Shown here: one piece after another, positions 1-64,000 of the stretch
Numbering within the stretch: position 1 is the first letter of the stretch
Layout of the letters: each line of letters begins with the position of its first letter
From: an uncultured Ruminococcus sp.
GTDB lineage: Bacteria; Bacillota; Clostridia; Oscillospirales; Ruminococcaceae
Assembly: GCF_946415235.1 (NCBI RefSeq)
Contig: NZ_CAMKRR010000003.1
Coordinates: 1 to 64,000 of the forward strand
Reading direction: 5' to 3'
DNA length: 64,000 bases
Notes under the pieces: model-generated
Database searches by the model: none
Told to the model about the DNA's origin: nothing
What the model saw: only the letters and a program-made list of their open reading frames with translations
Translations under genes and position numbers: made by a program

Positions 1-2
1 CC

Positions 3-893
3 AAGAGCAAGTTCCTGAAATACAAGAGCCTGCTTGAAAAGAGCGAGGGTCGCCGTGCATGGTACGAACCAACCTTTGAGGAACAGTTTGAGAAGTTCTT
101 CGCAGACACGGACTGGAACAAGGTGGACTCCAATGTAGAGCGTCTGCCGTACCTTGCGTATATGCTTGGAAAGAACACGAAGACTATCGTTGACAAGCCT
201 GCCGATGACAGCGATCTTTTCACATTTGCCGCTGATGAGAACTGGAAGGACAAGCTGAACGGCGATAAACTGAGAAATCTGTCTGCTCTTATTACTGACT
301 ATGAACGGTGTCTGTCACGCATCAGAGCCTGCGATCAGCCAGTCAAGGACAGACAGCGCAGGAACGACATTCAGCGAATTCTGTACAGCCGTGGTCAGGA
401 TCGTGAATACGACGCAGATATGCTGTATACCCTGTTTCAGGGCACACCGCCCGAGAGGATATCTGCTATCAGGCAGGAGTTGCAGGCTAAAAACTGGCAT
501 TTGACTCCAAAGGAACAGCGTGATGATCTGTTAGCTGAGTGGCTGCCTGAGCTTGAACGGTATTATCCGCTTTTCAGCGACTTCCGTTTCGGCGGTTACC
601 GTGTTCTAATTGATCTCATAGCTGACATTGACGATGAAAACAACCTCACGGACAGGAAATGCCTTATCCGTGACGTTGATTCCGCAAATTTCAGACAGCT
701 TATGGAGACTTACCTCAATAAATCCGTGAATGTGTACTACCGTGATGCGGTTGCTGCTGAGTGCCGCAAGCTGATTGAAGCCGTAATGAAGGCTGATGAA
801 GCGGTCAGGTACATCGTAGCTCTGGGCAAAAGAAAAGTGCTCTTCGATCTGCTGTATGACAGGATCGAAAAGCACGTCAGGAGGGAGAAATAA
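3..893 (+). CDS. Unrecognised protein, 5' end outside the window
   Basis: The frame is open from base 3 with no upstream stop, so the GTG at 123 is an internal codon and the true start lies before the window. About 296 codons are visible. The product is charged and rich in predicted helix, with many Arg, Lys, Glu and Asp residues, and has no signal peptide, membrane segment or cysteine cluster. I do not recognise the family. Its TAA overlaps the ATG of the next gene (TAATG), so the two are translationally coupled and probably work together. The coupling is seen in the sequence; any function would be a guess. Confidence 0.75.
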   Translation, partial: KSKFLKYKSLLEKSEGRRAWYEPTFEEQFEKFFADTDWNKVDSNVERLPYLAYMLGKNTKTIVDKPADDSDLFTFAADENWKDKLNGDKLRNLSALITDYERCLSRIRACDQPVKDRQRRNDIQRILYSRGQDREYDADMLYTLFQGTPPERISAIRQELQAKNWHLTPKEQRDDLLAEWLPELERYYPLFSDFRFGGYRVLIDLIADIDDENNLTDRKCLIRDVDSANFRQLMETYLNKSVNVYYRDAVAAECRKLIEAVMKADEAVRYIVALGKRKVLFDLLYDRIEKHVRREK

Positions 894-1729
894 TGCTGAA
901 CGAAATTGAAGAATTCAAGGCTTATACGGGCAAGCCTGTTTACAAGTGCAGCGGTAAGCGTGACCTTTCCTTCCTCGGACGTTTCAGCTTTGAAATGATG
1001 AAGGACTTCACAGGTCTGAGCCGCGTGCTGACTATAATCGCTCGGGGATATATGTTCGGAAACGGCAATCCCGATGTGGACTATGCACGGCGAGCTCTGT
1101 GTGCGTGGTGCAGTATCCCCGACAAAAAAACTGCCGCTCCGAAGGAGGAGTGGCAGTTCAGGACTGATTTCAGAGATTTGCATGAAGAATTCCCCGAATT
1201 GGTGGATAAGACTGGAAAAGGCTGGTTTTACAGGCACGTTCACAAGGTCGAAAAGTTCATCACCAAGAACAGCGAAAACATGAGCAAGACTACTCTCTCC
1301 AACGCTGAGCCGCTTAAAACCAGATTTGATGCTGCATGGAGTGCAAAGGTCAAGCAGTATCAGGTGTCACTTTACTCGCCCGAGACCAAAGGTGCGTGGG
1401 TTCTGCGGTTTGATGATGTGCTTGCGGATGCCCTTGAGCTTGGACCGCTGGCAGATAAGACAGTTTCCTTCTCTGATGATGAAAAAGAGCGTATAAAGGG
1501 ACTGCTGCCTGACGGTCTGCCTTATGAGGTCGCGGAAACTGTTATCGCTTACTGCATCGCCAATAAGCCTGACGATTCGGACTATGTTATCCTTCCTGTT
1601 TCCAACTTTGACGCTTACTTCGGGAATACCAGCTTCAGCCACAAGTGGCTCAATTTGTTCCCTGATACTTTACTTGAACGCGATAAGCAGAGCTTTGGGG
1701 TGTGTAGGGCGAGACTGCGTTTAATGTAA
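893..1729 (+). CDS. Unrecognised soluble protein coupled to the preceding gene
   Basis: 278 residues starting at the ATG that overlaps the stop of the upstream gene by one base. There is an AGGAGGGAG ribosome site inside the end of the upstream gene. The protein has no membrane segment or signal peptide. It carries aromatic-rich stretches such as KGWFYRHVHKVEKF around residues 103-116. I cannot assign a family. The gene ends 84 bases before the pantothenate operon with no clear terminator hairpin between them. Together with its partner it may be the tail of a larger accessory operon lying to the left of the window (inference). Confidence 0.75.
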   Translation: MLNEIEEFKAYTGKPVYKCSGKRDLSFLGRFSFEMMKDFTGLSRVLTIIARGYMFGNGNPDVDYARRALCAWCSIPDKKTAAPKEEWQFRTDFRDLHEEFPELVDKTGKGWFYRHVHKVEKFITKNSENMSKTTLSNAEPLKTRFDAAWSAKVKQYQVSLYSPETKGAWVLRFDDVLADALELGPLADKTVSFSDDEKERIKGLLPDGLPYEVAETVIAYCIANKPDDSDYVILPVSNFDAYFGNTSFSHKWLNLFPDTLLERDKQSFGVCRARLRLM

Positions 1730-1813
1730 CTCATGTATGGTTCGTAGTTAATATTTATCGCATATATTTTCAAAATAGATTGATTTTATTATTATATTAT
1801 GTAGGTGAATGTA

Positions 1814-2653
1814 ATGAAGATAGGATTTATAGGTGCTGGAAAAGTCGGCTTTTCGCTTGGAAAATATTTTGCAGAAAACGGTTTGGAGATATCGGGATAT
1901 TACAGCCACTCGGAGAGTTCTGCCCTTGAGGCTGCCGTATTTACAGGCTCGGAGCTGTTTGTGTCCGCGGAGGAGCTTGTTTCCGCAAGTGACGCAGTTT
2001 TTCTCACAGTTTCCGACAGCGACATAACAGAAATATACAACTCTCTGCCAAAGGAACTTCTTTGCGGCAGACAGATATGCCATTGTAGCGGAGCGATGTC
2101 AGCGGAGGAAGCGTTCCCGAATATAGCAAAATACAGTGCAAAAGGCACATCAATACACCCTCTTTTCCCCATAAGCAGCAAAACGGAGTCCTACAGGGAG
2201 CTCCACAATGCTTTTTTCTGCATAGAGGGTGACTGCGCTAAGGAATGGAGCGCTATACTCTCGGATATGGGCAATCCTACGCGCATTATCCCAAGCGATA
2301 TCAAGAGCCGCTATCATGCTGCTTGTTCTGTTGCAAGCAATCTCGTCTGCGGACTTATGGCGGAAAGCGCAGAGCTCCTTGAACAGTGCGGATTTACTGA
2401 AGAAGAAGCTCTTTCAGCTCTTGAACCTCTTGCAATGAGCAATATGAAACGTATCTTCACAGTGGGACCGACTGCCGCCCTTACAGGTCCTGTGGAGCGC
2501 AACGACGTATCTACGGTTAAAAAGCATATCGCCTGCATAAACGGCGGGAATGACTCCGATATCTACAGAGCGGTCTCGAAAAAACTGACAGAAATGGCTA
2601 AGGAACGTCACCCACAGGCAGATTATACAGAAATGGAGAAGCTCCTTAGGTAA
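1814..2653 (+). CDS. Probable ketopantoate reductase, PanG type (Rossmann/DUF2520)
   Basis: Predicted to reduce 2-dehydropantoate to pantoate with NAD(P)H in pantothenate synthesis. The N-terminus has a Rossmann nucleotide-binding loop GFIGAGKVG (residues 4-12). The rest matches the Rossmann-like plus DUF2520 architecture at about 279 residues. This family includes PanG of Francisella, an alternative to PanE. ATG at 1814 is preferred over an in-frame GTG at 1805, because TAGGTG at 1802-1807 is a well-spaced ribosome site. It is followed by panB, panC and panD, which otherwise lack a reductase gene here. The context supports the function; the exact substrate is inferred. Confidence 0.7.
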   Translation: MKIGFIGAGKVGFSLGKYFAENGLEISGYYSHSESSALEAAVFTGSELFVSAEELVSASDAVFLTVSDSDITEIYNSLPKELLCGRQICHCSGAMSAEEAFPNIAKYSAKGTSIHPLFPISSKTESYRELHNAFFCIEGDCAKEWSAILSDMGNPTRIIPSDIKSRYHAACSVASNLVCGLMAESAELLEQCGFTEEEALSALEPLAMSNMKRIFTVGPTAALTGPVERNDVSTVKKHIACINGGNDSDIYRAVSKKLTEMAKERHPQADYTEMEKLLR

Positions 2654-2768
2654 TTGTCACCAAAGAAAAGCCTTTTGTTCATATTTTATTCACATTTATA
2701 TGTTATACTTCTTCTTGTATCTTATCCAGGCAATGGAAAGGTAACATCTTTTAAGGAGAAAATTGAAT

Positions 2769-3608
2769 ATGAAGAACACTATTTCAACCCTTCTGAAGCA
2801 GAAGCAATCAGGTGACAAGATCACGATGCTTACTGCTTACGACTACACAACAGCGAAGATCATCGACGAGTGCGGCGTAAATGCCATACTTATCGGCGAT
2901 TCACTGGGCATGGTAATGTTGGGCTACGAAAACACGCTCCCTGTGACTATGGAGGATATGATACATCATACCGCCGCAGTTTCAAGAGGTGCGGAAAATG
3001 CTTTCATCGTAGCCGATATGCCGTTCATGTCCTATCAGGTCAGTGTACAGGAGGCTGTTATCAATGCAGGCAGACTTATCAAAGAGGGCGGCGCCAATGC
3101 TGTAAAGCTTGAAGGTGGAGCCGAGGTCTGCGAGCAGATAAGAGCTATCGTGAATGCGTCCATTCCTGTTGTTGCACATCTGGGACTTACTCCACAGTCT
3201 GTAAATGCCTTCGGCGGCTTCAAGGTACAGGGCAAGAGCCTTGACAAGGCAAGAAAGCTCATCGACGACGCCCTGATAATACAGGAGGCAGGCGCCTGTG
3301 CAGTAGTTTTAGAGGGTATCCCCGCAAAGCTTGCGGATATCATCACAAGAAAACTCTTTATACCGACAATCGGTATCGGCGCAGGAAAAGGCTGCGACGG
3401 GCAGGTACTGGTATATCAGGATATGCTTGGACTTACCACAGGTCATACTGCTAAATTCGTAAAGCATTTTGCTGATGTGGGTACGGTAATGCGTCATGGT
3501 ATCGCTGATTATATCAGTGAGACCAAAGAGGGAGCATTCCCTGCCGAGGAGCATACCTACGCTATTGAAGATGATGTTATCGAACAGCTTATGAGGGAGG
3601 AAAAGTGA
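2769..3608 (+). CDS. panB: 3-methyl-2-oxobutanoate hydroxymethyltransferase
   Basis: Adds a hydroxymethyl group from 5,10-methylene-tetrahydrofolate to 2-oxoisovalerate, giving ketopantoate, the first committed step to pantothenate. The 279-residue length is usual for the family. It shows the [10 protein letters not shown] start of the barrel, the metal and substrate region [14 protein letters not shown], and the late segment [20 protein letters not shown] 2769 follows AAGGAG at 2753-2758; a TTG six bases upstream is too close to that site. The stop is one base from panC, so the two are co-transcribed. Confidence 0.96.
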
Positions 3609-3609
3609 A

Positions 3610-4458
3610 ATGAGAGTAGTTAAAACCATAGATGAAGTCCGCACACAGGTAAAGGAATGGAGAGCACAGGGGCTCACCGTGGGACTTGTCCCTACAATGG
3701 GCTATCTCCATGAGGGACACGCAAGCCTTATCGACGCTTCTCACAGAGATAATGACAGAACAGTTGTATCTGATTTTGTAAATCCCATGCAGTTCGGCCC
3801 GACGGAGGACCTTGAAAGCTATCCCCGCGATATCAAGCGCGACGCAAAGCTCGTTGAAGAACATGGCGGCGATATCATTTTCAATCCCGAACCTTCCGAG
3901 ATGTACCATGAGGGCTTCTCTTCTTTCGTTGATATGACCGTGCTCACACAGGAGCTCTGCGGTCTTAGCCGTCCCGTTCATTTCCGCGGCGTATGCACAG
4001 TAGTATCCAAGCTTTTCAATATCGTAAAGCCCGACCGTGCATATTTCGGCAAGAAAGACGCACAGCAGCTTGCAGTTATCCGCCATATGGTCGACGACCT
4101 GAATATGGATATCGAAATAGTCGGCTGTCCTATCGTCCGTGACGCAGACGGACTTGCAAAGAGCTCACGCAACACATACCTTAACGAAGCCGAAAGAAAA
4201 GCTGCACTTGTACTCTCTAAGGCAGTATTTCTTGGCATGGATATGGTCAGAAAGGGCGAAAAGGACTGCTCTGCAATAATCGGAGCTATGAAAAAGCTCA
4301 TAGAAGCCGAGCCTCTCGCACATATCGACTACGTTAAGATAGTCGACTGTGCAACAATGCAGCAGATAAAGGCTCTCGACCGTCCTGCGCTATGCGCTAT
4401 GGCTGTATATATCGGCAAAACACGCCTTATCGACAACTTCTTCACCGAAGACGTATAA
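3610..4458 (+). CDS. panC: Pantoate--beta-alanine ligase (pantothenate synthetase)
   Basis: Condenses pantoate and beta-alanine with ATP through a pantoyl-adenylate. The 282-residue protein is full length. It carries the nucleotidyltransferase HIGH-like segment [14 protein letters not shown] (residues 28-41), the pantoate and ATP motif FGKKDAQQL near residue 141, and a KSSRN loop in the KMSKS position near residue 182. It starts one base after panB stops, with GAGGGAGGAAAAG as ribosome site. Its product is the pathway end point, and beta-alanine comes from panD immediately downstream. Confidence 0.96.
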
Positions 4459-4468
4459 GGAGGCTGCT

Positions 4469-4852
4469 ATGGAAATATCAATGCTCAAAAGCAAAATACA
4501 CCGCGCCGTTATCACTCAGGCGGAGCTCAACTATGTTGGCAGCGTCACTATCGACGAAGAGCTCATGGAAGCCGCAGGGCTTTATGAATACGAGCGCGTA
4601 CATATATCAAACGTAAACAGCGGAAGCCGTATTGAGACCTATGTTATCGCAGGCGAACGCGGAAGCGGAGTTATCTGTCTCAACGGTGCAGCCGCACGTT
4701 CAGGACAAAAAGGCGACCATGTTATCATAATGGCATATGCGAACATGACCCCCGAGGAAATAAAAACTCACCGTCCAAAGGTAGTTTTTGTTAGCGATAA
4801 AAATGAAGTTGTAAGGTTAGCCGATTACGAAAAGCATGGAGAACTGAGATAA
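4469..4852 (+). CDS. panD: Aspartate 1-decarboxylase precursor (pyruvoyl enzyme)
   Basis: Makes beta-alanine from L-aspartate for PanC. The 127-residue proenzyme contains the self-cleavage site Gly24-Ser25 in YVGSVTID; Ser25 becomes the pyruvoyl cofactor. It also has the conserved LNGAAAR segment. The ribosome site AAGGAGG sits just before ATG 4469. An in-frame ATG at 4481 would remove four residues that the family does not strictly need, so the start is slightly uncertain. It is the last gene of the pan operon, followed by a strong terminator. Confidence 0.96.
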
Positions 4853-4920
4853 TAGATATCAACTATATCCGAATAATTATAGACTGCATGATATGCGAGC
4901 AGGATAATAAATAATATTAT

Positions 4921-4977
4921 GGCACTGTGATGAAAGCTTCTTAACATTGAAGCAATATCATCACAGTGCCGTTTTTA
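4921..4977 (+). terminator. Terminator of the pan operon
   Basis: Perfect 13-bp stem GGCACTGTGATGA / TCATCACAGTGCC at 4921-4933 and 4958-4970, with a small inner GCTTC/GAAGC hairpin, followed by GTTTTTAT. Classic intrinsic terminator 68 bases after panD. Confidence 0.9.
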
Positions 4978-5136
4978 TATAAATAGGCAGGGAAACAATT
5001 TTCAAGTGCCAGTTTGAACAAGTCAACGCTCATACAGATGTGGCACGGAAATGTTTCAGATGACAAAATTGGATTAACATTTAAATATTATATAGAGAAA
5101 TTTACGATATATTCGCTGATAAATTCATCTTAAAAC
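4978..5136. other. Non-coding gap between pan operon and toxin-antitoxin pair
   Basis: The whole gene-free stretch runs from 4853 to 5201. It holds the pan terminator, this AT-rich segment in which I see no gene, repeat or RNA, and the promoter of the next operon. Confidence 0.6.
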
Positions 5137-5165
5137 TTGACAATTTCTCTAATTTGGGTTATAAT
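5137..5165 (+). promoter_or_regulatory. Consensus promoter of the Phd/RelE operon
   Basis: TTGACA (5137-5142), 17-bp spacer, TATAAT (5160-5165): a perfect sigma-A promoter. The antitoxin start lies about 30 bases downstream of the expected transcription start. Confidence 0.85.
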
Positions 5166-5201
5166 TATTATAGAAAAATGGTTTTGAAAGGAGCTGTTAT
5201 C

Positions 5202-5465
5202 ATGCCGAATATTGTACCTATTTCAGATCTAAGGAATTATTCTGCTGTATTGCAGGACGTTGCAGTAGGCTCACCCGTTTATCTTACCAAGAACGGTCGC
5301 GGCTGCTATGCAATCGTTGATATTAAGGAGCAAGAAGAGTATGAGCGTACAAAAGCAGCACTCCGCCTGATGTGTGAATTGGAAGAGGGAAGAAAATCAG
5401 GAGAACAGGAAGGCTGGATCACCTCCGATGATATGAGGAAGCATTTTGGGGCAAAGAAAGCATGA
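5202..5465 (+). CDS. Antitoxin, Phd/YefM family
   Basis: 87 residues. The N-terminal half, MPNIVPISDLRNYSAVLQ and on to VYLTKNGRGCYAIVDI, is the usual Phd/YefM DNA-binding fold. The charged C-terminal half is expected to wrap and block the toxin. ATG 5202 is chosen because AAAGGAG precedes it; an in-frame TTG at 5154 lies inside the promoter region. The gene overlaps the toxin by four bases (ATGA), giving coupled translation. Family members normally repress their own promoter, here a consensus one. That it neutralises its neighbour is inferred from family and context. Confidence 0.9.
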   Translation: MPNIVPISDLRNYSAVLQDVAVGSPVYLTKNGRGCYAIVDIKEQEEYERTKAALRLMCELEEGRKSGEQEGWITSDDMRKHFGAKKA

Positions 5466-5785
5466 ATAAAATCGTTTACTCTCCGAAAGCACAGAATGAT
5501 CTTGACGAGATTTGGGCTTATATTTCTAAAAAATTGCTGAATCCTACTGCTGCCGAAAGCACGATAAATGGTATTCTTGATACAGTAGATGCTTTGCAAG
5601 AGCATTCGGAGATAGGAAAGCCTCTTTATTTCACATCTGATATGTTCAGCGGATATCGTTTCCTTGTTTATAAGAATTACCTTGCATTCTACCGAACAAG
5701 CGCAGAAACCATATATATAGATAGAATCATTTATGGTAAGCGTGATTATATGCGGCTACTTTTCAGAGATTTGGATCGAGCATAA
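5462..5785 (+). CDS. Toxin, RelE/ParE family
   Basis: 107 residues with the RelE/ParE pattern: KIVYSPKAQNDLDEIWAYI at the start, a GKPLYF-x-SGYRFLVYKNYLAFYR beta sheet in the middle, and IIYGKRDYMRLLF at the end. Members are either mRNA interferases or gyrase inhibitors; the sequence here does not decide which. It starts at an ATGA overlap with the antitoxin. A leucine-tRNA-derived repeat begins 14 bases after its stop, so the pair sits next to an attachment-like site. Confidence 0.9.
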   Translation: MNKIVYSPKAQNDLDEIWAYISKKLLNPTAAESTINGILDTVDALQEHSEIGKPLYFTSDMFSGYRFLVYKNYLAFYRTSAETIYIDRIIYGKRDYMRLLFRDLDRA

Positions 5786-5798
5786 AGATAATAAATCC

Positions 5799-5871
5799 AC
5801 TATCGTGACCTATCCCTCAGGTCCATATGAACGCAAGTTCATGCAGGTTCAAGTCCTGTTATCCGCACCAG
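5799..5871 (+). repeat. Direct repeat copy 1: 3' part of a leucine-type tRNA gene
   Basis: Gapless 73-bp match to 9060-9132 with three mismatches; the last 58 bases are identical. It reads as the 3' part of a class II tRNA: loop-like CTCAGGT with CAG in the anticodon position, long variable arm TGAAC-GCAA-GTTCA, T arm GCAGG-TTCAAGT-CCTGT, acceptor strand TATCCGC, then ACCA. The expected 5' acceptor GCGGATA and the D arm are absent, so this is not a working tRNA. Such 3' tRNA pieces typically mark ends of integrated elements. Confidence 0.85.
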
Positions 5872-5939
5872 CGCCTCACAAAATGTGAGGAGCCCAGCTT
5901 GTCAATAAACCCCAAAATCATGACAGATATCAACGAAAA

Positions 5940-5975
5940 CGCTCTCCATCAAGCAACGTGGAGAGCGAATTTTTT
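5940..5975 (+). terminator. Terminator after the tRNA-like repeat copy 1
   Basis: 9-bp stem CGCTCTCCA / TGGAGAGCG (5940-5948, 5959-5967) followed by AATTTTTT. Its position after a tRNA 3' end is what a tRNA gene would have. Confidence 0.85.
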
Positions 5976-6229
5976 GGACAGTATAAATCTTCCACCAGTT
6001 CATAGATATGATCAAAATCCACTGCCTTGTCTATCTTCCGAAGCAAATGCTTTTGGGGTACAAATTGATCTATGCAGAAAAATTCCATCTGGCTCCTGTT
6101 TTCCATGGATCGTCGTTACAGCCTGTAAGCAGGAGCGCCGACAAAAGAAAAACAGGTATAAGCCTTTTCATAAATGTCACTTATTATTTTATAGCAACAG
6201 GCAGCCGCTTGGACTGCCTGTCTGTTTTG
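5976..6229. other. Non-coding stretch between terminator and peptide gene
   Basis: Open frames here (for example 5827-6261 on the plus strand) have no family-like features and run across the tRNA repeat and terminator, so I do not call a gene. A hairpin ACAGGCAG / CTGCCTGT lies near 6197-6222, just past the stop of the minus-strand peptide gene, but it lacks a good T run on that strand. Confidence 0.5.
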
Positions 6230-6319
6230 TTATACTGGATCAAGCTCGTTGCTTATGGTGATAACGTCCTCGTTGTCGAATTCGATGATCTCCACTTCGG
6301 GAATAATATATTTCTCCAT
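6230..6319 (-). CDS. 29-residue acidic peptide, unrecognised
   Basis: Small gene with a strong ribosome site: GGAGGT six bases before the ATG at 6319. The peptide begins MEKYIIPEVEII, contains EFDNEDVITIS and ends NELDPV. It has no signal peptide or cysteine. Its start is 34 bases downstream of the stop of the ubiquitin-domain gene on the same strand, so the two probably share a transcript. In my recollection, short ORFs with a similar PxxEIIEFDxEDVIT core occur in related gut Clostridia, but I cannot verify this here. No function is known to me. Confidence 0.6.
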   Translation of the reverse strand: MEKYIIPEVEIIEFDNEDVITISNELDPV

Positions 6320-6353
6320 GATTTTACCTCCATTTCATCAAAGTTTAATTAAT

Positions 6354-8870
6354 TCACTCAGCAGACCAGACATAGCTTTGACTATTATCAATGGAAGCAG
6401 TTGGAGTTACAAAATCTAAATTATAATTATTGAAACATAAAGCCTCAACACAATTAGAATCTTTATAAATATTATTCTGGTCGGCTGCCCAGCCTTGCTG
6501 ACTCGCAAGTTGTGCCCATGTCATGCCTTCTGTGTAAGCATATTCTGTACCGTTAATTGTAACTTTCATGGTTTGAGCAGACGCGTTCAGCCCCTCAGCA
6601 GCTTTCATATAAGCATACAGAGCCTTTGCCATTGTCACGTTTTTGTCGGAGCTTGCACTGTTCGTCAGCACACGGTATACCCATATATAGCCGGAAACAT
6701 TGAAGCCGTCGATCGTCTGGGGCTGTCCAATTGTGATAGGTGTCAGGTCAGCAACCTCGGAATACTTGCCGTTGCTGTTCTCCTCTGTGCCGTTGTCGCT
6801 GTAAACACGCAGCTTCACCTTTGAATTGAGCACCATTGAGACCTTGTTGTCACCAAGAGCGTCGCTTGCTTCCTTATAAGGTGCAAGTTCTTCATTGGTC
6901 GGCGTTGACAGTGCAGAAAGGTCATTTGTACCCTCTTTGAAGTAGTTGTCAGCCGCATAGCCGTAGTCTCTTGTGGCGTTCAGCATTGCCTTTGTCTTGT
7001 CATCAAGTCCGTCAGTGCCAGAAGCCGCGGTAATGTAATCGTCCACAGAATACGCAAGCTCTGTGACCATTTCTTCGCCCTTGTAAAGCTCGGCTATGAT
7101 CTTCTCATTTATGTCCTTTGCATTTATGTTTGCGGTCGCATAGAACTTTCCGTCCTTTTCGTTGAGAGCGACTTCCGTGCCGTTCTCATCGCAATTGCCC
7201 GTAAACTTGACCTTGTATTCAGACGCAGTTGTGCTGTCGATGTTGTCAATGTAGAAATTCAATCCGAATCCGTCATCGAGGGTGACACTTACGCTGGAGA
7301 ATTTGTTGATCTTATCTGAAGTCGGTAAAGCGATCTCAACAAGTGCACTCGCATAATCCGTTTCCATTTTACTGTTCAGATCTTCCGCAAGAATGTATAC
7401 ATTATAGGAATCGCCGAGATCAGACGGCAGATCAAATGTACCAGAGCCATTTGATGCAGAATAGTCACCCGTCAGCGGTGCATAGTACAGAATCTTTACA
7501 CCTGATTCGGTATAGTCCTTATCCGTAATAAGTACAGAAACTTGTTCAGCATTGATACCATCCGAATCGTCAGCATCGTTGACAGTATATGGCACTGTTA
7601 TGGTATCACCATTCTTTGTGACCGTTCCTGGAGTAATAGTGGTGTTTGCGTCTTTCAGCGTCAGCTTATATTCATTGCCATATTCTTCGGCGGAATTAGA
7701 ATTGATATTTGTAGAGAAAAGAATTGAACTTAAATCAACGTTGAAAGCGGGGCTGATTCCGGTGGGGGTATACATTCCCATTTTCCCTAAATTACCGTTA
7801 TTTCCTACGTAACTACTGCCTGTACCCCCACCCTCGTAGTTAGGAGAGCGCAGCAGCCAAGCACCAGTCGTTTTGACCCTTTCCTCTGCCGTCCCGTAGC
7901 CGTATTCAGGATTACGTGCTTCCCAACCTTCTAACAAGAAAACACGTTCACCAGTCAAGTTGACACTTGTGGTTGACTTGACTCCCTCAGTAGTTCTTTG
8001 ACTTTCCACTATGGATTCTTTTTCTAACGCAGAAAAAACGCCGTTCTTATTGTAAAACTGATCTCCATTCAATTTGTTTTTGATCCCACTTCCCAACCAC
8101 ATATCAGTGTTGGGAGTTTCACTTTGATCATCAAATCCGTACCAAGCACCGGACGAACCTGTCTCTTCCTTGATCCACACTCCTGAATTAGATTGTTCAG
8201 AAGAAGTAGATTGTTCAGAAAATGCGGCATTAAAAAGTGACGTATCACAATCGAGGAATATAGTGGATGATCCATAATCTGTTGTATTTGGCGCAAGAAC
8301 ACGATACCTGACAGGACTTCCATCATATTTCCCGTAATAAACATAGTTTCCCGACCACTTACTTTCATATTTAACATTTTCTTCTGTATTATTATCATTA
8401 TCAAAACCATACCAAGCCTGAGATGATCCATCTTCTTGAACAAATATAATATCTGAGCTTTGAGCTGATTTCTTTGGTGATTTTATTCCTGATGTACATA
8501 GTGTAGTGTTTTGAGCATTTTTATCAGAAAGAACAATCAGATGCAAAGTAGATTCTTTTTGAATATTATAATCTGAGAGGGTTTTGTCATTTTCAACAAC
8601 AGCGCCTGCATAAATAAGTTTTTGTTTAATGGGAGAAATGCCTTCTTTGTCCTGGATTTTTGCTTTGACATTCTCGATCGTATCAGATGGTTCAACGTCA
8701 AGTGTAATTGTTTTTCCGCCTATCTGCACTTTAACAAAAATCTGCATAGCATGAGCCGTAATTGCATAGTTGTGGAAAAGTCCTTCCATCTCAACTTGCG
8801 CAGGTACAGCGCCTGCTACAAGAGTAAATGCAATCACGAATGCCGCGGTTTTCTTCCATAACTGTTTCAT
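6354..8870 (-). CDS. Secreted ubiquitin-domain protein with DUF6273-like region
   Basis: 838 residues. A signal peptide covers about 1-24, with a second possible cleavage at A39-H40-A41, immediately before Met42. Residues 42-114 are a near-eukaryotic ubiquitin: MQIFVK start, [18 protein letters not shown], then [15 protein letters not shown]. Lys equivalents 6, 11, 27, 29, 33 and 63 are kept and Lys48 is Ala. The LRLRGG tail is replaced by IVLSDKN, so it cannot be conjugated by the usual chemistry. Residues about 150-388 resemble DUF6273, with WLLRSP at 338-343 and a doubled AWYGFD motif (152-157, 242-247). The C-terminal 450 residues are unassigned, presumably extracellular. Ribosome site AGGAGGAATG precedes ATG 8870. 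Role unknown. Confidence 0.9.
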
Positions 8871-9059
8871 AAACTCATTCCTCCTTGATTTTAGTTTTCA
8901 TAGAAATAAAAAAATCTTTTTCTTGTTTAATTATACTATATTTCGCCGTGATTTGAATGAACGTTTTGTTAACAAATTATATCATATGTTGTTTTAATCT
9001 AGTGTTATACAACTTGTAATTTTTGCAACTGCATATTAATTTACATGCTTTATTTTTTC
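8871..9059. other. Upstream region of the ubiquitin-domain gene
   Basis: Part of a 510-base gene-free stretch (8871-9380). On the minus strand it holds the ribosome site, a TATAAT box at 8930-8935 with a weak TTCAAA 16 bases upstream (8952-8957), and a perfect 12-bp palindrome TTTGTTAACAAA at 8965-8976 that could be an operator. The remainder is AT-rich with no gene seen. Confidence 0.5.
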
Positions 9060-9132
9060 ACTATCATGACCTCACCCTCAGGTCCATATGAACGCAAGTT
9101 CATGCAGGTTCAAGTCCTGTTATCCGCACCAG
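9060..9132 (+). repeat. Direct repeat copy 2: 3' part of a leucine-type tRNA gene
   Basis: Second copy of the repeat at 5799-5871, same orientation, 70 of 73 bases identical. It again has the variable arm, T arm, acceptor strand and CCA but no 5' half. The two copies bracket about 3.2 kb that contains only the peptide and ubiquitin-domain genes. Confidence 0.85.
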
Positions 9133-9155
9133 TGGGAATACCACGCAGGTTGTTT

Positions 9156-9185
9156 TGCGCTTCGCATATGGTGAAGCGCATTTTT
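9156..9185 (+). terminator. Terminator after the tRNA-like repeat copy 2
   Basis: 8-bp stem TGCGCTTC / GAAGCGCA (9156-9163, 9173-9180) followed by TTTTT. It is placed like the terminator after copy 1 although the sequence differs. Confidence 0.8.
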
Positions 9186-9254
9186 ACTTAGCACATGAAA
9201 TGTTACATATATCGTAACACATATACAGCTTTTTAATATGGCACAGGCAGACTG

Positions 9255-9284
9255 CGGCTCAGAATATCCGAGCCGTGTTTTTTT
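9255..9284 (+). terminator. Intrinsic terminator before the UDP-sugar pyrophosphorylase
   Basis: 6-bp stem CGGCTC / GAGCCG (9255-9260, 9270-9275) followed by TG and a run of T residues. No gene ends nearby on this strand, so it may end a short RNA or read-through from the repeat. Confidence 0.65.
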
Positions 9285-9307
9285 GTTATATTCGGTACTA
9301 TATACAA

Positions 9308-9336
9308 TTGACTTATTTACATTATTATGGTATAAT
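9308..9336 (+). promoter_or_regulatory. Promoter of the UDP-sugar pyrophosphorylase gene
   Basis: TTGACT (9308-9313), 17-bp spacer, TATAAT (9331-9336). The ATG is about 38 bases beyond the expected start site. Confidence 0.85.
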
Positions 9337-9380
9337 GTATACATAAATTTGCGGATTTTTTCGCATATAAGGAGGAGTTT

Positions 9381-10610
9381 ATGTTAGATCGTGAAAAAGC
9401 ATCAGGAATTGTTGCTGAATACAAACAGGAACACATAATGAAGTATTTCGACGAACTGAATGAAGAAGAAAAGGAGGAGCTGTTAAAGCAGATCGAAATC
9501 ACGGACTTTTCAGTACTTTCAAATCTTGACGGAAATAAGGAAAATATCGCACGTGGCACCTTTGAACCTCTCGGCGCTGTTACTATAGACGATATTTCCG
9601 CCAACAGCAGTGAATATATAGCTATCGGAACCGAAGCTATAAAGGCGGGAAAAGCCGCAGCAGTACTTCTTGCGGGCGGACAGGGAACAAGGCTCGGATT
9701 CGACAAGCCAAAGGGAATGTTCAAAATAGGCGTTGAACAGGAACTTTATATTTTCCAGTGTCTGATAAATAATCTCATGGATGTTGTGAAACTCACAGGT
9801 ACATGGATCCCTCTCTATATAATGACAAGTGAGAAAAACAACAAGGATACCATAGATTTCTTTGAGGAAAAGAATTATTTCGGCTATGCTCCGGAATATA
9901 TCAGATTCTTTATTCAGGATATGGCGCCGTCAGTTGACTTTGACGGAAAGATCCTTATGGAAAGCAGATCAAAGATCTCTGTTTCACCAAACGGAAACGG
10001 CGGCTGGTTCTCGTCACTTGTAAGAGCAGGGCTTCTTAATGATATCAGAAGCAAGGGCGTTGAGTGGATAAACGTTTTTGCAGTTGATAATGTTCTTCAG
10101 CGTATCTGCGATCCGAGCTTTATCGGAGCTGTTATCAAATCGGGACTCCAGTCAGGCAGTAAGGTGGTAAGCAAGGCAGCTCCCGAAGAAAAAGTCGGTG
10201 TACTTTGTCTTGAGGACGGAAAGCCTTCAATAGTCGAATATTACGAAATGACCGATGAAATGAGGACACTTGTCAACGAAAAAGGCGAGCTCGCATACAA
10301 ATACGGAGTTATCCTCAATTATCTGTTCAATGTTGCAAAGCTTGAAGAAATATGTGACCAAAAGCTTCCTGTACACATAGTAGACAAGAAAATACCGTTC
10401 ATGGACGAAGAGGGGAACTATATTATCCCTACATCTCCCAACGGACATAAATTTGAAACTCTTGTCCTTGATATGGTACATATGCAGGACAGCTGTCTCG
10501 CATACGAAGTTATACGCGAAAAGGAATTTGCTCCCGTAAAGAACGCAACAGGAGTAGATTCCGTTGATTCGGCAAGAGAGCTTCTCAAAGCAAACGGAAT
10601 CAAAATATGA
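9381..10610 (+). CDS. UDP-sugar pyrophosphorylase (UDPGP family)
   Basis: 409 residues of the eukaryote-like UDPGP family. It transfers UTP onto glucose-1-phosphate or N-acetylglucosamine-1-phosphate to give the UDP-sugar. The nucleotide loop is LLAGGQGTRLGFDKPKGMF (about residues 93-111), followed by the usual family order with NVFAVDNVLQRICDP and PNGHKFETLVLD. It is unrelated to bacterial GalU. Which sugar it prefers cannot be decided from sequence alone. Start ATG 9381 follows AAGGAGGAG. It is a single-gene unit with its own promoter; an imperfect hairpin without a T run (10617-10646) follows it. Confidence 0.88.
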   Translation: MLDREKASGIVAEYKQEHIMKYFDELNEEEKEELLKQIEITDFSVLSNLDGNKENIARGTFEPLGAVTIDDISANSSEYIAIGTEAIKAGKAAAVLLAGGQGTRLGFDKPKGMFKIGVEQELYIFQCLINNLMDVVKLTGTWIPLYIMTSEKNNKDTIDFFEEKNYFGYAPEYIRFFIQDMAPSVDFDGKILMESRSKISVSPNGNGGWFSSLVRAGLLNDIRSKGVEWINVFAVDNVLQRICDPSFIGAVIKSGLQSGSKVVSKAAPEEKVGVLCLEDGKPSIVEYYEMTDEMRTLVNEKGELAYKYGVILNYLFNVAKLEEICDQKLPVHIVDKKIPFMDEEGNYIIPTSPNGHKFETLVLDMVHMQDSCLAYEVIREKEFAPVKNATGVDSVDSARELLKANGIKI

Positions 10611-10679
10611 TCTCAAAGCGGCACTTCCTGCAAAGGCAGTGTCGCTAATATGTTTAACAACAAGTAAGGATGCACATGA

Positions 10680-12413
10680 ATGATTAAACTTCTGAAATTT
10701 TTAAAAGGCTACAAGAAAGAGCTTATCTTAGGTCCTTTTTTTAAGCTCCTTGAAGCCATTTTCGAACTGACAGTACCTTTGGTAATGGCAAAGATCATTG
10801 ATAAGGGAATTGCTGGCAACGATGTTAACTACGTAATAAAAATGAGCCTGCTTATTGTAGTACTCGGCATATGCGGTCTGTGTTTCGCTCTGACCTGTCA
10901 GTATCTTGCCGCAAAATGCGCTTACGGATTCGGTACCGAACTCAGAACAGCCTTATATAAGCATATCAACACCTTATCATACAGCAGTATAGATAAGATA
11001 GGCACATCCTCTCTTGTAAACCGTCTTACCAATGATACGAATACAGTACAGAACGGAGTTAATATGTTCATCAGACTTGCGGTAAGAGCTCCTTTTCTCG
11101 TGATAGGAGCTGCTGTAATGGCTGTTTCCATAGATCTTCGGCTGTCATCAGTATTTTTTATAGCAGCACCGCTTATATCGGCAGTTATCTTTCTTATAAT
11201 GAAAAAAACTATCCCAATGTACAAAAAAACTCAGCAAAACCTCGACCACGCTTCTATGCTTACACGGGAAAGTCTTGAGGGCGCGAGGGTCATACGCGCA
11301 TTTTCACGTCAGGATGAAGAGATCCGTGAATTCAAGGAAGCTGTTGACGATATTTCGGCTCAGTCAATAGCAGTCGGAAAAATATCTGCAATACTCAATC
11401 CCATAGCATTTATGGTAATGAACCTCGGTATAGTTGCAGTTATATGGTTTGGCGGAAAAAGAATAGATATCGGCGGACTTACGCAGGGCGAGCTTACAGC
11501 CTTCACCAATTATATGACACAGATACTTCTTGCGCTCGTAGTTCTTGCCAATCTTATCGTTATATTCACAAAGGCATTTGCATCTGCAAACCGCATAAGC
11601 GAAGTGCTTGCATTAGCACCTGAAGAAAACGGAGAAATCAGAAATATAGAAGTACCTGATAAAAAAATCATTGAGTTCAATAATGTAAGCTATGCCTATG
11701 AAGACTCGGGAGATTCGTCCGTAAAGGGTATAAGCTTTTCTGTTAACCGCGGAGAAATGCTGGGAATCATAGGTGCTACAGGCTGCGGAAAGACCACTCT
11801 TGCAAATCTGATACCCTGCTTCTACAGAGCAACAGAAGGTTCTGTATCCGTATTCGGCAGGGAAGTAAACAGCATTTCACACGATGAGCTCCGAAGAAGA
11901 ATAGGCATAGTCCCGCAAAAGGCTGTTCTTTTTACGGGAACTGTACGTGATAATATGAAATGGCGCAAAGCAGACGCAACTGATGAGGAAATAATTTCAG
12001 CTCTGAAAACTGCTCAGGCGTGGGACTTTGTGAGCAAAACTCCAGACGGACTTGATACACACCTGTCTCAGGGCGGAAAGAACCTTTCGGGCGGTCAGAA
12101 ACAGCGAATTTCCATAGCAAGAGCACTTGTGGGAGGTCCTGATATAATCATTCTTGACGATTCAACGAGCGCACTTGACTATCGGACAGACCTTGCGTTC
12201 AGAAGAGCTCTCCGAACAGATCATCCCAATACAACGGTCATCATGATCTCACAGAGGACAACTTCGCTTAAAGATGCAGATAAGATAATAGTAATGGACG
12301 ACGGTGAAGCAGTCGGCATAGGAACACATGAGGAGCTCATACAGAATTGTCAGGTCTATAATGAGATCTACCGTTCACAAATGAATCAGAAGGAGGGAAA
12401 AGCCGATGCTTAA
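10680..12413 (+). CDS. ABC exporter half-transporter, degenerate catalytic site
   Basis: 577 residues: six membrane helices (about 1-310) then an ATPase domain with Walker A GATGCGKTT, signature LSGGQ and Walker B IIILDDSTSALD. The residue after the Walker B Asp is Asp rather than the catalytic Glu. This is the hallmark of the non-hydrolysing site in heterodimeric exporters such as TM287/288 and BmrCD. Its stop overlaps the next ABC gene by eight bases, which supplies the partner. Substrate unknown; drug, lipid or peptide export are family options. Confidence 0.92.
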   Translation: MIKLLKFLKGYKKELILGPFFKLLEAIFELTVPLVMAKIIDKGIAGNDVNYVIKMSLLIVVLGICGLCFALTCQYLAAKCAYGFGTELRTALYKHINTLSYSSIDKIGTSSLVNRLTNDTNTVQNGVNMFIRLAVRAPFLVIGAAVMAVSIDLRLSSVFFIAAPLISAVIFLIMKKTIPMYKKTQQNLDHASMLTRESLEGARVIRAFSRQDEEIREFKEAVDDISAQSIAVGKISAILNPIAFMVMNLGIVAVIWFGGKRIDIGGLTQGELTAFTNYMTQILLALVVLANLIVIFTKAFASANRISEVLALAPEENGEIRNIEVPDKKIIEFNNVSYAYEDSGDSSVKGISFSVNRGEMLGIIGATGCGKTTLANLIPCFYRATEGSVSVFGREVNSISHDELRRRIGIVPQKAVLFTGTVRDNMKWRKADATDEEIISALKTAQAWDFVSKTPDGLDTHLSQGGKNLSGGQKQRISIARALVGGPDIIILDDSTSALDYRTDLAFRRALRTDHPNTTVIMISQRTTSLKDADKIIVMDDGEAVGIGTHEELIQNCQVYNEIYRSQMNQKEGKADA

Positions 12414-14145
12414 AGTACTTAAAAGAGTTATGGCTTACGCTCGTCCGTATCTGAAATATTTCGTTCTAACCATATTTTTTGCACTTGCAGGCATATCGCT
12501 CTCACTTGCTGTACCCGTATTTATCGGCGAAGCCGTTGACTGCTGTGTGGGGAAGGGGAGCGTAGATTTCAACAGACTTGTTAAGATCATAGCATTTCTC
12601 GCTTCAATAGTAATTGCAAGCACTTTGTTCCAGTGGCTTATGAGCCTTTGCAGCAATAAACTCGCATTTTTAACTATCCGCGATCTGAGAGCCGATATTT
12701 TCAGCAAGCTTGAAAGAGTTCCTCTGAGATATATCGACAGGCATACAAAAGGCGAGCTCACAAGCCGTGTCATAAACGATATAGAGATAATCTCGGACGG
12801 TTTATTACAGGGCTTTTCACAGCTTTTCAGCGGTATCATAACTATAATCGGCACACTTATCTTTATGATGACCATAAACGTAAAAATAGCCGTCGTAGTT
12901 GTAATACTGACTCCGCTTTCATTCATTGCCGCTTCAAGGATAACAAAGGCTTCACATGACTCATACATGAAACAGTCAAAGCTTCGCGGTGACATGGTAA
13001 GTCTTGCGGAAGAAATGGCAGGGAACCAGAAAATAGTAAACGCATTCGTTTTCGGCGAAAGAGCGGAAGAAAAATTCGACACGGTCAACAAAGCATACGG
13101 AAAGATAGGCGCAAAAGCAACTTTTTTCAGCTCCATGACAAACCCGACCACACGTTTTGTCAATGGTCTGATCTATGCGGCAGTTGGATTGCTTGGAGCT
13201 CTCGGCGTTATAGGGCGTTTCCCATTTCTAGGCACTATGACCGTCGGAAAGCTTTCAAGCTTCCTTGCATATTCCAACCAGTACACAAAGCCCTTCAACG
13301 AGATCTCGGGCGTATTTGCCGAGCTTCAGAACGCCGTCGCCTCAGCACAGCGTGTTTTCACCGTCCTCGACGAAAAGGAGATATCCGACGATTCCTATAA
13401 AGAGGAGCTTGCTTCATGTGACGGCAGCCTTAAGTTCAGCGATGTATTTTTCTCGTACACGCCAGAAATAAAGCTTATCCAAAACTTCAATCTCAATGTC
13501 AGACAGGGACAGCGTGTAGCGATAGTCGGTCCCACAGGCTGCGGAAAGTCCACAATAATCAATCTACTGCTTCGCTTTTATGATATAAACAGCGGAAGTA
13601 TCGAAATATCAGGCAAAAACATATACGACATCACACGCGACAGTCTTCGCAGTCAGTTTGGCATGGTATTGCAGGAAACATGGGTATTTACTGGTACTGT
13701 TGCCGAAAATATCGCCTACGGAGCTCCCGATGCTGCAAGAGAACAAATAATAGAAGCCGCAAAAGCTGTATATGCACACGGCTTCATAAAAAGGCTTCCA
13801 AACGGCTACGATACCGTAATAAGTGAGGATTGCGGACTTTCACAGGGACAGAAGCAGCTTATCTGCATCGCAAGGATAATGCTCATGTCTCCACCGATCC
13901 TGATACTTGACGAAGCTACGAGCTCTATTGACCTCAGAACAGAACAGCGTATACAAAAAGCATTTATAAAGCTCATGGAAGGCAGAACGAGCTTTATTAT
14001 CGCTCACAGACTTTCAACTATCAGGAATTCCGATGTTATCCTCGTTATGAAGCAGGGAAATATCATAGAACAGGGAAGTCATGAAGAGCTCATGAAAAAA
14101 GGCGGTTTCTATTCAGAGCTTTACAACAGCCAGTTTGCATCTTGA
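12406..14145 (+). CDS. ABC exporter half-transporter, canonical catalytic site
   Basis: 579 residues with an N-terminal six-helix domain and a C-terminal ATPase: Walker A GPTGCGKST, signature LSQGQ, Walker B ILILDEATSSID with the catalytic Glu. The altered signature LSQGQ would face the degenerate Walker site of the upstream partner. That gives one active and one inactive site, as known for heterodimeric exporters. It is translationally coupled to the upstream gene by an eight-base overlap. No regulator gene adjoins the pair. Confidence 0.92.
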   Translation: MLKVLKRVMAYARPYLKYFVLTIFFALAGISLSLAVPVFIGEAVDCCVGKGSVDFNRLVKIIAFLASIVIASTLFQWLMSLCSNKLAFLTIRDLRADIFSKLERVPLRYIDRHTKGELTSRVINDIEIISDGLLQGFSQLFSGIITIIGTLIFMMTINVKIAVVVVILTPLSFIAASRITKASHDSYMKQSKLRGDMVSLAEEMAGNQKIVNAFVFGERAEEKFDTVNKAYGKIGAKATFFSSMTNPTTRFVNGLIYAAVGLLGALGVIGRFPFLGTMTVGKLSSFLAYSNQYTKPFNEISGVFAELQNAVASAQRVFTVLDEKEISDDSYKEELASCDGSLKFSDVFFSYTPEIKLIQNFNLNVRQGQRVAIVGPTGCGKSTIINLLLRFYDINSGSIEISGKNIYDITRDSLRSQFGMVLQETWVFTGTVAENIAYGAPDAAREQIIEAAKAVYAHGFIKRLPNGYDTVISEDCGLSQGQKQLICIARIMLMSPPILILDEATSSIDLRTEQRIQKAFIKLMEGRTSFIIAHRLSTIRNSDVILVMKQGNIIEQGSHEELMKKGGFYSELYNSQFAS

Positions 14146-14167
14146 TATATAATAAGGAGATAGTAAG

Positions 14168-14824
14168 ATGAATAAAGAATGGTCCGAACTCAATAAAACG
14201 CTCCAAACGAAGCTGAAAAAGGAAGAAACCTTTACAAACGGCATTGAAACTCTTTGTAAACTGAGAGATCAGCTTATGGAAGAACTGCTATTATTCAGGA
14301 AAGAACTGAAAAGAGAAGACTTCAATGCAATCCCGTTCATAAACGCAGACGGATATCATTCCAAGACCATAGCCTATTCAATATGGCATATTTCCCGCAT
14401 AGAGGATATAGTCGCACATACGATCATAAACAATGACGAACAGATCTTCTTTGCAGGGAATTACAAGAAACGCATCGGTTCACCGATCATAACAACGGGA
14501 AATGAGCTTGTAAAAGAGCAGATATCTGATTTTTCCGGGCAATTGGAGCTTGACGAGCTGTATGCTTAAATTTCGGAAGTAAAAACCAGCACCGAGATCA
14601 TATTAAAAAATTTACCATTTAATTCAATGAAGAATAAGATATCTCCCGAGACAAAAAAGCTGCTTACAGACTTAAATGTTGTCAGCAGCGACGAAAACGC
14701 AGTGTGGCTCATTGATTATTGGTGCGGAAAGGATATCCGCGGACTGATACAAATGCCCTTTTCACGCCACTGGATAATGCATATAGAAGCAAGCCTGCGT
14801 ATAAAGAGCAAATTATACAAATGA
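14168..14824 (+). pseudogene. DinB-like protein gene interrupted by an in-frame stop
   Basis: The frame runs 14168-14569 (133 codons), meets TAA at 14567-14569, and continues in the same frame to 14824 without any shift. Both halves look like one DinB-type four-helix protein of about 218 residues: SIWHISRIEDIVAHTII in the first part, MPFSRHWIMHIEA with the late His in the second. AAGGAG precedes the first ATG. The second half has no ribosome site of its own at ATG 14627. A recent nonsense mutation or a sequencing error are both possible. DinB-like proteins are metal-binding and mostly of unknown role. Confidence 0.65.
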
Positions 14825-14835
14825 TCTTCTGTTTT

Positions 14836-14875
14836 ATCCTGAAAACATTTTATCGCTTTCAGGATATTTTCTTTT
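14836..14875 (+). terminator. Terminator before the aconitase gene
   Basis: 9-bp stem ATCCTGAAA / TTTCAGGAT (14836-14844, 14857-14865) followed by ATTTTCTTTT. Confidence 0.8.
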
Positions 14876-14920
14876 ATATGGAGTCTTTTTTGACTGCACA
14901 AAAAATACTTTGTTTAATTC

Positions 14921-14949
14921 TTGACAAACTGACAGAAATGTTGTAAAAT
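14921..14949 (+). promoter_or_regulatory. Promoter of the aconitase operon
   Basis: TTGACA (14921-14926), 17-bp spacer, TAAAAT (14944-14949), about 33 bases before the ribosome site GAAAGGAA. It probably drives acn, the small membrane protein, icd and rex, which follow with gaps under 40 bases. Confidence 0.85.
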
Positions 14950-14988
14950 TATAATGTATTTTTTATATATTGAAAGGAATGATCTTCA

Positions 14989-16926
14989 ATGGGTTCAACT
15001 TTAACTGAAAAGATCCTTAAGGCACACCTTGTTGACGGCGAGTACATCAAGGGTCAGGAGATCGGTATACGTATCGATCAGACTCTTACTCAGGACGCAA
15101 CTGGTACGATGGCATATCTTGAATTTGAGGCGATAGGCGTTCCTCGCGTAAAGACAGAGCGCTCTGTGGCATACATAGATCATAACACTCTTCAGAGCGG
15201 CTTTGAAAATGCCGATGACCACAGATTTATCGGCAGTGTCGCAAAGAAGCACGGTATCTACTTCTCACGTCCCGGCAACGGTATCTGTCATCAGGTACAC
15301 CTTGAGCGCTTCGGTATTCCCGGAAAGACTCTTATCGGTTCTGACAGCCATACTCCTACAGGCGGCGGTATAGGTATGATCGCTATAGGTGCAGGCGGAC
15401 TTGACGTTGCAGTTGCTATGGGCGGCGGCGCTTACTATATAACCTGCCCGAAGGTCGTTAAGGTTGAACTCACAGGAAAGCTTCAGCCATGGGTAGCCGC
15501 AAAGGATGTTATCCTCGAAGTCCTCAGAAGATTATCCGTTAAGGGCGGCGTAGGAAAGGTAATAGAGTACTGCGGCGAAGGCGTAAAGACACTTTCTGTC
15601 CCTGAGAGAGCAACTATCACAAATATGGGTGCAGAGCTCGGCGCTACAACATCTATATTCCCGTCAGACGAGATCACAAAACAGTTCCTCAAGGCACAGA
15701 AGCGTGAGGAAGTATGGACTCCTCTCGCAGCAGATCCCGACGCCGTTTATGACGAAGAGCTCACGATCGACCTCAGCAAGCTCGTTCCTCTTGCTGCCTG
15801 TCCTCATTCTCCCGACAACGTCAAGAGCGTTGAGGAGATAGGCAGACTTAAAATAGATCAGGTATGTATCGGTTCATGTACGAATTCTTCGCTCCTTGAT
15901 ATGCTCAAGGTAGCTTATATACTCAAGGGCAAGACCGTAAATCCCGATGTATCGCTTGCTATTGCTCCCGGTTCTAAGCAGGTCCTCAATATGCTTGCTC
16001 AGAACGGTGCACTTTCGATACTCATAGACGCAGGTGCAAGAATACTCGAAAGTGCCTGCGGTCCCTGCATCGGTATGGGACAGTCACCTAACTCAAAGGG
16101 TATCTCTCTGCGTACATTCAACAGAAACTTTGAAGGCCGTTCGGGAACAAAGGACGGACAGATCTACCTCGTATCTCCTGAAATGGCTGCTGTTTCAGCT
16201 CTTACAGGCTACCTCACAGACCCGAGAGAGCTTGGCGATATGCCTGAATTCAAGCTCCCCGAGGAATTTGTTATCAACGACAATATGATAGTTCCTCCCG
16301 CACCTGTTGAAGAAATGGACAGCGTTGAGATACTCCGCGGACCAAACATCAAGCCTTATCCGGAGACAGCTCCGCTCCTCGAAACCATCGACGCTCCTGT
16401 TTCACTCAAGGTAGGCGATAATATCACTACAGACCATATCATGCCCGCAGGTGCGAAAATACTTCCTCTGCGTTCAAATATCCCGAAGATATCACAGCAC
16501 TGCTTTGCAGTCTGCGACGAAAGCTTCCCCGAGAGAGCAAAATCACTCGGCAAGAGTATAATCGTCGGCGGTTCCAACTACGGGCAAGGCTCTTCACGTG
16601 AGCACGCTGCACTTGCACCGCTTTACCTTGGAGTAAAGGCTGTACTTGTTAAATCCTTCGCACGTATCCACCGTGCAAATCTCATAAATGCAGGAATCCT
16701 TCCTCTTACATTTGTAAATGAAGCTGATTATAACAGCATTTCGCAGGGCGACGAGCTCGTTCTTGCTGATGTAAGGAAATCAGTTGAAAGCGGAAAGAGT
16801 GAGCTCACTGTTCTCAACAAGACAAACGGCAGGGAAATCCCCGTACTCTGCGAGCTTTCGGGACGTACAAAGGATATCATGCTCGCAGGCGGACTTCTTG
16901 ACTTCACAAGAGAGTCGATGAAGTAA
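14989..16926 (+). CDS. acn: Aconitate hydratase
   Basis: Interconverts citrate and isocitrate using a [4Fe-4S] cluster. The 645 residues match the shorter mitochondrial-like aconitases common in Clostridia. Cluster cysteines lie in IGSCTNSS and in CGPCIGMGQ, and the substrate-binding SDSHTPTGGG segment is present. The C-terminal swivel domain starts around residue 480 (GDNITTDHIMPAG) and has YGQGSSREHAAL. It is the first gene of an oxidative TCA half-operon with icd, which makes 2-oxoglutarate for glutamate synthesis. Confidence 0.95.
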   Translation: MGSTLTEKILKAHLVDGEYIKGQEIGIRIDQTLTQDATGTMAYLEFEAIGVPRVKTERSVAYIDHNTLQSGFENADDHRFIGSVAKKHGIYFSRPGNGICHQVHLERFGIPGKTLIGSDSHTPTGGGIGMIAIGAGGLDVAVAMGGGAYYITCPKVVKVELTGKLQPWVAAKDVILEVLRRLSVKGGVGKVIEYCGEGVKTLSVPERATITNMGAELGATTSIFPSDEITKQFLKAQKREEVWTPLAADPDAVYDEELTIDLSKLVPLAACPHSPDNVKSVEEIGRLKIDQVCIGSCTNSSLLDMLKVAYILKGKTVNPDVSLAIAPGSKQVLNMLAQNGALSILIDAGARILESACGPCIGMGQSPNSKGISLRTFNRNFEGRSGTKDGQIYLVSPEMAAVSALTGYLTDPRELGDMPEFKLPEEFVINDNMIVPPAPVEEMDSVEILRGPNIKPYPETAPLLETIDAPVSLKVGDNITTDHIMPAGAKILPLRSNIPKISQHCFAVCDESFPERAKSLGKSIIVGGSNYGQGSSREHAALAPLYLGVKAVLVKSFARIHRANLINAGILPLTFVNEADYNSISQGDELVLADVRKSVESGKSELTVLNKTNGREIPVLCELSGRTKDIMLAGGLLDFTRESMK

Positions 16927-16950
16927 AAATAGTGCTGACTGTAAAGTACT

Positions 16951-17334
16951 ATGGATATAAAAGAAATATTTAAAGATATCGTAACAGATGTGAATGACAG
17001 CAATCAAAGGATCAAGTCAGACAGAAGGGAAAGGGTGATCATCCCCCTTAATCTCCGTCAGCGCGCAGGAGAGTATCTCGGCGGCTGGCTGGCTATCATT
17101 TTTCCGCAGTTTATAGGCTTTATCCTCGGACTTGCCTTAACAAGGATGATAGGACTTCACGGAGCCGCCTATCCGGTAATCGGCGGACTGTGTGCCCTTG
17201 CTGCGGGAACATATAAAAGTATCTCATTTGACAGGATATCGTTCGCACCCGCTGTTGTCAGAAACATCATACTAATGCTGCTTTTCTGCGGAGCGCTTGC
17301 ATTTATTGATCTGCTCAGCCGTGCCAAGGCTTAA
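16951..17334 (+). CDS. Small three-helix membrane protein, unrecognised
   Basis: 127 residues with a charged, Lys/Arg-rich N-terminus (about 1-40) and three predicted membrane segments (about 43-65, 72-90 and 102-122). I do not recognise a family. It lies between acn and icd, 24 bases after acn, and its stop overlaps an upstream alternative start of icd, so it is transcribed with them. The ribosome site before ATG 16951 is weak. Position suggests a link to the TCA genes, but nothing in the protein shows what. Confidence 0.75.
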
Positions 17335-17363
17335 TGAACTTTTATTTACGGAGGTATGAACCA

Positions 17364-18578
17364 ATGGCAAAAATCACCATGAAAACGCCGCTCGTTGAAA
17401 TGGACGGCGACGAGATGACAAGAATTCTCTGGCAATGGATAAAGGAAACTCTCCTTGAACCATATGTAGAGCTCAACACTGAATATTACGACCTTGGACT
17501 CAAAAACAGAGAAGAGACAAAGGATCAGATCACTCTTGACTCCGCTGAAGCTACCAAAAAGTACGGCGTAGCGGTAAAGTGTGCAACTATCACTCCTAAC
17601 GCTGCAAGAATGCCCGAATACAATCTCACTCAGATGTGGAAATCTCCAAACGGCACTATCCGTGCAGCACTTGACGGAACAGTTTTCCGTACTCCTATAA
17701 TAGTAAAAGGCATAGAGCCTTATATTCCAACATGGACAAAGCCGATCACCATTGCCCGTCATGCATACGGTGACGTCTACAAGAATACCGAAATGCGTGT
17801 AAGCAAGGGCAGCAAGGCTGAGCTTGTCGTTACTGACGAAAACGGAAATGAGACCCGTGAGCTTATCCACGATTTTACAAAATGCGACGGTATAATACAG
17901 GGACTTCACAACCTTGATGCTTCTATTGCAGGCTTTGCAAGAGCCTGCCTCAACTACGGACTTGATCTCAAGCAGGACGTATGGTTTGCATCAAAGGACA
18001 CTATCTCAAAGAAGTACGATCACCGCTTCAAAGACATTTTCCAGGAGATATTCGATAAGGAGTATAAGGAAAAGTATGAAGCAGCAGGTATTGAATACTT
18101 CTATACCCTCATAGATGATGCTGTTGCAAGAGTTATCCGTTCGAACGGCGGATATATCTGGGCTTGCAAGAACTACGACGGCGACGTTATGTCGGATATG
18201 GTATCAACAGCCTACGGAAGCCTTGCAATGATGACATCCGTTCTCGTTTCACCCGACGGTATCTATGAGTATGAAGCAGCTCACGGAACAGTACAGCGTC
18301 ATTACTATAAGTACCTCAAGGGCGAGGAAACATCTACGAACTCGGTTGCCACTATATTTGCATGGAGCGGAGCGCTCCGCAAAAGGGGAGAGCTAGATGG
18401 TACAAAGGAGCTCTGTGACTTTGCTGACAAGCTTGAAAAAGCAACTATACAGACCATTGAAGACGGAATAATGACAGGTGACCTCTATCTTATTTCAAAG
18501 CTTGACAATAAGCGTAAGGTTGACTCAAAGACATTCCTTGACGAAATAAAGATCAGACTCGACAAATTAATGAAGTAA
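17364..18578 (+). CDS. icd: Isocitrate dehydrogenase (NADP-type, dimeric subfamily)
   Basis: Oxidises isocitrate to 2-oxoglutarate and CO2, giving NADPH. The 404-residue protein belongs to the eukaryote-like homodimeric class, with the start [20 protein letters not shown], substrate loop [24 protein letters not shown] and metal site [19 protein letters not shown] 17364 is chosen because GGAGG lies nine bases upstream; an in-frame ATG at 17334 would add ten residues with no ribosome site. With acn it forms the oxidative arm of a split TCA pathway. Confidence 0.94.
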
Positions 18579-18596
18579 GAGAGAAGGCATATTGTA

Positions 18597-19241
18597 ATGT
18601 CAAAGAGCACAATATCCAATTCAGTCATAAGAAGACTACCTCGATATTATCGTTTCCTTGGTGAACTCGAGCATAACGGCTATATCCGCATCTCATCGCG
18701 TGAGCTTTCGGAGAAAATGGGGCTCACAGCTTCGCAGATACGTCAGGACTTCAATTGCTTCGGCGAGTTCGGACAGCAGGGCTACGGCTACAACGTAAGC
18801 GACCTTCGCTTTGAAATAGGCAAAATACTCGGACTTGACACCCTTACGCCTATGATACTTCTCGGTGCGGGAAATCTCGGAAAAGCAATCGCAACACACA
18901 TTGATTTTCATAACAAAGGCTTTGACCTTATAGGAGCATTCGACGTTAATCCCGATATAATCGGCAAGGACCTCGGAGGGCTCAAAGTCAAAAGCATCGA
19001 AGAGGTAGGGACATTCTGTGCAGAAAACAAGCCTGTTGCCGCTATACTCTGCGTTCCCATGACGTCCGCCGAAAAGCTTGTGAATACGCTTATCGAATGC
19101 GGTATAAAAGCTTTCTGGAACTTTACCCACTATGACCTGAAAGTGCTGCATAAAGGCATTGTCGTGGAAAATGTACATCTTGGCGACAGTCTTACAACTC
19201 TTTCCTATGGCTTGAACAACCTTGAAAGCAATAATAAATGA
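18597..19241 (+). CDS. rex: Redox-sensing transcriptional repressor Rex
   Basis: 214 residues: an N-terminal winged helix (about 1-80, with SSRELSEKMGLTASQIRQDFNCFGEFGQQGYGYNV region) and a C-terminal Rossmann domain that senses the NADH/NAD+ ratio (GAGNLGKAIATHI about residues 92-104). Family members repress fermentation and redox genes until NADH rises. It is last in the acn-icd unit and precedes the fumarase/Hdr/fumarate-reductase operon, so control of that NADH-consuming operon is plausible. A partial Rex-like site lies at 19589-19606. Confidence 0.95.
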   Translation: MSKSTISNSVIRRLPRYYRFLGELEHNGYIRISSRELSEKMGLTASQIRQDFNCFGEFGQQGYGYNVSDLRFEIGKILGLDTLTPMILLGAGNLGKAIATHIDFHNKGFDLIGAFDVNPDIIGKDLGGLKVKSIEEVGTFCAENKPVAAILCVPMTSAEKLVNTLIECGIKAFWNFTHYDLKVLHKGIVVENVHLGDSLTTLSYGLNNLESNNK

Positions 19242-19246
19242 ACACG

Positions 19247-19279
19247 AAACGGAGCTTTGCATCAGAAGCTCCGTTTTTT
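19247..19279 (+). terminator. Terminator after rex
   Basis: 8-bp stem CGGAGCTT / AAGCTCCG (19250-19257, 19266-19273), extendable by flanking A-T pairs, followed by TTTTTT. Confidence 0.92.
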
Positions 19280-19636
19280 CAAAATCATCGCATATATAGT
19301 GTGAAAAAAATATCAAACTCTCAGCAACATTATATATTAATCGGAATAAACATATTCCTTCACCTTGATGTCAATTATATGGCTTGCATAAAAAAGGTCA
19401 ATTGTTTTATGCATATATAATAAAACTACTCGTTTGATATGTTTTGGTTCACCCTTCAGCAAAGACCGCAGGAAGATAAATAATGCCAAAAATAATATTG
19501 ATTTACTATTTATGTACATTTTTTAGGCTGCTGATATATAAAACAATATATCATATAAAAGATTTATTAAGGTTTTAATAAAAAAGAATTGTTAATTAGA
19601 TATCAATATCTGAATAGCAATATTCTTAAACTGAAT
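19280..19636. other. AT-rich leader before the fumarase operon
   Basis: About 360 bases without a convincing gene. The only notable feature is TTGTTAATTAGATATCAA (19589-19606). It matches the left half of the Rex consensus TTGTTAA-N4-TTAACAA fully and the right half in four of seven positions. The rest is low-complexity AT sequence. Confidence 0.45.
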
Positions 19637-19665
19637 TTGAAATAATCCCGAGATACTGGTATACT
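19637..19665 (+). promoter_or_regulatory. Promoter of the fumarase/Hdr/Frd operon
   Basis: TTGAAA (19637-19642), 17-bp spacer ending in an extended -10 TGG, TATACT (19660-19665). It lies 85 bases before the chosen fumC start. No other promoter as good is evident in the short gaps up to 29886. Confidence 0.75.
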
Positions 19666-19750
19666 TATAATGTATACGATTGAAATTAAGGAGATAGTGT
19701 CATATTTTGCATTTTCTCCGCTAAATCTGTCTGGGAGAGTGGATATTAAA

Positions 19751-21127
19751 ATGGATTACCGTATAGAACATGATTCAATGGGCGAGGTCAAAGTACCTAA
19801 CGATAAGTACTGGGGCGCACAGACCGAAAGAAGTCATGAAAATTTCCTTATCGGCGTAGGCATCGAGACAATGCCGCGTGAGATAACACACGCTCTGGGA
19901 ATTCTGAAAAAAGCTGCCGCAATGGCAAATTATGTGATAAAGCCCGAGAAAATGACTGAAGAAAAGCGTGACATTATCGTCAGAGTATGCGACGAAGTCA
20001 TAAGCGGCTCTCTTAACGATCATTTCCCGCTTGTCGTATGGCAGACGGGAAGCGGTACTCAGTCAAATATGAATACAAACGAGGTAATTGCCAACCGCGG
20101 AAACGAGATCGCAGGCAAAGCTCTTCTTCATCCGAATGATGACATAAATATGAGTCAGTCCTCAAACGATACTTTTCCAACAGCTATGCATATATCCGCC
20201 GTTCTTGCGCTTGAGGACAGAGTAGTGCCCGCTGTTGAAGAGCTTATCAATACATTTATCAGGCTTGAAGCTGAAAATGAAGGCATAGTAAAAAGCGGAC
20301 GCACTCATCTTCAGGACGCAACTCCTATCAAGTTCTCTCAGGAGATCAGCGGCTGGAGAGCTTCTCTTGAAAAAGATAAAAAAATGATACTTTCAGCCTG
20401 TGAGGAGCTCAAAGAACTCGCACTCGGCGGAACTGCCGTTGGTACAGGTTTGAACGCACCTAAGGGATTTGCCGAAAAGGCTGCGGAGAATGTCGGAAAG
20501 CTCACGGGAAAGGATTTCAGATCATCACCGAACAAATTCCACTCTCTTACTTCAAAGGACGAGATCGTTTTTGCCCACGGAGCATTAAAGGCTCTTGCAG
20601 CTGATATGATGAAGATTGCCAATGACGTCAGATGGCTCGCATCGGGCCCCCGTGACGGACTCGGAGAGATATTCATTCCCGAAAACGAGCCCGGCTCTTC
20701 AATAATGCCCGGAAAAGTCAATCCTACACAGTGCGAACAGGTAACAATGGTCGCTGTACAGGTAATGGGCAACGATGTCACCGTAGGTATGGCTGCTTCA
20801 CAGGGAAATTTTGAGCTCAATGTCTTTATGCCTGTATGTGCATACAATTTCCTGCAGTCAGCAAGACTTCTTGCAGAATCCATAACCTCCTTCAATAAGA
20901 ACTGTGCAGTAGGAATAAAGGCGAACAGAGAAAAGATGCACCACAATCTTCACAATTCTCTTATGCTCGTAACAGCCCTCAATCCTTATATCGGCTACGA
21001 AAACGCCGCAAAGACTGCAAAAAAAGCCTTCAAAGACAATATAACCCTTAAGGAAGCCTGCGTGGAGCTTGGTTTCCTTACTCCCGAAAGATTTGATGAA
21101 GTATTCCATCCCGAAGAGATGGTCTGA
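19751..21127 (+). CDS. fumC: Fumarate hydratase, class II
   Basis: Interconverts malate and fumarate; here probably runs towards fumarate to feed fumarate reductase. 458 residues from ATG 19751, with GGGAGAG as ribosome site. The frame is open upstream to 19670, but the family start MDYRIEHDSMGEV fits this ATG. It has the iron-free class II signature GSSIMPGKVNPTQCE, the catalytic SSNDTFPTAMH region and SGRTHLQDA. It is the first gene of a run in which every following gap is under 25 bases through the fumarate reductase flavoprotein. Confidence 0.94.
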   Translation: MDYRIEHDSMGEVKVPNDKYWGAQTERSHENFLIGVGIETMPREITHALGILKKAAAMANYVIKPEKMTEEKRDIIVRVCDEVISGSLNDHFPLVVWQTGSGTQSNMNTNEVIANRGNEIAGKALLHPNDDINMSQSSNDTFPTAMHISAVLALEDRVVPAVEELINTFIRLEAENEGIVKSGRTHLQDATPIKFSQEISGWRASLEKDKKMILSACEELKELALGGTAVGTGLNAPKGFAEKAAENVGKLTGKDFRSSPNKFHSLTSKDEIVFAHGALKALAADMMKIANDVRWLASGPRDGLGEIFIPENEPGSSIMPGKVNPTQCEQVTMVAVQVMGNDVTVGMAASQGNFELNVFMPVCAYNFLQSARLLAESITSFNKNCAVGIKANREKMHHNLHNSLMLVTALNPYIGYENAAKTAKKAFKDNITLKEACVELGFLTPERFDEVFHPEEMV

Positions 21128-21151
21128 TATATAATGAAAGGAAAAATGCGT

Positions 21152-21949
21152 ATGGAAACCTTTACTTATTATCCCGGATGTACGCTGAGGACCAAAGCCA
21201 AGACTCTCGACGATTACGCAAGAGCATCTGCAAAAGCGCTCGGCATATCACTTGAAGAGCCTTCCGACTGGCAGTGCTGCGGCGGCGCATATACAACAGC
21301 AAAAGACGAAATCGCTACCAAGCTTTCGGCAGTAAGGACCTTAAATGCTGCAAGGGCAGCTGACAGACCGCTTATTACAGTCTGTTCCGCATGTCATAAT
21401 GTTATCAAGCAGACAAATTACGATATATCGCACGATGAAGAATTTGCTTCAAAAGTAAATAACTACCTCAAGCTTGACGAGCCATACTGCGGAGAAGCAA
21501 CAGTATATCACTATCTCGAAATGCTCAGGGACGTTATAGGCTTTGATGAGCTTGCAAAAAAGGTCGTTAATCCTCTTACGGGCAAAAAAATAGCTGCTTA
21601 TTACGGCTGTCTGCTGCTCCGTCCTTCAAAAGCTCTTGCAATGGATGATCCGGAAAATCCGTCTATCATAGAAGACTTTATCCGAGCCATAGGCGGAACG
21701 CCTGTAATATATGCTCAGAGGAATGAGTGCTGCGGCGGATATATAGCTCTTGAGGACAGGGCTCAGGCACAGAAAAGAAGCAGCAATGTAATGAGGTCCG
21801 CAGAGGATCAGGGGGCGGAAATGGTCATTACTGCCTGTCCGCTTTGTATGTATAATCTGAAAAAAAACTCGGATTCTTCTCTGCCTGTATACTACTTCAC
21901 CGAGATACTTGCTGAGGCTCTCGGAGCAAAGGAGGATGACAATGAATAA
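21152..21949 (+). CDS. Heterodisulfide reductase B-like protein (two CCG domains)
   Basis: 265 residues with two complete CCG motifs: C10, C42-C43, C78 and C81; then C153, C193-C194, C229 and C232. In methanogen HdrB these bind two noncubane [4Fe-4S] clusters that cleave CoM-S-S-CoB. This organism should lack those cofactors, so the electron acceptor must differ. ATG 21152 is favoured; AAAGGA at 21137-21142 is well spaced for it and too close to the ATG at 21146. The stop overlaps the HdrC-like start by eight bases. Confidence 0.9.
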   Translation: METFTYYPGCTLRTKAKTLDDYARASAKALGISLEEPSDWQCCGGAYTTAKDEIATKLSAVRTLNAARAADRPLITVCSACHNVIKQTNYDISHDEEFASKVNNYLKLDEPYCGEATVYHYLEMLRDVIGFDELAKKVVNPLTGKKIAAYYGCLLLRPSKALAMDDPENPSIIEDFIRAIGGTPVIYAQRNECCGGYIALEDRAQAQKRSSNVMRSAEDQGAEMVITACPLCMYNLKKNSDSSLPVYYFTEILAEALGAKEDDNE

Positions 21950-22325
21950 AAATCTCAAAGAACAGGTGCTGCGTTCATGCGGCGTAAACGTACTTAAATG
22001 TATGCGCTGCGGAAAGTGCTCGGGAACCTGTCCTTCTTACGATGAAATGGAATATCATCCTCATCAGTTCGTTTATATGGTCGAGCGCGGAGATATCGAG
22101 ACACTGATGAATTCAAAGTCGATATACAAGTGCCTGACCTGTTTCGCCTGCGTTGACAGATGTCCGCGAAATGTAGAGCCTGCAAAGGTAGTGGAAGCAG
22201 TTCGCCTTGCAGCGATAAGGCAGCAGGGAAACAATCACATGAACCCGAATCAGATACCTGAAATGCTTGACGAGGATATGCCGCAGCAGGCTATAGTTAC
22301 AGCATTCAGGAAATACATAAAGTAA
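21942..22325 (+). CDS. Heterodisulfide reductase C-like ferredoxin subunit
   Basis: 127 residues with two [4Fe-4S] motifs, C20/C23/C26/C30 and C64/C67/C70/C74, in the HdrC pattern CMRCGKCSGTCP and CLTCFACVDRCP. It conducts electrons between HdrA and HdrB. ATG 21942 follows GGAGG and overlaps the HdrB-like gene, so the two are made in equal amounts. Seventeen bases separate it from hdrA-like. Confidence 0.9.
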   Translation: MNKNLKEQVLRSCGVNVLKCMRCGKCSGTCPSYDEMEYHPHQFVYMVERGDIETLMNSKSIYKCLTCFACVDRCPRNVEPAKVVEAVRLAAIRQQGNNHMNPNQIPEMLDEDMPQQAIVTAFRKYIK

Positions 22326-22342
22326 GAAGGGGGGACAGTTTA

Positions 22343-24334
22343 ATGCAGAGAATAGGTGTATTTGTCTGTCACTGCGGAACAAATATCGCTGCAACTGTCG
22401 ATGTAAAGGCAGTCGCGGAAGCGCTTGGTCATGAACCCGGAGTTATCGTCTCTCAGGATTACCAGTATATGTGTTCCGAATCAGGTCAGAACCTTGTAAA
22501 AAACGCTATAAAAGAACATAACCTCACAGGCGTCGTGGTATGTTCATGTTCTCCGAGAATGCATGAAAATACATTCAGAAAAGCAGCAGCTTCAGCAGGT
22601 CTTAATCCTTATCTCGTAGAAATTGCCAATATCCGCGAACAGTGTTCATGGATCCACAAGGATATAGCAAGCGCTACGGAAAAGGCAATAATTCTCGGTA
22701 AGGCAGCAGTTGCAAAGGTGCATCTCAATGCTCCTCTTACAGCAGGCGAGAGCCCTGTTGTCAAAAGAGCCCTCGTTATCGGAGGCGGTATAGCAGGAAT
22801 ACAGACTGCCCTTGATATTGCCGAGGCAGGCTTTGATGTAGATATAGTTGAAAAGCAGCCAACGATCGGCGGTAAAATGGCTCAGATAGACAAGACCTTC
22901 CCGACTCTTGACTGTGCAGCCTGCATACTTACGCCTAAAATGGTAGAAGCTTCTCAGAACGAGCACATAACCATACATTCATACAGCGAAGTATCAGACG
23001 TAAAGGGCTTTGTTGGCAATTTTACGGTAACTATAAAGAAAAAGGCACGTTTTGTTGATGAAACAAAATGTACAGGCTGCGGATTATGTACCGAAAAATG
23101 TCCCATGAATAAAGTTCCAAACGAATTCAATATGGGATTTGACAACAGATCAGCAGTATATATCCCGTTTGCTCAGGCTGTACCAAAGGTCGCAACCATT
23201 GATCCGAACTACTGCATGATGCTGAAAACAGGTAAATGCGGAGTCTGCTCAAAGGTATGCTCTGTGGGAGCTATTGACTATAAGCAGGAAGATAAGCTTA
23301 TAGAGCAGAAGTACGGCGCAATCGTCGTTGCTACGGGCTTCAATCCTATAAATCTTGATAAATATGACGAATTCGCATACAATCAGTGTCCTGACGTAGT
23401 AACGTCGCTTGAGCTTGAAAGACTCATGAATGCGGCAGGTCCTAACGGCGGAACGCTTCTTCGTCCTTCAGACAAAACGCATCCACACAAGATAGTATTC
23501 GTCCAGTGCGTAGGTTCAAGATGTGACGACAGCAAGGGAAAACCCTACTGCTCGAAGATATGCTGTATGTACACAGCCAAGCACGCTATGCTCATACGCG
23601 AAAAATATCCTGATACAGAGGTTTATGTATTCTACATAGACGTCCGTACTCCCGGAAAGAACTTTGACGAATTCTACCGCAGAGCAGTTGAACAGTACAA
23701 TGTTCACTATATCAAGGGTATGGTCGGAAAGGTAACTCCGCGTTCAGACGGCAAGATAGACGTTCAGGCTTCCGACCTCCTTGCAAACGAACAGCTCCAT
23801 ATTGACGCTGATATGGTAGTTCTTGCAGCAGCTATCGAGCCTGACAAGACAGCCCGTCCGCTTGCAACAATGCTGACAACTCAGATGGATACAAATGATT
23901 TCTTCACGGAAGCTCATCCGAAGCTCCGTCCCGTCGAGAGCGCAACGGCCGGTATATTCCTTTCGGGTGCCTGTCAGGGTCCGAAGGATATCCCAGAAAC
24001 AGTCGCTCAGGCAAGTGCGGCAGCTGCAAAGGCTATAGGACTCCTTGTAAAGAACAGTATCACCTGTAATCCCTGCGTTGCCCATTCAGACGAGCTCATG
24101 TGCAACGGCTGCTCCTCATGTGAAAAGGTTTGTCCTTACGGCGCTATCACATACATTGACAAGGAATTCAAAATGCCAGACAGAACTGTTGCAATACGAA
24201 GAGTTGCAAGCGTCAATCCTGCTGTATGTCAGGGCTGCGGTGCTTGTACAGTCGCTTGTCCTTCGGGAGCAATGGATCTGAACGGATTTTCAAACAGCCA
24301 GATCATAGCGGAGGTAGATGCAATATGCAAGTAA
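22343..24334 (+). CDS. Heterodisulfide reductase A-like flavoprotein
   Basis: 663 residues, the length of methanogen HdrA. An N-terminal Cys domain has C9, C11, C44, C67 and C69. The FAD fold has VIGGGIAGIQ (145-154) and the HdrA insertion LDCAACILTPK with C191 and C194. An inserted ferredoxin region spans 243-306, and a C-terminal two-cluster ferredoxin starts at C587 and C629. In known complexes the HdrA FAD is the site of electron bifurcation between ferredoxin and a higher-potential acceptor. Bifurcation here is inferred from family and context. It is preceded by a GGGGGG ribosome site. Confidence 0.92.
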   Translation: MQRIGVFVCHCGTNIAATVDVKAVAEALGHEPGVIVSQDYQYMCSESGQNLVKNAIKEHNLTGVVVCSCSPRMHENTFRKAAASAGLNPYLVEIANIREQCSWIHKDIASATEKAIILGKAAVAKVHLNAPLTAGESPVVKRALVIGGGIAGIQTALDIAEAGFDVDIVEKQPTIGGKMAQIDKTFPTLDCAACILTPKMVEASQNEHITIHSYSEVSDVKGFVGNFTVTIKKKARFVDETKCTGCGLCTEKCPMNKVPNEFNMGFDNRSAVYIPFAQAVPKVATIDPNYCMMLKTGKCGVCSKVCSVGAIDYKQEDKLIEQKYGAIVVATGFNPINLDKYDEFAYNQCPDVVTSLELERLMNAAGPNGGTLLRPSDKTHPHKIVFVQCVGSRCDDSKGKPYCSKICCMYTAKHAMLIREKYPDTEVYVFYIDVRTPGKNFDEFYRRAVEQYNVHYIKGMVGKVTPRSDGKIDVQASDLLANEQLHIDADMVVLAAAIEPDKTARPLATMLTTQMDTNDFFTEAHPKLRPVESATAGIFLSGACQGPKDIPETVAQASAAAAKAIGLLVKNSITCNPCVAHSDELMCNGCSSCEKVCPYGAITYIDKEFKMPDRTVAIRRVASVNPAVCQGCGACTVACPSGAMDLNGFSNSQIIAEVDAICK

Positions 24335-24771
24335 ATGAAAATAAAGAGTTTCAGCCGCTGATCGTAGCTTTCTGCTGCAACTGGTGCTCCTATGCAGGAG
24401 CTGACCTCGCAGGCACAAACAGGCTGAACTATCCCGATAACATTAAGATAATCAGAGTCCCGTGCTCATGCAGAGTAAATCCTATGTTCATTCTCAGAGC
24501 TTTTCAGCGCGGAGCCGACGGAGTGATACTCTGCGGCTGCCACCCCGGAGACTGTCACTACACCTCGGGAAACTATTTTACAAGAAGAAGAATGACGCTT
24601 CTGTTCAGTATGCTGGATTTTCTCGGTATTGAACGTGATAGAACAAGAGTAGAATGGGTGTCCGCAGCTGAAGGAGCTAAATTTGCAGCTACCATGAACG
24701 AATTTACGGAAGCTGTAAAAAAACTCGGACCTAACCGCAGATTGGAGGATCTACGATGCAGGAAGCAATGA
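24325..24771 (+). CDS. MvhD/FlxD-like [2Fe-2S] electron transfer subunit
   Basis: 148 residues of the MvhD family, which passes electrons from a hydrogenase or dehydrogenase to HdrA. Cysteines C17/C18, C21, C47, C49, C70, C72 and C77 include the characteristic CGCHPGDCHY. ATG 24325 follows GGAGG and overlaps the hdrA-like stop by ten bases. There is no hydrogenase gene nearby; the downstream Flx-like subunits are the likely electron source. Confidence 0.92.
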   Translation: MQVNENKEFQPLIVAFCCNWCSYAGADLAGTNRLNYPDNIKIIRVPCSCRVNPMFILRAFQRGADGVILCGCHPGDCHYTSGNYFTRRRMTLLFSMLDFLGIERDRTRVEWVSAAEGAKFAATMNEFTEAVKKLGPNRRLEDLRCRKQ

Positions 24772-25727
24772 TAAATAAAGCAAAACAGCTTTTGGCCGAC
24801 GGCATCGTTGACCGTGTCATCGGCTGGAAGAGGGGAGAATTCGTTTACGATATCACTCCTGCGATATTTGAAACTGCCGAAGAGCTTGAAAAAGACTTTG
24901 TATATGACGATTTTACAGCGGCAAATGTTTCAAAATATCTTGTAAAAGAGAGCAAAAAGGAAGGAAAGATACTTGCTTTCCTCAAGCCCTGCGACACATA
25001 CAGCTTCAATCAGCTCATAAAGGAGCACAGGGTTGTACGTGAAAATGTTTATATAGTGGGCATCCCCGGAGGTCCAAAGCTTGACGCTGAAAAGATAAAG
25101 GAAAAGGGGATAACAGGTATTCTAAGCGTAAAAAACGAAAACTACACATTAAAGATCGAAACTGTTTACGGCGAGGAGACAATGCCTTTCTATGAGGCAG
25201 TACTTGACAAGTGCGCTTCATGCAAGAGCAAAAAGCATATGATATATGACGAGCTTCTTGGTGAAGAAGGCGATGTACTCGACTCAAACCGCTTCGATAT
25301 GGTAGAAAAGCTCGAGAACATGACCGCGCAGGAGCGTTATGACTTCTGGAGAGAGCAGCTTTCAAAGTGTATACGCTGCAATGCCTGCCGCAATGTCTGT
25401 CCTGCCTGCACCTGCGAAAAGTGCGTTTTCGATAATCCAGATTCGGGGATTGAAAACAAGGCTCCCGCAGACAGCTTTGAGGAGAATATGTTCCACATAA
25501 TCCGCGCGTTCCACGTAGCGGGAAGATGTACGGACTGCGGCGAATGCTCAAGAGTATGCCCTCAGAATATACCGCTTCATCTTCTCAACCGCAAGTTCAT
25601 TAAGGATATAAATACTTTTTACGGCGAATATCAGGCAGGAGAGGATACTACCTCCCGTGCTCCGCTGAATGAATATAAACAGAGCGACTGTGAAGCAAAT
25701 ATAGTTCATGAAAGGGGAGCAGAATAA
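24756..25727 (+). CDS. Flx-type iron-sulfur subunit with FrhB-like N-terminus
   Basis: 323 residues. The N-terminal 150 residues resemble the FrhB/F420-hydrogenase beta fold (LAFLKPCDTYSF with KPCD at 77-80, then YIVGIPGGP). The C-terminal half has two [4Fe-4S] motifs, C205/C208/C211/C215 and C258/C261/C264/C268, plus extra cysteines in CPACTCEKC. Its start overlaps the MvhD-like gene by 16 bases and follows GGAGG. I read it as one of the iron-sulfur subunits of a FlxABCD-like input module; which Flx letter it corresponds to is uncertain. Confidence 0.82.
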   Translation: MQEAMINKAKQLLADGIVDRVIGWKRGEFVYDITPAIFETAEELEKDFVYDDFTAANVSKYLVKESKKEGKILAFLKPCDTYSFNQLIKEHRVVRENVYIVGIPGGPKLDAEKIKEKGITGILSVKNENYTLKIETVYGEETMPFYEAVLDKCASCKSKKHMIYDELLGEEGDVLDSNRFDMVEKLENMTAQERYDFWREQLSKCIRCNACRNVCPACTCEKCVFDNPDSGIENKAPADSFEENMFHIIRAFHVAGRCTDCGECSRVCPQNIPLHLLNRKFIKDINTFYGEYQAGEDTTSRAPLNEYKQSDCEANIVHERGAE

Positions 25728-26746
25728 TGCTGAAGATATCACTTGACAAGCTTGATAAGCTTTTTGAAGCTGTCTCAGCTTCAAAGGCTCTCTATGTCCC
25801 CACTGACCGCGAAGACGGCGGCGCTGAATACAGAAAGTACGAAAGCGGCATGAAACTCAGCAGCGCTCTCAACACTGTAAGGAGCGCAAAGGATTTCTTC
25901 TTTCCTCAGACGGAAAACCTCGTTGACTTCAAAATGGACGGCAAAAGTATTGAAGTTATAGATGTCCGTGAAGAAGCAGAGGATTTTGTAATATTCGGTG
26001 TACGCGCCTGTGACGCAAGAAGCTTCACGATACTCGACAAGGTATTCCTTGCCGAACCCGTTGACAGCTATTATAAAAACCGCCGCGAACACGGAACTGT
26101 TGTAACTATGGCTTGTACACGTCCTGCCGAGACCTGCTTCTGCGGTACCTTCGGTATAGACGCAGCTTCTCCCGAGGGTGATGCCGCCTGCTACAGCGAC
26201 GGTGAGAACTTATTCATAGAAGCTCACAACGAAAAGGGACAGAAGTTCATAGACTCTGTATCATCGCTTCTCGAAGAAGGCGATACTTCAAAGCTTGAAG
26301 AAACACGCAGCAAAACAAGAGAGATACTGAAAAAGCTTCCTCTTGCCGACCTTACAACTGACAGCTTCGGCGGAGACAAGCTGAATGAGTACTTCAACTC
26401 CGATAAATGGGGAGTGCTTTCGGAAAGCTGTCTCGGCTGCGGCACCTGCACCTTTGTTTGTCCTACCTGTCAGTGCTATGACATAAAGGATTTCAATACA
26501 GGTCACGGAATAAAGCGTTTCCGCTGCTGGGACTCATGTATGTACTCCGATTTCACCAAAATGGCACACGGAAATCCGAGACTTACTCAGCTTGAGCGCT
26601 TCCGTCAGAGATTCATGCACAAGCTTGTATATTTCCCCGCAAACAATAACGGAGAATTCGGCTGTGTAGGCTGCGGAAGATGTCTTTCAAAATGTCCCAT
26701 ATCCATGAATATCGTCAAGGTAATGAAAGCGCTGGAGGTAAAGTGA
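25727..26746 (+). CDS. AsrA/FlxB-like 4Fe-4S electron transfer protein
   Basis: 339 residues resembling AsrA of anaerobic sulfite reductase and the matching Flx subunit. It has a GVRACDARS segment near residues 91-99, then two [4Fe-4S] motifs at C235/C238/C241/C245 and C313/C316/C319/C323. The start codon shares a base with the upstream stop (TAATG), and the stop likewise overlaps the next ATG. It is paired with the FAD/NAD subunit downstream, as AsrA is with AsrB. No siroheme subunit (AsrC) is present, so sulfite reduction is unlikely. Confidence 0.85.
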   Translation: MLKISLDKLDKLFEAVSASKALYVPTDREDGGAEYRKYESGMKLSSALNTVRSAKDFFFPQTENLVDFKMDGKSIEVIDVREEAEDFVIFGVRACDARSFTILDKVFLAEPVDSYYKNRREHGTVVTMACTRPAETCFCGTFGIDAASPEGDAACYSDGENLFIEAHNEKGQKFIDSVSSLLEEGDTSKLEETRSKTREILKKLPLADLTTDSFGGDKLNEYFNSDKWGVLSESCLGCGTCTFVCPTCQCYDIKDFNTGHGIKRFRCWDSCMYSDFTKMAHGNPRLTQLERFRQRFMHKLVYFPANNNGEFGCVGCGRCLSKCPISMNIVKVMKALEVK

Positions 26747-27573
26747 TGAATAATGATACATTGATACCTTACATCGGAGTAGTTACCGATATAAGGCAGG
26801 ATACTCCCGATGTCAAGACCTTCAGGGTAGTTTCTCCCGAAGGCGGCAAGGTTTTCGAGCATATGCCCGGACAGTGCGCAATGCTCTCTATCCCCGGAGT
26901 GGGAGAGGCAATGTTCTCAATAACATCTTCTCCTACAAATAAGGAGTTTATGGAGTTCAGCATAAAGAAATGCGGATGTCTTACGACATGGCTCCACGCT
27001 ATGGATGTAGGTCAGCAGATAACGATACGCGGACCTTACGGCAACGCCTTTCCTGTTGAAACAGAGCTTAAAGGAAAGGATCTCCTCTTTATCGCAGGCG
27101 GTATCGGACTTGCTCCTCTTCGGTCGGTAATAAACTATGTCCGTGATAACCGTGCAAATTACGGCGATGTGCAGGTCATCTACGGCTCACGTTCAAAGGA
27201 CGACCTTGTTGACTATCAGGAGATAATCGACGAGTGGATGGCTGATCCTAATATCGAAGTTGATCTCACTATAGACAATCCGCAGGATGGCTGGGATGGC
27301 CATGTAGGCTTTGTTCCGAATTATGTCAAGGAGCTAAATCCCTCTGTAAACAAGACAGTACTTGTCTGCGGACCGCCGATCATGATCAAGTTCACACTTG
27401 CAGGCCTAAAAGAACTTGGCTTTACCGAAACACAGGTCTACACAACTATGGAGCTTCGCATGAAATGCGGCGTCGGAAAATGCGGACGCTGCAATATCGG
27501 AAACAAATATGTATGCAAAGACGGTCCTGTTTTCCGCTTTGATCAGCTTGGCGAACTGCCTGACGAATATTAA
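26746..27573 (+). CDS. FlxA/AsrB-like FAD/NAD(P)H oxidoreductase subunit
   Basis: 275 residues of the ferredoxin-NADP reductase superfamily. It has an FAD-binding barrel (MFSITSSP, residues 56-63), a nucleotide pocket FIAGGIGLAPLRSV (115-128) with CGPPIM (208-213), and a C-terminal [2Fe-2S] site C241/C246/C249/C257 like PyrK and AsrB. It is the likely entry point for NADH or NADPH electrons into the Hdr-like core. ATG 26746 overlaps the upstream TGA; GGAGG lies eight bases before it. Sequence alone does not show the NADH or NADPH preference. Confidence 0.88.
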   Translation: MNNDTLIPYIGVVTDIRQDTPDVKTFRVVSPEGGKVFEHMPGQCAMLSIPGVGEAMFSITSSPTNKEFMEFSIKKCGCLTTWLHAMDVGQQITIRGPYGNAFPVETELKGKDLLFIAGGIGLAPLRSVINYVRDNRANYGDVQVIYGSRSKDDLVDYQEIIDEWMADPNIEVDLTIDNPQDGWDGHVGFVPNYVKELNPSVNKTVLVCGPPIMIKFTLAGLKELGFTETQVYTTMELRMKCGVGKCGRCNIGNKYVCKDGPVFRFDQLGELPDEY

Positions 27574-27588
27574 GAAGGAGAAACTTGC

Positions 27589-28272
27589 ATGGAAAATATG
27601 TTGAATGTTTACCTGTTCGGCAAGAAATATCAGGTGCCTGCAGGTCTTACGATAATGACAGCTATGGAGTACGCAGGCTATGAGCTTGTACGAGGCTGCG
27701 GATGCCGCAACGGATTCTGCGGAGCCTGTGCTACGATATACAGAATAAAAGGGGAGATAGAGCTTCACGGATGTCTTGCCTGTCAGACCGAGATACAGGA
27801 AGGAATGTACGTAGCAACTCTTCCTTTCTTCCCACTTGAAAAAAGAGTATACAACATCGAAGAAATAAAGCCGGACCAGCAGATAATGATGCAGCTTTAT
27901 CCCGAGATATACAGCTGTATAGGCTGCAATGCCTGTACAAAGGCCTGTACTCAGGAACTCAATGTTATGCAGTATATTGCTTACGCACAGAGAGGCGAGT
28001 ACGAGAAATGTGCTGAGGAGAGCTTTGACTGCGTAATGTGCGGAGTATGTTCATCACGCTGTCCCGCAGGTATTTCCCATCCTCAAGTAGCTATGCTTGC
28101 AAGACGTCTCAACGGTAAGTACATTGCTCCGGAATGCGGACATCTCTCGGACAGGGTAAAGGAAGTCAACGATGGTATCTTTGACAAGCAGATCGAGGAG
28201 CTCATGACAAAGGCTGTCAACAATATTGACGAGATAAAAGATATGTACAATCACCGCGAAATAGAGAAGTAA
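27589..28272 (+). CDS. Fumarate reductase-type iron-sulfur subunit
   Basis: 227 residues in the SdhB/FrdB arrangement. An N-terminal plant-type [2Fe-2S] domain has C37/C39, C44, C47 and C62/C65. The C-terminal alpha-helical domain has two motifs, C110/C113/C116/C120 and C148/C151/C154/C158. The last motif has the spacing of a [4Fe-4S] cluster rather than the [3Fe-4S] usual in quinone-linked enzymes. It is followed 12 bases later by the flavoprotein. No cytochrome b or membrane anchor gene is present, so electrons probably come from the Hdr/Flx subunits rather than quinones. Confidence 0.85.
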   Translation: MENMLNVYLFGKKYQVPAGLTIMTAMEYAGYELVRGCGCRNGFCGACATIYRIKGEIELHGCLACQTEIQEGMYVATLPFFPLEKRVYNIEEIKPDQQIMMQLYPEIYSCIGCNACTKACTQELNVMQYIAYAQRGEYEKCAEESFDCVMCGVCSSRCPAGISHPQVAMLARRLNGKYIAPECGHLSDRVKEVNDGIFDKQIEELMTKAVNNIDEIKDMYNHREIEK

Positions 28273-28284
28273 GGAGGGGAGAAT

Positions 28285-29886
28285 ATGTACAAAATCGAAA
28301 AACTCAATGAACTGGCAAAGATAGTTGCTGAAAAAAGAGCTGATAACGCCGCTCTCGAACCAAGAAGAATGACCGCTGAAGAGAAGGACGACCTTCTTGC
28401 ACATTTTCACCCCGATTACAAGCAGGACGAATTCACTGTCCTCTCCGCAGGTGTAAACAAGGGTGATAAAGTTCCTACACAGCTTGCAGAGCTTCTTCAG
28501 GGAAAAAGCCGTATCAGCGCTGATGGCGTGGATCTTGCTTCTCCCGATTATGAAACAGATGTACTTATCATAGGCGGTGGCGGTGCAGGCGCTTCTGCTG
28601 CGATCGAAGCTGACGATGCAGGCGTAAAGGTAATGATCGTCACAAAGCTTCGTATAGGCGACGCCAATACAATGATGGCTGAGGGCGGTATACAGGCTGC
28701 TGACAAGCCTAACGATTCACCTGCCATACATTTCCTCGACGCTTTCGGAGGCGGACACTTCGCTGCAAAACCAGAGCTCGTAAAGAAACTGGTCACAAAA
28801 GCCCCCGAAGCTATACAGTGGCTCAATAAGCTCGGTGTTGAGTTCGATAAGGAACCCGACGGAACAATGGTAACAACTCACGGCGGCGGTACTTCACGCA
28901 AGAGAATGCACGCTGCAAAGGACTACTCAGGCGCGGAAATAATGAGAACTCTCCGTGACGAGGTCATCAACAGAGGTATACCTGTAGTTGATTTCACAGC
29001 CGCAGTGGAAATAATCCTCGACGAAAACGGTAAGGCATCAGGTGCTGTTCTTATGAATATGGAGACCAAAGAGCTCCTTGTAGCTAAGGCAAAGACAGTT
29101 ATTATCGCAACAGGCGGTGCAGGACGTCTCCACTATCAGGGATTCCCGACTTCAAACCATTACGGTGCAACTGCTGACGGACTTATTCTCGGCTACAGAG
29201 TAGGCGCAAAGCTTCTTTACGCCGATACTTTACAGTATCACCCCACAGGTACAGGCTACCCCGAGCAGATATTCGGCGCTCTTGTTACCGAAAAGGTACG
29301 TTCGCTCGGTGCAAAGCTTGTAAATATAGACGGTGATGTATTCATGCACCCACTGGAGACACGCGATGTTACCGCAGCTTCTATCATACGTGAATGTACG
29401 GAACGCGGCAAGGGCGTAGAGACAAACCTCGGCAAGGCGCTGTGGCTCGATACTCCTATGATAGAGCTTATCCACGGCGAGGGAACCATCGAAAGGCGTA
29501 TCCCCGCAATGATGAGAATGTTTGGCAAATATGGCATAGATATCCGCAAAGAGCCTATACTCGTATACCCGACACTCCACTATCAGAACGGCGGACTCGA
29601 GATATCTGATGACTGCTCAACAGGAGTAGAAAATCTCTATGCGGCAGGAGAAGTCGCAGGAGGTATCCACGGCAGAAACCGACTCATGGGAAACTCGCTC
29701 CTTGATGTTATCGTTTTCGGCAGGAACGCAGGTATCTATGCAGCTGCCAAGGCTAAGGAAACAGCAGTTCCCCAAAAGCTCACCCTTGCTCATATCGAGA
29801 AGTTCAACAAGGAGCTTGAAGCGGCAGGAGCTTCAAGCGGAACAGCTTCACCGATGCTGCTCCCGCACTATGCAAGAAAAAAATAA
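28285..29886 (+). CDS. Soluble fumarate reductase flavoprotein subunit
   Basis: 533 residues. FAD loop LIIGGGGAGASAA lies at about 94-106, after an 85-residue N-terminal extension. Dicarboxylate residues of the fumarate reductase family are in place: H319 in YHPTG, R360 in ETRDVT, H432 in LHYQNGG and R466 in GRNRLMGNSL. The His that binds FAD covalently in E. coli FrdA is Asn128 here, so FAD is probably non-covalent, as in soluble enzymes and NadB. L-aspartate oxidase is the main alternative. The iron-sulfur partner, fumarase in the operon and absence of nadA/nadC argue for fumarate reductase. Confidence 0.85.
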   Translation: MYKIEKLNELAKIVAEKRADNAALEPRRMTAEEKDDLLAHFHPDYKQDEFTVLSAGVNKGDKVPTQLAELLQGKSRISADGVDLASPDYETDVLIIGGGGAGASAAIEADDAGVKVMIVTKLRIGDANTMMAEGGIQAADKPNDSPAIHFLDAFGGGHFAAKPELVKKLVTKAPEAIQWLNKLGVEFDKEPDGTMVTTHGGGTSRKRMHAAKDYSGAEIMRTLRDEVINRGIPVVDFTAAVEIILDENGKASGAVLMNMETKELLVAKAKTVIIATGGAGRLHYQGFPTSNHYGATADGLILGYRVGAKLLYADTLQYHPTGTGYPEQIFGALVTEKVRSLGAKLVNIDGDVFMHPLETRDVTAASIIRECTERGKGVETNLGKALWLDTPMIELIHGEGTIERRIPAMMRMFGKYGIDIRKEPILVYPTLHYQNGGLEISDDCSTGVENLYAAGEVAGGIHGRNRLMGNSLLDVIVFGRNAGIYAAAKAKETAVPQKLTLAHIEKFNKELEAAGASSGTASPMLLPHYARKK

Positions 29887-29951
29887 AAATATGGGACGCT
29901 TATCAGAGCGTCCCGAAATATGTTATAATAAAAGAAAGTTAAGTGATAAAA

Positions 29952-31163
29952 ATGGATTTTTTTAACGGAATTCTTTCAATTCATGGTGTCGGCTTCCTTA
30001 TGCTGTCGGTAATTGCGATAGCTGCTCTCGGATATGTACTTGGAAGAATTACTATCAAAGGCATATCTCTCGGAACAGCAGGAGTGTTCATTATGGCACT
30101 TATATACGGTTGTTTGTTCTATAAGGAACTGTCTGCCGAGATCAATACCGATTTTGTGAACAATGCTCTTAAGATAATAGACAATCTCGGACTTATACTC
30201 TTCGTTACAGCTGTAGGATTTATTGCAGGACCGAATTTCTTCGGTAACTTCAAAAAGAACTTCAAGTCTTATGTTCTCCTTGCCGTTATCATTATTTTCA
30301 GCGGCGGACTTGCTTGTGCAGGCTGTATTATGGTAGGAAAGAACTTTACCGACCTTTCAAGTGAAGAATTCACAGCAATGCTCGCAGGAATCCTCTCGGG
30401 AGCACTCACAAGCACTCCCGGTTTCTCGGCTGCCAAGGACGCAGTAGGAACAGATCATTTGCAGAGCATCGTATCCGTAGGATACGCAATAGCCTATATC
30501 TTTGGTGTTATCGGAGTTGTTCTCTTTGTTCAGATAATCCCCAAGCTCACAAAAGCAAATATGGAAAAAGAAAGAGAGCTTCTTATCCCTGCATCCAAGA
30601 ACGCAGCAAAAGAAAAGAAAATGTTCAAATTCATAGAAATGGACAGCTTCGGCATCATGCCTTTTTCTCTTGCAGCTTTCTTTGGAATTATAATAGGTTC
30701 ATTCAAATTCGGCAATTTCTCACTTTCCACAACAGGAGGCTGTCTGCTTGTTTCGCTTATATTCGGACACTTCGGACACTTCGGAAAGTTCTCTGTTACG
30801 CCTAAGGATTCAACTCTTAAGGTCTTCCGTGAGCTTGGTCTCATGTTCTTCCTTATAGGTGCAGGCGTTTCGGGCGGAGCTAAATTTGTACAGTACTTTG
30901 ACGCCGTATACTTTGTGTACGGAATAATAATGACTATCTTACCTATGATAATCGGATTCCTCTTTGCAAAATATGTACTGAAGCTCAGCCTTCTCAACAA
31001 CCTCGGCTCTATAACAGGCGGTATGACATCTACCCCTGCGCTTGGTACTCTTATAAGCACGGCAGGAACGGAAAATGTTGCCTCAGCATATGCCGCTACA
31101 TATCCTGTAGCACTTATCTCTGTAGTCCTTGTAGAGCAATTCCTGATTATATTATTCAAGTAA
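29952..31163 (+). CDS. AspT/SucE-family (AAEx) membrane carrier
   Basis: 403 residues with about ten membrane helices in two repeats. Each repeat carries a GxxTSTP motif (GALTSTPGFSA and GGMTSTPALGT), the mark of the aspartate-alanine exchanger family. It lacks the central TrkA-C domains, so it is shorter than AspT (about 540 residues). The family includes the succinate exporter SucE of Corynebacterium. It lies directly after the fumarate reductase genes, so succinate export is a reasonable inference. ATG 29952 is preferred to GTG 29943; the ribosome site is weak. A TATAAT at about 29921 may give it its own promoter. Confidence 0.82.
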   Translation: MDFFNGILSIHGVGFLMLSVIAIAALGYVLGRITIKGISLGTAGVFIMALIYGCLFYKELSAEINTDFVNNALKIIDNLGLILFVTAVGFIAGPNFFGNFKKNFKSYVLLAVIIIFSGGLACAGCIMVGKNFTDLSSEEFTAMLAGILSGALTSTPGFSAAKDAVGTDHLQSIVSVGYAIAYIFGVIGVVLFVQIIPKLTKANMEKERELLIPASKNAAKEKKMFKFIEMDSFGIMPFSLAAFFGIIIGSFKFGNFSLSTTGGCLLVSLIFGHFGHFGKFSVTPKDSTLKVFRELGLMFFLIGAGVSGGAKFVQYFDAVYFVYGIIMTILPMIIGFLFAKYVLKLSLLNNLGSITGGMTSTPALGTLISTAGTENVASAYAATYPVALISVVLVEQFLIILFK

Positions 31164-31169
31164 GCATGA

Positions 31170-31196
31170 AAAAGCGCTTCCTTTCGGAAGCGCTTT
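31170..31196. terminator. Bidirectional terminator between carrier and pyrE
   Basis: Perfect stem AAAAGCGCTTCC / GGAAGCGCTTTT with loop TTTC. A runs and T runs flank both sides, so it can stop both converging transcripts. Confidence 0.9.
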
Positions 31197-31198
31197 TA

Positions 31199-31852
31199 TC
31201 ATTTAACACCGTATTGTTCTCTGTATTCAAGCATTTTGTCAAGATATTCCTTACCAGGAACGATCTCTTTCTTTATAGCATCAATAATATCTTCCATAGT
31301 AACGATAGGATAAACTATAACGCCGAAGTCGCGCTTTACCTCCTGTACAGCCGAAAGCTCTCCGGTACCTTTTTCCATACGGTCTACTGTTATGACCATA
31401 CCCGTAACATTTACGTCGGCAGCAGTCATAAGCTTAGGCATAGACTCACGAAGAGCCTTTCCCGATGTCATAACATCATCTATAATAACAACCCTTTCAC
31501 CGTCCCTGAGCTCCTTGCCGACAAACATACCGCCCTCGCCGTGATCCTTGGCTTCCTTTCTGTCAAAACAATATGATACATCTATACCGTACTTATTGCT
31601 GAGTGCAACAACAGCAGATACAGCCAGTGGTATGCCTTTATAAGCAGGTCCGAAGAGAGTATCAACAGGGATATCGTTTGCCTTGATGCATTCAGCATAG
31701 TATTCGCCGAGCTTTGCAAGCTGAGCACCTGTTTGGTAATTTCCGCAGTTTATAAAATACGGAGCTTTTCTGCCGCTCTTCAATGTAAACTCACCGAAGG
31801 TAAGAACACCGCAATCGACCATGAATTTAATAAAGCTTTCCTTGTAATTCAT
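31199..31852 (-). CDS. pyrE: Orotate phosphoribosyltransferase
   Basis: Joins orotate and PRPP to give OMP in pyrimidine synthesis. 217 residues. The PRPP loop is RVVIIDDVMTSGKALRE (about residues 118-134), and the orotate contact FTLKSGRKAPYFIN lies near the N-terminus. ATG 31852 follows GGAGG; the open frame upstream to 31903 lies in the preceding gene's end. It is cotranscribed with the zinc-ribbon gene. pyrB lies 12 kb away, so the pathway genes are dispersed. Confidence 0.95.
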   Translation of the reverse strand: MNYKESFIKFMVDCGVLTFGEFTLKSGRKAPYFINCGNYQTGAQLAKLGEYYAECIKANDIPVDTLFGPAYKGIPLAVSAVVALSNKYGIDVSYCFDRKEAKDHGEGGMFVGKELRDGERVVIIDDVMTSGKALRESMPKLMTAADVNVTGMVITVDRMEKGTGELSAVQEVKRDFGVIVYPIVTMEDIIDAIKKEIVPGKEYLDKMLEYREQYGVK

Positions 31853-31899
31853 AAAAATGACCTCCATTATGTATATTTCCTGCAAAGCAGGCACAAAAA

Positions 31900-32250
31900 T
31901 CATATTGCTTCAAATATATGACCGCAGAAAGGACATCTCGGATAATCCACATCTATCTCCGCACCGCATTCAACGCATTTCTTTTTGGGAAGAATGTCTA
32001 TGCTCTCATCAATATCTTTGTTGAACTCACCGGCAAAGCCTGTGGGATGAGTAACAGGAAACACACCTATAAGCATACCGCATTCGGTGCAGTAATACCC
32101 AAGCGTTTTATCTGACGGAACCTCACATATCATAGTATCATTCTCATAGAAGGTAGACACGGGATACACCAGTGTTGAATGCTTTGACGGTATACCGCGC
32201 TGTTCAATTCTGAATACGCCTTTTATCATAGGCTTGCCGCAATGTAACAC
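31900..32250 (-). CDS. Small zinc-ribbon protein, unrecognised role
   Basis: 116 residues starting at GTG 32250 after AGGAGGG. Four cysteine groups are visible: one near the N-terminus (HCGKPM), CTECG in the middle, and CVECG plus CPFCG at the C-terminus. The last two form an RPB9-like zinc ribbon. A beta-rich region lies between. It precedes pyrE by 47 bases on the same strand and shares its promoter. I do not recognise a specific function. Confidence 0.75.
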   Translation of the reverse strand: MLHCGKPMIKGVFRIEQRGIPSKHSTLVYPVSTFYENDTMICEVPSDKTLGYYCTECGMLIGVFPVTHPTGFAGEFNKDIDESIDILPKKKCVECGAEIDVDYPRCPFCGHIFEAI

Positions 32251-32281
32251 AGTTCATCCCTCCTAAACCGATTATAGTATT

Positions 32282-32310
32282 ATTATAGTCCTTTTTTTTA
32301 TAAAATTCAA
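32282..32310 (-). promoter_or_regulatory. Promoter of the zinc-ribbon/pyrE operon
   Basis: On the minus strand TTGAAT (32305-32310), 17-bp spacer, TATAAT (32282-32287). Confidence 0.75.
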
Positions 32311-32344
32311 GTACATATCGAAATAAAAAAATAAATGAAATCTA

Positions 32345-32373
32345 TTGCAAATATGGTCAAAATGGGGTATAAT
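32345..32373 (+). promoter_or_regulatory. Promoter of the SGNH-like gene
   Basis: TTGCAA (32345-32350), 17-bp spacer, TATAAT (32368-32373), divergent from the pyrE-side promoter. Confidence 0.75.
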
Positions 32374-32443
32374 ATTAATACATGACACATTTCGGTAAGC
32401 CGTTCACCGTAATTCGGCAGCTCTTCACGAGTCGGGAGAAAAT

Positions 32444-33292
32444 ATGGCAAAAAAGAAAAGTATAACAAGGATCTCTGATAAAAAAAGAGGCAGACCAAAG
32501 GTCAGATTCAGCATATGGGGGATGATCCTTATTTTTATGCTCTCATTTGCAGCCTGCTTCATCGTATATATGGTCGCTGCAAACATCAATGAAAACTTCT
32601 GGGAAGATAATTTTGACAAGGTTGTCGTTGAAGAAAGTTCTGATAAAGCCGCCGATGACAATACTCCTGTCGAAAGTAACGAATCGCAGAACGATAATAC
32701 ACAAAATAAGATATCCAATCCCATACAGCAGTCTAAAGCAAAAGACAGTTCATATCTTGATACCTGCTGTCTCGTTACAGACTCAACACTTCTCGGTATT
32801 GAGGATCATACCGAACTGAAAGACGTAATAGGAAGTGATGCTCTTAACGCTGCAGGCTGTAATACAGTTACAATAGATACATCTTACGGAAACAAAACTG
32901 CATATGAGATACTTCAGGCAAAAAAGCCCGAAAAAATATATATCATGCTCGGAAGTGACATAGGTACATCTTCTGTTGATGATATGATCTCCAATTATAC
33001 CGAATTCGTAAAAAACGTCAGGGGATACCTGACATCTGCTGATATCTATATACTTCAGCTTCCGCCTGTACCTGAGAGCAATGAAAAAATAAGCAACAGC
33101 CTTATCAATGAGTTCAATACCAAGCTTCTTACTATAGCCAATATGACAGGAGTTTACTGTCTTGATACAAATACAGCTTTAAAGAGTGTTGACGGATCCA
33201 TCTCAGAAGAATTTACCGACTCCGAAACAGGTGCTCTGACTGAAAAAGCCTTCAAAAAGATAGCAGATTACATACTTTGTCACACTGTATAA
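32444..33292 (+). CDS. Membrane-anchored SGNH-hydrolase-like protein
   Basis: 282 residues: a basic cytoplasmic start (about 1-23), one membrane helix (about 24-46), a low-complexity linker rich in Asp, Asn, Ser and Gln (about 60-105), then an extracellular domain resembling the SGNH/GDSL fold. VTDSTLLG holds the candidate nucleophile Ser, and IYIMLGSDIGTSS and IYILQLPPVPES lie where family blocks II-III sit. The usual C-terminal DxxH is not evident, so activity is uncertain. Relatives act as cell-wall O-acyl esterases or transferases. It is a single-gene unit. Confidence 0.65.
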   Translation: MAKKKSITRISDKKRGRPKVRFSIWGMILIFMLSFAACFIVYMVAANINENFWEDNFDKVVVEESSDKAADDNTPVESNESQNDNTQNKISNPIQQSKAKDSSYLDTCCLVTDSTLLGIEDHTELKDVIGSDALNAAGCNTVTIDTSYGNKTAYEILQAKKPEKIYIMLGSDIGTSSVDDMISNYTEFVKNVRGYLTSADIYILQLPPVPESNEKISNSLINEFNTKLLTIANMTGVYCLDTNTALKSVDGSISEEFTDSETGALTEKAFKKIADYILCHTV

Positions 33293-33298
33293 TTTTTT

Positions 33299-33332
33299 GC
33301 TTCAACACTATATATAGTGTTGAAGCTTTTAC
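33299..33332 (+). terminator. Terminator of the SGNH-like gene, embedding an NrdR box
   Basis: Perfect 12-bp stem GCTTCAACACTA / TAGTGTTGAAGC with loop TATA, followed by TTTTAC. The central 16 bases (33305-33320) are also a perfect NrdR box. Confidence 0.85.
33305..33320 (+). promoter_or_regulatory. Distal NrdR box
   Basis: ACACTATATATAGTGT fits the NrdR consensus acaCwAtATaTwGtgt at all positions. It lies exactly 200 bp upstream of the proximal box and inside a terminator stem, so a purely structural explanation is possible. Confidence 0.6.
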
Positions 33333-33451
33333 ATTTAGTAGACGGCTTTTAAACGCCCAAATATCGCCAAAACAGCTTTTTATAAATGATTTATGCATAT
33401 TTATCACAATTATTTTTGCATTTTTATCCGCCGTATTGTGCATACCCTACA

Positions 33452-33480
33452 TTGACATATCAAAAATAATTATATATAAT
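33452..33480 (+). promoter_or_regulatory. Promoter of nrdDG
   Basis: TTGACA (33452-33457), 17-bp spacer, TATAAT (33475-33480). The NrdR box starts 25 bases after the -10. Confidence 0.85.
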
Positions 33481-33504
33481 ATTATAAGAGCATTAGAAAG
33501 ACAG

Positions 33505-33520
33505 ACACTATATATTGTGT
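33505..33520 (+). promoter_or_regulatory. Proximal NrdR box of nrdDG
   Basis: ACACTATATATTGTGT matches the NrdR consensus at every position. It lies just downstream of the expected transcription start and before the GGAGG of nrdD, where a bound repressor would block early elongation. Confidence 0.85.
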
Positions 33521-33539
33521 TTGGAGGTATGGTATAGAA

Positions 33540-35858
33540 ATGATAATACACATTATTAAAAGAGACGGACGAAAAGTTCCTTTTAATATAGAAAAGATCG
33601 CAAATGCTATATTTAAAGCTGCACAAGCGAGAGGCGGTACGGATTTCAATGTTGCTATGGACGCAGCCGTTGAAGTTTGCCGTCTTTATGAGGAACAGAA
33701 CCCGGGTAAAACTCCAACTGTTGAAGAGATTCAGGATCTCGTTGAAAAAGTTCTCATTGAAAAAGGTCACGCTAAAACAGCAAAGGCTTATATTCTCTAT
33801 CGTTACGAGCGCACACGCTCACGCGAGATGAAAACCAATCTGATGTGCGTCCTCAATGAGCTTACCTTCAGTCCTGCCAAAGACAGTGATATAAAGCGCG
33901 AAAATGCCAACATCGACGGCGATACCGCTATGGGTACAATGCTCAAATACGGTTCTGTATCCGCTAAAGAATACTATGAAATGTACGTCCTTGAGCCTGC
34001 ACACGCAAAAGCTCACCGTGAGGGCGATATTCATATACATGATCTCGACTTCTACACACTTACAACCACCTGCACCCAGATCGATCTGAAGAAGCTGTTT
34101 ACAAACGGCTTCTCCACGGGACACGGCTTCTTAAGAGAGCCTAACGATATAGCAAGCTATTCAGCCCTTGCCTGTATCGCTATACAGTCCAATCAGAACG
34201 ATCAGCACGGCGGTCAGAGTATCCCTACTTTTGACTATGCCATGGCAGAAGGCGTAAAAAAGACATATGCTGCAAGATACAGACAGAATGTTGCAAGAGC
34301 ATTGTCTCTTTTAGGCGGAGTTGACAGCGAATTCGAGATAGTTGACGAAATAAAGAAGGAATTATCCGAAAAATATGAGCTCAAACCTATTCTTGCAAAC
34401 GATAACGGCTACAAGGAAAAGGAAATGGAGCTGCTGCTGAAATATACCGATAAGGACACTGCTGAGAAAATTCAGGCTTTCGCAACAAGAAATGCTGAAA
34501 AGGAAACAGACAGAGCAACTTATCAGGCTATGGAAGCGCTTATCCATAACCTTAACACCATGAACAGCCGTGCGGGCGCACAGACTCCGTTCAGCTCAAT
34601 AAATTACGGTACAGATACATCTCCCGAGGGAAGGATGGTCATCAAAAATGTTCTTCTTGCTCAGGAAGCAGGTCTCGGCAACGGCGAGACACCTATATTC
34701 CCGATACACATATTCAAGATCAAGGAGGGTATAAACTACAACCCTACCGATCCTAACTATGATCTTTTCAAGCTTGCCTGCAGAGTATCTGCAAAGAGGC
34801 TTTTCCCGAACTTCTCATTCATTGACGCTCCTTACAATCTCCAGTATTACAAGGAGGGCAATCCTGATACAGAGATAGCATATATGGGATGTCGTACACG
34901 TGTTATCGGCAACAACTACGATCCGTCAAGAGAGATAGTCACAGGAAGAGGAAACCTCAGCTTTACTTCTATAAATCTTCCGCGGCTTGCTATAAAAGCC
35001 GATCATAATGTCGGTCTTTTCTTCGATATGCTTGAAGAAAAAATGGAGCTCGTTATAGATCAGCTCATGCATCGTTTCAATATCCAGGCTCAGAAAAGGG
35101 TAAGAAATTATCCATTCCTTATGGGACAGGGAATATGGATAGATTCCGACAAGCTTGGTCCCGATGATACAGTGGGTGAGGTACTGAAACACGGTACGCT
35201 TTCTGTAGGATTTATCGGACTTGCCGAAACTCTTAAAGCTCTTATCGGAGCACATCACGGTGAAAGTGAAGAAGCCCGCGAACTCGGTCTTGAGATTATT
35301 TCATCAATGAGGAAAAGACTTGATGAAGAATCAAAGCGTACAGGTCTTAATTTCTCGCTTCTTGCAACTCCTGCCGAAGGTCTTTCGGGACGTTTTGTAC
35401 GTATGGATGCAAAGAAATACGGCATTATCGAAGGTGTTACCGACAGAGACTATTATACCAATTCATTCCATGTACCTGTTTATTATCCTATCAGTGCATT
35501 CGAGAAGATCAAGATAGAAGCTCCTTACCACGAGCTCACAAATGCAGGTCATATCAGCTATATCGAGCTTGACGGCGATCCCCTCGAAAACCTCAGCGCA
35601 TTTGAGAAGATAGTACGCTGCATGAAGGAATCAGGCATCGGCTACGGAGCTATAAACCATCCTGTTGACCGTGATCCATGCTGCGGATATACAGGTATCA
35701 TAGGTGAAACTTGTCCTTGCTGCGGCAGAAAGGAACATTCGGACAATGTTGCCTTTGACAGAATAAGACGTATCACAGGATATCTTGTGGGAACACTTGA
35801 CCGTTTCAACAACGGAAAACGCGCGGAAGAGCATGACCGCGTAAAGCACGATGTATAA
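33540..35858 (+). CDS. nrdD: Anaerobic ribonucleoside-triphosphate reductase
   Basis: Oxygen-sensitive class III reductase that makes dNTPs using a glycyl radical. 772 residues: an N-terminal ATP-cone (about 1-95, IIHIIKRDGRKVPFN) for allosteric control, a ten-stranded barrel, a C-terminal zinc site with DPCCGYTG and CPCCGRKE, and the radical Gly747 in RRITGYLVG. It is coupled to nrdG nine bases downstream. Two NrdR boxes and a consensus promoter precede it. The ribosome site GGAGG is 12 bases from the ATG, slightly long. Confidence 0.96.
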   Translation: MIIHIIKRDGRKVPFNIEKIANAIFKAAQARGGTDFNVAMDAAVEVCRLYEEQNPGKTPTVEEIQDLVEKVLIEKGHAKTAKAYILYRYERTRSREMKTNLMCVLNELTFSPAKDSDIKRENANIDGDTAMGTMLKYGSVSAKEYYEMYVLEPAHAKAHREGDIHIHDLDFYTLTTTCTQIDLKKLFTNGFSTGHGFLREPNDIASYSALACIAIQSNQNDQHGGQSIPTFDYAMAEGVKKTYAARYRQNVARALSLLGGVDSEFEIVDEIKKELSEKYELKPILANDNGYKEKEMELLLKYTDKDTAEKIQAFATRNAEKETDRATYQAMEALIHNLNTMNSRAGAQTPFSSINYGTDTSPEGRMVIKNVLLAQEAGLGNGETPIFPIHIFKIKEGINYNPTDPNYDLFKLACRVSAKRLFPNFSFIDAPYNLQYYKEGNPDTEIAYMGCRTRVIGNNYDPSREIVTGRGNLSFTSINLPRLAIKADHNVGLFFDMLEEKMELVIDQLMHRFNIQAQKRVRNYPFLMGQGIWIDSDKLGPDDTVGEVLKHGTLSVGFIGLAETLKALIGAHHGESEEARELGLEIISSMRKRLDEESKRTGLNFSLLATPAEGLSGRFVRMDAKKYGIIEGVTDRDYYTNSFHVPVYYPISAFEKIKIEAPYHELTNAGHISYIELDGDPLENLSAFEKIVRCMKESGIGYGAINHPVDRDPCCGYTGIIGETCPCCGRKEHSDNVAFDRIRRITGYLVGTLDRFNNGKRAEEHDRVKHDV

Positions 35859-35867
35859 GGTGATATA

Positions 35868-36368
35868 ATGAAACTAAGAATTGCCGGAACTGTCAACGAT
35901 TCTATCGTTGACGGTCCTGGTATAAGATTTACAGTATTTGTCCAGGGGTGTCCTCATAACTGCAGGGGATGCCACAATCCGCAGACTCATGATTTCAATG
36001 GCGGTACAATTACAGATACAGAGGAACTGCTTGAAAAAATAAAGAGCAATCCGCTGCTGGACGGCGTGACATTCAGCGGCGGAGAGCCTTTTTGTCAGGC
36101 AGGAGCTCTCGCTTCACTGGGGAAGGAGATCAAAAAGCTCGGGCTTAATATTGTAACGTATACGGGCTATACGTTTGAACAGCTCTACAGTTCCCGTGAA
36201 CAAAACAACTGGAACGACCTGCTGAAAGTCACCGATGTCCTTATTGACGGACCATTTATCCTTGAACAGAAGGATTGGGAAATAAAGTTCCGCGGAAGCT
36301 CAAATCAGAGGTATATCGACTGTCAGAAAAGCCTTGAACAAGGCATTGCAGTCGAAACAGAACCATAA
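35868..36368 (+). CDS. nrdG: NrdD-activating radical SAM enzyme
   Basis: 166 residues. Uses a [4Fe-4S] cluster and S-adenosylmethionine to generate the glycyl radical on NrdD. The cluster motif is CPHNCRGCHN (C-x3-C-x2-C) near residue 27, and GVTFSGGEPF is the GGE SAM-binding motif. It follows nrdD by nine bases with AAGGTGATAT as ribosome site and ends at a strong terminator. Confidence 0.95.
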   Translation: MKLRIAGTVNDSIVDGPGIRFTVFVQGCPHNCRGCHNPQTHDFNGGTITDTEELLEKIKSNPLLDGVTFSGGEPFCQAGALASLGKEIKKLGLNIVTYTGYTFEQLYSSREQNNWNDLLKVTDVLIDGPFILEQKDWEIKFRGSSNQRYIDCQKSLEQGIAVETEP

Positions 36369-36372
36369 CCGC

Positions 36373-36400
36373 AAAAAGCAGACCATTTGGTCTGCTTTTT
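36373..36400. terminator. Terminator after nrdG
   Basis: Perfect stem AAAAAGCAGACC / GGTCTGCTTTTT with loop ATTT; works in both directions. Confidence 0.92.
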
Positions 36401-36414
36401 CTTATAAACAAACA

Positions 36415-36434
36415 GGGCAGCCATAAGGCTGCCC
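36415..36434 (-). terminator. Terminator after pnp
   Basis: Stem GGGCAGCC / GGCTGCCC with loop ATAA, followed on the minus strand by TGTTTGTTT. It lies seven bases past the pnp stop. Confidence 0.8.
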
Positions 36435-36441
36435 ATTATTA

Positions 36442-38565
36442 TCAGTTATTTGCTCCGGTCTTTTTAGCTTCGATCTCAGCAAGAGCATCTTTGCGTGAAA
36501 GATTTATCCTGCCCTGACGGTCGATCTCTGTAACCTTTACAACAATCTCGTCACCGATAGAAACAACATCCTCGACCTTTTCAACTCTCTGCTTGTCCAG
36601 CTTGGAGATATGAACAAGTCCGTCCTTACCGGGAGCGATCTCAACAAATGCGCCGAAGTCCATGATCCTTACAACTTTGCCCTTATAGATAGCGCCAACC
36701 TCAGGATCATTAGCGATAGTATTGATGATCTGGAGAGCCTTGTTTGCATTGTCTCCGTCAACGCCGCTGATAAATACATTTCCGTCGTCGCTGATATCGA
36801 TCTTAACGTCGCAGTCAGCCGAGATCTTCTGTATCACCTTACCGCCCTGACCGATAACTTCGCGTATCTTGTCAACAGGTATCTTTGTCTGGAGCATCTT
36901 AGGAGCATACTTATTGACTGTAGGTCTGCTCTCGGGGATAGCCTTGAGCATGATCTCGTCAAGAATATAGATACGAGCCTTTCTTGTTTTCTCAAAAGCC
37001 TGCTTGATGATAGCAGGAGTAAGACCGTCTACCTTGATATCTACCTGTATAGCAGTGATACCCTTATGAGTACCGCCAACCTTGAAGTCCATATCGCCGA
37101 AGAAGTCCTCAAGTCCCTGAATATCCACCATTGTCATGAAATCATCACTGTCGGGAAGAGTGATAAGTCCGCAGGAGATACCTGCAACAGGAGCCTTGAT
37201 CGGAACACCTGCATCCATAAGAGCAAGAGTTGAACCGCAGATAGAGCCCTGTGATGTCGAACCGTTTGAAGAAAGCACTTCGGAAACAAGTCTGAGAGCA
37301 TACGGGAAGTCCTCAACCGAAGGGATAACAGGAGCAAGAGCTCTTTCAGCAAGAGCACCATGACCTATCTCACGGCGTCCGGGACCTCTGCTCGGCTTTG
37401 TTTCGCCAACAGAATAGCTTGGGAAATTGTACTGGTGCATATATCTCTTTGAGTCCTCTTCGTCAAGACCGTCGATCTTCTGACAGTCACTTACAGGACC
37501 AAGTGTACATACTGTAAGTACCTGTGTCTGACCTCTTGTAAAGAGACCCGAACCATGAACGCGGGGGAGTATGCCAACCTCGGCTGCAAGAGGACGGATC
37601 TCGTCGATTCCGCGGCCGTCAACACGCTTGCCTTCGTACAGCCATGCACGAACGATCTTCTTCTGAAGCTTGTAGATGCACTCGTCGATCATGGGGATCT
37701 GCTCGGGATACTTCTCGTCAAAGTTAGCATGGATATCATCTACGATAGGAGCAAGTCTCTCATCACGTACATTCTTATCGTTTGTGTCGAGAGCAACCTT
37801 TACGCGATCCGAAGCGAATGCTTCGATGGCGTCAAACATATCGTGATCAACTTCCATTGACTCAAATGTAAACTTTGGCTTACCGATCTGAGCACGGATA
37901 TCATTGATGAATGCGACCATCTTCTTGATCTCTTCATGACCCTTGAGAATAGCATCAAGCATAGTATCCTCGGGGACCTCGTTAGCGCCTGCCTCGATCA
38001 TAACGATCTTTTCAGCAGTACCTGCAACTGTAAGATTAAGATCAGTCTTAGCTCTCTGTTCAAGAGTAGGATTAAGAACGATCTCGCCGTCAACAAGGCC
38101 GACATTGATACCTGCGATAGGTCCGTTCCACGGGATATCCGATATCGAGATAGCTACCGAAGTTGCGATCATACCTGCAATTTCAGGTGAATTATCAGGC
38201 TCTACAGCCAGTACTGTCATTACAACAGAAACATCGTTTCTCATATCCTTGGGGAAGAGGGGACGGATAGGTCTGTCAACGCAGCGTGATGTAAGTATGG
38301 CCTTCTCGGAAGGCTTGCCCTCACGCTTTGTAAATGAACCGGGGATTCTGCCTACAGAGTAAAGTCTTTCCTCGTAGTCAACGGAAAGAGGGAAGAAATC
38401 GATACCCTCTCTTGGCTTTGCGCTTGCTGTTACGTTTGCCATTACGACAGTTTCGCCGTATCTTACCCAGCATGAACCATTGGAAAGTCCGCAGGTCTTG
38501 CCTGTTTCAACGATGAGCGGTCTGCCAGCATAAGTCGTTTCAAAAGTTCTGTAGTTTTCAAACAT
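36442..38565 (-). CDS. pnp: Polyribonucleotide nucleotidyltransferase (PNPase)
   Basis: 3'-to-5' phosphorolytic exoribonuclease of RNA decay. 707 residues: two RNase PH domains, the second carrying the catalytic stretch GSSTSQGSICGSTLALMDAG (about residue 435 on), then a KH domain (IREVIGQGGKVIQKI, about 560) and an S1 domain (IYKGKVVRIMDFGAFVEI, about 625). ATG 38565 is preferred; the in-frame ATG at 38580 is part of the ATGGAGG ribosome site. It follows rpsO, the conserved bacterial order. A long hairpin in the intergenic leader may allow autoregulation. Confidence 0.96.
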   Translation of the reverse strand: MFENYRTFETTYAGRPLIVETGKTCGLSNGSCWVRYGETVVMANVTASAKPREGIDFFPLSVDYEERLYSVGRIPGSFTKREGKPSEKAILTSRCVDRPIRPLFPKDMRNDVSVVMTVLAVEPDNSPEIAGMIATSVAISISDIPWNGPIAGINVGLVDGEIVLNPTLEQRAKTDLNLTVAGTAEKIVMIEAGANEVPEDTMLDAILKGHEEIKKMVAFINDIRAQIGKPKFTFESMEVDHDMFDAIEAFASDRVKVALDTNDKNVRDERLAPIVDDIHANFDEKYPEQIPMIDECIYKLQKKIVRAWLYEGKRVDGRGIDEIRPLAAEVGILPRVHGSGLFTRGQTQVLTVCTLGPVSDCQKIDGLDEEDSKRYMHQYNFPSYSVGETKPSRGPGRREIGHGALAERALAPVIPSVEDFPYALRLVSEVLSSNGSTSQGSICGSTLALMDAGVPIKAPVAGISCGLITLPDSDDFMTMVDIQGLEDFFGDMDFKVGGTHKGITAIQVDIKVDGLTPAIIKQAFEKTRKARIYILDEIMLKAIPESRPTVNKYAPKMLQTKIPVDKIREVIGQGGKVIQKISADCDVKIDISDDGNVFISGVDGDNANKALQIINTIANDPEVGAIYKGKVVRIMDFGAFVEIAPGKDGLVHISKLDKQRVEKVEDVVSIGDEIVVKVTEIDRQGRINLSRKDALAEIEAKKTGANN

Positions 38566-38607
38566 CTGATTTGCCTCCATTTTATTATATTTCAGAGGAG
38601 AGCTTTT

Positions 38608-38660
38608 AGAAGTTAGAGGTAAAAACCGGAAAAGCCTGCCGGCTCTTGCCTCTGACTTCT
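38608..38660 (-). promoter_or_regulatory. Long stem-loop in the rpsO-pnp intergenic leader
   Basis: Arms at 38608-38622 and 38646-38660 (AGAAGTTAGAGG against CCTCTGACTTCT, one wobble) enclose a small inner CCGG hairpin. In E. coli a comparable pnp leader stem is cut by RNase III and used for autoregulation by PNPase; the same role here is inferred. A second weaker hairpin (AAAGGCAG / CTGCCTTT) lies at 38684-38715. Confidence 0.55.
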
Positions 38661-38726
38661 AATCCCTGCACTCTGATAGACGTAAAGGCAGAAGGGTACA
38701 GCACCCCACTGCCTTTATAAACAAGA

Positions 38727-38993
38727 TTACTTACGGAGACCGAGCTTTTCTACGATAGCACGGTATCTGTTGATATCCTTCTTCTTGAGATATGCAAGAA
38801 GGTTACGTCTGTGACCGACCATCTTAAGAAGACCTCTTCTTGAGTGGTGATCGTTCTTGTGGCTCTTGAGGTGTTCTGTAAGGTCGTTGATTCTTCTTGT
38901 AAGAATAGCGATCTGAACCTCAGGTGAACCTGTGTCGTTTTCATGTGTTCTGTTAGCCTCAATAACGGCTGTCTTTTCATCCTTCAATAACAT
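38727..38993 (-). CDS. rpsO: Small ribosomal subunit protein uS15
   Basis: 88 residues, the standard length. It binds the central domain of 16S rRNA early in 30S assembly. Conserved stretches include [14 protein letters not shown] and [16 protein letters not shown] 38993 follows AGAGGTG with normal spacing; an in-frame start nine bases upstream gives MLQ at the front and is less likely. It is first in the rpsO-pnp unit and has its own promoter about 90 bases upstream. Confidence 0.97.
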
Positions 38994-39083
38994 TTGAAGC
39001 ACCTCTTAAATATAAAATATTCCGTCAACTCAGTGGGGGGTGAAAATCGAGGTCAAGCCCCGAACCAAGTACACGGTGATAAT
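38994..39083 (-). promoter_or_regulatory. Possible structured leader of rpsO
   Basis: The roughly 85-base leader contains CGGGG-CTTGA-CCTCG, a short hairpin with a G-U pair next to G-C pairs. A nearby CACCCCCC could pair with the same G run in an alternative fold. S15 often represses its own mRNA through G-U/G-C motifs. This is only a candidate. Confidence 0.35.
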
Positions 39084-39112
39084 ATTATACCATATTATTA
39101 TATATTTGTAAA
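39084..39112 (-). promoter_or_regulatory. Promoter of rpsO-pnp
   Basis: On the minus strand TTTACA (39107-39112), 17-bp spacer, TATAAT (39084-39089). Confidence 0.8.
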
Positions 39113-39216
39113 GCCTTTTTTTCATTTTTTGCGAATTTTTCTTGTATTTTTGTTTATATCACACTCAGGCCACACGCTTTCAGCGGGTGTATATATCGTT
39201 TTATTAAAGAATATAG

Positions 39217-39245
39217 TTGACTATTCCTTTATAATGTGTTAAAAT
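39217..39245 (+). promoter_or_regulatory. Promoter of the PH-domain/FkbM genes
   Basis: TTGACT (39217-39222), 17-bp spacer, TAAAAT (39240-39245), divergent from the rpsO promoter. Confidence 0.8.
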
Positions 39246-39289
39246 ATATGTAGTGAGTTCTAACGGATTAACGGATTGGAGGATCAACC

Positions 39290-39712
39290 ATGAAAAAAAA
39301 TGCTTTTGAATACGTATGGACAGATAAAAAACGTTCAATTTTCGGACTGCCTCTTACTTTTACACGTTATTATCTTACGGAAACAAAATTCATAACACGT
39401 ACAGGCTTCCTCAGTATTGACGAGGATGAGATCGATCTTTACAAGATCACTGATAAAAAGGTCAAATATCCGTTCTTTCAGCGCCTTTTCAACTGCGGGA
39501 CCATAATAATATACAGTCGTGATGCGGATACCCCTTCCAAGGAAGTTCACTGCGTAAAAAATGTAAGGAAGGTCTCTGAACTGATAGACAAATATCTGAA
39601 TATCATGCGCGACAGATACGGAATAAGAGGAAGAGATATGATGGGCTTCCATTCAGGTCACGATCACTTCGACGATTACGACGATACGCACGACGGTGAC
39701 GGAGATTTTTAA
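39290..39712 (+). CDS. Bacterial PH-domain protein with Asp/His-rich tail
   Basis: 140 residues. The core (about 15-105) looks like the bPH_2/DUF304 fold: FTRYYLTETKFITRTGFLSIDEDEIDLYKI, then a strand pattern ending in VRKVSELIDKYLN. The tail (about 119-140) is dense in His and Asp (FHSGHDHFDDYDD), which could bind metal. No membrane segment is present, unlike many bPH proteins. GGAGG precedes the ATG. It is followed 21 bases later by an FkbM-like gene; the link between them is unclear. Confidence 0.7.
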   Translation: MKKNAFEYVWTDKKRSIFGLPLTFTRYYLTETKFITRTGFLSIDEDEIDLYKITDKKVKYPFFQRLFNCGTIIIYSRDADTPSKEVHCVKNVRKVSELIDKYLNIMRDRYGIRGRDMMGFHSGHDHFDDYDDTHDGDGDF

Positions 39713-39733
39713 TTTCAGAGGTGATTGGAAGAA

Positions 39734-40798
39734 ATGCTATCGTTTATTACAGAAAAACAATCCAGCTGGGACAGGCTAAAGGCTGAAGAACGTCCGATAT
39801 TCATCTACGGAATGGGAGACGGCGCATTGAAGATAATGTCCGTTTTCCGTGAGAAGCATATAACTGTAGCAGGTATATTTGCCAGTGACGATTTTGTTCG
39901 CGGACATTCCTTTGAGGGATACCGTGTACATAAGCTTTCTGAGATCGAAGAAGCCGTGGATGACTTTGTTGTTGTACTTGCTTTTGCGGCAGGATACCAG
40001 GAAATAGTTGATAAAGTCATAGAAATTTCCGAAAAGCATACTCTTTATGTACCTGATGTTCCTGTTGTCGGCAAAGGGCTCTTTACGTATGAGTACTGTA
40101 TGGAAAACGCTGATAAGATACAGCAGGTCTATGACAGTCTTGCCGACGATTATTCGCGCAAGGTATACGCAAATATAATCAATTTCAAGATAAGCGGCAA
40201 GATAGAGTACCTTTCCGCAGTAACAACGACAAAGGCGGATATATACAAAAAAATAATAAAGCCTACAATGAACGAGATATACGTTGATCTCGGAGCATAT
40301 AACGGAGACACCATAAAGGAGCTTCTTGAGTTCACTCACGGCAACTATGTTTCCATTTATGCACTTGAGCCCGATAAAAAGAACTTCAAAAAGCTTGCCA
40401 AGTTTATTGACAGGATGTCCCATGTGTATGCCTATAATTCGGCAGCATGGTGTGTAGACGGTGAGCTTCCGTTCGCTGCAAAAGCAGGACGTCAGTCAGC
40501 TATCACAGCAGAATCTGACAATATGATCGGAGCTCTTTCTGTAGACAGTGTTCTGTCAAAGAAGCCTGCCACCATCATCAAAATGGACGTGGAAGGCTTC
40601 GAGCGCGAAGCTATATGGGGTGCAGCTCTTACCATTGCCCACTACGCGCCAAAGCTAATGGTCTCTCTTTATCATCGAAACGAGGATATATTTGAGCTTC
40701 CGCTGCTGATAAAAAAGCTTAATCCTTCTTATAAGCTCTATATAAGGCATCAGCTTTACATTCCAGCGTGGGAAACCAATCTTTACGCAACAATATGA
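39734..40798 (+). CDS. FkbM-family methyltransferase
   Basis: 354 residues in two parts. The N-terminal half (about 15-110) has a Rossmann-like start FIYGMGDGALKIMSVF, as in sugar-nucleotide-binding extensions of this family. The C-terminal half (about 175-350) is the SAM-dependent FkbM domain with YVDLGAYNGDTI as motif I, YALEPDKKNFKKL as motif II and IIKMDVEGFEREA. FkbM enzymes O-methylate sugars or polyketides; the substrate here is unknown. ATG 39734 is chosen with AGGTG upstream; a TTG nine bases earlier is too close to it. Confidence 0.85.
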   Translation: MLSFITEKQSSWDRLKAEERPIFIYGMGDGALKIMSVFREKHITVAGIFASDDFVRGHSFEGYRVHKLSEIEEAVDDFVVVLAFAAGYQEIVDKVIEISEKHTLYVPDVPVVGKGLFTYEYCMENADKIQQVYDSLADDYSRKVYANIINFKISGKIEYLSAVTTTKADIYKKIIKPTMNEIYVDLGAYNGDTIKELLEFTHGNYVSIYALEPDKKNFKKLAKFIDRMSHVYAYNSAAWCVDGELPFAAKAGRQSAITAESDNMIGALSVDSVLSKKPATIIKMDVEGFEREAIWGAALTIAHYAPKLMVSLYHRNEDIFELPLLIKKLNPSYKLYIRHQLYIPAWETNLYATI

Positions 40799-40800
40799 CA

Positions 40801-40836
40801 AAAAGCGATAGACTAAACATCTATCGCTTTTCTTTA
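40801..40836. terminator. Bidirectional terminator after the FkbM gene
   Basis: 12-bp stem AAAAGCGATAGA / TCTATCGCTTTT with TTCTTT following; also serves the converging ABC permease gene. Confidence 0.9.
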
Positions 40837-40839
40837 TGT

Positions 40840-41475
40840 TCATACTTCCTTTTTTTCGTATATACTCACCGATATCAGCCATGAGATAAACAGCATAACA
40901 AAGAATAAACCAAGGGCTGCCATTCCGAATACCGCTGTATTACTGAACAGCTTTGCCATTTTTTCACTGAGCTTTACCGAATCGGAAAGAAGAACAACAG
41001 GAACAAGTCCGCAGATCAATCCAACTATTATCATATAAACGAGCCTGCCCTTCGCAGTTCCGAATTTAAGATTGATCGGAATAGAGATGCATGGCACTGA
41101 AACGCCTATAAGCAGGGAAGTGAGAACCATAAATATTACTTCGTTCAGGCTGCCGTTTTTCATATAATTCATTATACCCATCACAATGCCGATAACAACA
41201 GCAGCAATCAGTGACAAAACAACAACTACAGCATACTTTGAAGAAACGATCTGCTTTTTATCCACAGGCATACACTGTACGTATCTGTCCCAATGACAAA
41301 GTTCATCATATGTCATTTGTCCAAGTGGAAGCATTGCCATCAATACGGGTACGATCATAAGAAACATATTCTGATCGTTAAAAAGCCCAAAAAGTGCAAA
41401 AGCAGGTATTACTATAATTGAAAACTTATTATCCTTGAATATTGTAAGGATCTCTTTAAAAATCAAGCCTTTCAT
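40840..41475 (-). CDS. ABC-2 type permease
   Basis: 211 residues with six predicted membrane helices and a cytoplasmic DELCHWDRYVQCMPVDKKQIVSSKY segment typical of ABC-2 permeases. Its ATG abuts the stop of the ATPase gene, so the two form one transporter under the GntR regulator two genes upstream. By analogy with the YtrA-type operons the system may respond to cell-envelope stress or antibiotics; the substrate is unknown. Confidence 0.85.
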   Translation of the reverse strand: MKGLIFKEILTIFKDNKFSIIVIPAFALFGLFNDQNMFLMIVPVLMAMLPLGQMTYDELCHWDRYVQCMPVDKKQIVSSKYAVVVVLSLIAAVVIGIVMGIMNYMKNGSLNEVIFMVLTSLLIGVSVPCISIPINLKFGTAKGRLVYMIIVGLICGLVPVVLLSDSVKLSEKMAKLFSNTAVFGMAALGLFFVMLFISWLISVSIYEKKEV

Positions 41476-42309
41476 TTATTTGTCCTCCTTAGCCATAAAT
41501 ACGAAAAGATCTTCAATAGTAATTGGTACAGAACTAAATGTTGCAGGTATCTTTTCGGCTTCGGCAATAGCTTCAACGCCGAATTTCCCTACCTTCTTGC
41601 CTCTTATTGCAGACTGATCGAGCTCAGAGAGCTGCTGCTCGGTAACATTTATAAACTTGTATTTCTCAAGAAGTACATCTTTTTCCTCGCACAGCATCAG
41701 CCTGCCGTTATGGATAAACGCGATATAATCGCATATCTTCTCAAGATCGCTTACAATATGTGATGAGATAAGTATCGAATGGTCATCATCACGTGTAAAA
41801 TCGTTAAGTATATCAATTATCTCATCTCTTACAAGCGGATCGAGACCGCTTGTAGGCTCGTCAAGGATAAGAAGCTTGGCATTATGGGATAAAGCAACGG
41901 CAATTCCGAGCTTCATCTTCATTCCCTTTGAAAAATCGGCGAATTTCTTGTCCTTAGGCAGTGAAAAGCTGTCAATATACTTGAAGAACTGCTTTTCATC
42001 CCAGTTTTTAAAGAACTTCTTCATAATTTTATTAACATCCAAAACATTTACCGAGTTTGGAAGTCCGACTTCATCAAGTACGACGCCGATATCGTTTTTG
42101 AGACCGGCATCAAGCTTCCTGCCCATTATATTTATATCGCCGCTGTCAGGCTTTACCATACCCAGAACAGAACGAATAGTCGTACTCTTGCCTGCTCCGT
42201 TTTCACCGATAACTCCCATTATACATCCTCTCGGAAGCGTAAGGGAAATATTATCGAGTTTAAACCCCTTATATTTTTTTGTAAGATTTTTGATCTCCAA
42301 TGCATTCAT
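41476..42309 (-). CDS. ABC transporter ATP-binding protein
   Basis: 277 residues: Walker A GENGAGKST, signature region FSKGMKMKLGIA (Q-less variant), Walker B KLLILDEPTSGLD and H-loop ISSHIVSDLEK. The last 70 residues are an accessory tail. ATG 42309 is chosen because GGAG lies ahead of it inside the end of the GntR gene; the in-frame ATGs upstream lack this. It is cotranscribed with the GntR regulator and the permease. Confidence 0.9.
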   Translation of the reverse strand: MNALEIKNLTKKYKGFKLDNISLTLPRGCIMGVIGENGAGKSTTIRSVLGMVKPDSGDINIMGRKLDAGLKNDIGVVLDEVGLPNSVNVLDVNKIMKKFFKNWDEKQFFKYIDSFSLPKDKKFADFSKGMKMKLGIAVALSHNAKLLILDEPTSGLDPLVRDEIIDILNDFTRDDDHSILISSHIVSDLEKICDYIAFIHNGRLMLCEEKDVLLEKYKFINVTEQQLSELDQSAIRGKKVGKFGVEAIAEAEKIPATFSSVPITIEDLFVFMAKEDK

Positions 42310-42313
42310 AATA

Positions 42314-42688
42314 TCACTCCAATTCATCAATTATATCAAACATATCAATAATATCCTGCTTTGAAAGCTGACACGATACAGCAAGTTTTCGTATTTCATT
42401 CATATGTTCTTCAATAAGCTTAAGGTTATGCTCTTTAAGCATTTCCGTATTCTGTGCTGCAACAAAGCACCCCTTGGCAGGGAGGGTATATATATATCCT
42501 TCTCGTTCAAGCTCATCATAGGCTCTCTTGGTAGTCACAACGCTTATACGAAGGTCTTTCGCAAGAGTCCTTATAGACGGCAGGGATTCATTAGCCGCTA
42601 AATTCCCGCAAATGATCATATCCTTGATCTGATTATAGATCTGATCGTATATCGGTGCACCGCTGCGATTATCAATAAAGATATTCAT
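42314..42688 (-). CDS. GntR-family regulator, YtrA subfamily
   Basis: 124 residues: a winged-helix domain (about 1-75, PIYDQIYNQIKDMIICGNL and LPSIRTLAKDLRISVVTTKRAY) and a short helical tail for dimer formation, the YtrA layout. It leads an operon with an ABC ATPase and permease. A perfect 18-bp palindrome overlaps the -10 box just upstream, so autorepression is very likely. The inducer is unknown. Confidence 0.92.
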   Translation of the reverse strand: MNIFIDNRSGAPIYDQIYNQIKDMIICGNLAANESLPSIRTLAKDLRISVVTTKRAYDELEREGYIYTLPAKGCFVAAQNTEMLKEHNLKLIEEHMNEIRKLAVSCQLSKQDIIDMFDIIDELE

Positions 42689-42704
42689 CTGTGCTCTCCT
42701 TTCT

Positions 42705-42722
42705 TACTGTATATATACAGTA
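42705..42722. promoter_or_regulatory. Operator of the GntR/ABC operon
   Basis: Perfect palindrome TACTGTATATATACAGTA, overlapping the first four bases (in plus order) of the minus-strand -10 hexamer. Placement and symmetry fit a YtrA-type dimer site. Confidence 0.8.
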
Positions 42723-42747
42723 TACACAGTTTTAACAGATTTGTCAA
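42719..42747 (-). promoter_or_regulatory. Promoter of the GntR/ABC operon
   Basis: Minus strand: TTGACA (42742-42747), 17-bp spacer, TATACT (42719-42724). The -10 is covered by the operator. Confidence 0.85.
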
Positions 42748-42768
42748 TACCTTTTCCGAAAAAATTTC

Positions 42769-42803
42769 AAAAAAAATTTCCGCACAGAAAAACTGTACGG
42801 AAA
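42769..42803 (-). terminator. Terminator after pyrB
   Basis: Imperfect stem TTTCCG-x-ACAG / CTGT-x-CGGAAA (42777-42803), followed on the minus strand by eight T residues. Confidence 0.8.
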
Positions 42804-42809
42804 TCAGAA

Positions 42810-43892
42810 CTATATAAGCTTTCTTTCATCACAGTATTCACATTCGAGAAGAGTTTCATCTCCGCTCGAACGGAAGCTTTTCGGAAGGTAAGCTTCGTGA
42901 TTTGTGATGCATTTCGGATTTGAGCATTTCACGCCGCTGAAGACCTTGCCCTTAAGAGTTTCGGATGATTTTTTCTCCTTTAATATGGTCATAATAAGTG
43001 CCATACGCACAAACATACCATATTTAGCTTGCTTGAAATACATTGCTCTCTCATCATCGTCCACATCGACAGTTATCTCATCGACACGGGGCAGGGGATG
43101 CATAACTATCATATCCTTTCTTGCTCCAAGCATCTTCTTTCTGTCAAGGACGTATGTATTCTTCTGAGCAAGATACTCCTCCTCGCTTGCAAAGCGCTCC
43201 TGCTGTATTCTTGTCATATAAAGCACATCAAGACTTCCTATGGCTTCCTCGATGGTTTGAACTTCCTTGTAGCTGCTGCCGTTTGCTTTGATGATATCCT
43301 TTATATAAGCAGGCATGCCGAGTTCATTTGTGGAAATAAAAACAAATTTATTGTCAGAGAACATACTAAGTGCCTTACAGAGAGAATGAACAGTTCTTCC
43401 GTTGAGAAGATCGCCGCACATTCCGATAGTAAGCCCAGAAAGAGTTTTCTTCTCTATTTTAAGAGTAAGGAGATCGGTAAGAGTCTGTGTAGGGTGAAGA
43501 TGACCGCCGTCACCCGCGTTTATAACAGAACAGTCTGCCGTAAGAGAAGCAGCCTTTGCAGCACCTGCGATCGGGTGTCTTATTACAAGGACATCAGAGT
43601 AATTACTTACTATCTTCGTTGTATCCTTGATAGTTTCTCCCTTAGCAACCGATGAATTGGCCGGATTGTCAAATCCAATGATCTGACCTCCGAGGCGTAT
43701 CATCGCTGCCTGAAATGACATCTGAGTTCTTGTGGAGGGCTCATAGAAAAGAGTTGCCATGATCTTTCCGTCGCATACATGAGCGAACTGTTCAGGCGAT
43801 TTGTATATCTCTTCTCCCAGCTCTACAACTTTCTTCCACCATGAAACAGGATAATCATTCAAGTCTATAAGGTGCTGATATTCTGAAAACAT
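42810..43892 (-). CDS. pyrB: Aspartate carbamoyltransferase with fused PyrI-like zinc domain
   Basis: Joins aspartate and carbamoyl phosphate in pyrimidine synthesis. 360 residues. The catalytic part (about 1-315) has EPSTRTQMSFQAA and HPLPRVDEI. The last 45 residues have C-x4-C and C-x2-C pairs 22 residues apart (KCSNPKC, ECEYC), the zinc ribbon of the regulatory subunit PyrI. The nucleotide-binding allosteric part of PyrI is missing. The zinc domain could stabilise the holoenzyme contacts. ATG 43892 follows GGAGG; the in-frame ATG at 43907 precedes that site. Confidence 0.93.
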   Translation of the reverse strand: MFSEYQHLIDLNDYPVSWWKKVVELGEEIYKSPEQFAHVCDGKIMATLFYEPSTRTQMSFQAAMIRLGGQIIGFDNPANSSVAKGETIKDTTKIVSNYSDVLVIRHPIAGAAKAASLTADCSVINAGDGGHLHPTQTLTDLLTLKIEKKTLSGLTIGMCGDLLNGRTVHSLCKALSMFSDNKFVFISTNELGMPAYIKDIIKANGSSYKEVQTIEEAIGSLDVLYMTRIQQERFASEEEYLAQKNTYVLDRKKMLGARKDMIVMHPLPRVDEITVDVDDDERAMYFKQAKYGMFVRMALIMTILKEKKSSETLKGKVFSGVKCSNPKCITNHEAYLPKSFRSSGDETLLECEYCDERKLI

Positions 43893-43912
43893 ATAATTGA
43901 CCTCCATTGATT

Positions 43913-44581
43913 TTACAGTATTTTACTGCCATTGATTATCATTTCAAAATGTACGCCGAGATATTCCGACGCCCTTCTGCAAAGGAGCATACGCTTCATG
44001 AATATCTCAAAATACTCAAGGACTGAGGATATTTCAGTATCTATCTGAAGTTCGAGTATAATAGAAGATTTATCATCATTGAATCTTACATTTGACTTTT
44101 CGACCGCATAATTTACTCTGTCGTGTATATCAAACGTAAGAAGATCTGTATTACGTACACGGCTCCTGCGGACATCTGTCTTGTCACCGATTATCATAGC
44201 AGCCGAAATAGCGTCAAGGGGCTGACCTGTGCCCTCATCGTGATTTCCAATGGCAGAGATGATAGAGCATATCTCGTCCGCAGGCATACTCAGACAGTCC
44301 AGAAGCCTGAAAGCCATAACAGCTCCGCTCTGTGCATGGTCTACTCTGTTGATGACATTTCCTATATCATGCATGATAGAAGCTATCCTTGCCAGCTCCA
44401 CAGTCCTGTCGTCATATCCAAGCCCCTCAAGTATCATTGCCGATGTATGAGCGACACGCTCAACATGCGGGAATGAATGCTCCGTATAACCGAGAGCCTC
44501 AAGTGCCTGATCCGCACGTCTGATATATTCCATTATATCAGGATTTTGTTTTATATACTTATAAGTAACTATACTTGCCAT
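43913..44581 (-). CDS. HD-domain phosphohydrolase
   Basis: 222 residues. Metal residues of the HD fold are visible: His in SFPHVERVAH, HD in IASIMHDIGNV, and later His-Asp in IGNHDEGTG and Asp in IIGDKTDVRRS. Such proteins hydrolyse nucleotides, cyclic nucleotides or other phosphate esters; the substrate is not shown. It lies 15 bases after asnB and 20 before pyrB on the same strand, so the three may be one transcript, but no functional link is evident. Confidence 0.85.
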   Translation of the reverse strand: MASIVTYKYIKQNPDIMEYIRRADQALEALGYTEHSFPHVERVAHTSAMILEGLGYDDRTVELARIASIMHDIGNVINRVDHAQSGAVMAFRLLDCLSMPADEICSIISAIGNHDEGTGQPLDAISAAMIIGDKTDVRRSRVRNTDLLTFDIHDRVNYAVEKSNVRFNDDKSSIILELQIDTEISSVLEYFEIFMKRMLLCRRASEYLGVHFEMIINGSKIL

Positions 44582-44596
44582 AAAAACTCCTGTCGA

Positions 44597-46468
44597 TCAA
44601 TATTTTCCGTTATTTTCAAAATAGACCTTATACCATATAAGGAATATGAATACAGTCCAGATCTTTCTGCTGTTATCGGCTTTTCCGTCACGATGATCGT
44701 ATAAAAGCTTGAGCAGGGGAGCGGTATTGAAAAACTGCTTGGAGCAATCACTTTCAAAACAGCTCTTTACAAGATCATAATACTTTTCTTCCCTCAGCCA
44801 TACCCTTATGGGAACAGGGAAACCGAGCTTCTTTTTTGCAGCAGTTTTGGCTGTCTGTTTCGGAGTATCCTTTTTCGCGGCAAGCCTCATTGCGTATTTC
44901 GTGATATATTTTGTCTCATCTGTACCCTTATCATGAGTTACCCTGTATTTTACGGGTATCCTCTCGGCAAGCGCCATAACTTCCTTATCAAGGAACGGAA
45001 CTCTCAGCTCCAGAGAATTAGCCATGCTCATCTTATCTGCTTTCAGAAGGATATCTCCTGCCATCCACATATGAAGATCAAGGTACTGCATTTTAGTAAC
45101 ATCGTCCTTATTCTTCACATTATCGTAAAACGGCTTGGTAATAACAGTCGGGTCGGGAGCGTCCGTTTTTATCTTAAGGAGCGACTTCCTTTCCTCCGGA
45201 GTGAACATATAAGCGTTTCCGATAAAGCGCTCCTCAACATCTCTGCCCTTGCGGACGAAGAAATTAACTCCTCGCTTCGCAGGGAGCTTTGCGGCTATTT
45301 TACCTATTCCGCGTTTGATGCTCCTCGGAAGCCTGTCATAAAATGTACCGTTGGGATCACTGTATACATTATAGCCGCCGAAAATTTCATCAGCGCCTTC
45401 TCCCGAAAGAACGACTTTAAGCTTTTCCGAAGCGATATTGCAAACAAAATAAAGTGCAACCGCTGACGGATCGGCAAGCGGTTCGTCCATGTGATACTGT
45501 ATCATTGAAAGGCTGTTCCAGTATTCCTCGGGGGAGATGACCTTACTGGTATTCTCTTTCCCTATACACTTTGAAAAGTTTTTAGCCCAGCCTATCTCGT
45601 TATACTTTTCGTCATTGCCAAAACCGACAGTAAATGTCTTGTCAACATCGGCAATTGCAGCAACATAGCTTGAATCAACACCGCTTGAAAGGAAAGAACC
45701 AACTTCAACATCAGCGATCTTGTGGGCCTCAACGGAGTCATGGAAGGTTTCAGATATCTTATCCACCCATTCATCCAGCTTTGGAAGCTCATCAGCATCA
45801 AAATTAACGTCCCAGTAGCGTTTAGCTTCAAAATGTCCGTCCATATACTTAAAATAATGTGCAGGCGGAAGCTTGTAAACATTTTTAAAAAATGTTTCCG
45901 AAGTAGGGGAGTACTGGAAAGTCAAATAGTTCTCCAGAGCGGCGGTATTGAGTTCCTTTGTAAACTTTGGATGCTCAAGAAAGCTTTTTATCTCAGAGCC
46001 AAACATGAGAGTACCGTTCATATCGGCATAATACATAGGTTTAATGCCAAAGAAATCACGGGCACCAAAAAGCTCCTTTTTATTTTTATCCCATATTACA
46101 AAAGAAAACATTCCTCTGAGCATATTAAGAAGCTTTTCACCGAATTCTTCATAGCCGTGTATAAGCACTTCCGTATCAGTATTTGTTCTGAATTTATGCC
46201 CTTTTTCGATAAGTGTCTCACGAATCGTCTTATAATTGTAGATCTCGCCGTTAAAAATGATAACAAGTGAATTGTCCTCATTGAATATGGGCTGATCTCC
46301 GCTTGAACTTACGTCTATAATACTAAGCCGTCTGTGTCCGAGAGCAATATCATCATCAATGTATTTTCCGTAAGCATCAGGACCTCTGTGCTTTATCCTG
46401 TCCATCATTTTTCCGAGAACTTCATCAGGATCGCTGATATTATTCGTAAAACCTACGATTCCGCACAT
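44597..46468 (-). CDS. asnB: Asparagine synthase (glutamine-hydrolysing)
   Basis: Makes asparagine from aspartate, ATP and glutamine. 623 residues. The N-terminal glutaminase has Cys2 (MCGIVGF) and RGPDAYG. The synthetase domain has the ATP pyrophosphatase loop SFLSSGVDSSYVAAI (about 254-268) and SGEGADEIFGGY. The start is fixed by MCG and by GGAGG upstream. Long clostridial AsnB forms can also amidate other acids, for example in cell-wall modification, so the substrate is not certain. Confidence 0.93.
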   Translation of the reverse strand: MCGIVGFTNNISDPDEVLGKMMDRIKHRGPDAYGKYIDDDIALGHRRLSIIDVSSSGDQPIFNEDNSLVIIFNGEIYNYKTIRETLIEKGHKFRTNTDTEVLIHGYEEFGEKLLNMLRGMFSFVIWDKNKKELFGARDFFGIKPMYYADMNGTLMFGSEIKSFLEHPKFTKELNTAALENYLTFQYSPTSETFFKNVYKLPPAHYFKYMDGHFEAKRYWDVNFDADELPKLDEWVDKISETFHDSVEAHKIADVEVGSFLSSGVDSSYVAAIADVDKTFTVGFGNDEKYNEIGWAKNFSKCIGKENTSKVISPEEYWNSLSMIQYHMDEPLADPSAVALYFVCNIASEKLKVVLSGEGADEIFGGYNVYSDPNGTFYDRLPRSIKRGIGKIAAKLPAKRGVNFFVRKGRDVEERFIGNAYMFTPEERKSLLKIKTDAPDPTVITKPFYDNVKNKDDVTKMQYLDLHMWMAGDILLKADKMSMANSLELRVPFLDKEVMALAERIPVKYRVTHDKGTDETKYITKYAMRLAAKKDTPKQTAKTAAKKKLGFPVPIRVWLREEKYYDLVKSCFESDCSKQFFNTAPLLKLLYDHRDGKADNSRKIWTVFIFLIWYKVYFENNGKY

Positions 46469-46512
46469 AAAATGTGACCTCCGATTTACTAAGCTATTAA
46501 ATCTCCCAAAAT

Positions 46513-46541
46513 ATTATACTACAAAAAAGATCAATTTGCAA
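46513..46541 (-). promoter_or_regulatory. Promoter of asnB
   Basis: Minus strand: TTGCAA (46536-46541), 17-bp spacer, TATAAT (46513-46518). Confidence 0.75.
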
Positions 46542-46564
46542 CACTAAAGTTATAAAATAAAGTA

Positions 46565-47554
46565 TTACTTTGAACCATTTTCCTCAGATTTGACTTTTGA
46601 AAGGGGATTGCTCTCAATAGCATTCCTGACATTTTCATCATTAAGATGAGTATATATCTCTGTTGTAGAAATGCTCGCGTGTCCGAGCAGCTCTTTCAGT
46701 GTCAGTACATCAGCGTCGCCGTACTGATACATCAATGTGGCTGCTGTGTGGCGCAGCTTATGAGTTGTTATGCCTTTACCGTCAAGGCCTGCTTTTGTAA
46801 GAGTATCTTCAACTATCTGCTGCACACGGCGTTTAGAAATGCGTCTGTTCTGATTGCTTATGAATAAGGCAGGCTCATTCGCAGCCTTTGGATTGTTTTT
46901 GCGTATAACAAGATATTTCTGCAAAGCATCAACACAAGCTGAATTAAGATAAACCATTCTTTCCTTGCTTCTTTTTCCGAGAACTTTAAGACGATTTTCA
47001 TAGAAATCAAGGTCAGAGATATTGATACCAACAAGTTCACTTAAACGCATACCGCAATTAAGGAAAAGAGTTATAATACAGTAATCCCGCTTAGAATCGG
47101 CATTATCAGCAGTTTCAAGGAGCCTAAGGCTTTCATTCAGTGACAAAAACTTCGGCAGGGAAGCCCTAGGGACTGGCACATCGAGGTCTTTCGTAGGATT
47201 TTCATCAATGATATGTGCTACTTTCTCAAGATATTTGAAAAAACTTCTCAAAGACGATATTTTTCTGTATCTTGCACGGTCTTTATTCTTTCGCTCATCA
47301 GAAGCATAAAAAATAAAATTGTAAATATCGGAAACACTTATTTTCCTGAGTTCATCGACTGACATATCACGAATATCAATCTCTTCGAGCGGTTTGCCGG
47401 TATTATGAGAATTTTCATATACAAACCGCAAAAAAAGCCTTATATCAGTGTAATACTCTTGAATAGTTCGTTCAGCAAGAAGCTTTACGATCTTCATATG
47501 CACAAGGTAATTATTAAGGAACTCCGGATTGGAATCATTATTATAGTTATTCAT
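46565..47554 (-). CDS. Tyrosine recombinase (XerC/XerD-like)
   Basis: 329 residues. A SAM-like core-binding domain (about 10-130) is followed by the catalytic domain with Arg in NCGMRLSEL, Lys in GKRSKER, His and Arg in HKLRHTAA, His in LGHASISTTEIYTH and Tyr in the same motif. ATG 47554 overlaps the Nudix gene's TGA (ATGA). It may be a chromosomal Xer-type enzyme or a domesticated integrase. No attachment repeat is evident next to it. Confidence 0.9.
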   Translation of the reverse strand: MNNYNNDSNPEFLNNYLVHMKIVKLLAERTIQEYYTDIRLFLRFVYENSHNTGKPLEEIDIRDMSVDELRKISVSDIYNFIFYASDERKNKDRARYRKISSLRSFFKYLEKVAHIIDENPTKDLDVPVPRASLPKFLSLNESLRLLETADNADSKRDYCIITLFLNCGMRLSELVGINISDLDFYENRLKVLGKRSKERMVYLNSACVDALQKYLVIRKNNPKAANEPALFISNQNRRISKRRVQQIVEDTLTKAGLDGKGITTHKLRHTAATLMYQYGDADVLTLKELLGHASISTTEIYTHLNDENVRNAIESNPLSKVKSEENGSK

Positions 47555-48066
47555 ATTAACTTTTCCTTCATAAGACATTCAAGGACTTTAGACTCACGTT
47601 CAATAAGCATAAGATCATAGTCAGCGTGATCGTGTGTGCGATTAACTAAAACAGCGTGTTTGGGATATACGTACTGAAGTTCAAATCCTTCTTCATCTTC
47701 GTATTCGTCCAGACGCTGTGGATTATAAATCCCATCTGTCTGACATAAATAATAGAAATTTTCCTGTTCAAATATCTCGTTTTCTTTAAATCTGCTTTTC
47801 TGAATACGCATAACAGAACCGTATTCTTTAACAGGACCGTCAAGAACAGCAAGTCCGGTTTCTTCAAGAACCTCACGCTTAAGTGCAGCAATAATATCTT
47901 CGCCTGATTCAATACCTCCGCCGGGAAACTTATAGTAATCATATTTACGGCTGTAAACCATCGCAACTTTATTTTCTTTAATTATAATACCACGAACTGA
48001 TGGACGTCTGTACCTGTTAAAGCTAAGTTCGTAATCCTTTAGATCCATCCTGAAAAGCTCTCTCAT
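47551..48066 (-). CDS. Nudix hydrolase
   Basis: 171 residues. The Nudix box lies at about 49-71 (GGGIESGED then LKREVLEETG). Family members cleave nucleoside diphosphates linked to another group; the substrate is not evident. The gene is translationally coupled to the tyrosine recombinase, an odd pairing. Upstream lies a perfect 14-bp inverted repeat (48094-48127), about 28 bases before the ATG. Confidence 0.9.
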   Translation of the reverse strand: MRELFRMDLKDYELSFNRYRRPSVRGIIIKENKVAMVYSRKYDYYKFPGGGIESGEDIIAALKREVLEETGLAVLDGPVKEYGSVMRIQKSRFKENEIFEQENFYYLCQTDGIYNPQRLDEYEDEEGFELQYVYPKHAVLVNRTHDHADYDLMLIERESKVLECLMKEKLI

Positions 48067-48093
48067 AACTTTGATCTCCGTTGAAAACTATTC

Positions 48094-48127
48094 AAAGTTT
48101 CACCAAACTTTGATTTGGTGAAACTTT
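48094..48127. repeat. Perfect 14-bp inverted repeat in the Nudix/recombinase leader
   Basis: AAAGTTTCACCAAA and TTTGGTGAAACTTT separated by CTTTGA, ending 28 bases before the Nudix ATG on the minus strand. No T run follows on either strand, so it is not a normal terminator. An operator or an RNA hairpin controlling translation are both possible. Confidence 0.75.
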
Positions 48128-48212
48128 ATCTCAAATTTCATTATTATCATTATATCACTTCTCCACGCTATTTTCAATACAAAATCCTTGTATTCGGACA
48201 TACAGCAAAAAT

Positions 48213-48246
48213 AAAAAGCAGTATGCTTTTTAACATACTGCTTTTT
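48213..48246. terminator. Terminator after the Spo0A-C gene
   Basis: 13-bp stem AAAAAGCAGTATG / CATACTGCTTTTT; bidirectional A and T runs. Confidence 0.9.
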
Positions 48247-48288
48247 ATAAACCGGATTTTTAAACCATATGTACGAGATCTGCACATT

Positions 48289-48651
48289 TTATATAAGATC
48301 TGCGTAATTTACACGTATCCATTCTGATAACGTGGATATAAAAACCGAGTTTGTAGGAATATCGCTTGAACATTGAAGAACATTCAAAAATATCGTATCT
48401 GCGAGTTCAGCATTGTGTCTGTACCAGCCTGATTTAATTGCGTGTCTTACAGCTCTTTCCACCGAACATTCTGTAGTATGATAGTTTGCGGCTATCGTGG
48501 CATAAAGCATCTTTGTAAGAGCGTTAATAGGCTCTTTTGTTGTAACACAGATAAAAATACAATCCCGAAGATAATGATAACCCTTAGTATTTGGCGATAT
48601 CCTGAAGTTGAGTAATAATTTTACGATAATTGATTCTAATTTATTTGTCAT
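48289..48651 (-). CDS. Stand-alone Spo0A C-terminal (effector) domain protein
   Basis: 120 residues equivalent to the DNA-binding domain of Spo0A with no receiver domain. Matching blocks are KGYHYLRDCIF (sigma-A contact region), ITKTLYPAIA-like LTKMLYATIAANYHTT, the recognition helix SVERAVRHAIKSGW, and the C-terminal IPTNSVFISTLSEWIR. Without a receiver it would not need phosphorylation to bind DNA. ATG 48651 follows AGAGGTG; GTG 48660 is less likely. Tandem 0A-like boxes lie 70-100 bases upstream, so autoregulation is plausible. Its targets are unknown. Confidence 0.85.
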   Translation of the reverse strand: MTNKLESIIVKLLLNFRISPNTKGYHYLRDCIFICVTTKEPINALTKMLYATIAANYHTTECSVERAVRHAIKSGWYRHNAELADTIFLNVLQCSSDIPTNSVFISTLSEWIRVNYADLI

Positions 48652-48681
48652 GTAAATCACCTCTTAAATGCTTACAGACAA

Positions 48682-48687
48682 ATTATA
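48682..48687 (-). promoter_or_regulatory. -10 box of the Spo0A-C gene
   Basis: TATAAT on the minus strand with no recognisable -35 hexamer 16-18 bases upstream, which fits a promoter needing an activator. Confidence 0.5.
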
Positions 48688-48720
48688 ACATATTATCGTT
48701 TTTATGCATATAGCGTATTT

Positions 48721-48752
48721 CATCGAATTTTGACGAATTTTGTCGATTTTTG
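48721..48752. promoter_or_regulatory. Three 10-bp phased 0A-like boxes
   Basis: Three near repeats at exact 10-bp spacing: CATCGAATTT, TGACGAATTT, TGTCGATTTT. The second contains a perfect 0A box TGNCGAA, the third matches 6 of 7, and the first matches 5 of 7. Seven-base boxes with three-base gaps are the known tandem arrangement for Spo0A dimers. Confidence 0.65.
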
Positions 48753-48758
48753 GTATTT

Positions 48759-48790
48759 AATAAAGGAACAGCGTGAACTGTTCCTTTATT
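48759..48790. terminator. Terminator after the acyl-CoA ligase gene
   Basis: 13-bp stem AATAAAGGAACAG / CTGTTCCTTTATT with loop CGTGAA, just past the stop codon. Confidence 0.9.
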
Positions 48791-48794
48791 TCCG

Positions 48795-50429
48795 TTAATT
48801 CTTTATTTGTTTTGCCACAAGACTTTCGCCGCAGTATATTTCCCTGAGCTTTGGTTTTTCAATCTTTCCGGTAGGATTTCTTGGTACATCGGCAAAAATG
48901 ATCTTATGAGGTCTCTTGTATCTCGGAAGCTTCTGGCAGAATGCAGTTATATCTTCCTCAGTACAGGTATGATCATCTTTTATTGAGATTATAGCCGCAG
49001 CTATTTCTCCGAGACGATTATCTGGAAGACCTATTACAGCCACATCCTTGACAGCCGGATGGCTTCTGAGGAAGTCTTCTATCTGTACAGGATAAAGGTT
49101 TTCACCGCCGCTGATAATAACATCTTTTTTACGGTCAACAAGATAAATGAAACCGTCCTCGTCTTCCTGAGCCATATCGCCTGTAAATAACCAACCGTCC
49201 TTTAATGTCTCTGCGGTAGCTTTTTCATCACGGTAATAGCATTTCATAACACCGGGACCTTTTACTGCAAGCTCACCTACCCGTCCGCGCTCAACGATAT
49301 TACCGCTTTCATCGACGATCTTAACTTCCCAGCCAAAGCCTGCTTTACCTATAGCACCGACCTTATGGATATTTTCAACTCCGAGATGCACGCAGCCGGG
49401 ACCGATAGACTCACTCAGTCCGTAGTTTGTATCGTACTGATGCTTGGGGAAGACCTTCTTCCAGCGAGCGATAAGTGAAGGAGGAACAGGCTGAGCACCT
49501 ATATGCATAAGTCTCCACTGATCAAGATCATACTGTGAAAGATCTATCTCTCCCCTGTCAATCGCATCAAGAATATCCTGAGCCCACGGTACAAGAAGCC
49601 ATACTATAGTGCATCCCTCAGCAGAGACTGTTTCTATGATAGACTTCGGCTTAACTCCCTTCAGCAGAACAGCCTTGCTTCCCGAATAAAGACTTCCGAA
49701 CCAGTGCATCTTTGCACCTGTATGGTAAAGCGGCGGGATACAAAGGAAAATATCGTCACGAGTCTGACCGTGGTGATTCTGCTCAACTTTTGCCGAATGC
49801 ATAAGGCTTGTATGATCGTGCAGTATAGCTTTCGGGAAGCCTGTTGTACCCGAAGAGAAATAAATAGCTGCATTATCATCATCAGAAACCTTTATATCAG
49901 GTTCAGCGCTTGCACAGTTAGCTACGAGGCTGTCATAGTGCTCCGCAAAGGTCGGACATCCTTCACCGACATAGAAAAGAAGTCTGTTTTTGCTTATTTC
50001 ATCGGCAATCTCTTCAATTCGTCCGATAAACTCGGGACCGAATACAAGTATATCGACCTCAGCAAGATCAAGGCAATATTTTATCTCGTCCGATGTATAG
50101 CGGTAATTAAGAGGTACAGCAAGAGCACCTGTTTTAAGTATTCCGAAGTATATAGGAAGCCATTCAAGACAATTCATAAGAAGGATACCGACCTTATCGC
50201 CCTTATGTACTCCACGCTCTAAAAGCATATTGGCGAAGCGGTTAGCCTTCTCATCAAAGACCTTCCATGTTATCTCTCGTCTGTAATGACATTCGGGATT
50301 TGGTTCTATGAGCTCGTATTCCTTCCATGTTATACGGCGCACCTCGGTTATCTCGGGATTGATCTCAACAAGAGCCACATCACTGCCATATAATTCTGCA
50401 TTTCTTTTAAGTAAATCTGTAATTGGCAT
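48795..50429 (-). CDS. Acyl-CoA synthetase (AMP-forming)
   Basis: 544 residues of the ANL superfamily, activating a carboxylic acid through an acyl-adenylate to the CoA thioester. ATP loop YFSSGTTGFPKA (core motif A3), NYGLSESIG (A5), GWLFTGDMAQ (A7), DRKKDVIISGGENLYP (A8) and the late Lys in PTGKIEKPKL (A10) are all present. The acid is not evident; medium or long chain fatty acids are usual. Near residues 28-62 an imperfect repeat of about 20 residues (RRITWKEY, RREITWKVF) occurs. ATG 50429 follows AAAGGA; an upstream in-frame start lacks a site. Confidence 0.88.
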   Translation of the reverse strand: MPITDLLKRNAELYGSDVALVEINPEITEVRRITWKEYELIEPNPECHYRREITWKVFDEKANRFANMLLERGVHKGDKVGILLMNCLEWLPIYFGILKTGALAVPLNYRYTSDEIKYCLDLAEVDILVFGPEFIGRIEEIADEISKNRLLFYVGEGCPTFAEHYDSLVANCASAEPDIKVSDDDNAAIYFSSGTTGFPKAILHDHTSLMHSAKVEQNHHGQTRDDIFLCIPPLYHTGAKMHWFGSLYSGSKAVLLKGVKPKSIIETVSAEGCTIVWLLVPWAQDILDAIDRGEIDLSQYDLDQWRLMHIGAQPVPPSLIARWKKVFPKHQYDTNYGLSESIGPGCVHLGVENIHKVGAIGKAGFGWEVKIVDESGNIVERGRVGELAVKGPGVMKCYYRDEKATAETLKDGWLFTGDMAQEDEDGFIYLVDRKKDVIISGGENLYPVQIEDFLRSHPAVKDVAVIGLPDNRLGEIAAAIISIKDDHTCTEEDITAFCQKLPRYKRPHKIIFADVPRNPTGKIEKPKLREIYCGESLVAKQIKN

Positions 50430-50509
50430 TATACGTATCCTTTCTGCCGAAACAGCCCTGCACTTTGGCATATAAAAGCCAAAAAGCTGTAAAGCAATAA
50501 ACTATTCTT

Positions 50510-50538
50510 ATTTTATCACAAAAAGACAGGAAAGTAAA
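50510..50538 (-). promoter_or_regulatory. Promoter of the acyl-CoA synthetase gene
   Basis: Minus strand: TTTACT (50533-50538), 17-bp spacer, TAAAAT (50510-50515). Confidence 0.75.
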
Positions 50539-50599
50539 GTCTTTCTAAGCGTATTATTAGCCAAATTACGGCTTTACTTTTTTTACATATTGCATAAAT

Positions 50600-50628
50600 A
50601 AAGGCACATATATTGCATATGCGCCTTT
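50600..50628 (-). terminator. Terminator after the zinc-ribbon coiled-coil gene
   Basis: Stem AAAGGC-x-CATAT / ATATG-x-GCCTTT with one mismatch, followed on the minus strand by TATTTATG. Weak T run. Confidence 0.6.
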
Positions 50629-50634
50629 AACCGT

Positions 50635-51096
50635 TCATTCTTTTTCTTCGATATCAGCTGAATCAACAACAACTTCTGCTGCTTTCTCAACGACCTCGGC
50701 AGTTTCAGCAGCAGGTTCCTCGATCTGAACCTTCTGACCGCATTTGTCACAGAAAGACTGCTCCCTGCTTATCTGTGCGCCGCAGTTTGTACAAAACATC
50801 TTGTCCTCAAGAGTCATAAGGACAGCTTTCAGCTCTGCAAGCTTCTTATTCTTTTCCTTGATATCGGAAACAGTATCTTCAAACTCATTTTCCGGGGAAT
50901 TGCATATCTTTTCAAACATTGCCTTACCAAGCTCTATGTAATCAGCATTTATACCTGATTCAATATTTGAAATTTCATTTTTGATCTTTGTTTTCTCCAT
51001 AAATTTCTTTGAATTGGCTGAAACCGTCTTAGCCCCGCGCTCAACGGAACCTCCGACTTTTCCTGCAAAGCCTTTTACTGAATCAACGAAACCCAT
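50635..51096 (-). CDS. Coiled-coil protein with zinc ribbon and Ala/Glu-rich tail
   Basis: 153 residues. The N-terminal region (about 1-25) is Gly- and Val-rich. A helical coiled-coil follows (about 28-95, with SNIESGINADYIELGKAM), then a zinc ribbon CTNCG-x-CDKCG (about 102-121), and an acidic Ala-Val-Glu tail (about 125-153). This layout occurs in many Firmicutes proteins of unknown role. It has its own promoter and terminator. No partner gene is evident. Confidence 0.75.
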   Translation of the reverse strand: MGFVDSVKGFAGKVGGSVERGAKTVSANSKKFMEKTKIKNEISNIESGINADYIELGKAMFEKICNSPENEFEDTVSDIKEKNKKLAELKAVLMTLEDKMFCTNCGAQISREQSFCDKCGQKVQIEEPAAETAEVVEKAAEVVVDSADIEEKE

Positions 51097-51128
51097 AATG
51101 AGTTACCTCCTTTATATTTTATATTCAT

Positions 51129-51157
51129 ATTTTATCACACTGAAAGTCTTTCGTCAA
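51129..51157 (-). promoter_or_regulatory. Promoter of the zinc-ribbon coiled-coil gene
   Basis: Minus strand: TTGACG (51152-51157), 17-bp spacer, TAAAAT (51129-51134). The -35 overlaps the last codon region of the upstream phosphorylase gene. Confidence 0.75.
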
Positions 51158-52428
51158 GTATAGCTTGGCTTTTCAGTGATCTTGAACTTTACTGCATTGA
51201 GCGCTCTGACCGCTGCATCGGAAAAATCGCTGCAAACTGTGGAATACAGTGTCATTATAATATCGTCAGCGTTAAGATGATCCCCTATTTCACAGTTCAT
51301 GACTATACCAGCGCTCATATCAATTTTGTCATTCTTATTCAGCCTTCCCGCGCCGAGCAGAACCGATGTCATACCCAGCTCTTCACAGTTGAAGCCAAGT
51401 ATTTCCATATCCTTTGTGGCTCTTATCTCGTATTTAAGCTGCGGCTGAGGCAGCAATGACGTATCATCGCATATTTTTTCGTTTCCGCCGTGGAGCTTTA
51501 TCGTCCTGCGAAGGATATCGAGAGCTTTGCCCGAAGAAACAGCTTCTTCGGCCATTCTCCTGCACTCCCCGTTATTCCCCTTACCTGCCAGTTCGAGCAT
51601 ATCAGCAGCAAGTTCTATACAAATATCGTAAAGCTTTCCCTTGCTCCTGCCCTGAAGTATCTCGACAGCTTCTCTGACTTCAAGAGCATTGCCGATATTT
51701 CTTCCCAGAGGCGAATCCATATCAGTAACTACAGCTTTGCACTTTTTGCCTGCGGACTTTCCCACCTTTTCCATAAGCTTTGCAAGCTTTTCTGCGTCAC
51801 TTTTGTTCTTCATAAAAGCTCCCGAGCCGTATTTAACATCAAGAACAAGGCAATTGGTATTGGTCGCAAGCTTTTTGCTCATTATACTTGCACATATGAG
51901 CGGGATACTGTCAACTGTACCCGTTGCATTACGCAAAGCATACATTTTCTTGTCAGCAGGGCATAGCTCGCCTGTCTGCGATATTATGGAAAAACCCGTC
52001 TCCTTAAGTACGCTTTCAAACTCATCAAGAGAAAGATCAGTTCTGTAACCATCGATACTTTCAAGCTTATCAATAGTTCCGCCTGTATGACCGAGTCCTC
52101 TTCCCGACATTTTTGCTACGCATACGCCGCAGGCTGCAACGACAGGTCCTATTATAAGAGATGTCTTGTCGCCGACTCCGCCTGTACTGTGCTTGTCCGC
52201 GGTAAACGGTATATTGAGTTTTAATGTATCACCGCTGTCACGCATAGCAGATGTGAGCGCGAATGTTTCCTTTTCAGTCAGTCCGTTGAGACAAACAGCC
52301 ATAAGCCACGCTGACATCTGATAATCAGGGATATCCCCTTTTGTAAAGCCGTTTACGAGCCAGAATATCTCTTCTTCGGACAGCTCCTGAGCCTTTTTTG
52401 ATTTATTGATAATATCAATGATGTTCAT
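51154..52428 (-). CDS. deoA: Pyrimidine-nucleoside (or thymidine) phosphorylase
   Basis: Cleaves thymidine, deoxyuridine or uridine with phosphate to base and pentose-1-phosphate. 424 residues with the family signature SGRGLGHTGGTIDKLESIDG (about 108-127), phosphate loop DKHSTGGVGDKTSL (about 77-90) and KYGSGAFMK. The symbol deoA covers thymidine phosphorylase; the Firmicutes form (Pdp) is often less specific and sequence does not settle it. ATG 52428 follows AGGAGG. It lies 76 bases after a BofA-like gene and may share its transcript. Confidence 0.93.
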   Translation of the reverse strand: MNIIDIINKSKKAQELSEEEIFWLVNGFTKGDIPDYQMSAWLMAVCLNGLTEKETFALTSAMRDSGDTLKLNIPFTADKHSTGGVGDKTSLIIGPVVAACGVCVAKMSGRGLGHTGGTIDKLESIDGYRTDLSLDEFESVLKETGFSIISQTGELCPADKKMYALRNATGTVDSIPLICASIMSKKLATNTNCLVLDVKYGSGAFMKNKSDAEKLAKLMEKVGKSAGKKCKAVVTDMDSPLGRNIGNALEVREAVEILQGRSKGKLYDICIELAADMLELAGKGNNGECRRMAEEAVSSGKALDILRRTIKLHGGNEKICDDTSLLPQPQLKYEIRATKDMEILGFNCEELGMTSVLLGAGRLNKNDKIDMSAGIVMNCEIGDHLNADDIIMTLYSTVCSDFSDAAVRALNAVKFKITEKPSYT

Positions 52429-52504
52429 GATCCACCTCCTATATGTATATTTTACCATATAAACAATTTTAATTCAATAGTTTTTGTGAAATTGTCCGTT
52501 GTTT

Positions 52505-52759
52505 TTACAAAAAATTCATGATTACAAGAAACAAAACAAAAGGAGCTCCGAGAATAATGCTGCCTGAGATGTTAAAAAGGTTCAAAGGAATATCCATACC
52601 TATAATCGAACCGTACTTATTAACTATAAAAAGAGCGGCACTTCCCGTAAAAGCCCCGATAAAGAAGGAAAAAAGCTTTTTCTGACGCCTGTAATAATAA
52701 ACTATCATGATAACCGCTGCAATTCCGCACAGTATTTTAAAAATATATCCCGAATCCAT
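52505..52759 (-). CDS. BofA-like small membrane protein
   Basis: 84 residues with two or three membrane segments. The C-terminal part (PLNLFNISGSIILGAPFVLFLVI) has the Pro-Leu-Asn start and Gly-x-Pro pattern of BofA, the inhibitor of pro-sigma-K processing in Bacillus. Whether this organism makes a sigma-K is not shown here. ATG 52759 is chosen because GAGAGGT precedes it; the open frame upstream lies in the previous gene. It is last of four small genes before the phosphorylase. Confidence 0.6.
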   Translation of the reverse strand: MDSGYIFKILCGIAAVIMIVYYYRRQKKLFSFFIGAFTGSAALFIVNKYGSIIGMDIPLNLFNISGSIILGAPFVLFLVIMNFL

Positions 52760-52769
52760 TTCATACCTC

Positions 52770-53063
52770 TCACATAAGTATATAACCAAGAGCGATAATA
52801 AGCTTCATGTCTGCCCCTTCTTTTATAAGCATATACATCAGAGCGCCGATCAGAAGCTTGTCATTGTCAATTTTTCCGTCAAAAAAATCGTCTATCAGCT
52901 CATCCAAAAGCTTGCTTTTAAATGAATAACCGCTGCCGAGATCTTCATGTATGTTTTCATTATTTTCTGATGAAGGCGGAACATCGGCAGCAGCTTTTCT
53001 GTGAATACCGTGATAAAGGTCCATATGCTCTTTTTTATGCTGATTTGTCCCATATTCAAACAT
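52770..53063 (-). CDS. Small protein, unrecognised
   Basis: 97 residues. The N-terminal half is polar and probably disordered (HKKEHMDLYHGIHRKAAAD). The C-terminal half is helical (LLDELIDDFFDGKIDND, then LLIGALMYMLIKEGADMKLI) and could lie at the membrane. The start follows AAAGGGGG. It is 23 bases after the preceding small gene and 10 before the BofA-like gene. I do not recognise a family. Confidence 0.65.
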   Translation of the reverse strand: MFEYGTNQHKKEHMDLYHGIHRKAAADVPPSSENNENIHEDLGSGYSFKSKLLDELIDDFFDGKIDNDKLLIGALMYMLIKEGADMKLIIALGYILM

Positions 53064-53086
53064 CGCGGCTGCCTATCCCCCTTTCA

Positions 53087-53428
53087 TCAGATAAGATCAT
53101 GCAGCATTCCGCTGTCCTTTACTATATTCCATACGGCAAGGAGTTTCAGAAGCTTAAGAGCTTTATCTACACGTTTCTGCTTTTCAGCGCCGAGATGAGG
53201 CTTTAAAGCAAGCAGCAGATCAGTATTCTTGTCCTGTTTTGAAGCCTCTCCGATAAGATTTGTAAGCTTCATAACAGAAGCTATATCAATATCAGGCAGA
53301 TTTGCCGCCTCCACGCCTGCATCTGTGTTTTTATCCTCCGATACGAGCATCTGAGCAAGCTCCGACAGCTGCTTTATGCTTTCTTCATCTGACAGCAGAT
53401 CGCTTATTTTGCTCATTATATCATCCAT
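53087..53428 (-). CDS. Small helical protein, conserved-type, unknown role
   Basis: 113 residues, nearly all helical. It starts MDDIMSKISDLLSDEES and ends with ALKPHLGAEKQKRVDKALKLLKL, a segment I recall from many clostridial small proteins without assigned function. It has no signal peptide or cysteine. The ribosome site is weak. It lies 11 bases after the preceding small gene, so coupling is likely. Confidence 0.7.
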   Translation of the reverse strand: MDDIMSKISDLLSDEESIKQLSELAQMLVSEDKNTDAGVEAANLPDIDIASVMKLTNLIGEASKQDKNTDLLLALKPHLGAEKQKRVDKALKLLKLLAVWNIVKDSGMLHDLI

Positions 53429-53439
53429 AAGTCAAATTT

Positions 53440-53691
53440 CTATTTCTTTGAGCCTGAAAGCTTCTCATAGAGTGCCTTTGCCTGCGGGCTGCTCATCATT
53501 TTTTCAACAATCTGCGGATTATTAACAGCCTGTTGAAATTTTGCAGCGTCATTGGGTGACATGGCTGAAAGCGCACTGTCAAATTTGCCTTCTTCAAGCT
53601 CCTTTTTCAGCTTTTCAGACGGAACTCCTATCTTTTTGCTCACAACATTCAGAAGTGCCGCTATTTTCTTTGGATCAATATTATTATTCAT
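53440..53691 (-). CDS. Small helical protein, first gene of a small-protein operon
   Basis: 83 residues, helical and charged, with DPKKIAALLNVVSKKIG and PNDAAKFQQAVNNPQIVEKM. No membrane segment. AAGGAG precedes the ATG. It starts a run of four short genes ending with the BofA-like one. I do not recognise the family. Co-inheritance of these four in relatives would show whether they form a unit. Confidence 0.7.
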   Translation of the reverse strand: MNNNIDPKKIAALLNVVSKKIGVPSEKLKKELEEGKFDSALSAMSPNDAAKFQQAVNNPQIVEKMMSSPQAKALYEKLSGSKK

Positions 53692-53731
53692 ATTTTTGCT
53701 CCTTAATTGTAATGTATGCAGTAATAATATA

Positions 53732-53760
53732 TTGCATTTTTCAAAAAAATATGATATAAT
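53732..53760 (+). promoter_or_regulatory. Promoter of the phosphodiesterase gene
   Basis: TTGCAT (53732-53737), 17-bp spacer, TATAAT (53755-53760). An imperfect inverted repeat AATGTTTGT / ACGAACATT (53758-53778) covers the expected start site. Confidence 0.7.
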
Positions 53761-53859
53761 GTTTGTATAACGAACATTATATTTTTTTATGTCAGTGCAG
53801 ACCGAGGATTTGCTTCCTAAAATCGGACAATCACATCTTTTAATCTGGAGGGATCAAAC

Positions 53860-54342
53860 TTGCGTATCGTTGTACTATCTGATACACACGGCAATTCTTA
53901 TGCTCTTGAAAGTGTTATTTTAAGAAATACAGACGCAGATTGGATATTTCACCTCGGTGACGGTGAGCGTGAGCTTGATAATTTCCTTCTTTCGCACCAG
54001 AAACTCGCTCCCAAGATCATTCATGTGGCAGGCAACTGTGATTTTGACAGTCTGAGTCAGGAGGTTTTTGTTCTTCCCGTTATGGAGCATAAGATCCTTG
54101 CAACACATGGTCACCTTTACGGTGTAGGCAGTTCTCTCGACAGATTAACAGCTCTCGCTCAGACAAACGGATGTGATATCGTGCTTTTCGGGCACACTCA
54201 TATGAAGTACGAAAGCTACGAGAACGGGATATATTATCTCAATCCGGGAAGTGCTTCTATCCCTCGTGACGGCAGCAAGCCTACATTCGGACATATAGAT
54301 ATATCCCCTGCGGGTGTTGTGCTTAATATTGCGGAAGTATGA
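53860..54342 (+). CDS. YfcE-type metallophosphodiesterase
   Basis: 160 residues of the small MJ0936/YfcE metallophosphoesterase family. All metal motifs are present: SDTHGN (residues 7-12), GDGE, GNCDFD, ATHGHL and GHTHM. Related enzymes hydrolyse phosphodiesters with Mn2+; the natural substrate is unknown. The start is TTG at 53860, decided by GGAGGG seven bases upstream and by MRIVVLSDTHG fitting the family. There is no ATG before the first motif. Confidence 0.9.
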   Translation: MRIVVLSDTHGNSYALESVILRNTDADWIFHLGDGERELDNFLLSHQKLAPKIIHVAGNCDFDSLSQEVFVLPVMEHKILATHGHLYGVGSSLDRLTALAQTNGCDIVLFGHTHMKYESYENGIYYLNPGSASIPRDGSKPTFGHIDISPAGVVLNIAEV

Positions 54343-54394
54343 TCTCCCCTGCTATATTCTATGCATAAGCGCTTAATATGTTACATAAAATAAG

Positions 54395-54432
54395 AACACC
54401 CCTTGGACCTTTAAAAGTTCAAGGGGTGTTTC
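54395..54432. terminator. Terminator after the phosphodiesterase gene
   Basis: Stem AACACCCCTTG-GAC / GTT-CAAGGGGTGTT, followed by TTCG. Symmetric enough to act in both directions. Confidence 0.85.
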
Positions 54433-54509
54433 GTTTATTGTGAAACAACGCTTTCTATTTTCCATTCACTGTTTACAAGAGCAAAAGTAAAAAGTTTTGT
54501 ATTGCTTAT

Positions 54510-55433
54510 TTATGATATTCTCTTGCCTTTGCTTTTTTTACGCTGTTCCACAGGCTTTTCCTTACCGCCCATATCCTCGAAGATACGCTCTGTTTCATCA
54601 GGCGTTTCATCAACAAGCTCAGGATTTACTTCTCCTATACTCGTGTAATAAGGGTTTATAACATATTTCTGTATCACAGGATAACAATTGAAACACGAGA
54701 CCAGACAAAGAAATGCTGCGGGGAAAAATGGTATCAATATCAGGAAAACAGGCAGTACATACAGTCTGAAAACATACATCAATGCAACAGTTGCGACGAT
54801 AACACCAAAGGTAATGAAATTCTGCTTGATCGCTACAAATGCAAGTGCAAGCGAGTTCTTGAAGAGATTCTTTACCTTAAGCGTAGTTGCAACCATCATA
54901 GGGAAAATATAAAAATTCATTATCGTTATCACAAGAAAAAGGCTGAGAGTAATGACCATTGGTATGTACAAAGCCTTCGTATTGTAATGCGTTGCCAAAG
55001 CGGGATAAAAGCTCAGCGATGAAAGCGCAGATAATATAATGATACAATCAACAAAGCCCACTATTGAAGCTGTTTTGAAATTGCCCTTGAAAGCCTTCCA
55101 GAAATCATGCCATATAAAGGCGTGCTTTCCTAAAACATAAGACCTTATGACCTTTGTCATTCCCGCAGTTGCAGGTCCTATCAATACCATAAAAATAACA
55201 GCCAGAATTGCAGCCGCAATGACAGAATGAGGATATTTTCCTTTAAGCAGGCTTATGACAGGCAGGACCATCACCAAAGGCATGAAAAACATCATATAAA
55301 TGAGGTTTATCTCCATAAGCTGCCACAGCTTTCTGCCAAATATATCAAAAAAGAGTGCAATGCCTTCCTTTTTGGGCGCATCCTTTGCTATACCAACGCC
55401 CGCACTCTCATATTTTCTTGAAAAAAAGCCCAA
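54510..55433 (-). CDS. DUF624-type membrane protein
   Basis: 307 residues with about six membrane helices (roughly 35-280) and a charged Lys/Arg-rich tail. The opening FGRKLWQLMEINLIYMMFF and the pattern of helices resemble DUF624 (YesL-like) proteins, often near carbohydrate transporters. None is nearby here. The start is TTG at 55433 with GGAGGAG upstream; the next in-frame Met would remove the first helix. It follows the SpoIIM-like gene by 15 bases and ends near the terminator. Confidence 0.75.
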   Translation of the reverse strand: MGFFSRKYESAGVGIAKDAPKKEGIALFFDIFGRKLWQLMEINLIYMMFFMPLVMVLPVISLLKGKYPHSVIAAAILAVIFMVLIGPATAGMTKVIRSYVLGKHAFIWHDFWKAFKGNFKTASIVGFVDCIIILSALSSLSFYPALATHYNTKALYIPMVITLSLFLVITIMNFYIFPMMVATTLKVKNLFKNSLALAFVAIKQNFITFGVIVATVALMYVFRLYVLPVFLILIPFFPAAFLCLVSCFNCYPVIQKYVINPYYTSIGEVNPELVDETPDETERIFEDMGGKEKPVEQRKKSKGKRIS

Positions 55434-55448
55434 TTTAAACTCCTCCGT

Positions 55449-56045
55449 TTACAGTCTAAAAAGTTTTAAATACAAAAAATCAAAAACACCGACAGCTGCC
55501 GAGAATACCAAAGCTAAAAGCATCAGTACAATAAATCTAATACAGTAAAGTCTGAGATCAAGCTCTCTGCTGTCCCTGATGTCACCGTCACGATAAACGC
55601 AGAAAAGCGCTGCAGAGCTTTTTAATGCAGACCTGACAGTCAACGCTGTGATTGCAAATACGAATCCCGCTTTTGGAAGAACAGTCATGACCAACGGCAG
55701 AACAGCACTTTTTCCGTAAAGCTTGTACATGGTAAATATACAGGAGCCTACTGCTGTCCCATCGTTCAGAAGCAGAAAATAAGCAAACGGCTGCCCTATC
55801 GCTGAAAAACCTGCAATAAAAGCAAAGCAAACACACAGAACAGAAATAATGAATGTATTTTTTATGTCTGCTGCTGCAAAAAATCTTTCAGAAGACACCG
55901 TATAGCCAAATCGTGCCCATTCAAATTCAAATAAAGGCTTTTCTGCAACAGAACCTATTACGATCCCTGTGATTATTATGGATATAAAAAACGGTAAGCT
56001 TGTCCATATACAGTGTGTTTCTGCATTGGTACCCATATTTTTCAT
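55449..56045 (-). CDS. SpoIIM-like membrane protein
   Basis: 198 residues with about five membrane helices. The segment FIAGFSAIGQPFAYFLLLNDGTAVGS and later helices resemble SpoIIM, a membrane component of the forespore-engulfment complex. No spoIID or spoIIP gene lies nearby, and the match is from pattern only. A general DUF95-type membrane protein is the alternative. ATG 56045 is preferred because AAAGGA sits nine bases upstream; ATGs closer to it are too near. Confidence 0.5.
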   Translation of the reverse strand: MKNMGTNAETHCIWTSLPFFISIIITGIVIGSVAEKPLFEFEWARFGYTVSSERFFAAADIKNTFIISVLCVCFAFIAGFSAIGQPFAYFLLLNDGTAVGSCIFTMYKLYGKSAVLPLVMTVLPKAGFVFAITALTVRSALKSSAALFCVYRDGDIRDSRELDLRLYCIRFIVLMLLALVFSAAVGVFDFLYLKLFRL

Positions 56046-56096
56046 GTGCATCATTCCTTTCTACTAAAAAATATGCACATGAAAGGTCATTTAGAA

Positions 56097-56897
56097 TTAT
56101 TTTGAAAGCTCGTATGCTCTCCTGGTGCAGCTTTCACAGCAATTCTTAACTACATCTGTAAGGTTTCCCTCATAGAGCCTGTCAAGTCCTGCAAGAGTTG
56201 TACCTCCGGGAGATGATACCATTTTTATAAGTTCATCTATTGTATTGCCTGAATCCGTTATCATTTTCGCCGAACCGATAAGGCTCTGTGTAAAAAGCTC
56301 CTCTGCCGCAGCTTTATCTATTCCTACAGAAGCTGCATAGTCGATAAATCCCTTTGCGAAAAGATAGATAAAAGCAGGGCTGCTGCCGTTTATAGCGATT
56401 ATCTCCTTCATCTTGTCCTTGGGGATCACAGCAGCCTTACCGCATATCCTGAAGATATTCAGAACAACGTCAAATTCTTCATCGGAAACTCTCTCATTTC
56501 TTGAAAGAGCAGATGCACCTTCACCAAGAAGAAGGGGGGTATTCGGCATTACAAGGATGACCTTTGCTTCGGGAATAGTCTTCTTTGCAATAAAGTCATC
56601 ACCGATACCTGCTGCTATTGAAATAATTACTGTATCCTTTTGGGTATGTGCAGCGATAGTTTCAAGTACTCCCTCAATTATCTGAGGCTTTACAGCAAGA
56701 AAAACATACTTGCATTTTTCCATTATTTCCTTTTCGGAAGAGCAAGCAGATACATTGTATTTACTGAGAGCTTCTACCTTTTCTGTACTCGGATCGAATG
56801 CAAAAAGTTCAACATCCTTTCCAAGGCTGCTTGTGGATATGCCTTTCATAATAGCGGTGCCCATATTTCCTGCACCAATAAAACCTATGTTTGCCAT
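56097..56897 (-). CDS. proC: Pyrroline-5-carboxylate reductase
   Basis: Last step of proline synthesis, reducing 1-pyrroline-5-carboxylate with NAD(P)H. 266 residues. Rossmann loop IGFIGAGNMGTAI (4-16), central VLVMPNTPLLLGEGASAL, and the C-terminal signature MVSSPGGTTLAGLDRLYEGN. It lies 51 bases upstream of the SpoIIM-like gene. proA and proB are not in the window. Confidence 0.96.
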   Translation of the reverse strand: MANIGFIGAGNMGTAIMKGISTSSLGKDVELFAFDPSTEKVEALSKYNVSACSSEKEIMEKCKYVFLAVKPQIIEGVLETIAAHTQKDTVIISIAAGIGDDFIAKKTIPEAKVILVMPNTPLLLGEGASALSRNERVSDEEFDVVLNIFRICGKAAVIPKDKMKEIIAINGSSPAFIYLFAKGFIDYAASVGIDKAAAEELFTQSLIGSAKMITDSGNTIDELIKMVSSPGGTTLAGLDRLYEGNLTDVVKNCCESCTRRAYELSK

Positions 56898-57027
56898 AGC
56901 ATTTATCTCCTTAATTAATAATCATTAATTATTATACATCATTTTGTACAAAAAAGCAAGTCTAAATTTTACAGATAAATAAAATAAAGTATTGTTATAA
57001 AAAAATACGATCTATTACATTTATCGC

Positions 57028-57056
57028 TTGACATTTCAGGAAAGCGATGATAGAAT
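57028..57056 (+). promoter_or_regulatory. Promoter of the small protein/radical SAM operon
   Basis: TTGACA (57028-57033), 17-bp spacer, TAGAAT (57051-57056). Confidence 0.8.
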
Positions 57057-57079
57057 TATCGTAATAAGGGGGAACATCT

Positions 57080-57346
57080 ATGAAAAAGAAAGATAATAAA
57101 CTTAAATCCCGATATTCTCAGGGTGTTATATTTTATAAAAGCCTATCATGCAGAGCGAGTCTTTATGAAGACAGGATAATAACCGAATACTGCATAAAAA
57201 ACAATCTTACAAAAAGTATGTTTCTTATGGCAGCTGCAATGTACTGCGCCACAAATAATATTTCAGCAGATGATATGCTTGAATATGTTTCAAATGATAA
57301 AAATTTCAACTATAAGGATTATCTGGAAGATGAATTTGATGAATAA
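57080..57346 (+). CDS. Small protein upstream of a radical SAM gene, unrecognised
   Basis: 88 residues, basic at the N-terminus and acidic at the C-terminus (YLEDEFDE). The middle IITEYCIKNNLTKSMFLMAAAMYC looks helical and holds two Cys. GGGGGA precedes the ATG. Its end overlaps the radical SAM start by eight bases, so they are translated together. I do not recognise the family; a partner or substrate role is possible but nothing shows it. Confidence 0.7.
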   Translation: MKKKDNKLKSRYSQGVIFYKSLSCRASLYEDRIITEYCIKNNLTKSMFLMAAAMYCATNNISADDMLEYVSNDKNFNYKDYLEDEFDE

Positions 57347-58223
57347 ATGTAATATATGTCCGCGTAAATGCAACGCCGACAGAGAAAACGGCAAAGGCTT
57401 TTGCGGAGCAGGCAATAAAGCTATCGTAGCAAGAGCTTCACTGCACAAATGGGAAGAACCTTGTATTTCCTACAAAAACGGAGCAGGTACGGTCTTTTTT
57501 TCAGGCTGTAACCTTCACTGCTGCTTCTGTCAGAACAATCAGATAAGTAACGAGCTCTTCGGCAAAGAGATAAGTGATCAAAAGTTAGCTGATATTTTTC
57601 TTTCATTACAGGATATGGGCGCTGATAATATTGATCTTGTAACTCCTACTCACTTTGCTGATAACATTATAAAAGCTCTTGATCTTGTAAAGCACAGGCT
57701 GAATATCCCCGTTATCTATAACTGCGGCGGATATGAGCTTTGCGAGACGATCAGCCTTCTTGACGGTTACATCGACATTTACCTGCCCGATATCAAGTAT
57801 TATTCATCGGAAATATCTCAAAAGTACTCAAACGCTCCCGATTATTTTGAAATTGCCTCAAAAGCAGTTTCAACCATGATAAAACAGACAGGAGAGCTCA
57901 CCTACAACTCTGAAGGCGGTCTTATAAAGGGGACTGTTATACGCCATCTTGTTCTCCCCTCACACAGACATGATTCAATGAAAATAATTGAATGGATCGC
58001 TGAAAACACCACACCAAAGAACGTGATCGTAAGCATTATGAATCAGTTTACACCTTTTGATTTCATATCAGATGAATACAGTGAGCTGAAACGCCGTGTA
58101 ACAAAAATGGAGTATAACAGCGTTGTAAATTACGCAGCAGAGCTTGGACTAAACGGTTTTACACAGCAGAAAAGCTCGGCGTCGGAAGAATATGTCCCTG
58201 ATTTCGACCTGACAGGGATATAA
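57339..58223 (+). CDS. Radical SAM protein, PflA-like (AmmeMemoRadiSam-related)
   Basis: 294 residues. The SAM cluster motif is CNLHCCFCQN (C-x3-C-x2-C, about residues 60-69), with an additional N-terminal Cys group CNICPRKCNADR and CGAG that may bind a second cluster. Similar proteins (COG1313) are annotated as pyruvate-formate-lyase activating-like, but no glycyl radical substrate lies next to it. ATG 57339 overlaps the upstream gene; the in-frame codons before it belong to that gene. Role unknown. Confidence 0.85.
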   Translation: MNKCNICPRKCNADRENGKGFCGAGNKAIVARASLHKWEEPCISYKNGAGTVFFSGCNLHCCFCQNNQISNELFGKEISDQKLADIFLSLQDMGADNIDLVTPTHFADNIIKALDLVKHRLNIPVIYNCGGYELCETISLLDGYIDIYLPDIKYYSSEISQKYSNAPDYFEIASKAVSTMIKQTGELTYNSEGGLIKGTVIRHLVLPSHRHDSMKIIEWIAENTTPKNVIVSIMNQFTPFDFISDEYSELKRRVTKMEYNSVVNYAAELGLNGFTQQKSSASEEYVPDFDLTGI

Positions 58224-58322
58224 AAGCCTTTTCACTGTAACACTTTTTCACCATAAGCATATTATGTACTATGGATCGCAGAAAACGGTTCAAATACATT
58301 AATCTTAAGGAGTTGCTTTAAT

Positions 58323-58466
58323 ATGTGTAATTCATGCTTTGGTGGAAATAATTGCTGGAGTTCGATCATTTTAGTTCTTCTTGTTATCATTCTTTTCTCA
58401 GGCTGCGGCAATAACGGCTGCGGATGTGGCTGCGACAATGGCAATAACTGCGGCTGTGGCTGCTAA
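58323..58466 (+). CDS. 47-residue Cys-rich membrane mini-protein
   Basis: Starts MCNSCFGGNNCW, continues into one hydrophobic helix (about 14-26, SSIILVLLVIILF), and ends in a tail with about nine cysteines alternating with glycine (CGNNGCGCGCDNG). AAGGAG lies well placed before the ATG. Length and layout resemble short Cys-rich or YjcZ-like clostridial proteins. A role in metal binding or in the cell surface is only a guess. It is followed by a terminator. Confidence 0.75.
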   Translation: MCNSCFGGNNCWSSIILVLLVIILFSGCGNNGCGCGCDNGNNCGCGC

Positions 58467-58498
58467 AAAGCTCTTCGGGCACTGAAAAGCATACAAAA

Positions 58499-58542
58499 AC
58501 CTCCTATGGATGCACAAAACATACCATAGGAGGTGATTTTTT
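58499..58542. terminator. Bidirectional terminator between the mini-protein and clpX
   Basis: 11-bp stem ACCTCCTATGG / CCATAGGAGGT followed by GATTTTTT; the opposite strand also has a T run for clpX. Confidence 0.88.
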
Positions 58543-59827
58543 ATTCAGCTTTAAGAAGCTTATTTCTGCGGTTTGTAAGCAGAGGTTCAACATTGTTGAT
58601 AACGCAGTCAGCTGTAACTGTTACCTTTGCAATACTTCCGTCAGAAGGAACCGTAAACATAGTCTTCATAAGGATAGCTTCCAGTATTGATCTTAATCCG
58701 CGGGCACCTGTTTTCTGTACAATAGCCTTCTTGGCTATCTCAATAAGAGCAGCATCATCTATCTCAAGCTCAATGTCATCATAGCTGAAAAGCTTTTTAT
58801 ACTGCTTAACAAGCGCATTTTTAGGCTCTGTAAGTATCCTTACGAGCGAAGCCTCATCAAGCTCGTCCAGTACAGAAATAACAGGAAGTCTTCCGACAAA
58901 TTCGGGAACCATACCAAATTTCACAAGATCCTTTGGTATTACCTGTTTGAAGATATTGTTTATATCTTCGCTGTTGGACTTTAATTCGCTGCCGAAGCCT
59001 ATAGGCGATTTACCGATACGCTTCTGGATCTGCCTTTCAAGTCCGTCAAAAGCACCGCCGCATATAAACAGAATATTCTTAGTATTGATCTGTATTACTT
59101 CCTGATTAGGATGCTTTCTTCCGCCCTGAGGAGGAACATTTGAAACTGTACCCTCTATTATCTTAAGAAGAGCCTGCTGAACGCCTTCACCGCTTACATC
59201 ACGTGTAAGAGAGGTGTTTTCAGATTTTCTTGCTATCTTGTCTATCTCATCGATATAGATGATACCTCTTTCGGCTGCTTTTATATCAAAATCAGCAGCC
59301 TGTATAAGACGCAGGAGTACATTCTCAACATCGTCGCCGACATAACCTGCTTCTGTGATAGTTGTTGCATCTGCAATAGCAAACGGAACATTAAGAAGCT
59401 TTGCAAGTGTCTGAGCGAGGAAGGTCTTACCTACACCTGTAGGTCCGAGCAGAAGAACATTGCTCTTCTGAAGCTCAACACCATCGCTTGAAGGGAAGTC
59501 CTTCTCGTTTTCCTGACTCATTATACGTTTATAATGATTGTATACGGCAACAGACAGTGATATCTTTGCATCATCCTGTCCAATAACGTATTCGTCAAGA
59601 AATTCCTTTATCTCCGTAGGCTTCATAAGCTTAAGGGAAGATATATCGTTATCATTATCATTTTTTGCTGCTTTTCTGTGAGCTTTTGCAACACCCGGTC
59701 CGTAAAGCATTTCATAGCAGTAAGTAACACACTCATCGCATATATTCGATGAGCCTGCCGAAAACATACTGCGTACCCTGTTTTCCCCTTTTCCGCAAAA
59801 ACTACAGGATTTAAACGTCTCAGCCAT
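58541..59827 (-). CDS. clpX: ClpX, ATPase subunit of the ClpXP protease
   Basis: 428 residues. An N-terminal zinc finger holds C8/C11 and the ICDEC cysteines. The AAA+ domain has [12 protein letters not shown] (Walker A, about 123-134) and [10 protein letters not shown] (Walker B). [24 protein letters not shown] lies in the pore-loop region, and the IGF loop for ClpP docking is present in SPIGFGSE. It recognises, unfolds and feeds substrates to ClpP, whose gene precedes it by nine bases. Confidence 0.97.
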
Positions 59828-59836
59828 TCAATTCCC

Positions 59837-60427
59837 CTACCTTTTTGTGATTACCTTATCAATAAGTCCGAACTCAAGAGCTTCCTGAGCTGTCATGTAA
59901 TTATCTCTTTCACAAGCTGAATGGATTTCTTCAACACTTTTTCCGGTATTAGCGGCGATTATTTCTTCAAGACGATCTCTTGTTCTTTCAAGATTTTTAG
60001 CATGGATCATGATATCGGTCTGCTGACCGCCAAGACCGCCGCCTATGAGAGGCTGATGTATCATTATCTCACTGTTCGGAAGAGCGATACGCTTTCCCTT
60101 TGCACCTGATGACAGAAGGAACGCGCCCATTGAAGCAGCCATACCGATACATATCGTAGAAACATCACATTTAATGTAATTCATCGTATCGTAAATAGCC
60201 ATTCCTGCGGTAACCGAACCGCCCGGGCTGTTTATATACAATGAAATATCTTTTTCCGAATCCTGGCTTTCAAGGTACAGGAGCTGTGCAACAACTACGC
60301 TGGCTGTTGCGTCATTGACCTGATCCGAAAGCATTATGATCCTGTCATTCAGCAGACGTGAATAGATATCGTAGGATCTTTCGCCTCTGCTTGTCTGTTC
60401 AACGACGTAAGGTACAAGTACGCTCAT
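59837..60427 (-). CDS. clpP: ClpP, proteolytic subunit of the Clp protease
   Basis: 196 residues. Catalytic Ser99 (GMAASMGA) and His124 (IMIHQP) are present, with Asp later in the chain; [10 protein letters not shown] is the oxyanion region. The ATG at 60427 is chosen because AAAGGGCG lies upstream and [20 protein letters not shown] fits the family. The frame is open another 36 bases, but that stretch is the leader. Confidence 0.97.
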
Positions 60428-60515
60428 ATTTTTTCGCCCTTTCTTTAAAAACAGTTGTCCCACAATGAGCTGCGGGACAATGATGTTATTTTATTGCAAT
60501 CTGTCGAATAAAGCT

Positions 60516-61823
60516 TTATTCAGCCTTTTCCTCGGCAACTGTGTTATCTACGACGGCATTTTCCTTTACGAAATCCACTGCCTTCTGAACTCTGAGATCT
60601 GTAGTATATTCATCAACAGGAATGAAACGCTTAACAGTTTCAACATCTATATTATTTGCTGCTGCGATCTCGCCAAGACCGTTATTGATCTCTTCTTCGC
60701 TTACTTCGATGTTTTCGAGCTCAGCGATCTTTTCAAGAGCAAGTCTGAGTTTAACTTCATTAACAGCTCTGTCTCTGTATGTTTCTCTGAATGATTCCAT
60801 ATCCATACCTGTATACTGGAAATAGAGCTTTATATCCATTCCCTGCTGCTGGAGCTGCTGCTCGAAGTTTCTCATAAGAGCATCTATTCTCTGCTCATAC
60901 ATGCAGTTAGGGATAGGTGAATCTACCTTAGCAATGAGAGCATTCATAACTGCGTTCTCAAATCCTGACTCAGCCTGCTGTACAGCTGCTTCTTCAAGCT
61001 TTGACTTGATATCTTCCTTATATTCAGCAACTGTCTCAAATTCTGTAGCATCCTTTACAAGATCATCATTGATCTCGGGAAGCTCCTCATAGCTGATGCC
61101 CTTGAGCTTGCACTTGAATGTTGCATCCTTGCCTGCGTAATCAGTCATCTGATAATCATCGGGGAATTTAACATTTACATCGAATTCGTCGCCGATGCTG
61201 TGGCCAACAATCTGATCCTCAAATCCGGGGATAAACTGACCGCTGCCGAGACGAAGCGGGTGATCGTCGCCCTTTCCGCCCTCAAAAGGCTCGTCGCCGA
61301 AGAAGCCTTCAAAGTCAATGATAACTTCATCATCGAGCTGAGCTGCCCTGTCGTCAACAGAAACGATACGAGCATTCTTCTTTCTGATAATATCGATCTG
61401 CTTGTCGATATCCTCATCAGTGATCTCCTTTACTTCCTTGGGTGCTTTGATTCCCTTGTAGTCGGAGATCTCTATCTCAGGCTTGGTAACGCATACAGCC
61501 TTGAGCTCTACGCCCTTTTCCTTGTCGATAGATGTAACTTCGATATTAGGTCTGTCAACAAGAACGATACCTGTCTCCTTAACAGCTGCATCTATCTCAG
61601 GTCCGAGAAGAAGGTTGATAGCGCCCTCATAGAAAGCACCCTCGCCGAATTCTTTCTCAGCAAGCTTTCTTGAGACCTTGCCCTTTCTGAATCCTCTGAT
61701 CTGGATATTTTTCTTCTGACGCTGATATTCCTTTTCAACAGCAGCTTCAAATGCCTCAGGGTCAATAGAGATCACTAACTCTGTAGTATTCACATCTGTT
61801 TTGTTTGATGATTTTAAACTCAT
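60516..61823 (-). CDS. tig: Trigger factor
   Basis: Ribosome-bound chaperone and peptidyl-prolyl isomerase. 435 residues. The ribosome-docking loop GFRKGKVSRKLAE is at about 43-55. The FKBP-type domain (about 160-245) contains VIIDFEGFFG and LRLGSGQFIPGFEDQI. The C-terminal helical arms make up the rest. It leads the tig-clpP-clpX order common in bacteria. A TATAAT with an extended TGG lies at 61864-61869 on the minus strand. Confidence 0.96.
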   Translation of the reverse strand: MSLKSSNKTDVNTTELVISIDPEAFEAAVEKEYQRQKKNIQIRGFRKGKVSRKLAEKEFGEGAFYEGAINLLLGPEIDAAVKETGIVLVDRPNIEVTSIDKEKGVELKAVCVTKPEIEISDYKGIKAPKEVKEITDEDIDKQIDIIRKKNARIVSVDDRAAQLDDEVIIDFEGFFGDEPFEGGKGDDHPLRLGSGQFIPGFEDQIVGHSIGDEFDVNVKFPDDYQMTDYAGKDATFKCKLKGISYEELPEINDDLVKDATEFETVAEYKEDIKSKLEEAAVQQAESGFENAVMNALIAKVDSPIPNCMYEQRIDALMRNFEQQLQQQGMDIKLYFQYTGMDMESFRETYRDRAVNEVKLRLALEKIAELENIEVSEEEINNGLGEIAAANNIDVETVKRFIPVDEYTTDLRVQKAVDFVKENAVVDNTVAEEKAE

Positions 61824-61863
61824 TTTAATACGTCCTCCAATATTTATATAACATACTTGGAAT

Positions 61864-61869
61864 ATTATA
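61864..61869 (-). promoter_or_regulatory. -10 box of tig
   Basis: TATAAT preceded by TGG on the minus strand (extended -10). The -35 region TAGAAA is weak. Confidence 0.6.
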
Positions 61870-61924
61870 CCACATTTCGGAAAATTTTTCTACTGATTTT
61901 ACGCACTTCTGCATAATGCACAAT

Positions 61925-62617
61925 TCAAAAAACTTTCTCAGGCATAAATTGTAAATAATCACCTGATATAAGATGAAAATTCACATCATCATAAGTATTT
62001 TTTACGCATAGCTCATGTGCGGACCGACCATGTATATGTCCGTAGTAACAGTCTTTTATCTTATAACGATAAAGTATCTCAAGGATATCATAGTTAAAAT
62101 TTGAAGCAAAAATAGGCGGATAATGAAGAAACACTATTGGTATCAGTTCCTCTGCCAGAGCTGATCTGATAGAAGTTTCAAGCCGCTGGACTTCCCTTTT
62201 CAGTATCTTTTCGTCCTGAGTTTCTCCCGGCATATTGACCCAGCCTCTTGTACCGCATATACCGTGATCGCCGTATCTGTAATGATTGTTATGCAGTATC
62301 CTGATGGATTTTAAGCCCTCTGCTTCAAGAAAGCCTTCCATCTTTTTCATGGTAGTCCACCAATAATCATGGTTTCCCTTAATGATTATCTTTTGTCCGG
62401 GAAGCTCTTCGATAAAACGGAAATCGGGAGCTGCCTCTTCAAGAGACATTCCCCATGATATATCCCCGGGAAGAACTACGGTATCATCGTCCTTTATCGT
62501 TTCAAGCCAGTTCTTCTCGATCCTCTCCTGATAATCTTCCCACCCGCTGAAAACGCTCATGGTTTTCGACGGATCGCCTTTACACAAGTGAAGATCGGCA
62601 AGTACAAACAAGCTCAT
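61925..62617 (-). CDS. Metallophosphoesterase (COG1768-like)
   Basis: 230 residues. Motifs ADLHLC, GDISWG, GNHDYWW, HYPPIF and GHIHGRS give the complete dimetal site of the calcineurin-like family. The substrate is unknown. It starts three bases after thrC ends on the same strand and may be cotranscribed with it. No membrane segment or signal peptide is present. Confidence 0.9.
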   Translation of the reverse strand: MSLFVLADLHLCKGDPSKTMSVFSGWEDYQERIEKNWLETIKDDDTVVLPGDISWGMSLEEAAPDFRFIEELPGQKIIIKGNHDYWWTTMKKMEGFLEAEGLKSIRILHNNHYRYGDHGICGTRGWVNMPGETQDEKILKREVQRLETSIRSALAEELIPIVFLHYPPIFASNFNYDILEILYRYKIKDCYYGHIHGRSAHELCVKNTYDDVNFHLISGDYLQFMPEKVF

Positions 62618-62620
62618 GGA

Positions 62621-64000
62621 TCATATGCCCAGTGTCCTGAGCACGTAATCCTTCTGCTCCGTCTTATCTATAACGTCATCGAAACGCTCGGGCTTATTTT
62701 TAAGATCAGCAAGTGCCGAAGGTACGGGGATATTTGAAATCTCAGCGATCCTGCCGACCTTGTCGTATTCGTCTATATCTGACTTCCTGCCTTCAAGGGC
62801 TTCAAGAACAGCTGCACTGAACTTATACGGACTTGCTGTCGAAGCTATGACTGTCTTTGTGTTATCGCCCGTTGTTTCCTTATAATCCTTGTACACCTTG
62901 ACAGCTACCGCTGTGTGAGTATCACAGGTATAGGAATACTTCTCATATATCGAATGTATAGTAGCTTTCGTCTGACCGTCATCGCAGAAGCCTGCGGCAA
63001 ATTCCTCTTTCAGCTTGGCTTTTACATCATCATTTACTTCATACCTGCCTTCTGAGGAGAGCTTGCCGAACCACTCACGGATGATCGCGTCATCTCTGCC
63101 CGTCATAAGGTAAAGGAGTCTCTCAAGATTGCTTGAGATAAGGATATCCATCGACGGCGAAACAGTTGCATAGAACTTTCTGTTCCTGTCATAAACGCCT
63201 GTATTTATAAAATCGGTAAGAACATTATTGATATTGGAAGCACATATGAGCTTATTTACAGGTATTCCCATATGCTTTGCATAATAAGCGGCAAGTATAT
63301 TGCCGAAATTACCTGTCGGAACAACTATGTTGATCTTTTCACCAAGCTTTATCTCTCCATCCTTGACAAGCTCGGCATATGCAGAAATATAATATACTAC
63401 CTGCGGTACAAGACGTCCCCAGTTAATAGAATTAGCGCTTGAAAAGATCATTCCGTTAGCGTCAAGCGCTTTTTTCACTTCATCATTTGTGAATATGGCT
63501 TTTACGCCATTCTGACAGTCGTCAAAATTGCCCTTTATAGCACAAACTCCCACATTTGAACCTTCCTGAGTCTTCATCTGGCGCTTCTGCATAGGGCTTA
63601 CACCGTCCTCGGGATAAAAAACAAGAATAGAAGTTCCTTCAACATCCTTGAAGCCCTCAAGAGCAGCCTTTCCTGTATCGCCGGAAGTAGCTACAAGAAT
63701 AACTATCTTCTTATCGAGCTTTATCTTCTTTGCAGACGTTGTAAGGAAATACGGCAGTATCTGAAGTGCCATATCCTTGAATGCACAGGTCGGACCATGC
63801 CATAACTCAAGCATATATGTACCGTCAAAAAGATGAGCGATCTCAGCAATGCTCTCAGTCTCGAAATTACTGGTGCTGTAAGCATTATCTGTGCAATGAT
63901 GTATTTCAGCCTCTGTAAAATCAGTAAGATATTTAGCAAAAATATATGCTGCTCTGTCGGCATACTTCATATCACCGATAGCCTTTATTTCATCAAGTGT
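62621..64000 (-). CDS. thrC: Threonine synthase, 5' end outside the window
   Basis: Converts O-phosphohomoserine to threonine with PLP. The frame is open to the window edge (codons read TLDEIKAIGD before MKYADRA), so the ATG at 63970 is internal. 460 codons are visible. The PLP lysine is in GPTCAFKDMALQ, and VATSGDTGKAAL is the phosphate-binding loop. About 40 residues at the N-terminus are missing, by comparison with a usual length near 495. The length and SPSMDILISSNLERLLY place it in the fungal/E. coli-like class. Confidence 0.95.
   Translation of the reverse strand, partial: TLDEIKAIGDMKYADRAAYIFAKYLTDFTEAEIHHCTDNAYSTSNFETESIAEIAHLFDGTYMLELWHGPTCAFKDMALQILPYFLTTSAKKIKLDKKIVILVATSGDTGKAALEGFKDVEGTSILVFYPEDGVSPMQKRQMKTQEGSNVGVCAIKGNFDDCQNGVKAIFTNDEVKKALDANGMIFSSANSINWGRLVPQVVYYISAYAELVKDGEIKLGEKINIVVPTGNFGNILAAYYAKHMGIPVNKLICASNINNVLTDFINTGVYDRNRKFYATVSPSMDILISSNLERLLYLMTGRDDAIIREWFGKLSSEGRYEVNDDVKAKLKEEFAAGFCDDGQTKATIHSIYEKYSYTCDTHTAVAVKVYKDYKETTGDNTKTVIASTASPYKFSAAVLEALEGRKSDIDEYDKVGRIAEISNIPVPSALADLKNKPERFDDVIDKTEQKDYVLRTLGI

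Follow-up and report, generated by a model that had tools for sequence, protein, structure and literature searches.

A fumC-hdr-flx-frd operon of Ruminococcus as candidate for a soluble, NAD(P)H-linked, electron-bifurcating fumarate reductase complex

A ten-gene operon in a genome of the Ruminococcus flavefaciens group probably encodes a soluble, cytochrome-free fumarate reductase complex which is driven by NAD(P)H and bifurcates electrons. The operon lies in the window, i.e. the whole stretch of 64,000 nucleotides that was analysed, and joins fumC, hdrB, hdrC, hdrA, mvhD (flxD), flxC, flxB, flxA, frdB and frdA head to tail on the plus strand. Its reality is confirmed, and the conservation counts place it far beyond chance. 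A distinct HdrB subfamily and the co-occurrence of the genes provide new evidence for a NAD(P)H-linked Flx-Hdr system with FrdAB as acceptor module. R. flavefaciens is a classic succinate producer of the rumen; the operon is a concrete candidate for its fumarate reduction, with no match to an SdhC-type cytochrome in the genomes drawn from the genus. It bears on whether the fumarate step conserves energy via ferredoxin, Rnf and H2, and through this on the hydrogen and methane balance of the rumen.

The gene order described by the sequence-only reading was borne out in full. The nine consecutive gaps from fumC through frdA (6, -8, 17, -10, -16, -1, -1, 15 and 12 bases) are, as it had also claimed, all overlaps or shorter than 25 bases, ranging from -16 to +17. 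The class II fumarase gene fumC (19751..21127) scored above the model cut-off (TIGR00979, 702 bits, cut-off 665). Its start had been placed at 19637 or 19670; position 19751 is most likely, and 19637-19665 is a promoter-like match. The following genes are hdrB (21134..21949; PF02754 in two stretches), hdrC (21942..22325; TIGR03290, 70 bits, below the cut-off of 160) and hdrA (22343..24334), which encodes the FAD and Fe-S subunit and presumed site of bifurcation and covers positions 1-641 of the 777 in NF040770 (801 bits, cut-off 1100). The model is continued at 640-774 by mvhD/flxD (24325..24771; PF02662 FlpD), the presumed link between Flx and HdrA. The gene at 24756..25727, which we take to be flxC by its position, had been read as an FrhB-like iron-sulfur subunit. 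The iron-sulfur assignment stood (generic, dicluster-type Fe-S models), whereas the FrhB label found only generic matches in the two libraries scanned. Next come flxB (25727..26746), an AsrA/sulfhydrogenase beta-like subunit (NF040829 and TIGR02910, below cut-off; PF17179), the FAD/NAD(P)H and [2Fe-2S] subunit gene flxA (26746..27573; PF00175, PF10418, PF00970), frdB (27589..28272; family matches and motif set) and frdA (28285..29886). A gene for an AspT-family transporter (29943..31163, plus strand; PF06826, Asp-Al exchanger family), a possible succinate exporter, starts 56 bases 3' of frdA, and 59 of the 73 named loci with room for it have a homologue that starts no more than 700 bases downstream of frdA. 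The operon therefore very likely extends through the transporter to 31163.

Directly 5' of the operon lies rex (18597..19241, plus strand; PF06971 and PF02629), a member of the NAD(H)-sensing repressor family; the order icd-rex-fumC is common to many Ruminococcus loci. Two sites at 19564-19581 and 19589-19606 (plus strand) each deviate by 2 mismatches from TTGTTAANNNNTTAACAA, the Rex operator consensus. With this consensus, the window contains 3 such sites against 0.51 expected. A Rex-like site with at most 3 mismatches was present in 25 of 29 upstream regions of the Ruminococcus group versus 1 of 30 outside it; in 20 of the 25 regions at most 5% of shuffles were equally good, in the other 5 more than 5%. 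These findings suggest that Rex may control the operon. The Rex-like sites of the Ruminococcus group are not all at one place, and the upstream regions are AT-rich. The promoter-like element TTGAAA-17-TATACT with TG (19637..19665, plus strand) comes from a consensus scan and is weak, since the region yielded 25 promoter-like matches compared to 20.4 in shuffles.

The subunit set of a Flx-Hdr enzyme is complete: HdrA, HdrB, HdrC, MvhD/FlxD, the FAD/NAD subunit FlxA and two Fe-S Flx subunits. The claim of intact cluster and flavin motifs held for those checked by motif scan and alignment. HdrB, the product of the sole CCG-domain gene found in the genome, carries two complete CCG motifs of the noncubane 4Fe-4S type; the CxxCxxCxxxC motif occurs twice each in HdrC, FlxC, FlxB and FrdB and three times in HdrA, and a [2Fe-2S]-type motif is present in FlxA and FrdB. 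HdrA resembles PDB chain 5odc_A (E 5.5e-211) and FlxA the sulfhydrogenase 1 gamma chain 9nez_C (E 3.5e-59). The nearest PDB chains of HdrB are HdrB subunits of heterodisulfide reductases, and its best NCBIfam match is the HdrB-like SdhE (146 bits, cut-off 500); the NCBIfam matches listed for the Hdr, Flx and Frd proteins all scored below the model cut-offs. None of the ten proteins had a hydrogenase catalytic or a siroheme family as best match, in agreement with the sequence-only reading. The same applies to the quinone-linked anchor: the operon holds no anchor gene, and Sdh_cyt (PF01127) was detected in 0 of 60 genus genomes, with 7 of 14 controls positive. On the basis of the Sdh_cyt search, a quinone-linked complex II was rejected.

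The flavoprotein FrdA aligns with E. coli FrdA in its active-site residues, including the dicarboxylate site, and contains the flavin motifs. It has an Asn at the position of the covalent-FAD His and an N-terminal extension of 88 residues. An AF2 model (pLDDT 66.7, pTM 0.74) matched 1kf6_A and supports the FrdA fold, but not the shape of the extension; the model of FrdB was set aside at a pLDDT of 47.7. FrdB combines its [2Fe-2S] motif with two four-Cys 4Fe-4S motifs, instead of the [2Fe-2S]/[4Fe-4S]/[3Fe-4S] set of quinol:fumarate reductase, and this motif set was complete in all 116 FrdB examined. The best NCBIfam match of FrdA is TfrA (NF004900, 348 bits, cut-off 718). Two parts of the TfrB profile are matched, 19-92 by FrdB and 415-487 by HdrB, indicating that Tfr fuses these modules. 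An identity of FrdA with L-aspartate oxidase was rejected, as nadB models scored under their cut-offs and 18 genomes with 69-100% identity were set apart from matches at 31-39% (flavoprotein part). The second FrdA-like match in the genome (G000:C70, 33% identical) is presumably NadB. That FrdA reduces another enoate than fumarate is extremely improbable: urocanate reductase (6t85) shares the fold, but the dicarboxylate-site residues align with E. coli FrdA, fumC precedes hdrB in 60 of 62 named loci with room, and a class I fumarase adjoins frdBA in one further locus (L164).

The hdr-flx-frd order singled out by the sequence-only reading is conserved. The nine genes from hdrB to frdA occurred in order in 65 of 80 named loci; the remaining 15 were collinear and interrupted by contig ends. 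One of the loci examined, L035, belongs to R. flavefaciens FD-1. Among 148 genomes of the family, HdrA (E 1e-60) was present in 15, all of them within the 18 with FrdA (identity of at least 69%); one genome listed as complete (G086) contained FrdA without an HdrA match. Within the genus draw, FrdA was found in 52 of 60 genomes and in 34 of 34 good ones, an Rnf family in 50 and [FeFe] hydrogenase in 59. DsrC was rejected as acceptor, with 0 of 60 genus genomes positive and the control positive in E. coli only.

For the HdrB subunits, three trees were calculated. The first was built without L204, L205 and L212 (in-frame stop close to where the aligned stretch begins). The second kept these rows with X, excluded the long branches L105, L158, L173, L199 and L210, and split into 51 versus 9 rows (100/100, 200/200 bootstrap trees). 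In the third, which had 85 rows, took in every one of the 50 HdrB places found in 30 FrdBA genomes and left out L105, the Ruminococcus-type HdrB formed one side with support 100/99. This side comprised 12 FrdBA-adjacent copies, 7 stand-alone hdrBCA-flx copies and G802:C52, and 20 of the 30 FrdBA genomes had exactly one such copy each. The other 30 of the 50 copies fell outside, one of them (the second HdrB of L173) in an FrdBA locus. The HdrA tree showed a split with support 91/89, FlxA no clean split; the HdrC tree was poorly resolved, the HdrC of four hdrC-hdrB-frdBA loci standing apart from most HdrC of hdrCBA-flx loci. The FrdA tree comprised 67 rows (the window, 9 of 80 named loci and 57 of 59 wide loci; L176 and L177 were removed by the length and stop filter). 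With the HdrB subfamily there is a sequence marker for Hdr complexes of the FrdAB type, and the proposed electron bifurcation by a fumarate reductase becomes directly testable in culturable strains.

These trees bear on the possibility that Flx-Hdr works on its own as an NADH:disulfide/ferredoxin enzyme and that the neighbouring FrdAB is fed by a diffusible dithiol, as in Tfr, or by ferredoxin, both sharing an operon since they serve redox balance. Both noncubane motifs are retained in 119 of 120 HdrB across all groups, which leaves room for disulfide chemistry, and four genomes (G901, G600, G603, G821) have FrdBA without a match to HdrA (E 1e-40) or HdrB (E 1e-12), showing that FrdAB is not tied to Hdr everywhere. 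However, in genomes that hold both HdrB kinds (G577, G825, G886, G779, G807) the subfamily follows FrdBA and not Flx. Together with the absence of DsrC from the genus draw, the co-occurrence of HdrA with FrdA in 15 of 15 genomes and, to our knowledge, the lack of CoM/CoB in such bacteria, this makes two separate enzymes unlikely.

Among the FrdBA relatives of the phylum draw (50-65% identity), 15 of 39 loci gave no hdr match in the fetched stretch, and 4 more loci were too short to judge. One FrdBA genome (G662) gave no HdrB match; five others (G566, G607, G612, G903, G572) had HdrB only of the non-Ruminococcus-type side. In total, 10 of 30 FrdBA genomes lack the Ruminococcus-type HdrB, so that FrdBA must have either another donor or another role there. 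We tentatively consider, at somewhat less than even chances, that a distinct HdrB subfamily was recruited with HdrC as a dedicated relay, forming an HdrBC-FrdBA unit across Bacillota that plugs into HdrA-Flx for bifurcation from one operon, rearranged operons or two loci, and that gives way to other donors in certain lineages. In that case the role of the noncubane clusters would be to pass electrons to FrdB, not to reduce disulfides.

In the proposed bifurcating complex, a hydride from NAD(P)H would enter at FlxA, and its electrons would reach the HdrA-bound FAD via FlxB/FlxC and FlxD (MvhD). HdrA would split the pair. One electron would flow via HdrC to HdrB with its noncubane clusters, and from there over the FrdB clusters to the FAD of FrdA, which would reduce fumarate, supplied from malate by FumC, to succinate; the other would move uphill from HdrA to ferredoxin. 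The predicted net reaction is 2 NAD(P)H + fumarate + 2 oxidised ferredoxin (one-electron) → 2 NAD(P)+ + succinate + 2 reduced ferredoxin. The AspT-like carrier may export the succinate, and Rnf or hydrogenase may consume the reduced ferredoxin. The ferredoxin potential is about -400 to -500 mV. Potentials of -320 mV for NAD and +33 mV for fumarate, as given in the accessible text of PMC5861303, thus leave room for ferredoxin reduction. The same potentials, with about 350 mV downhill, would suit a plain NAD(P)H:fumarate reductase in which HdrA only conducts and ferredoxin is not reduced, as would four loci whose fetched stretch holds hdrC-hdrB-frdB-frdA but gave no match to hdrA. Such an enzyme is nevertheless quite unlikely, given that HdrA has its full length and retains the 4Fe-4S and FAD motifs; a shorter donor would presumably suffice without bifurcation. 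R. flavefaciens ferments sugars and is known to form succinate, and a possible exporter gene follows frdA; both speak against confurcation, in which succinate oxidation and reduced ferredoxin would yield NAD(P)H. This reverse operation is very improbable, although FrdBA of some phylum relatives adjoins class I fumarase, malic enzyme, pyruvate carboxylase or CoA-transferase III (L163, L164), a setting that may suit propionate or succinate oxidation too. Co-occurrence and the HdrB subfamily leave the bifurcating mechanism put forward by the sequence-only reading as the best-supported one, with bifurcation itself a proposal.

Koendjbiharie and van Kranenburg reportedly described a 'succinate operon' of Pseudoclostridium thermosuccinogenes in a 2019 preprint. 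The novelty assumed in the sequence-only reading did not hold: a 2020 article citing a 2019 preprint presents, in its accessible text, the same gene set and the same proposal for this organism (PMC7282089). According to that text, fumarate hydratase, Flx-Hdr, fumarate reductase and a putative succinate transporter share one operon, and it was assumed, not shown, that NADH oxidation depends on fumarate and is coupled to the reduction of ferredoxin (PMC7282089). CRISPRi silencing is established in the same species (PMC9044749). The window likewise holds fumarase, hdrABC, flxABCD and frdAB in one operon; unlike there, the organism is a Ruminococcus and rex adjoins the operon. An association of flx-hdr with tfrAB was also published in 2019 for tubeworm symbionts and Thioflavicoccus, where, as far as the accessible text goes, Flx-Hdr genes are interspersed with a putative fumarate reductase and direct electron shuttling was suggested; in contrast to our operon, the setting is a reductive TCA cycle with korABCD (2-oxoglutarate:ferredoxin oxidoreductase) in the cluster (PMC6315080). 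The literature searched, with bioRxiv and most subscription journals outside its scope, yielded neither biochemical proof of an electron-bifurcating fumarate reductase nor that phrase.

Among known related systems, the 8-methylmenaquinol:fumarate reductase SdhABE, a membrane quinol enzyme, shares the SdhE-like HdrB, but our FrdB has two four-Cys 4Fe-4S motifs and the operon no anchor gene. The thiol:fumarate reductase TfrAB of methanogens, reportedly described by Heim in 1998, likewise joins an HdrB-type CCG module to modules of the FrdA and FrdB kind. In our operon the CCG module is a separate protein, with frdB and hdrB unfused and accompanied by HdrA and Flx, and, unlike in methanogens, CoM/CoB are not known here. 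The Flx and Hdr subunit set is that of the FlxABCD-HdrABC of Desulfovibrio vulgaris, said to have been reported by Ramos in 2015, the suspected acceptor of which is a thiol/disulfide. In Ruminococcus, in contrast, FrdBA adjoins the Flx-Hdr genes, and the subfamily of HdrB differs from that of the phylum's stand-alone hdrCBA-flx loci, which were the loci compared in place of D. vulgaris.

The ten genes fumC-hdrB-hdrC-hdrA-mvhD(flxD)-flxC-flxB-flxA-frdB-frdA were all present in the order in which the sequence-only reading had placed them, and the nine gaps it had described as overlapping or below 25 bases measured 6, -8, 17, -10, -16, -1, -1, 15 and 12 bases. A purine-rich, ribosome-binding-like stretch was seen by eye before most gene starts. 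The score of FumC exceeded the NCBIfam cut-off. Products of the hdr, flx and frd genes matched the expected families with scores below the cut-offs of the NCBIfam models shown, and the flxC product (24756-25727) matched generic Fe-S models only. An Asp-Al exchanger-family transporter gene starts 56 bases after frdA; it converges with a phosphoribosyltransferase gene on the reverse strand (31199-31903), 35 bases separating the two ends. The host genome (96% complete) is assembled into 176 contigs totalling 3.41 Mb, with the window on contig C3. Among the best 80 of 581 named candidates, its FrdA was closest to those of Ruminococcus sp. RGIG8224 (96%) and R. flavefaciens YL228 (95%).

Directly ahead of the operon lies a cluster (14989-19241) of genes for aconitase, a small protein of membrane-bound appearance by eye, isocitrate dehydrogenase and, just upstream of fumC, rex. 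Rex-like sites, matched to what we take to be the operator consensus, precede fumC and aconitase (14910-14927). Such a site with at most three mismatches occurred in 25 of 29 upstream regions of the Ruminococcus group versus 1 of 30 others. NADH-responsive control through these putative sites would suit both the position of rex and the site distribution.

The gene order was highly conserved among near relatives, towards which the named loci are biased because they are the best 80 of 581 candidates. The hdrBCA-flx-frdAB order was collinear over all nine genes from hdrB to frdA in 65 of these 80 loci, as the sequence-only reading would have it; the remaining 15 were collinear and interrupted by contig ends. 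Where room was available, fumC preceded hdrB in 60/62 loci and the transporter gene followed frdA within 700 bases in 59/73. Genomes were also sampled at genus, family, class and phylum level around the host. FrdA was found in 52 of 60 genus genomes, including 34/34 good ones, and, at ≥69% identity, in 18 of 148 family genomes (as two fragments in G034). All 15 family genomes with HdrA also had FrdA. The three with FrdA and no HdrA match (G072, G086 and G034) carried frdA on contigs of 6.3, 10.7 and 6.3 kb; the completeness of G086 is nevertheless given as 100%. In the class draw FrdA occurred in 54 of 391 genomes, and 19 of 20 loci fetched from the 53 besides the host showed hdrBCA-mvhD-flxCBA-frdBA, the other (L134) frdBA-hdrBCA-mvhD. 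Two frdA matches within one genome were seen in G948 (C15 and C14) and R. flavefaciens UBA2900 (L041 and L080); the second copies may be real or may stem from mixed bins.

The phylum draw gave matches in 39 of 398 genomes; leaving aside the host, these comprised 38 genomes with 39 loci, every one of which was fetched and scanned. The full set occurred once (L158, hdrC ahead of hdrB), frdBA ahead of hdrBCA four times, several HdrA-like parts followed by mvhD and frdBA 11 times (two cut), and hdrC-hdrB-frdB-frdA without hdrA four times. The fetched stretch held no hdr match in 15 loci, among them L162, with frdA and no frdB match; four were of insufficient extent for classification. Among the neighbours scanned in four loci, L164 has genes for class I fumarase, malic enzyme and CoA-transferase III, L163 for pyruvate carboxylase, L161 for Fe-S proteins and L154 for an MmgE/PrpD protein. 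The loci classed as no-hdr, short or hdrCB-frdBA came from 22 genomes, of which 18 had an HdrA match (E 1e-40) somewhere and four had none. Seven of these genomes (G763, G715, G873, G892, G544, G739 and G623) held a stand-alone hdrBCA-mvhD-flx locus in the Ruminococcus order (L193-L199, one cut before flxA), whose HdrB was the only HdrB match (E 1e-12) of its genome. Part of the apparent counter-evidence, FrdBA without adjacent hdr, may therefore represent one system whose genes are divided between two loci. A second hdrA-mvhD-flx locus, without HdrB match, was present in two of the seven (L201, L211).

The cluster and flavin motifs, claimed to be intact, were borne out by inspection of the window proteins. 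HdrB carries two complete C-CC-CxxC motifs, HdrA three CxxCxxCxxxC motifs and an FAD motif, and HdrC, FlxC, FlxB and FrdB two CxxCxxCxxxC motifs each; FlxA combines a nucleotide motif with a [2Fe-2S]-type motif, and FrdB has an additional [2Fe-2S]-type motif. FrdA aligned with E. coli FrdA around QYHPTG, TExxR, HYxxGG and HGxNRL and has Asn at what we take to be the position of the quinol enzyme's covalent-FAD histidine. Where hits were long enough, the FrdB motif set was intact in 20/20 class-operon, 78/78 named-operon, 5/5 reversed, 4/4 hdrCB-frdBA and 9/9 multi-HdrA loci. Over these five groups, in this order, the FrdA motifs were intact in 20/20, 79/79, 5/5, 4/4 and 9/9, and the Asn occurred in 19/20, 79/79, 0/5, 4/4 and 0/9. 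Of 120 HdrB examined, 119 retained both motifs in full; L080 was the exception. Residues 1-88 of FrdA (28285-28548) form a conserved N-terminal extension without Pfam match; phylum homologues, with or without hdr neighbours, align from residue 5-26 onward. In the stand-alone hdrCBA-flx loci L204, L205 and L209, hdrA has an in-frame TGA at aligned residue 195 (DCSA*ISTPK; Cys in the window), which probably encodes a selenocysteine HdrA. Sequence searches of solved structures gave methanogen-type heterodisulfide reductases as the chains nearest to HdrA and HdrB, and no close relative of FrdB.

A survey of 30 FrdBA-carrying genomes yielded 50 HdrB places and no HdrB match in five genomes (G901, G600, G603, G821 and G662). 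All 50 places were combined with class rows, eight named rows and further multi-HdrA rows in a midpoint-rooted tree of 85 rows with several long branches. Single copies from 20 genomes were set apart in it at support 100/99: 12 lie next to FrdBA, seven come from the stand-alone hdrBCA-flx loci, and the last is G802:C52. This last copy sits on a contig of 3.8 kb and groups as sister to the one next to FrdBA in G779, a member of the same genus. The other 30 copies fell outside, including every copy of G566, G607, G612, G903 and G572; one of these 30, the second HdrB of L173, lies within an FrdBA locus. The first tree had given support of 100/99, and the second, without long branches, separated 51 from 9 rows (100/100; 200/200 bootstrap trees). 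Plain species descent does not account for the split, because G577, G825, G886, G779 and G807 hold both kinds; in the first four, identity to the window HdrB was 42-45% for the FrdBA-adjacent copy versus 32-38% for that of the hdrCBA-flx locus. Of the other subunit trees, HdrC agreed partly and HdrA weakly with this split, and FlxA showed no clean split.

In the proposed mechanism, electrons from NAD(P)H would pass through FlxA and FlxBC/FlxD to the FAD of HdrA, and from there along HdrC-HdrB-FrdB-FrdA to fumarate and in a second branch to ferredoxin. The potential of ferredoxin is about -400 to -500 mV, and driving two electrons uphill to it would arithmetically cost ~15-35 kJ. With -320 mV and +33 mV, taken from an excerpt of PMC5861303, two electrons moving downhill release ~68 kJ; the coupling is therefore energetically feasible. 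Judged by sequence matches, outlets for reduced ferredoxin exist in the genus: Rnf-family matches occurred in 50 of 60 genomes, although in 6 of the 50 all were weaker and may be paralogous, and an [FeFe] hydrogenase in 59 of 60; the best hydrogenase match of the host is partial, at a contig end. We infer bifurcation by this complex; the operon is a real, conserved system, most likely a bifurcating fumarate reductase.

A reductase of this kind had already been proposed, contrary to the sequence-only reading, to which none was known. PMC7282089 describes a 'succinate operon' in which fumarate hydratase, fumarate reductase and a putative transporter accompany a bifurcating Flx-Hdr complex; it was ~4-fold up when CO2 was limiting, some subunits not significantly according to the paper's discussion. 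Excerpts of PMC6315080 report flxABCD-hdrABC interspersed with tfrAB and korABCD and suggest a complex. The sections available of a rumen FrdA survey (PMC6776011) do not discuss a Flx-Hdr fumarate reductase, those of PMC9044749, PMC10579422 and PMC8674449 held nothing decisive on this system, and titles and abstract openings of the Ruminococcus papers listed yielded nothing on this complex. What is new is the HdrB subfamily evidence. In TfrB of thiol:fumarate reductase, FrdB-like and HdrB-like parts are fused in one protein, whereas the window encodes separate FrdB and HdrB. These match positions 19-92 and 415-487 of the TfrB profile, respectively, and its middle is a generic dicluster matched by both HdrC and FlxC. 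Taken with the HdrB trees, the TfrB fusion argues that HdrB of this subfamily would pass electrons to FrdB.
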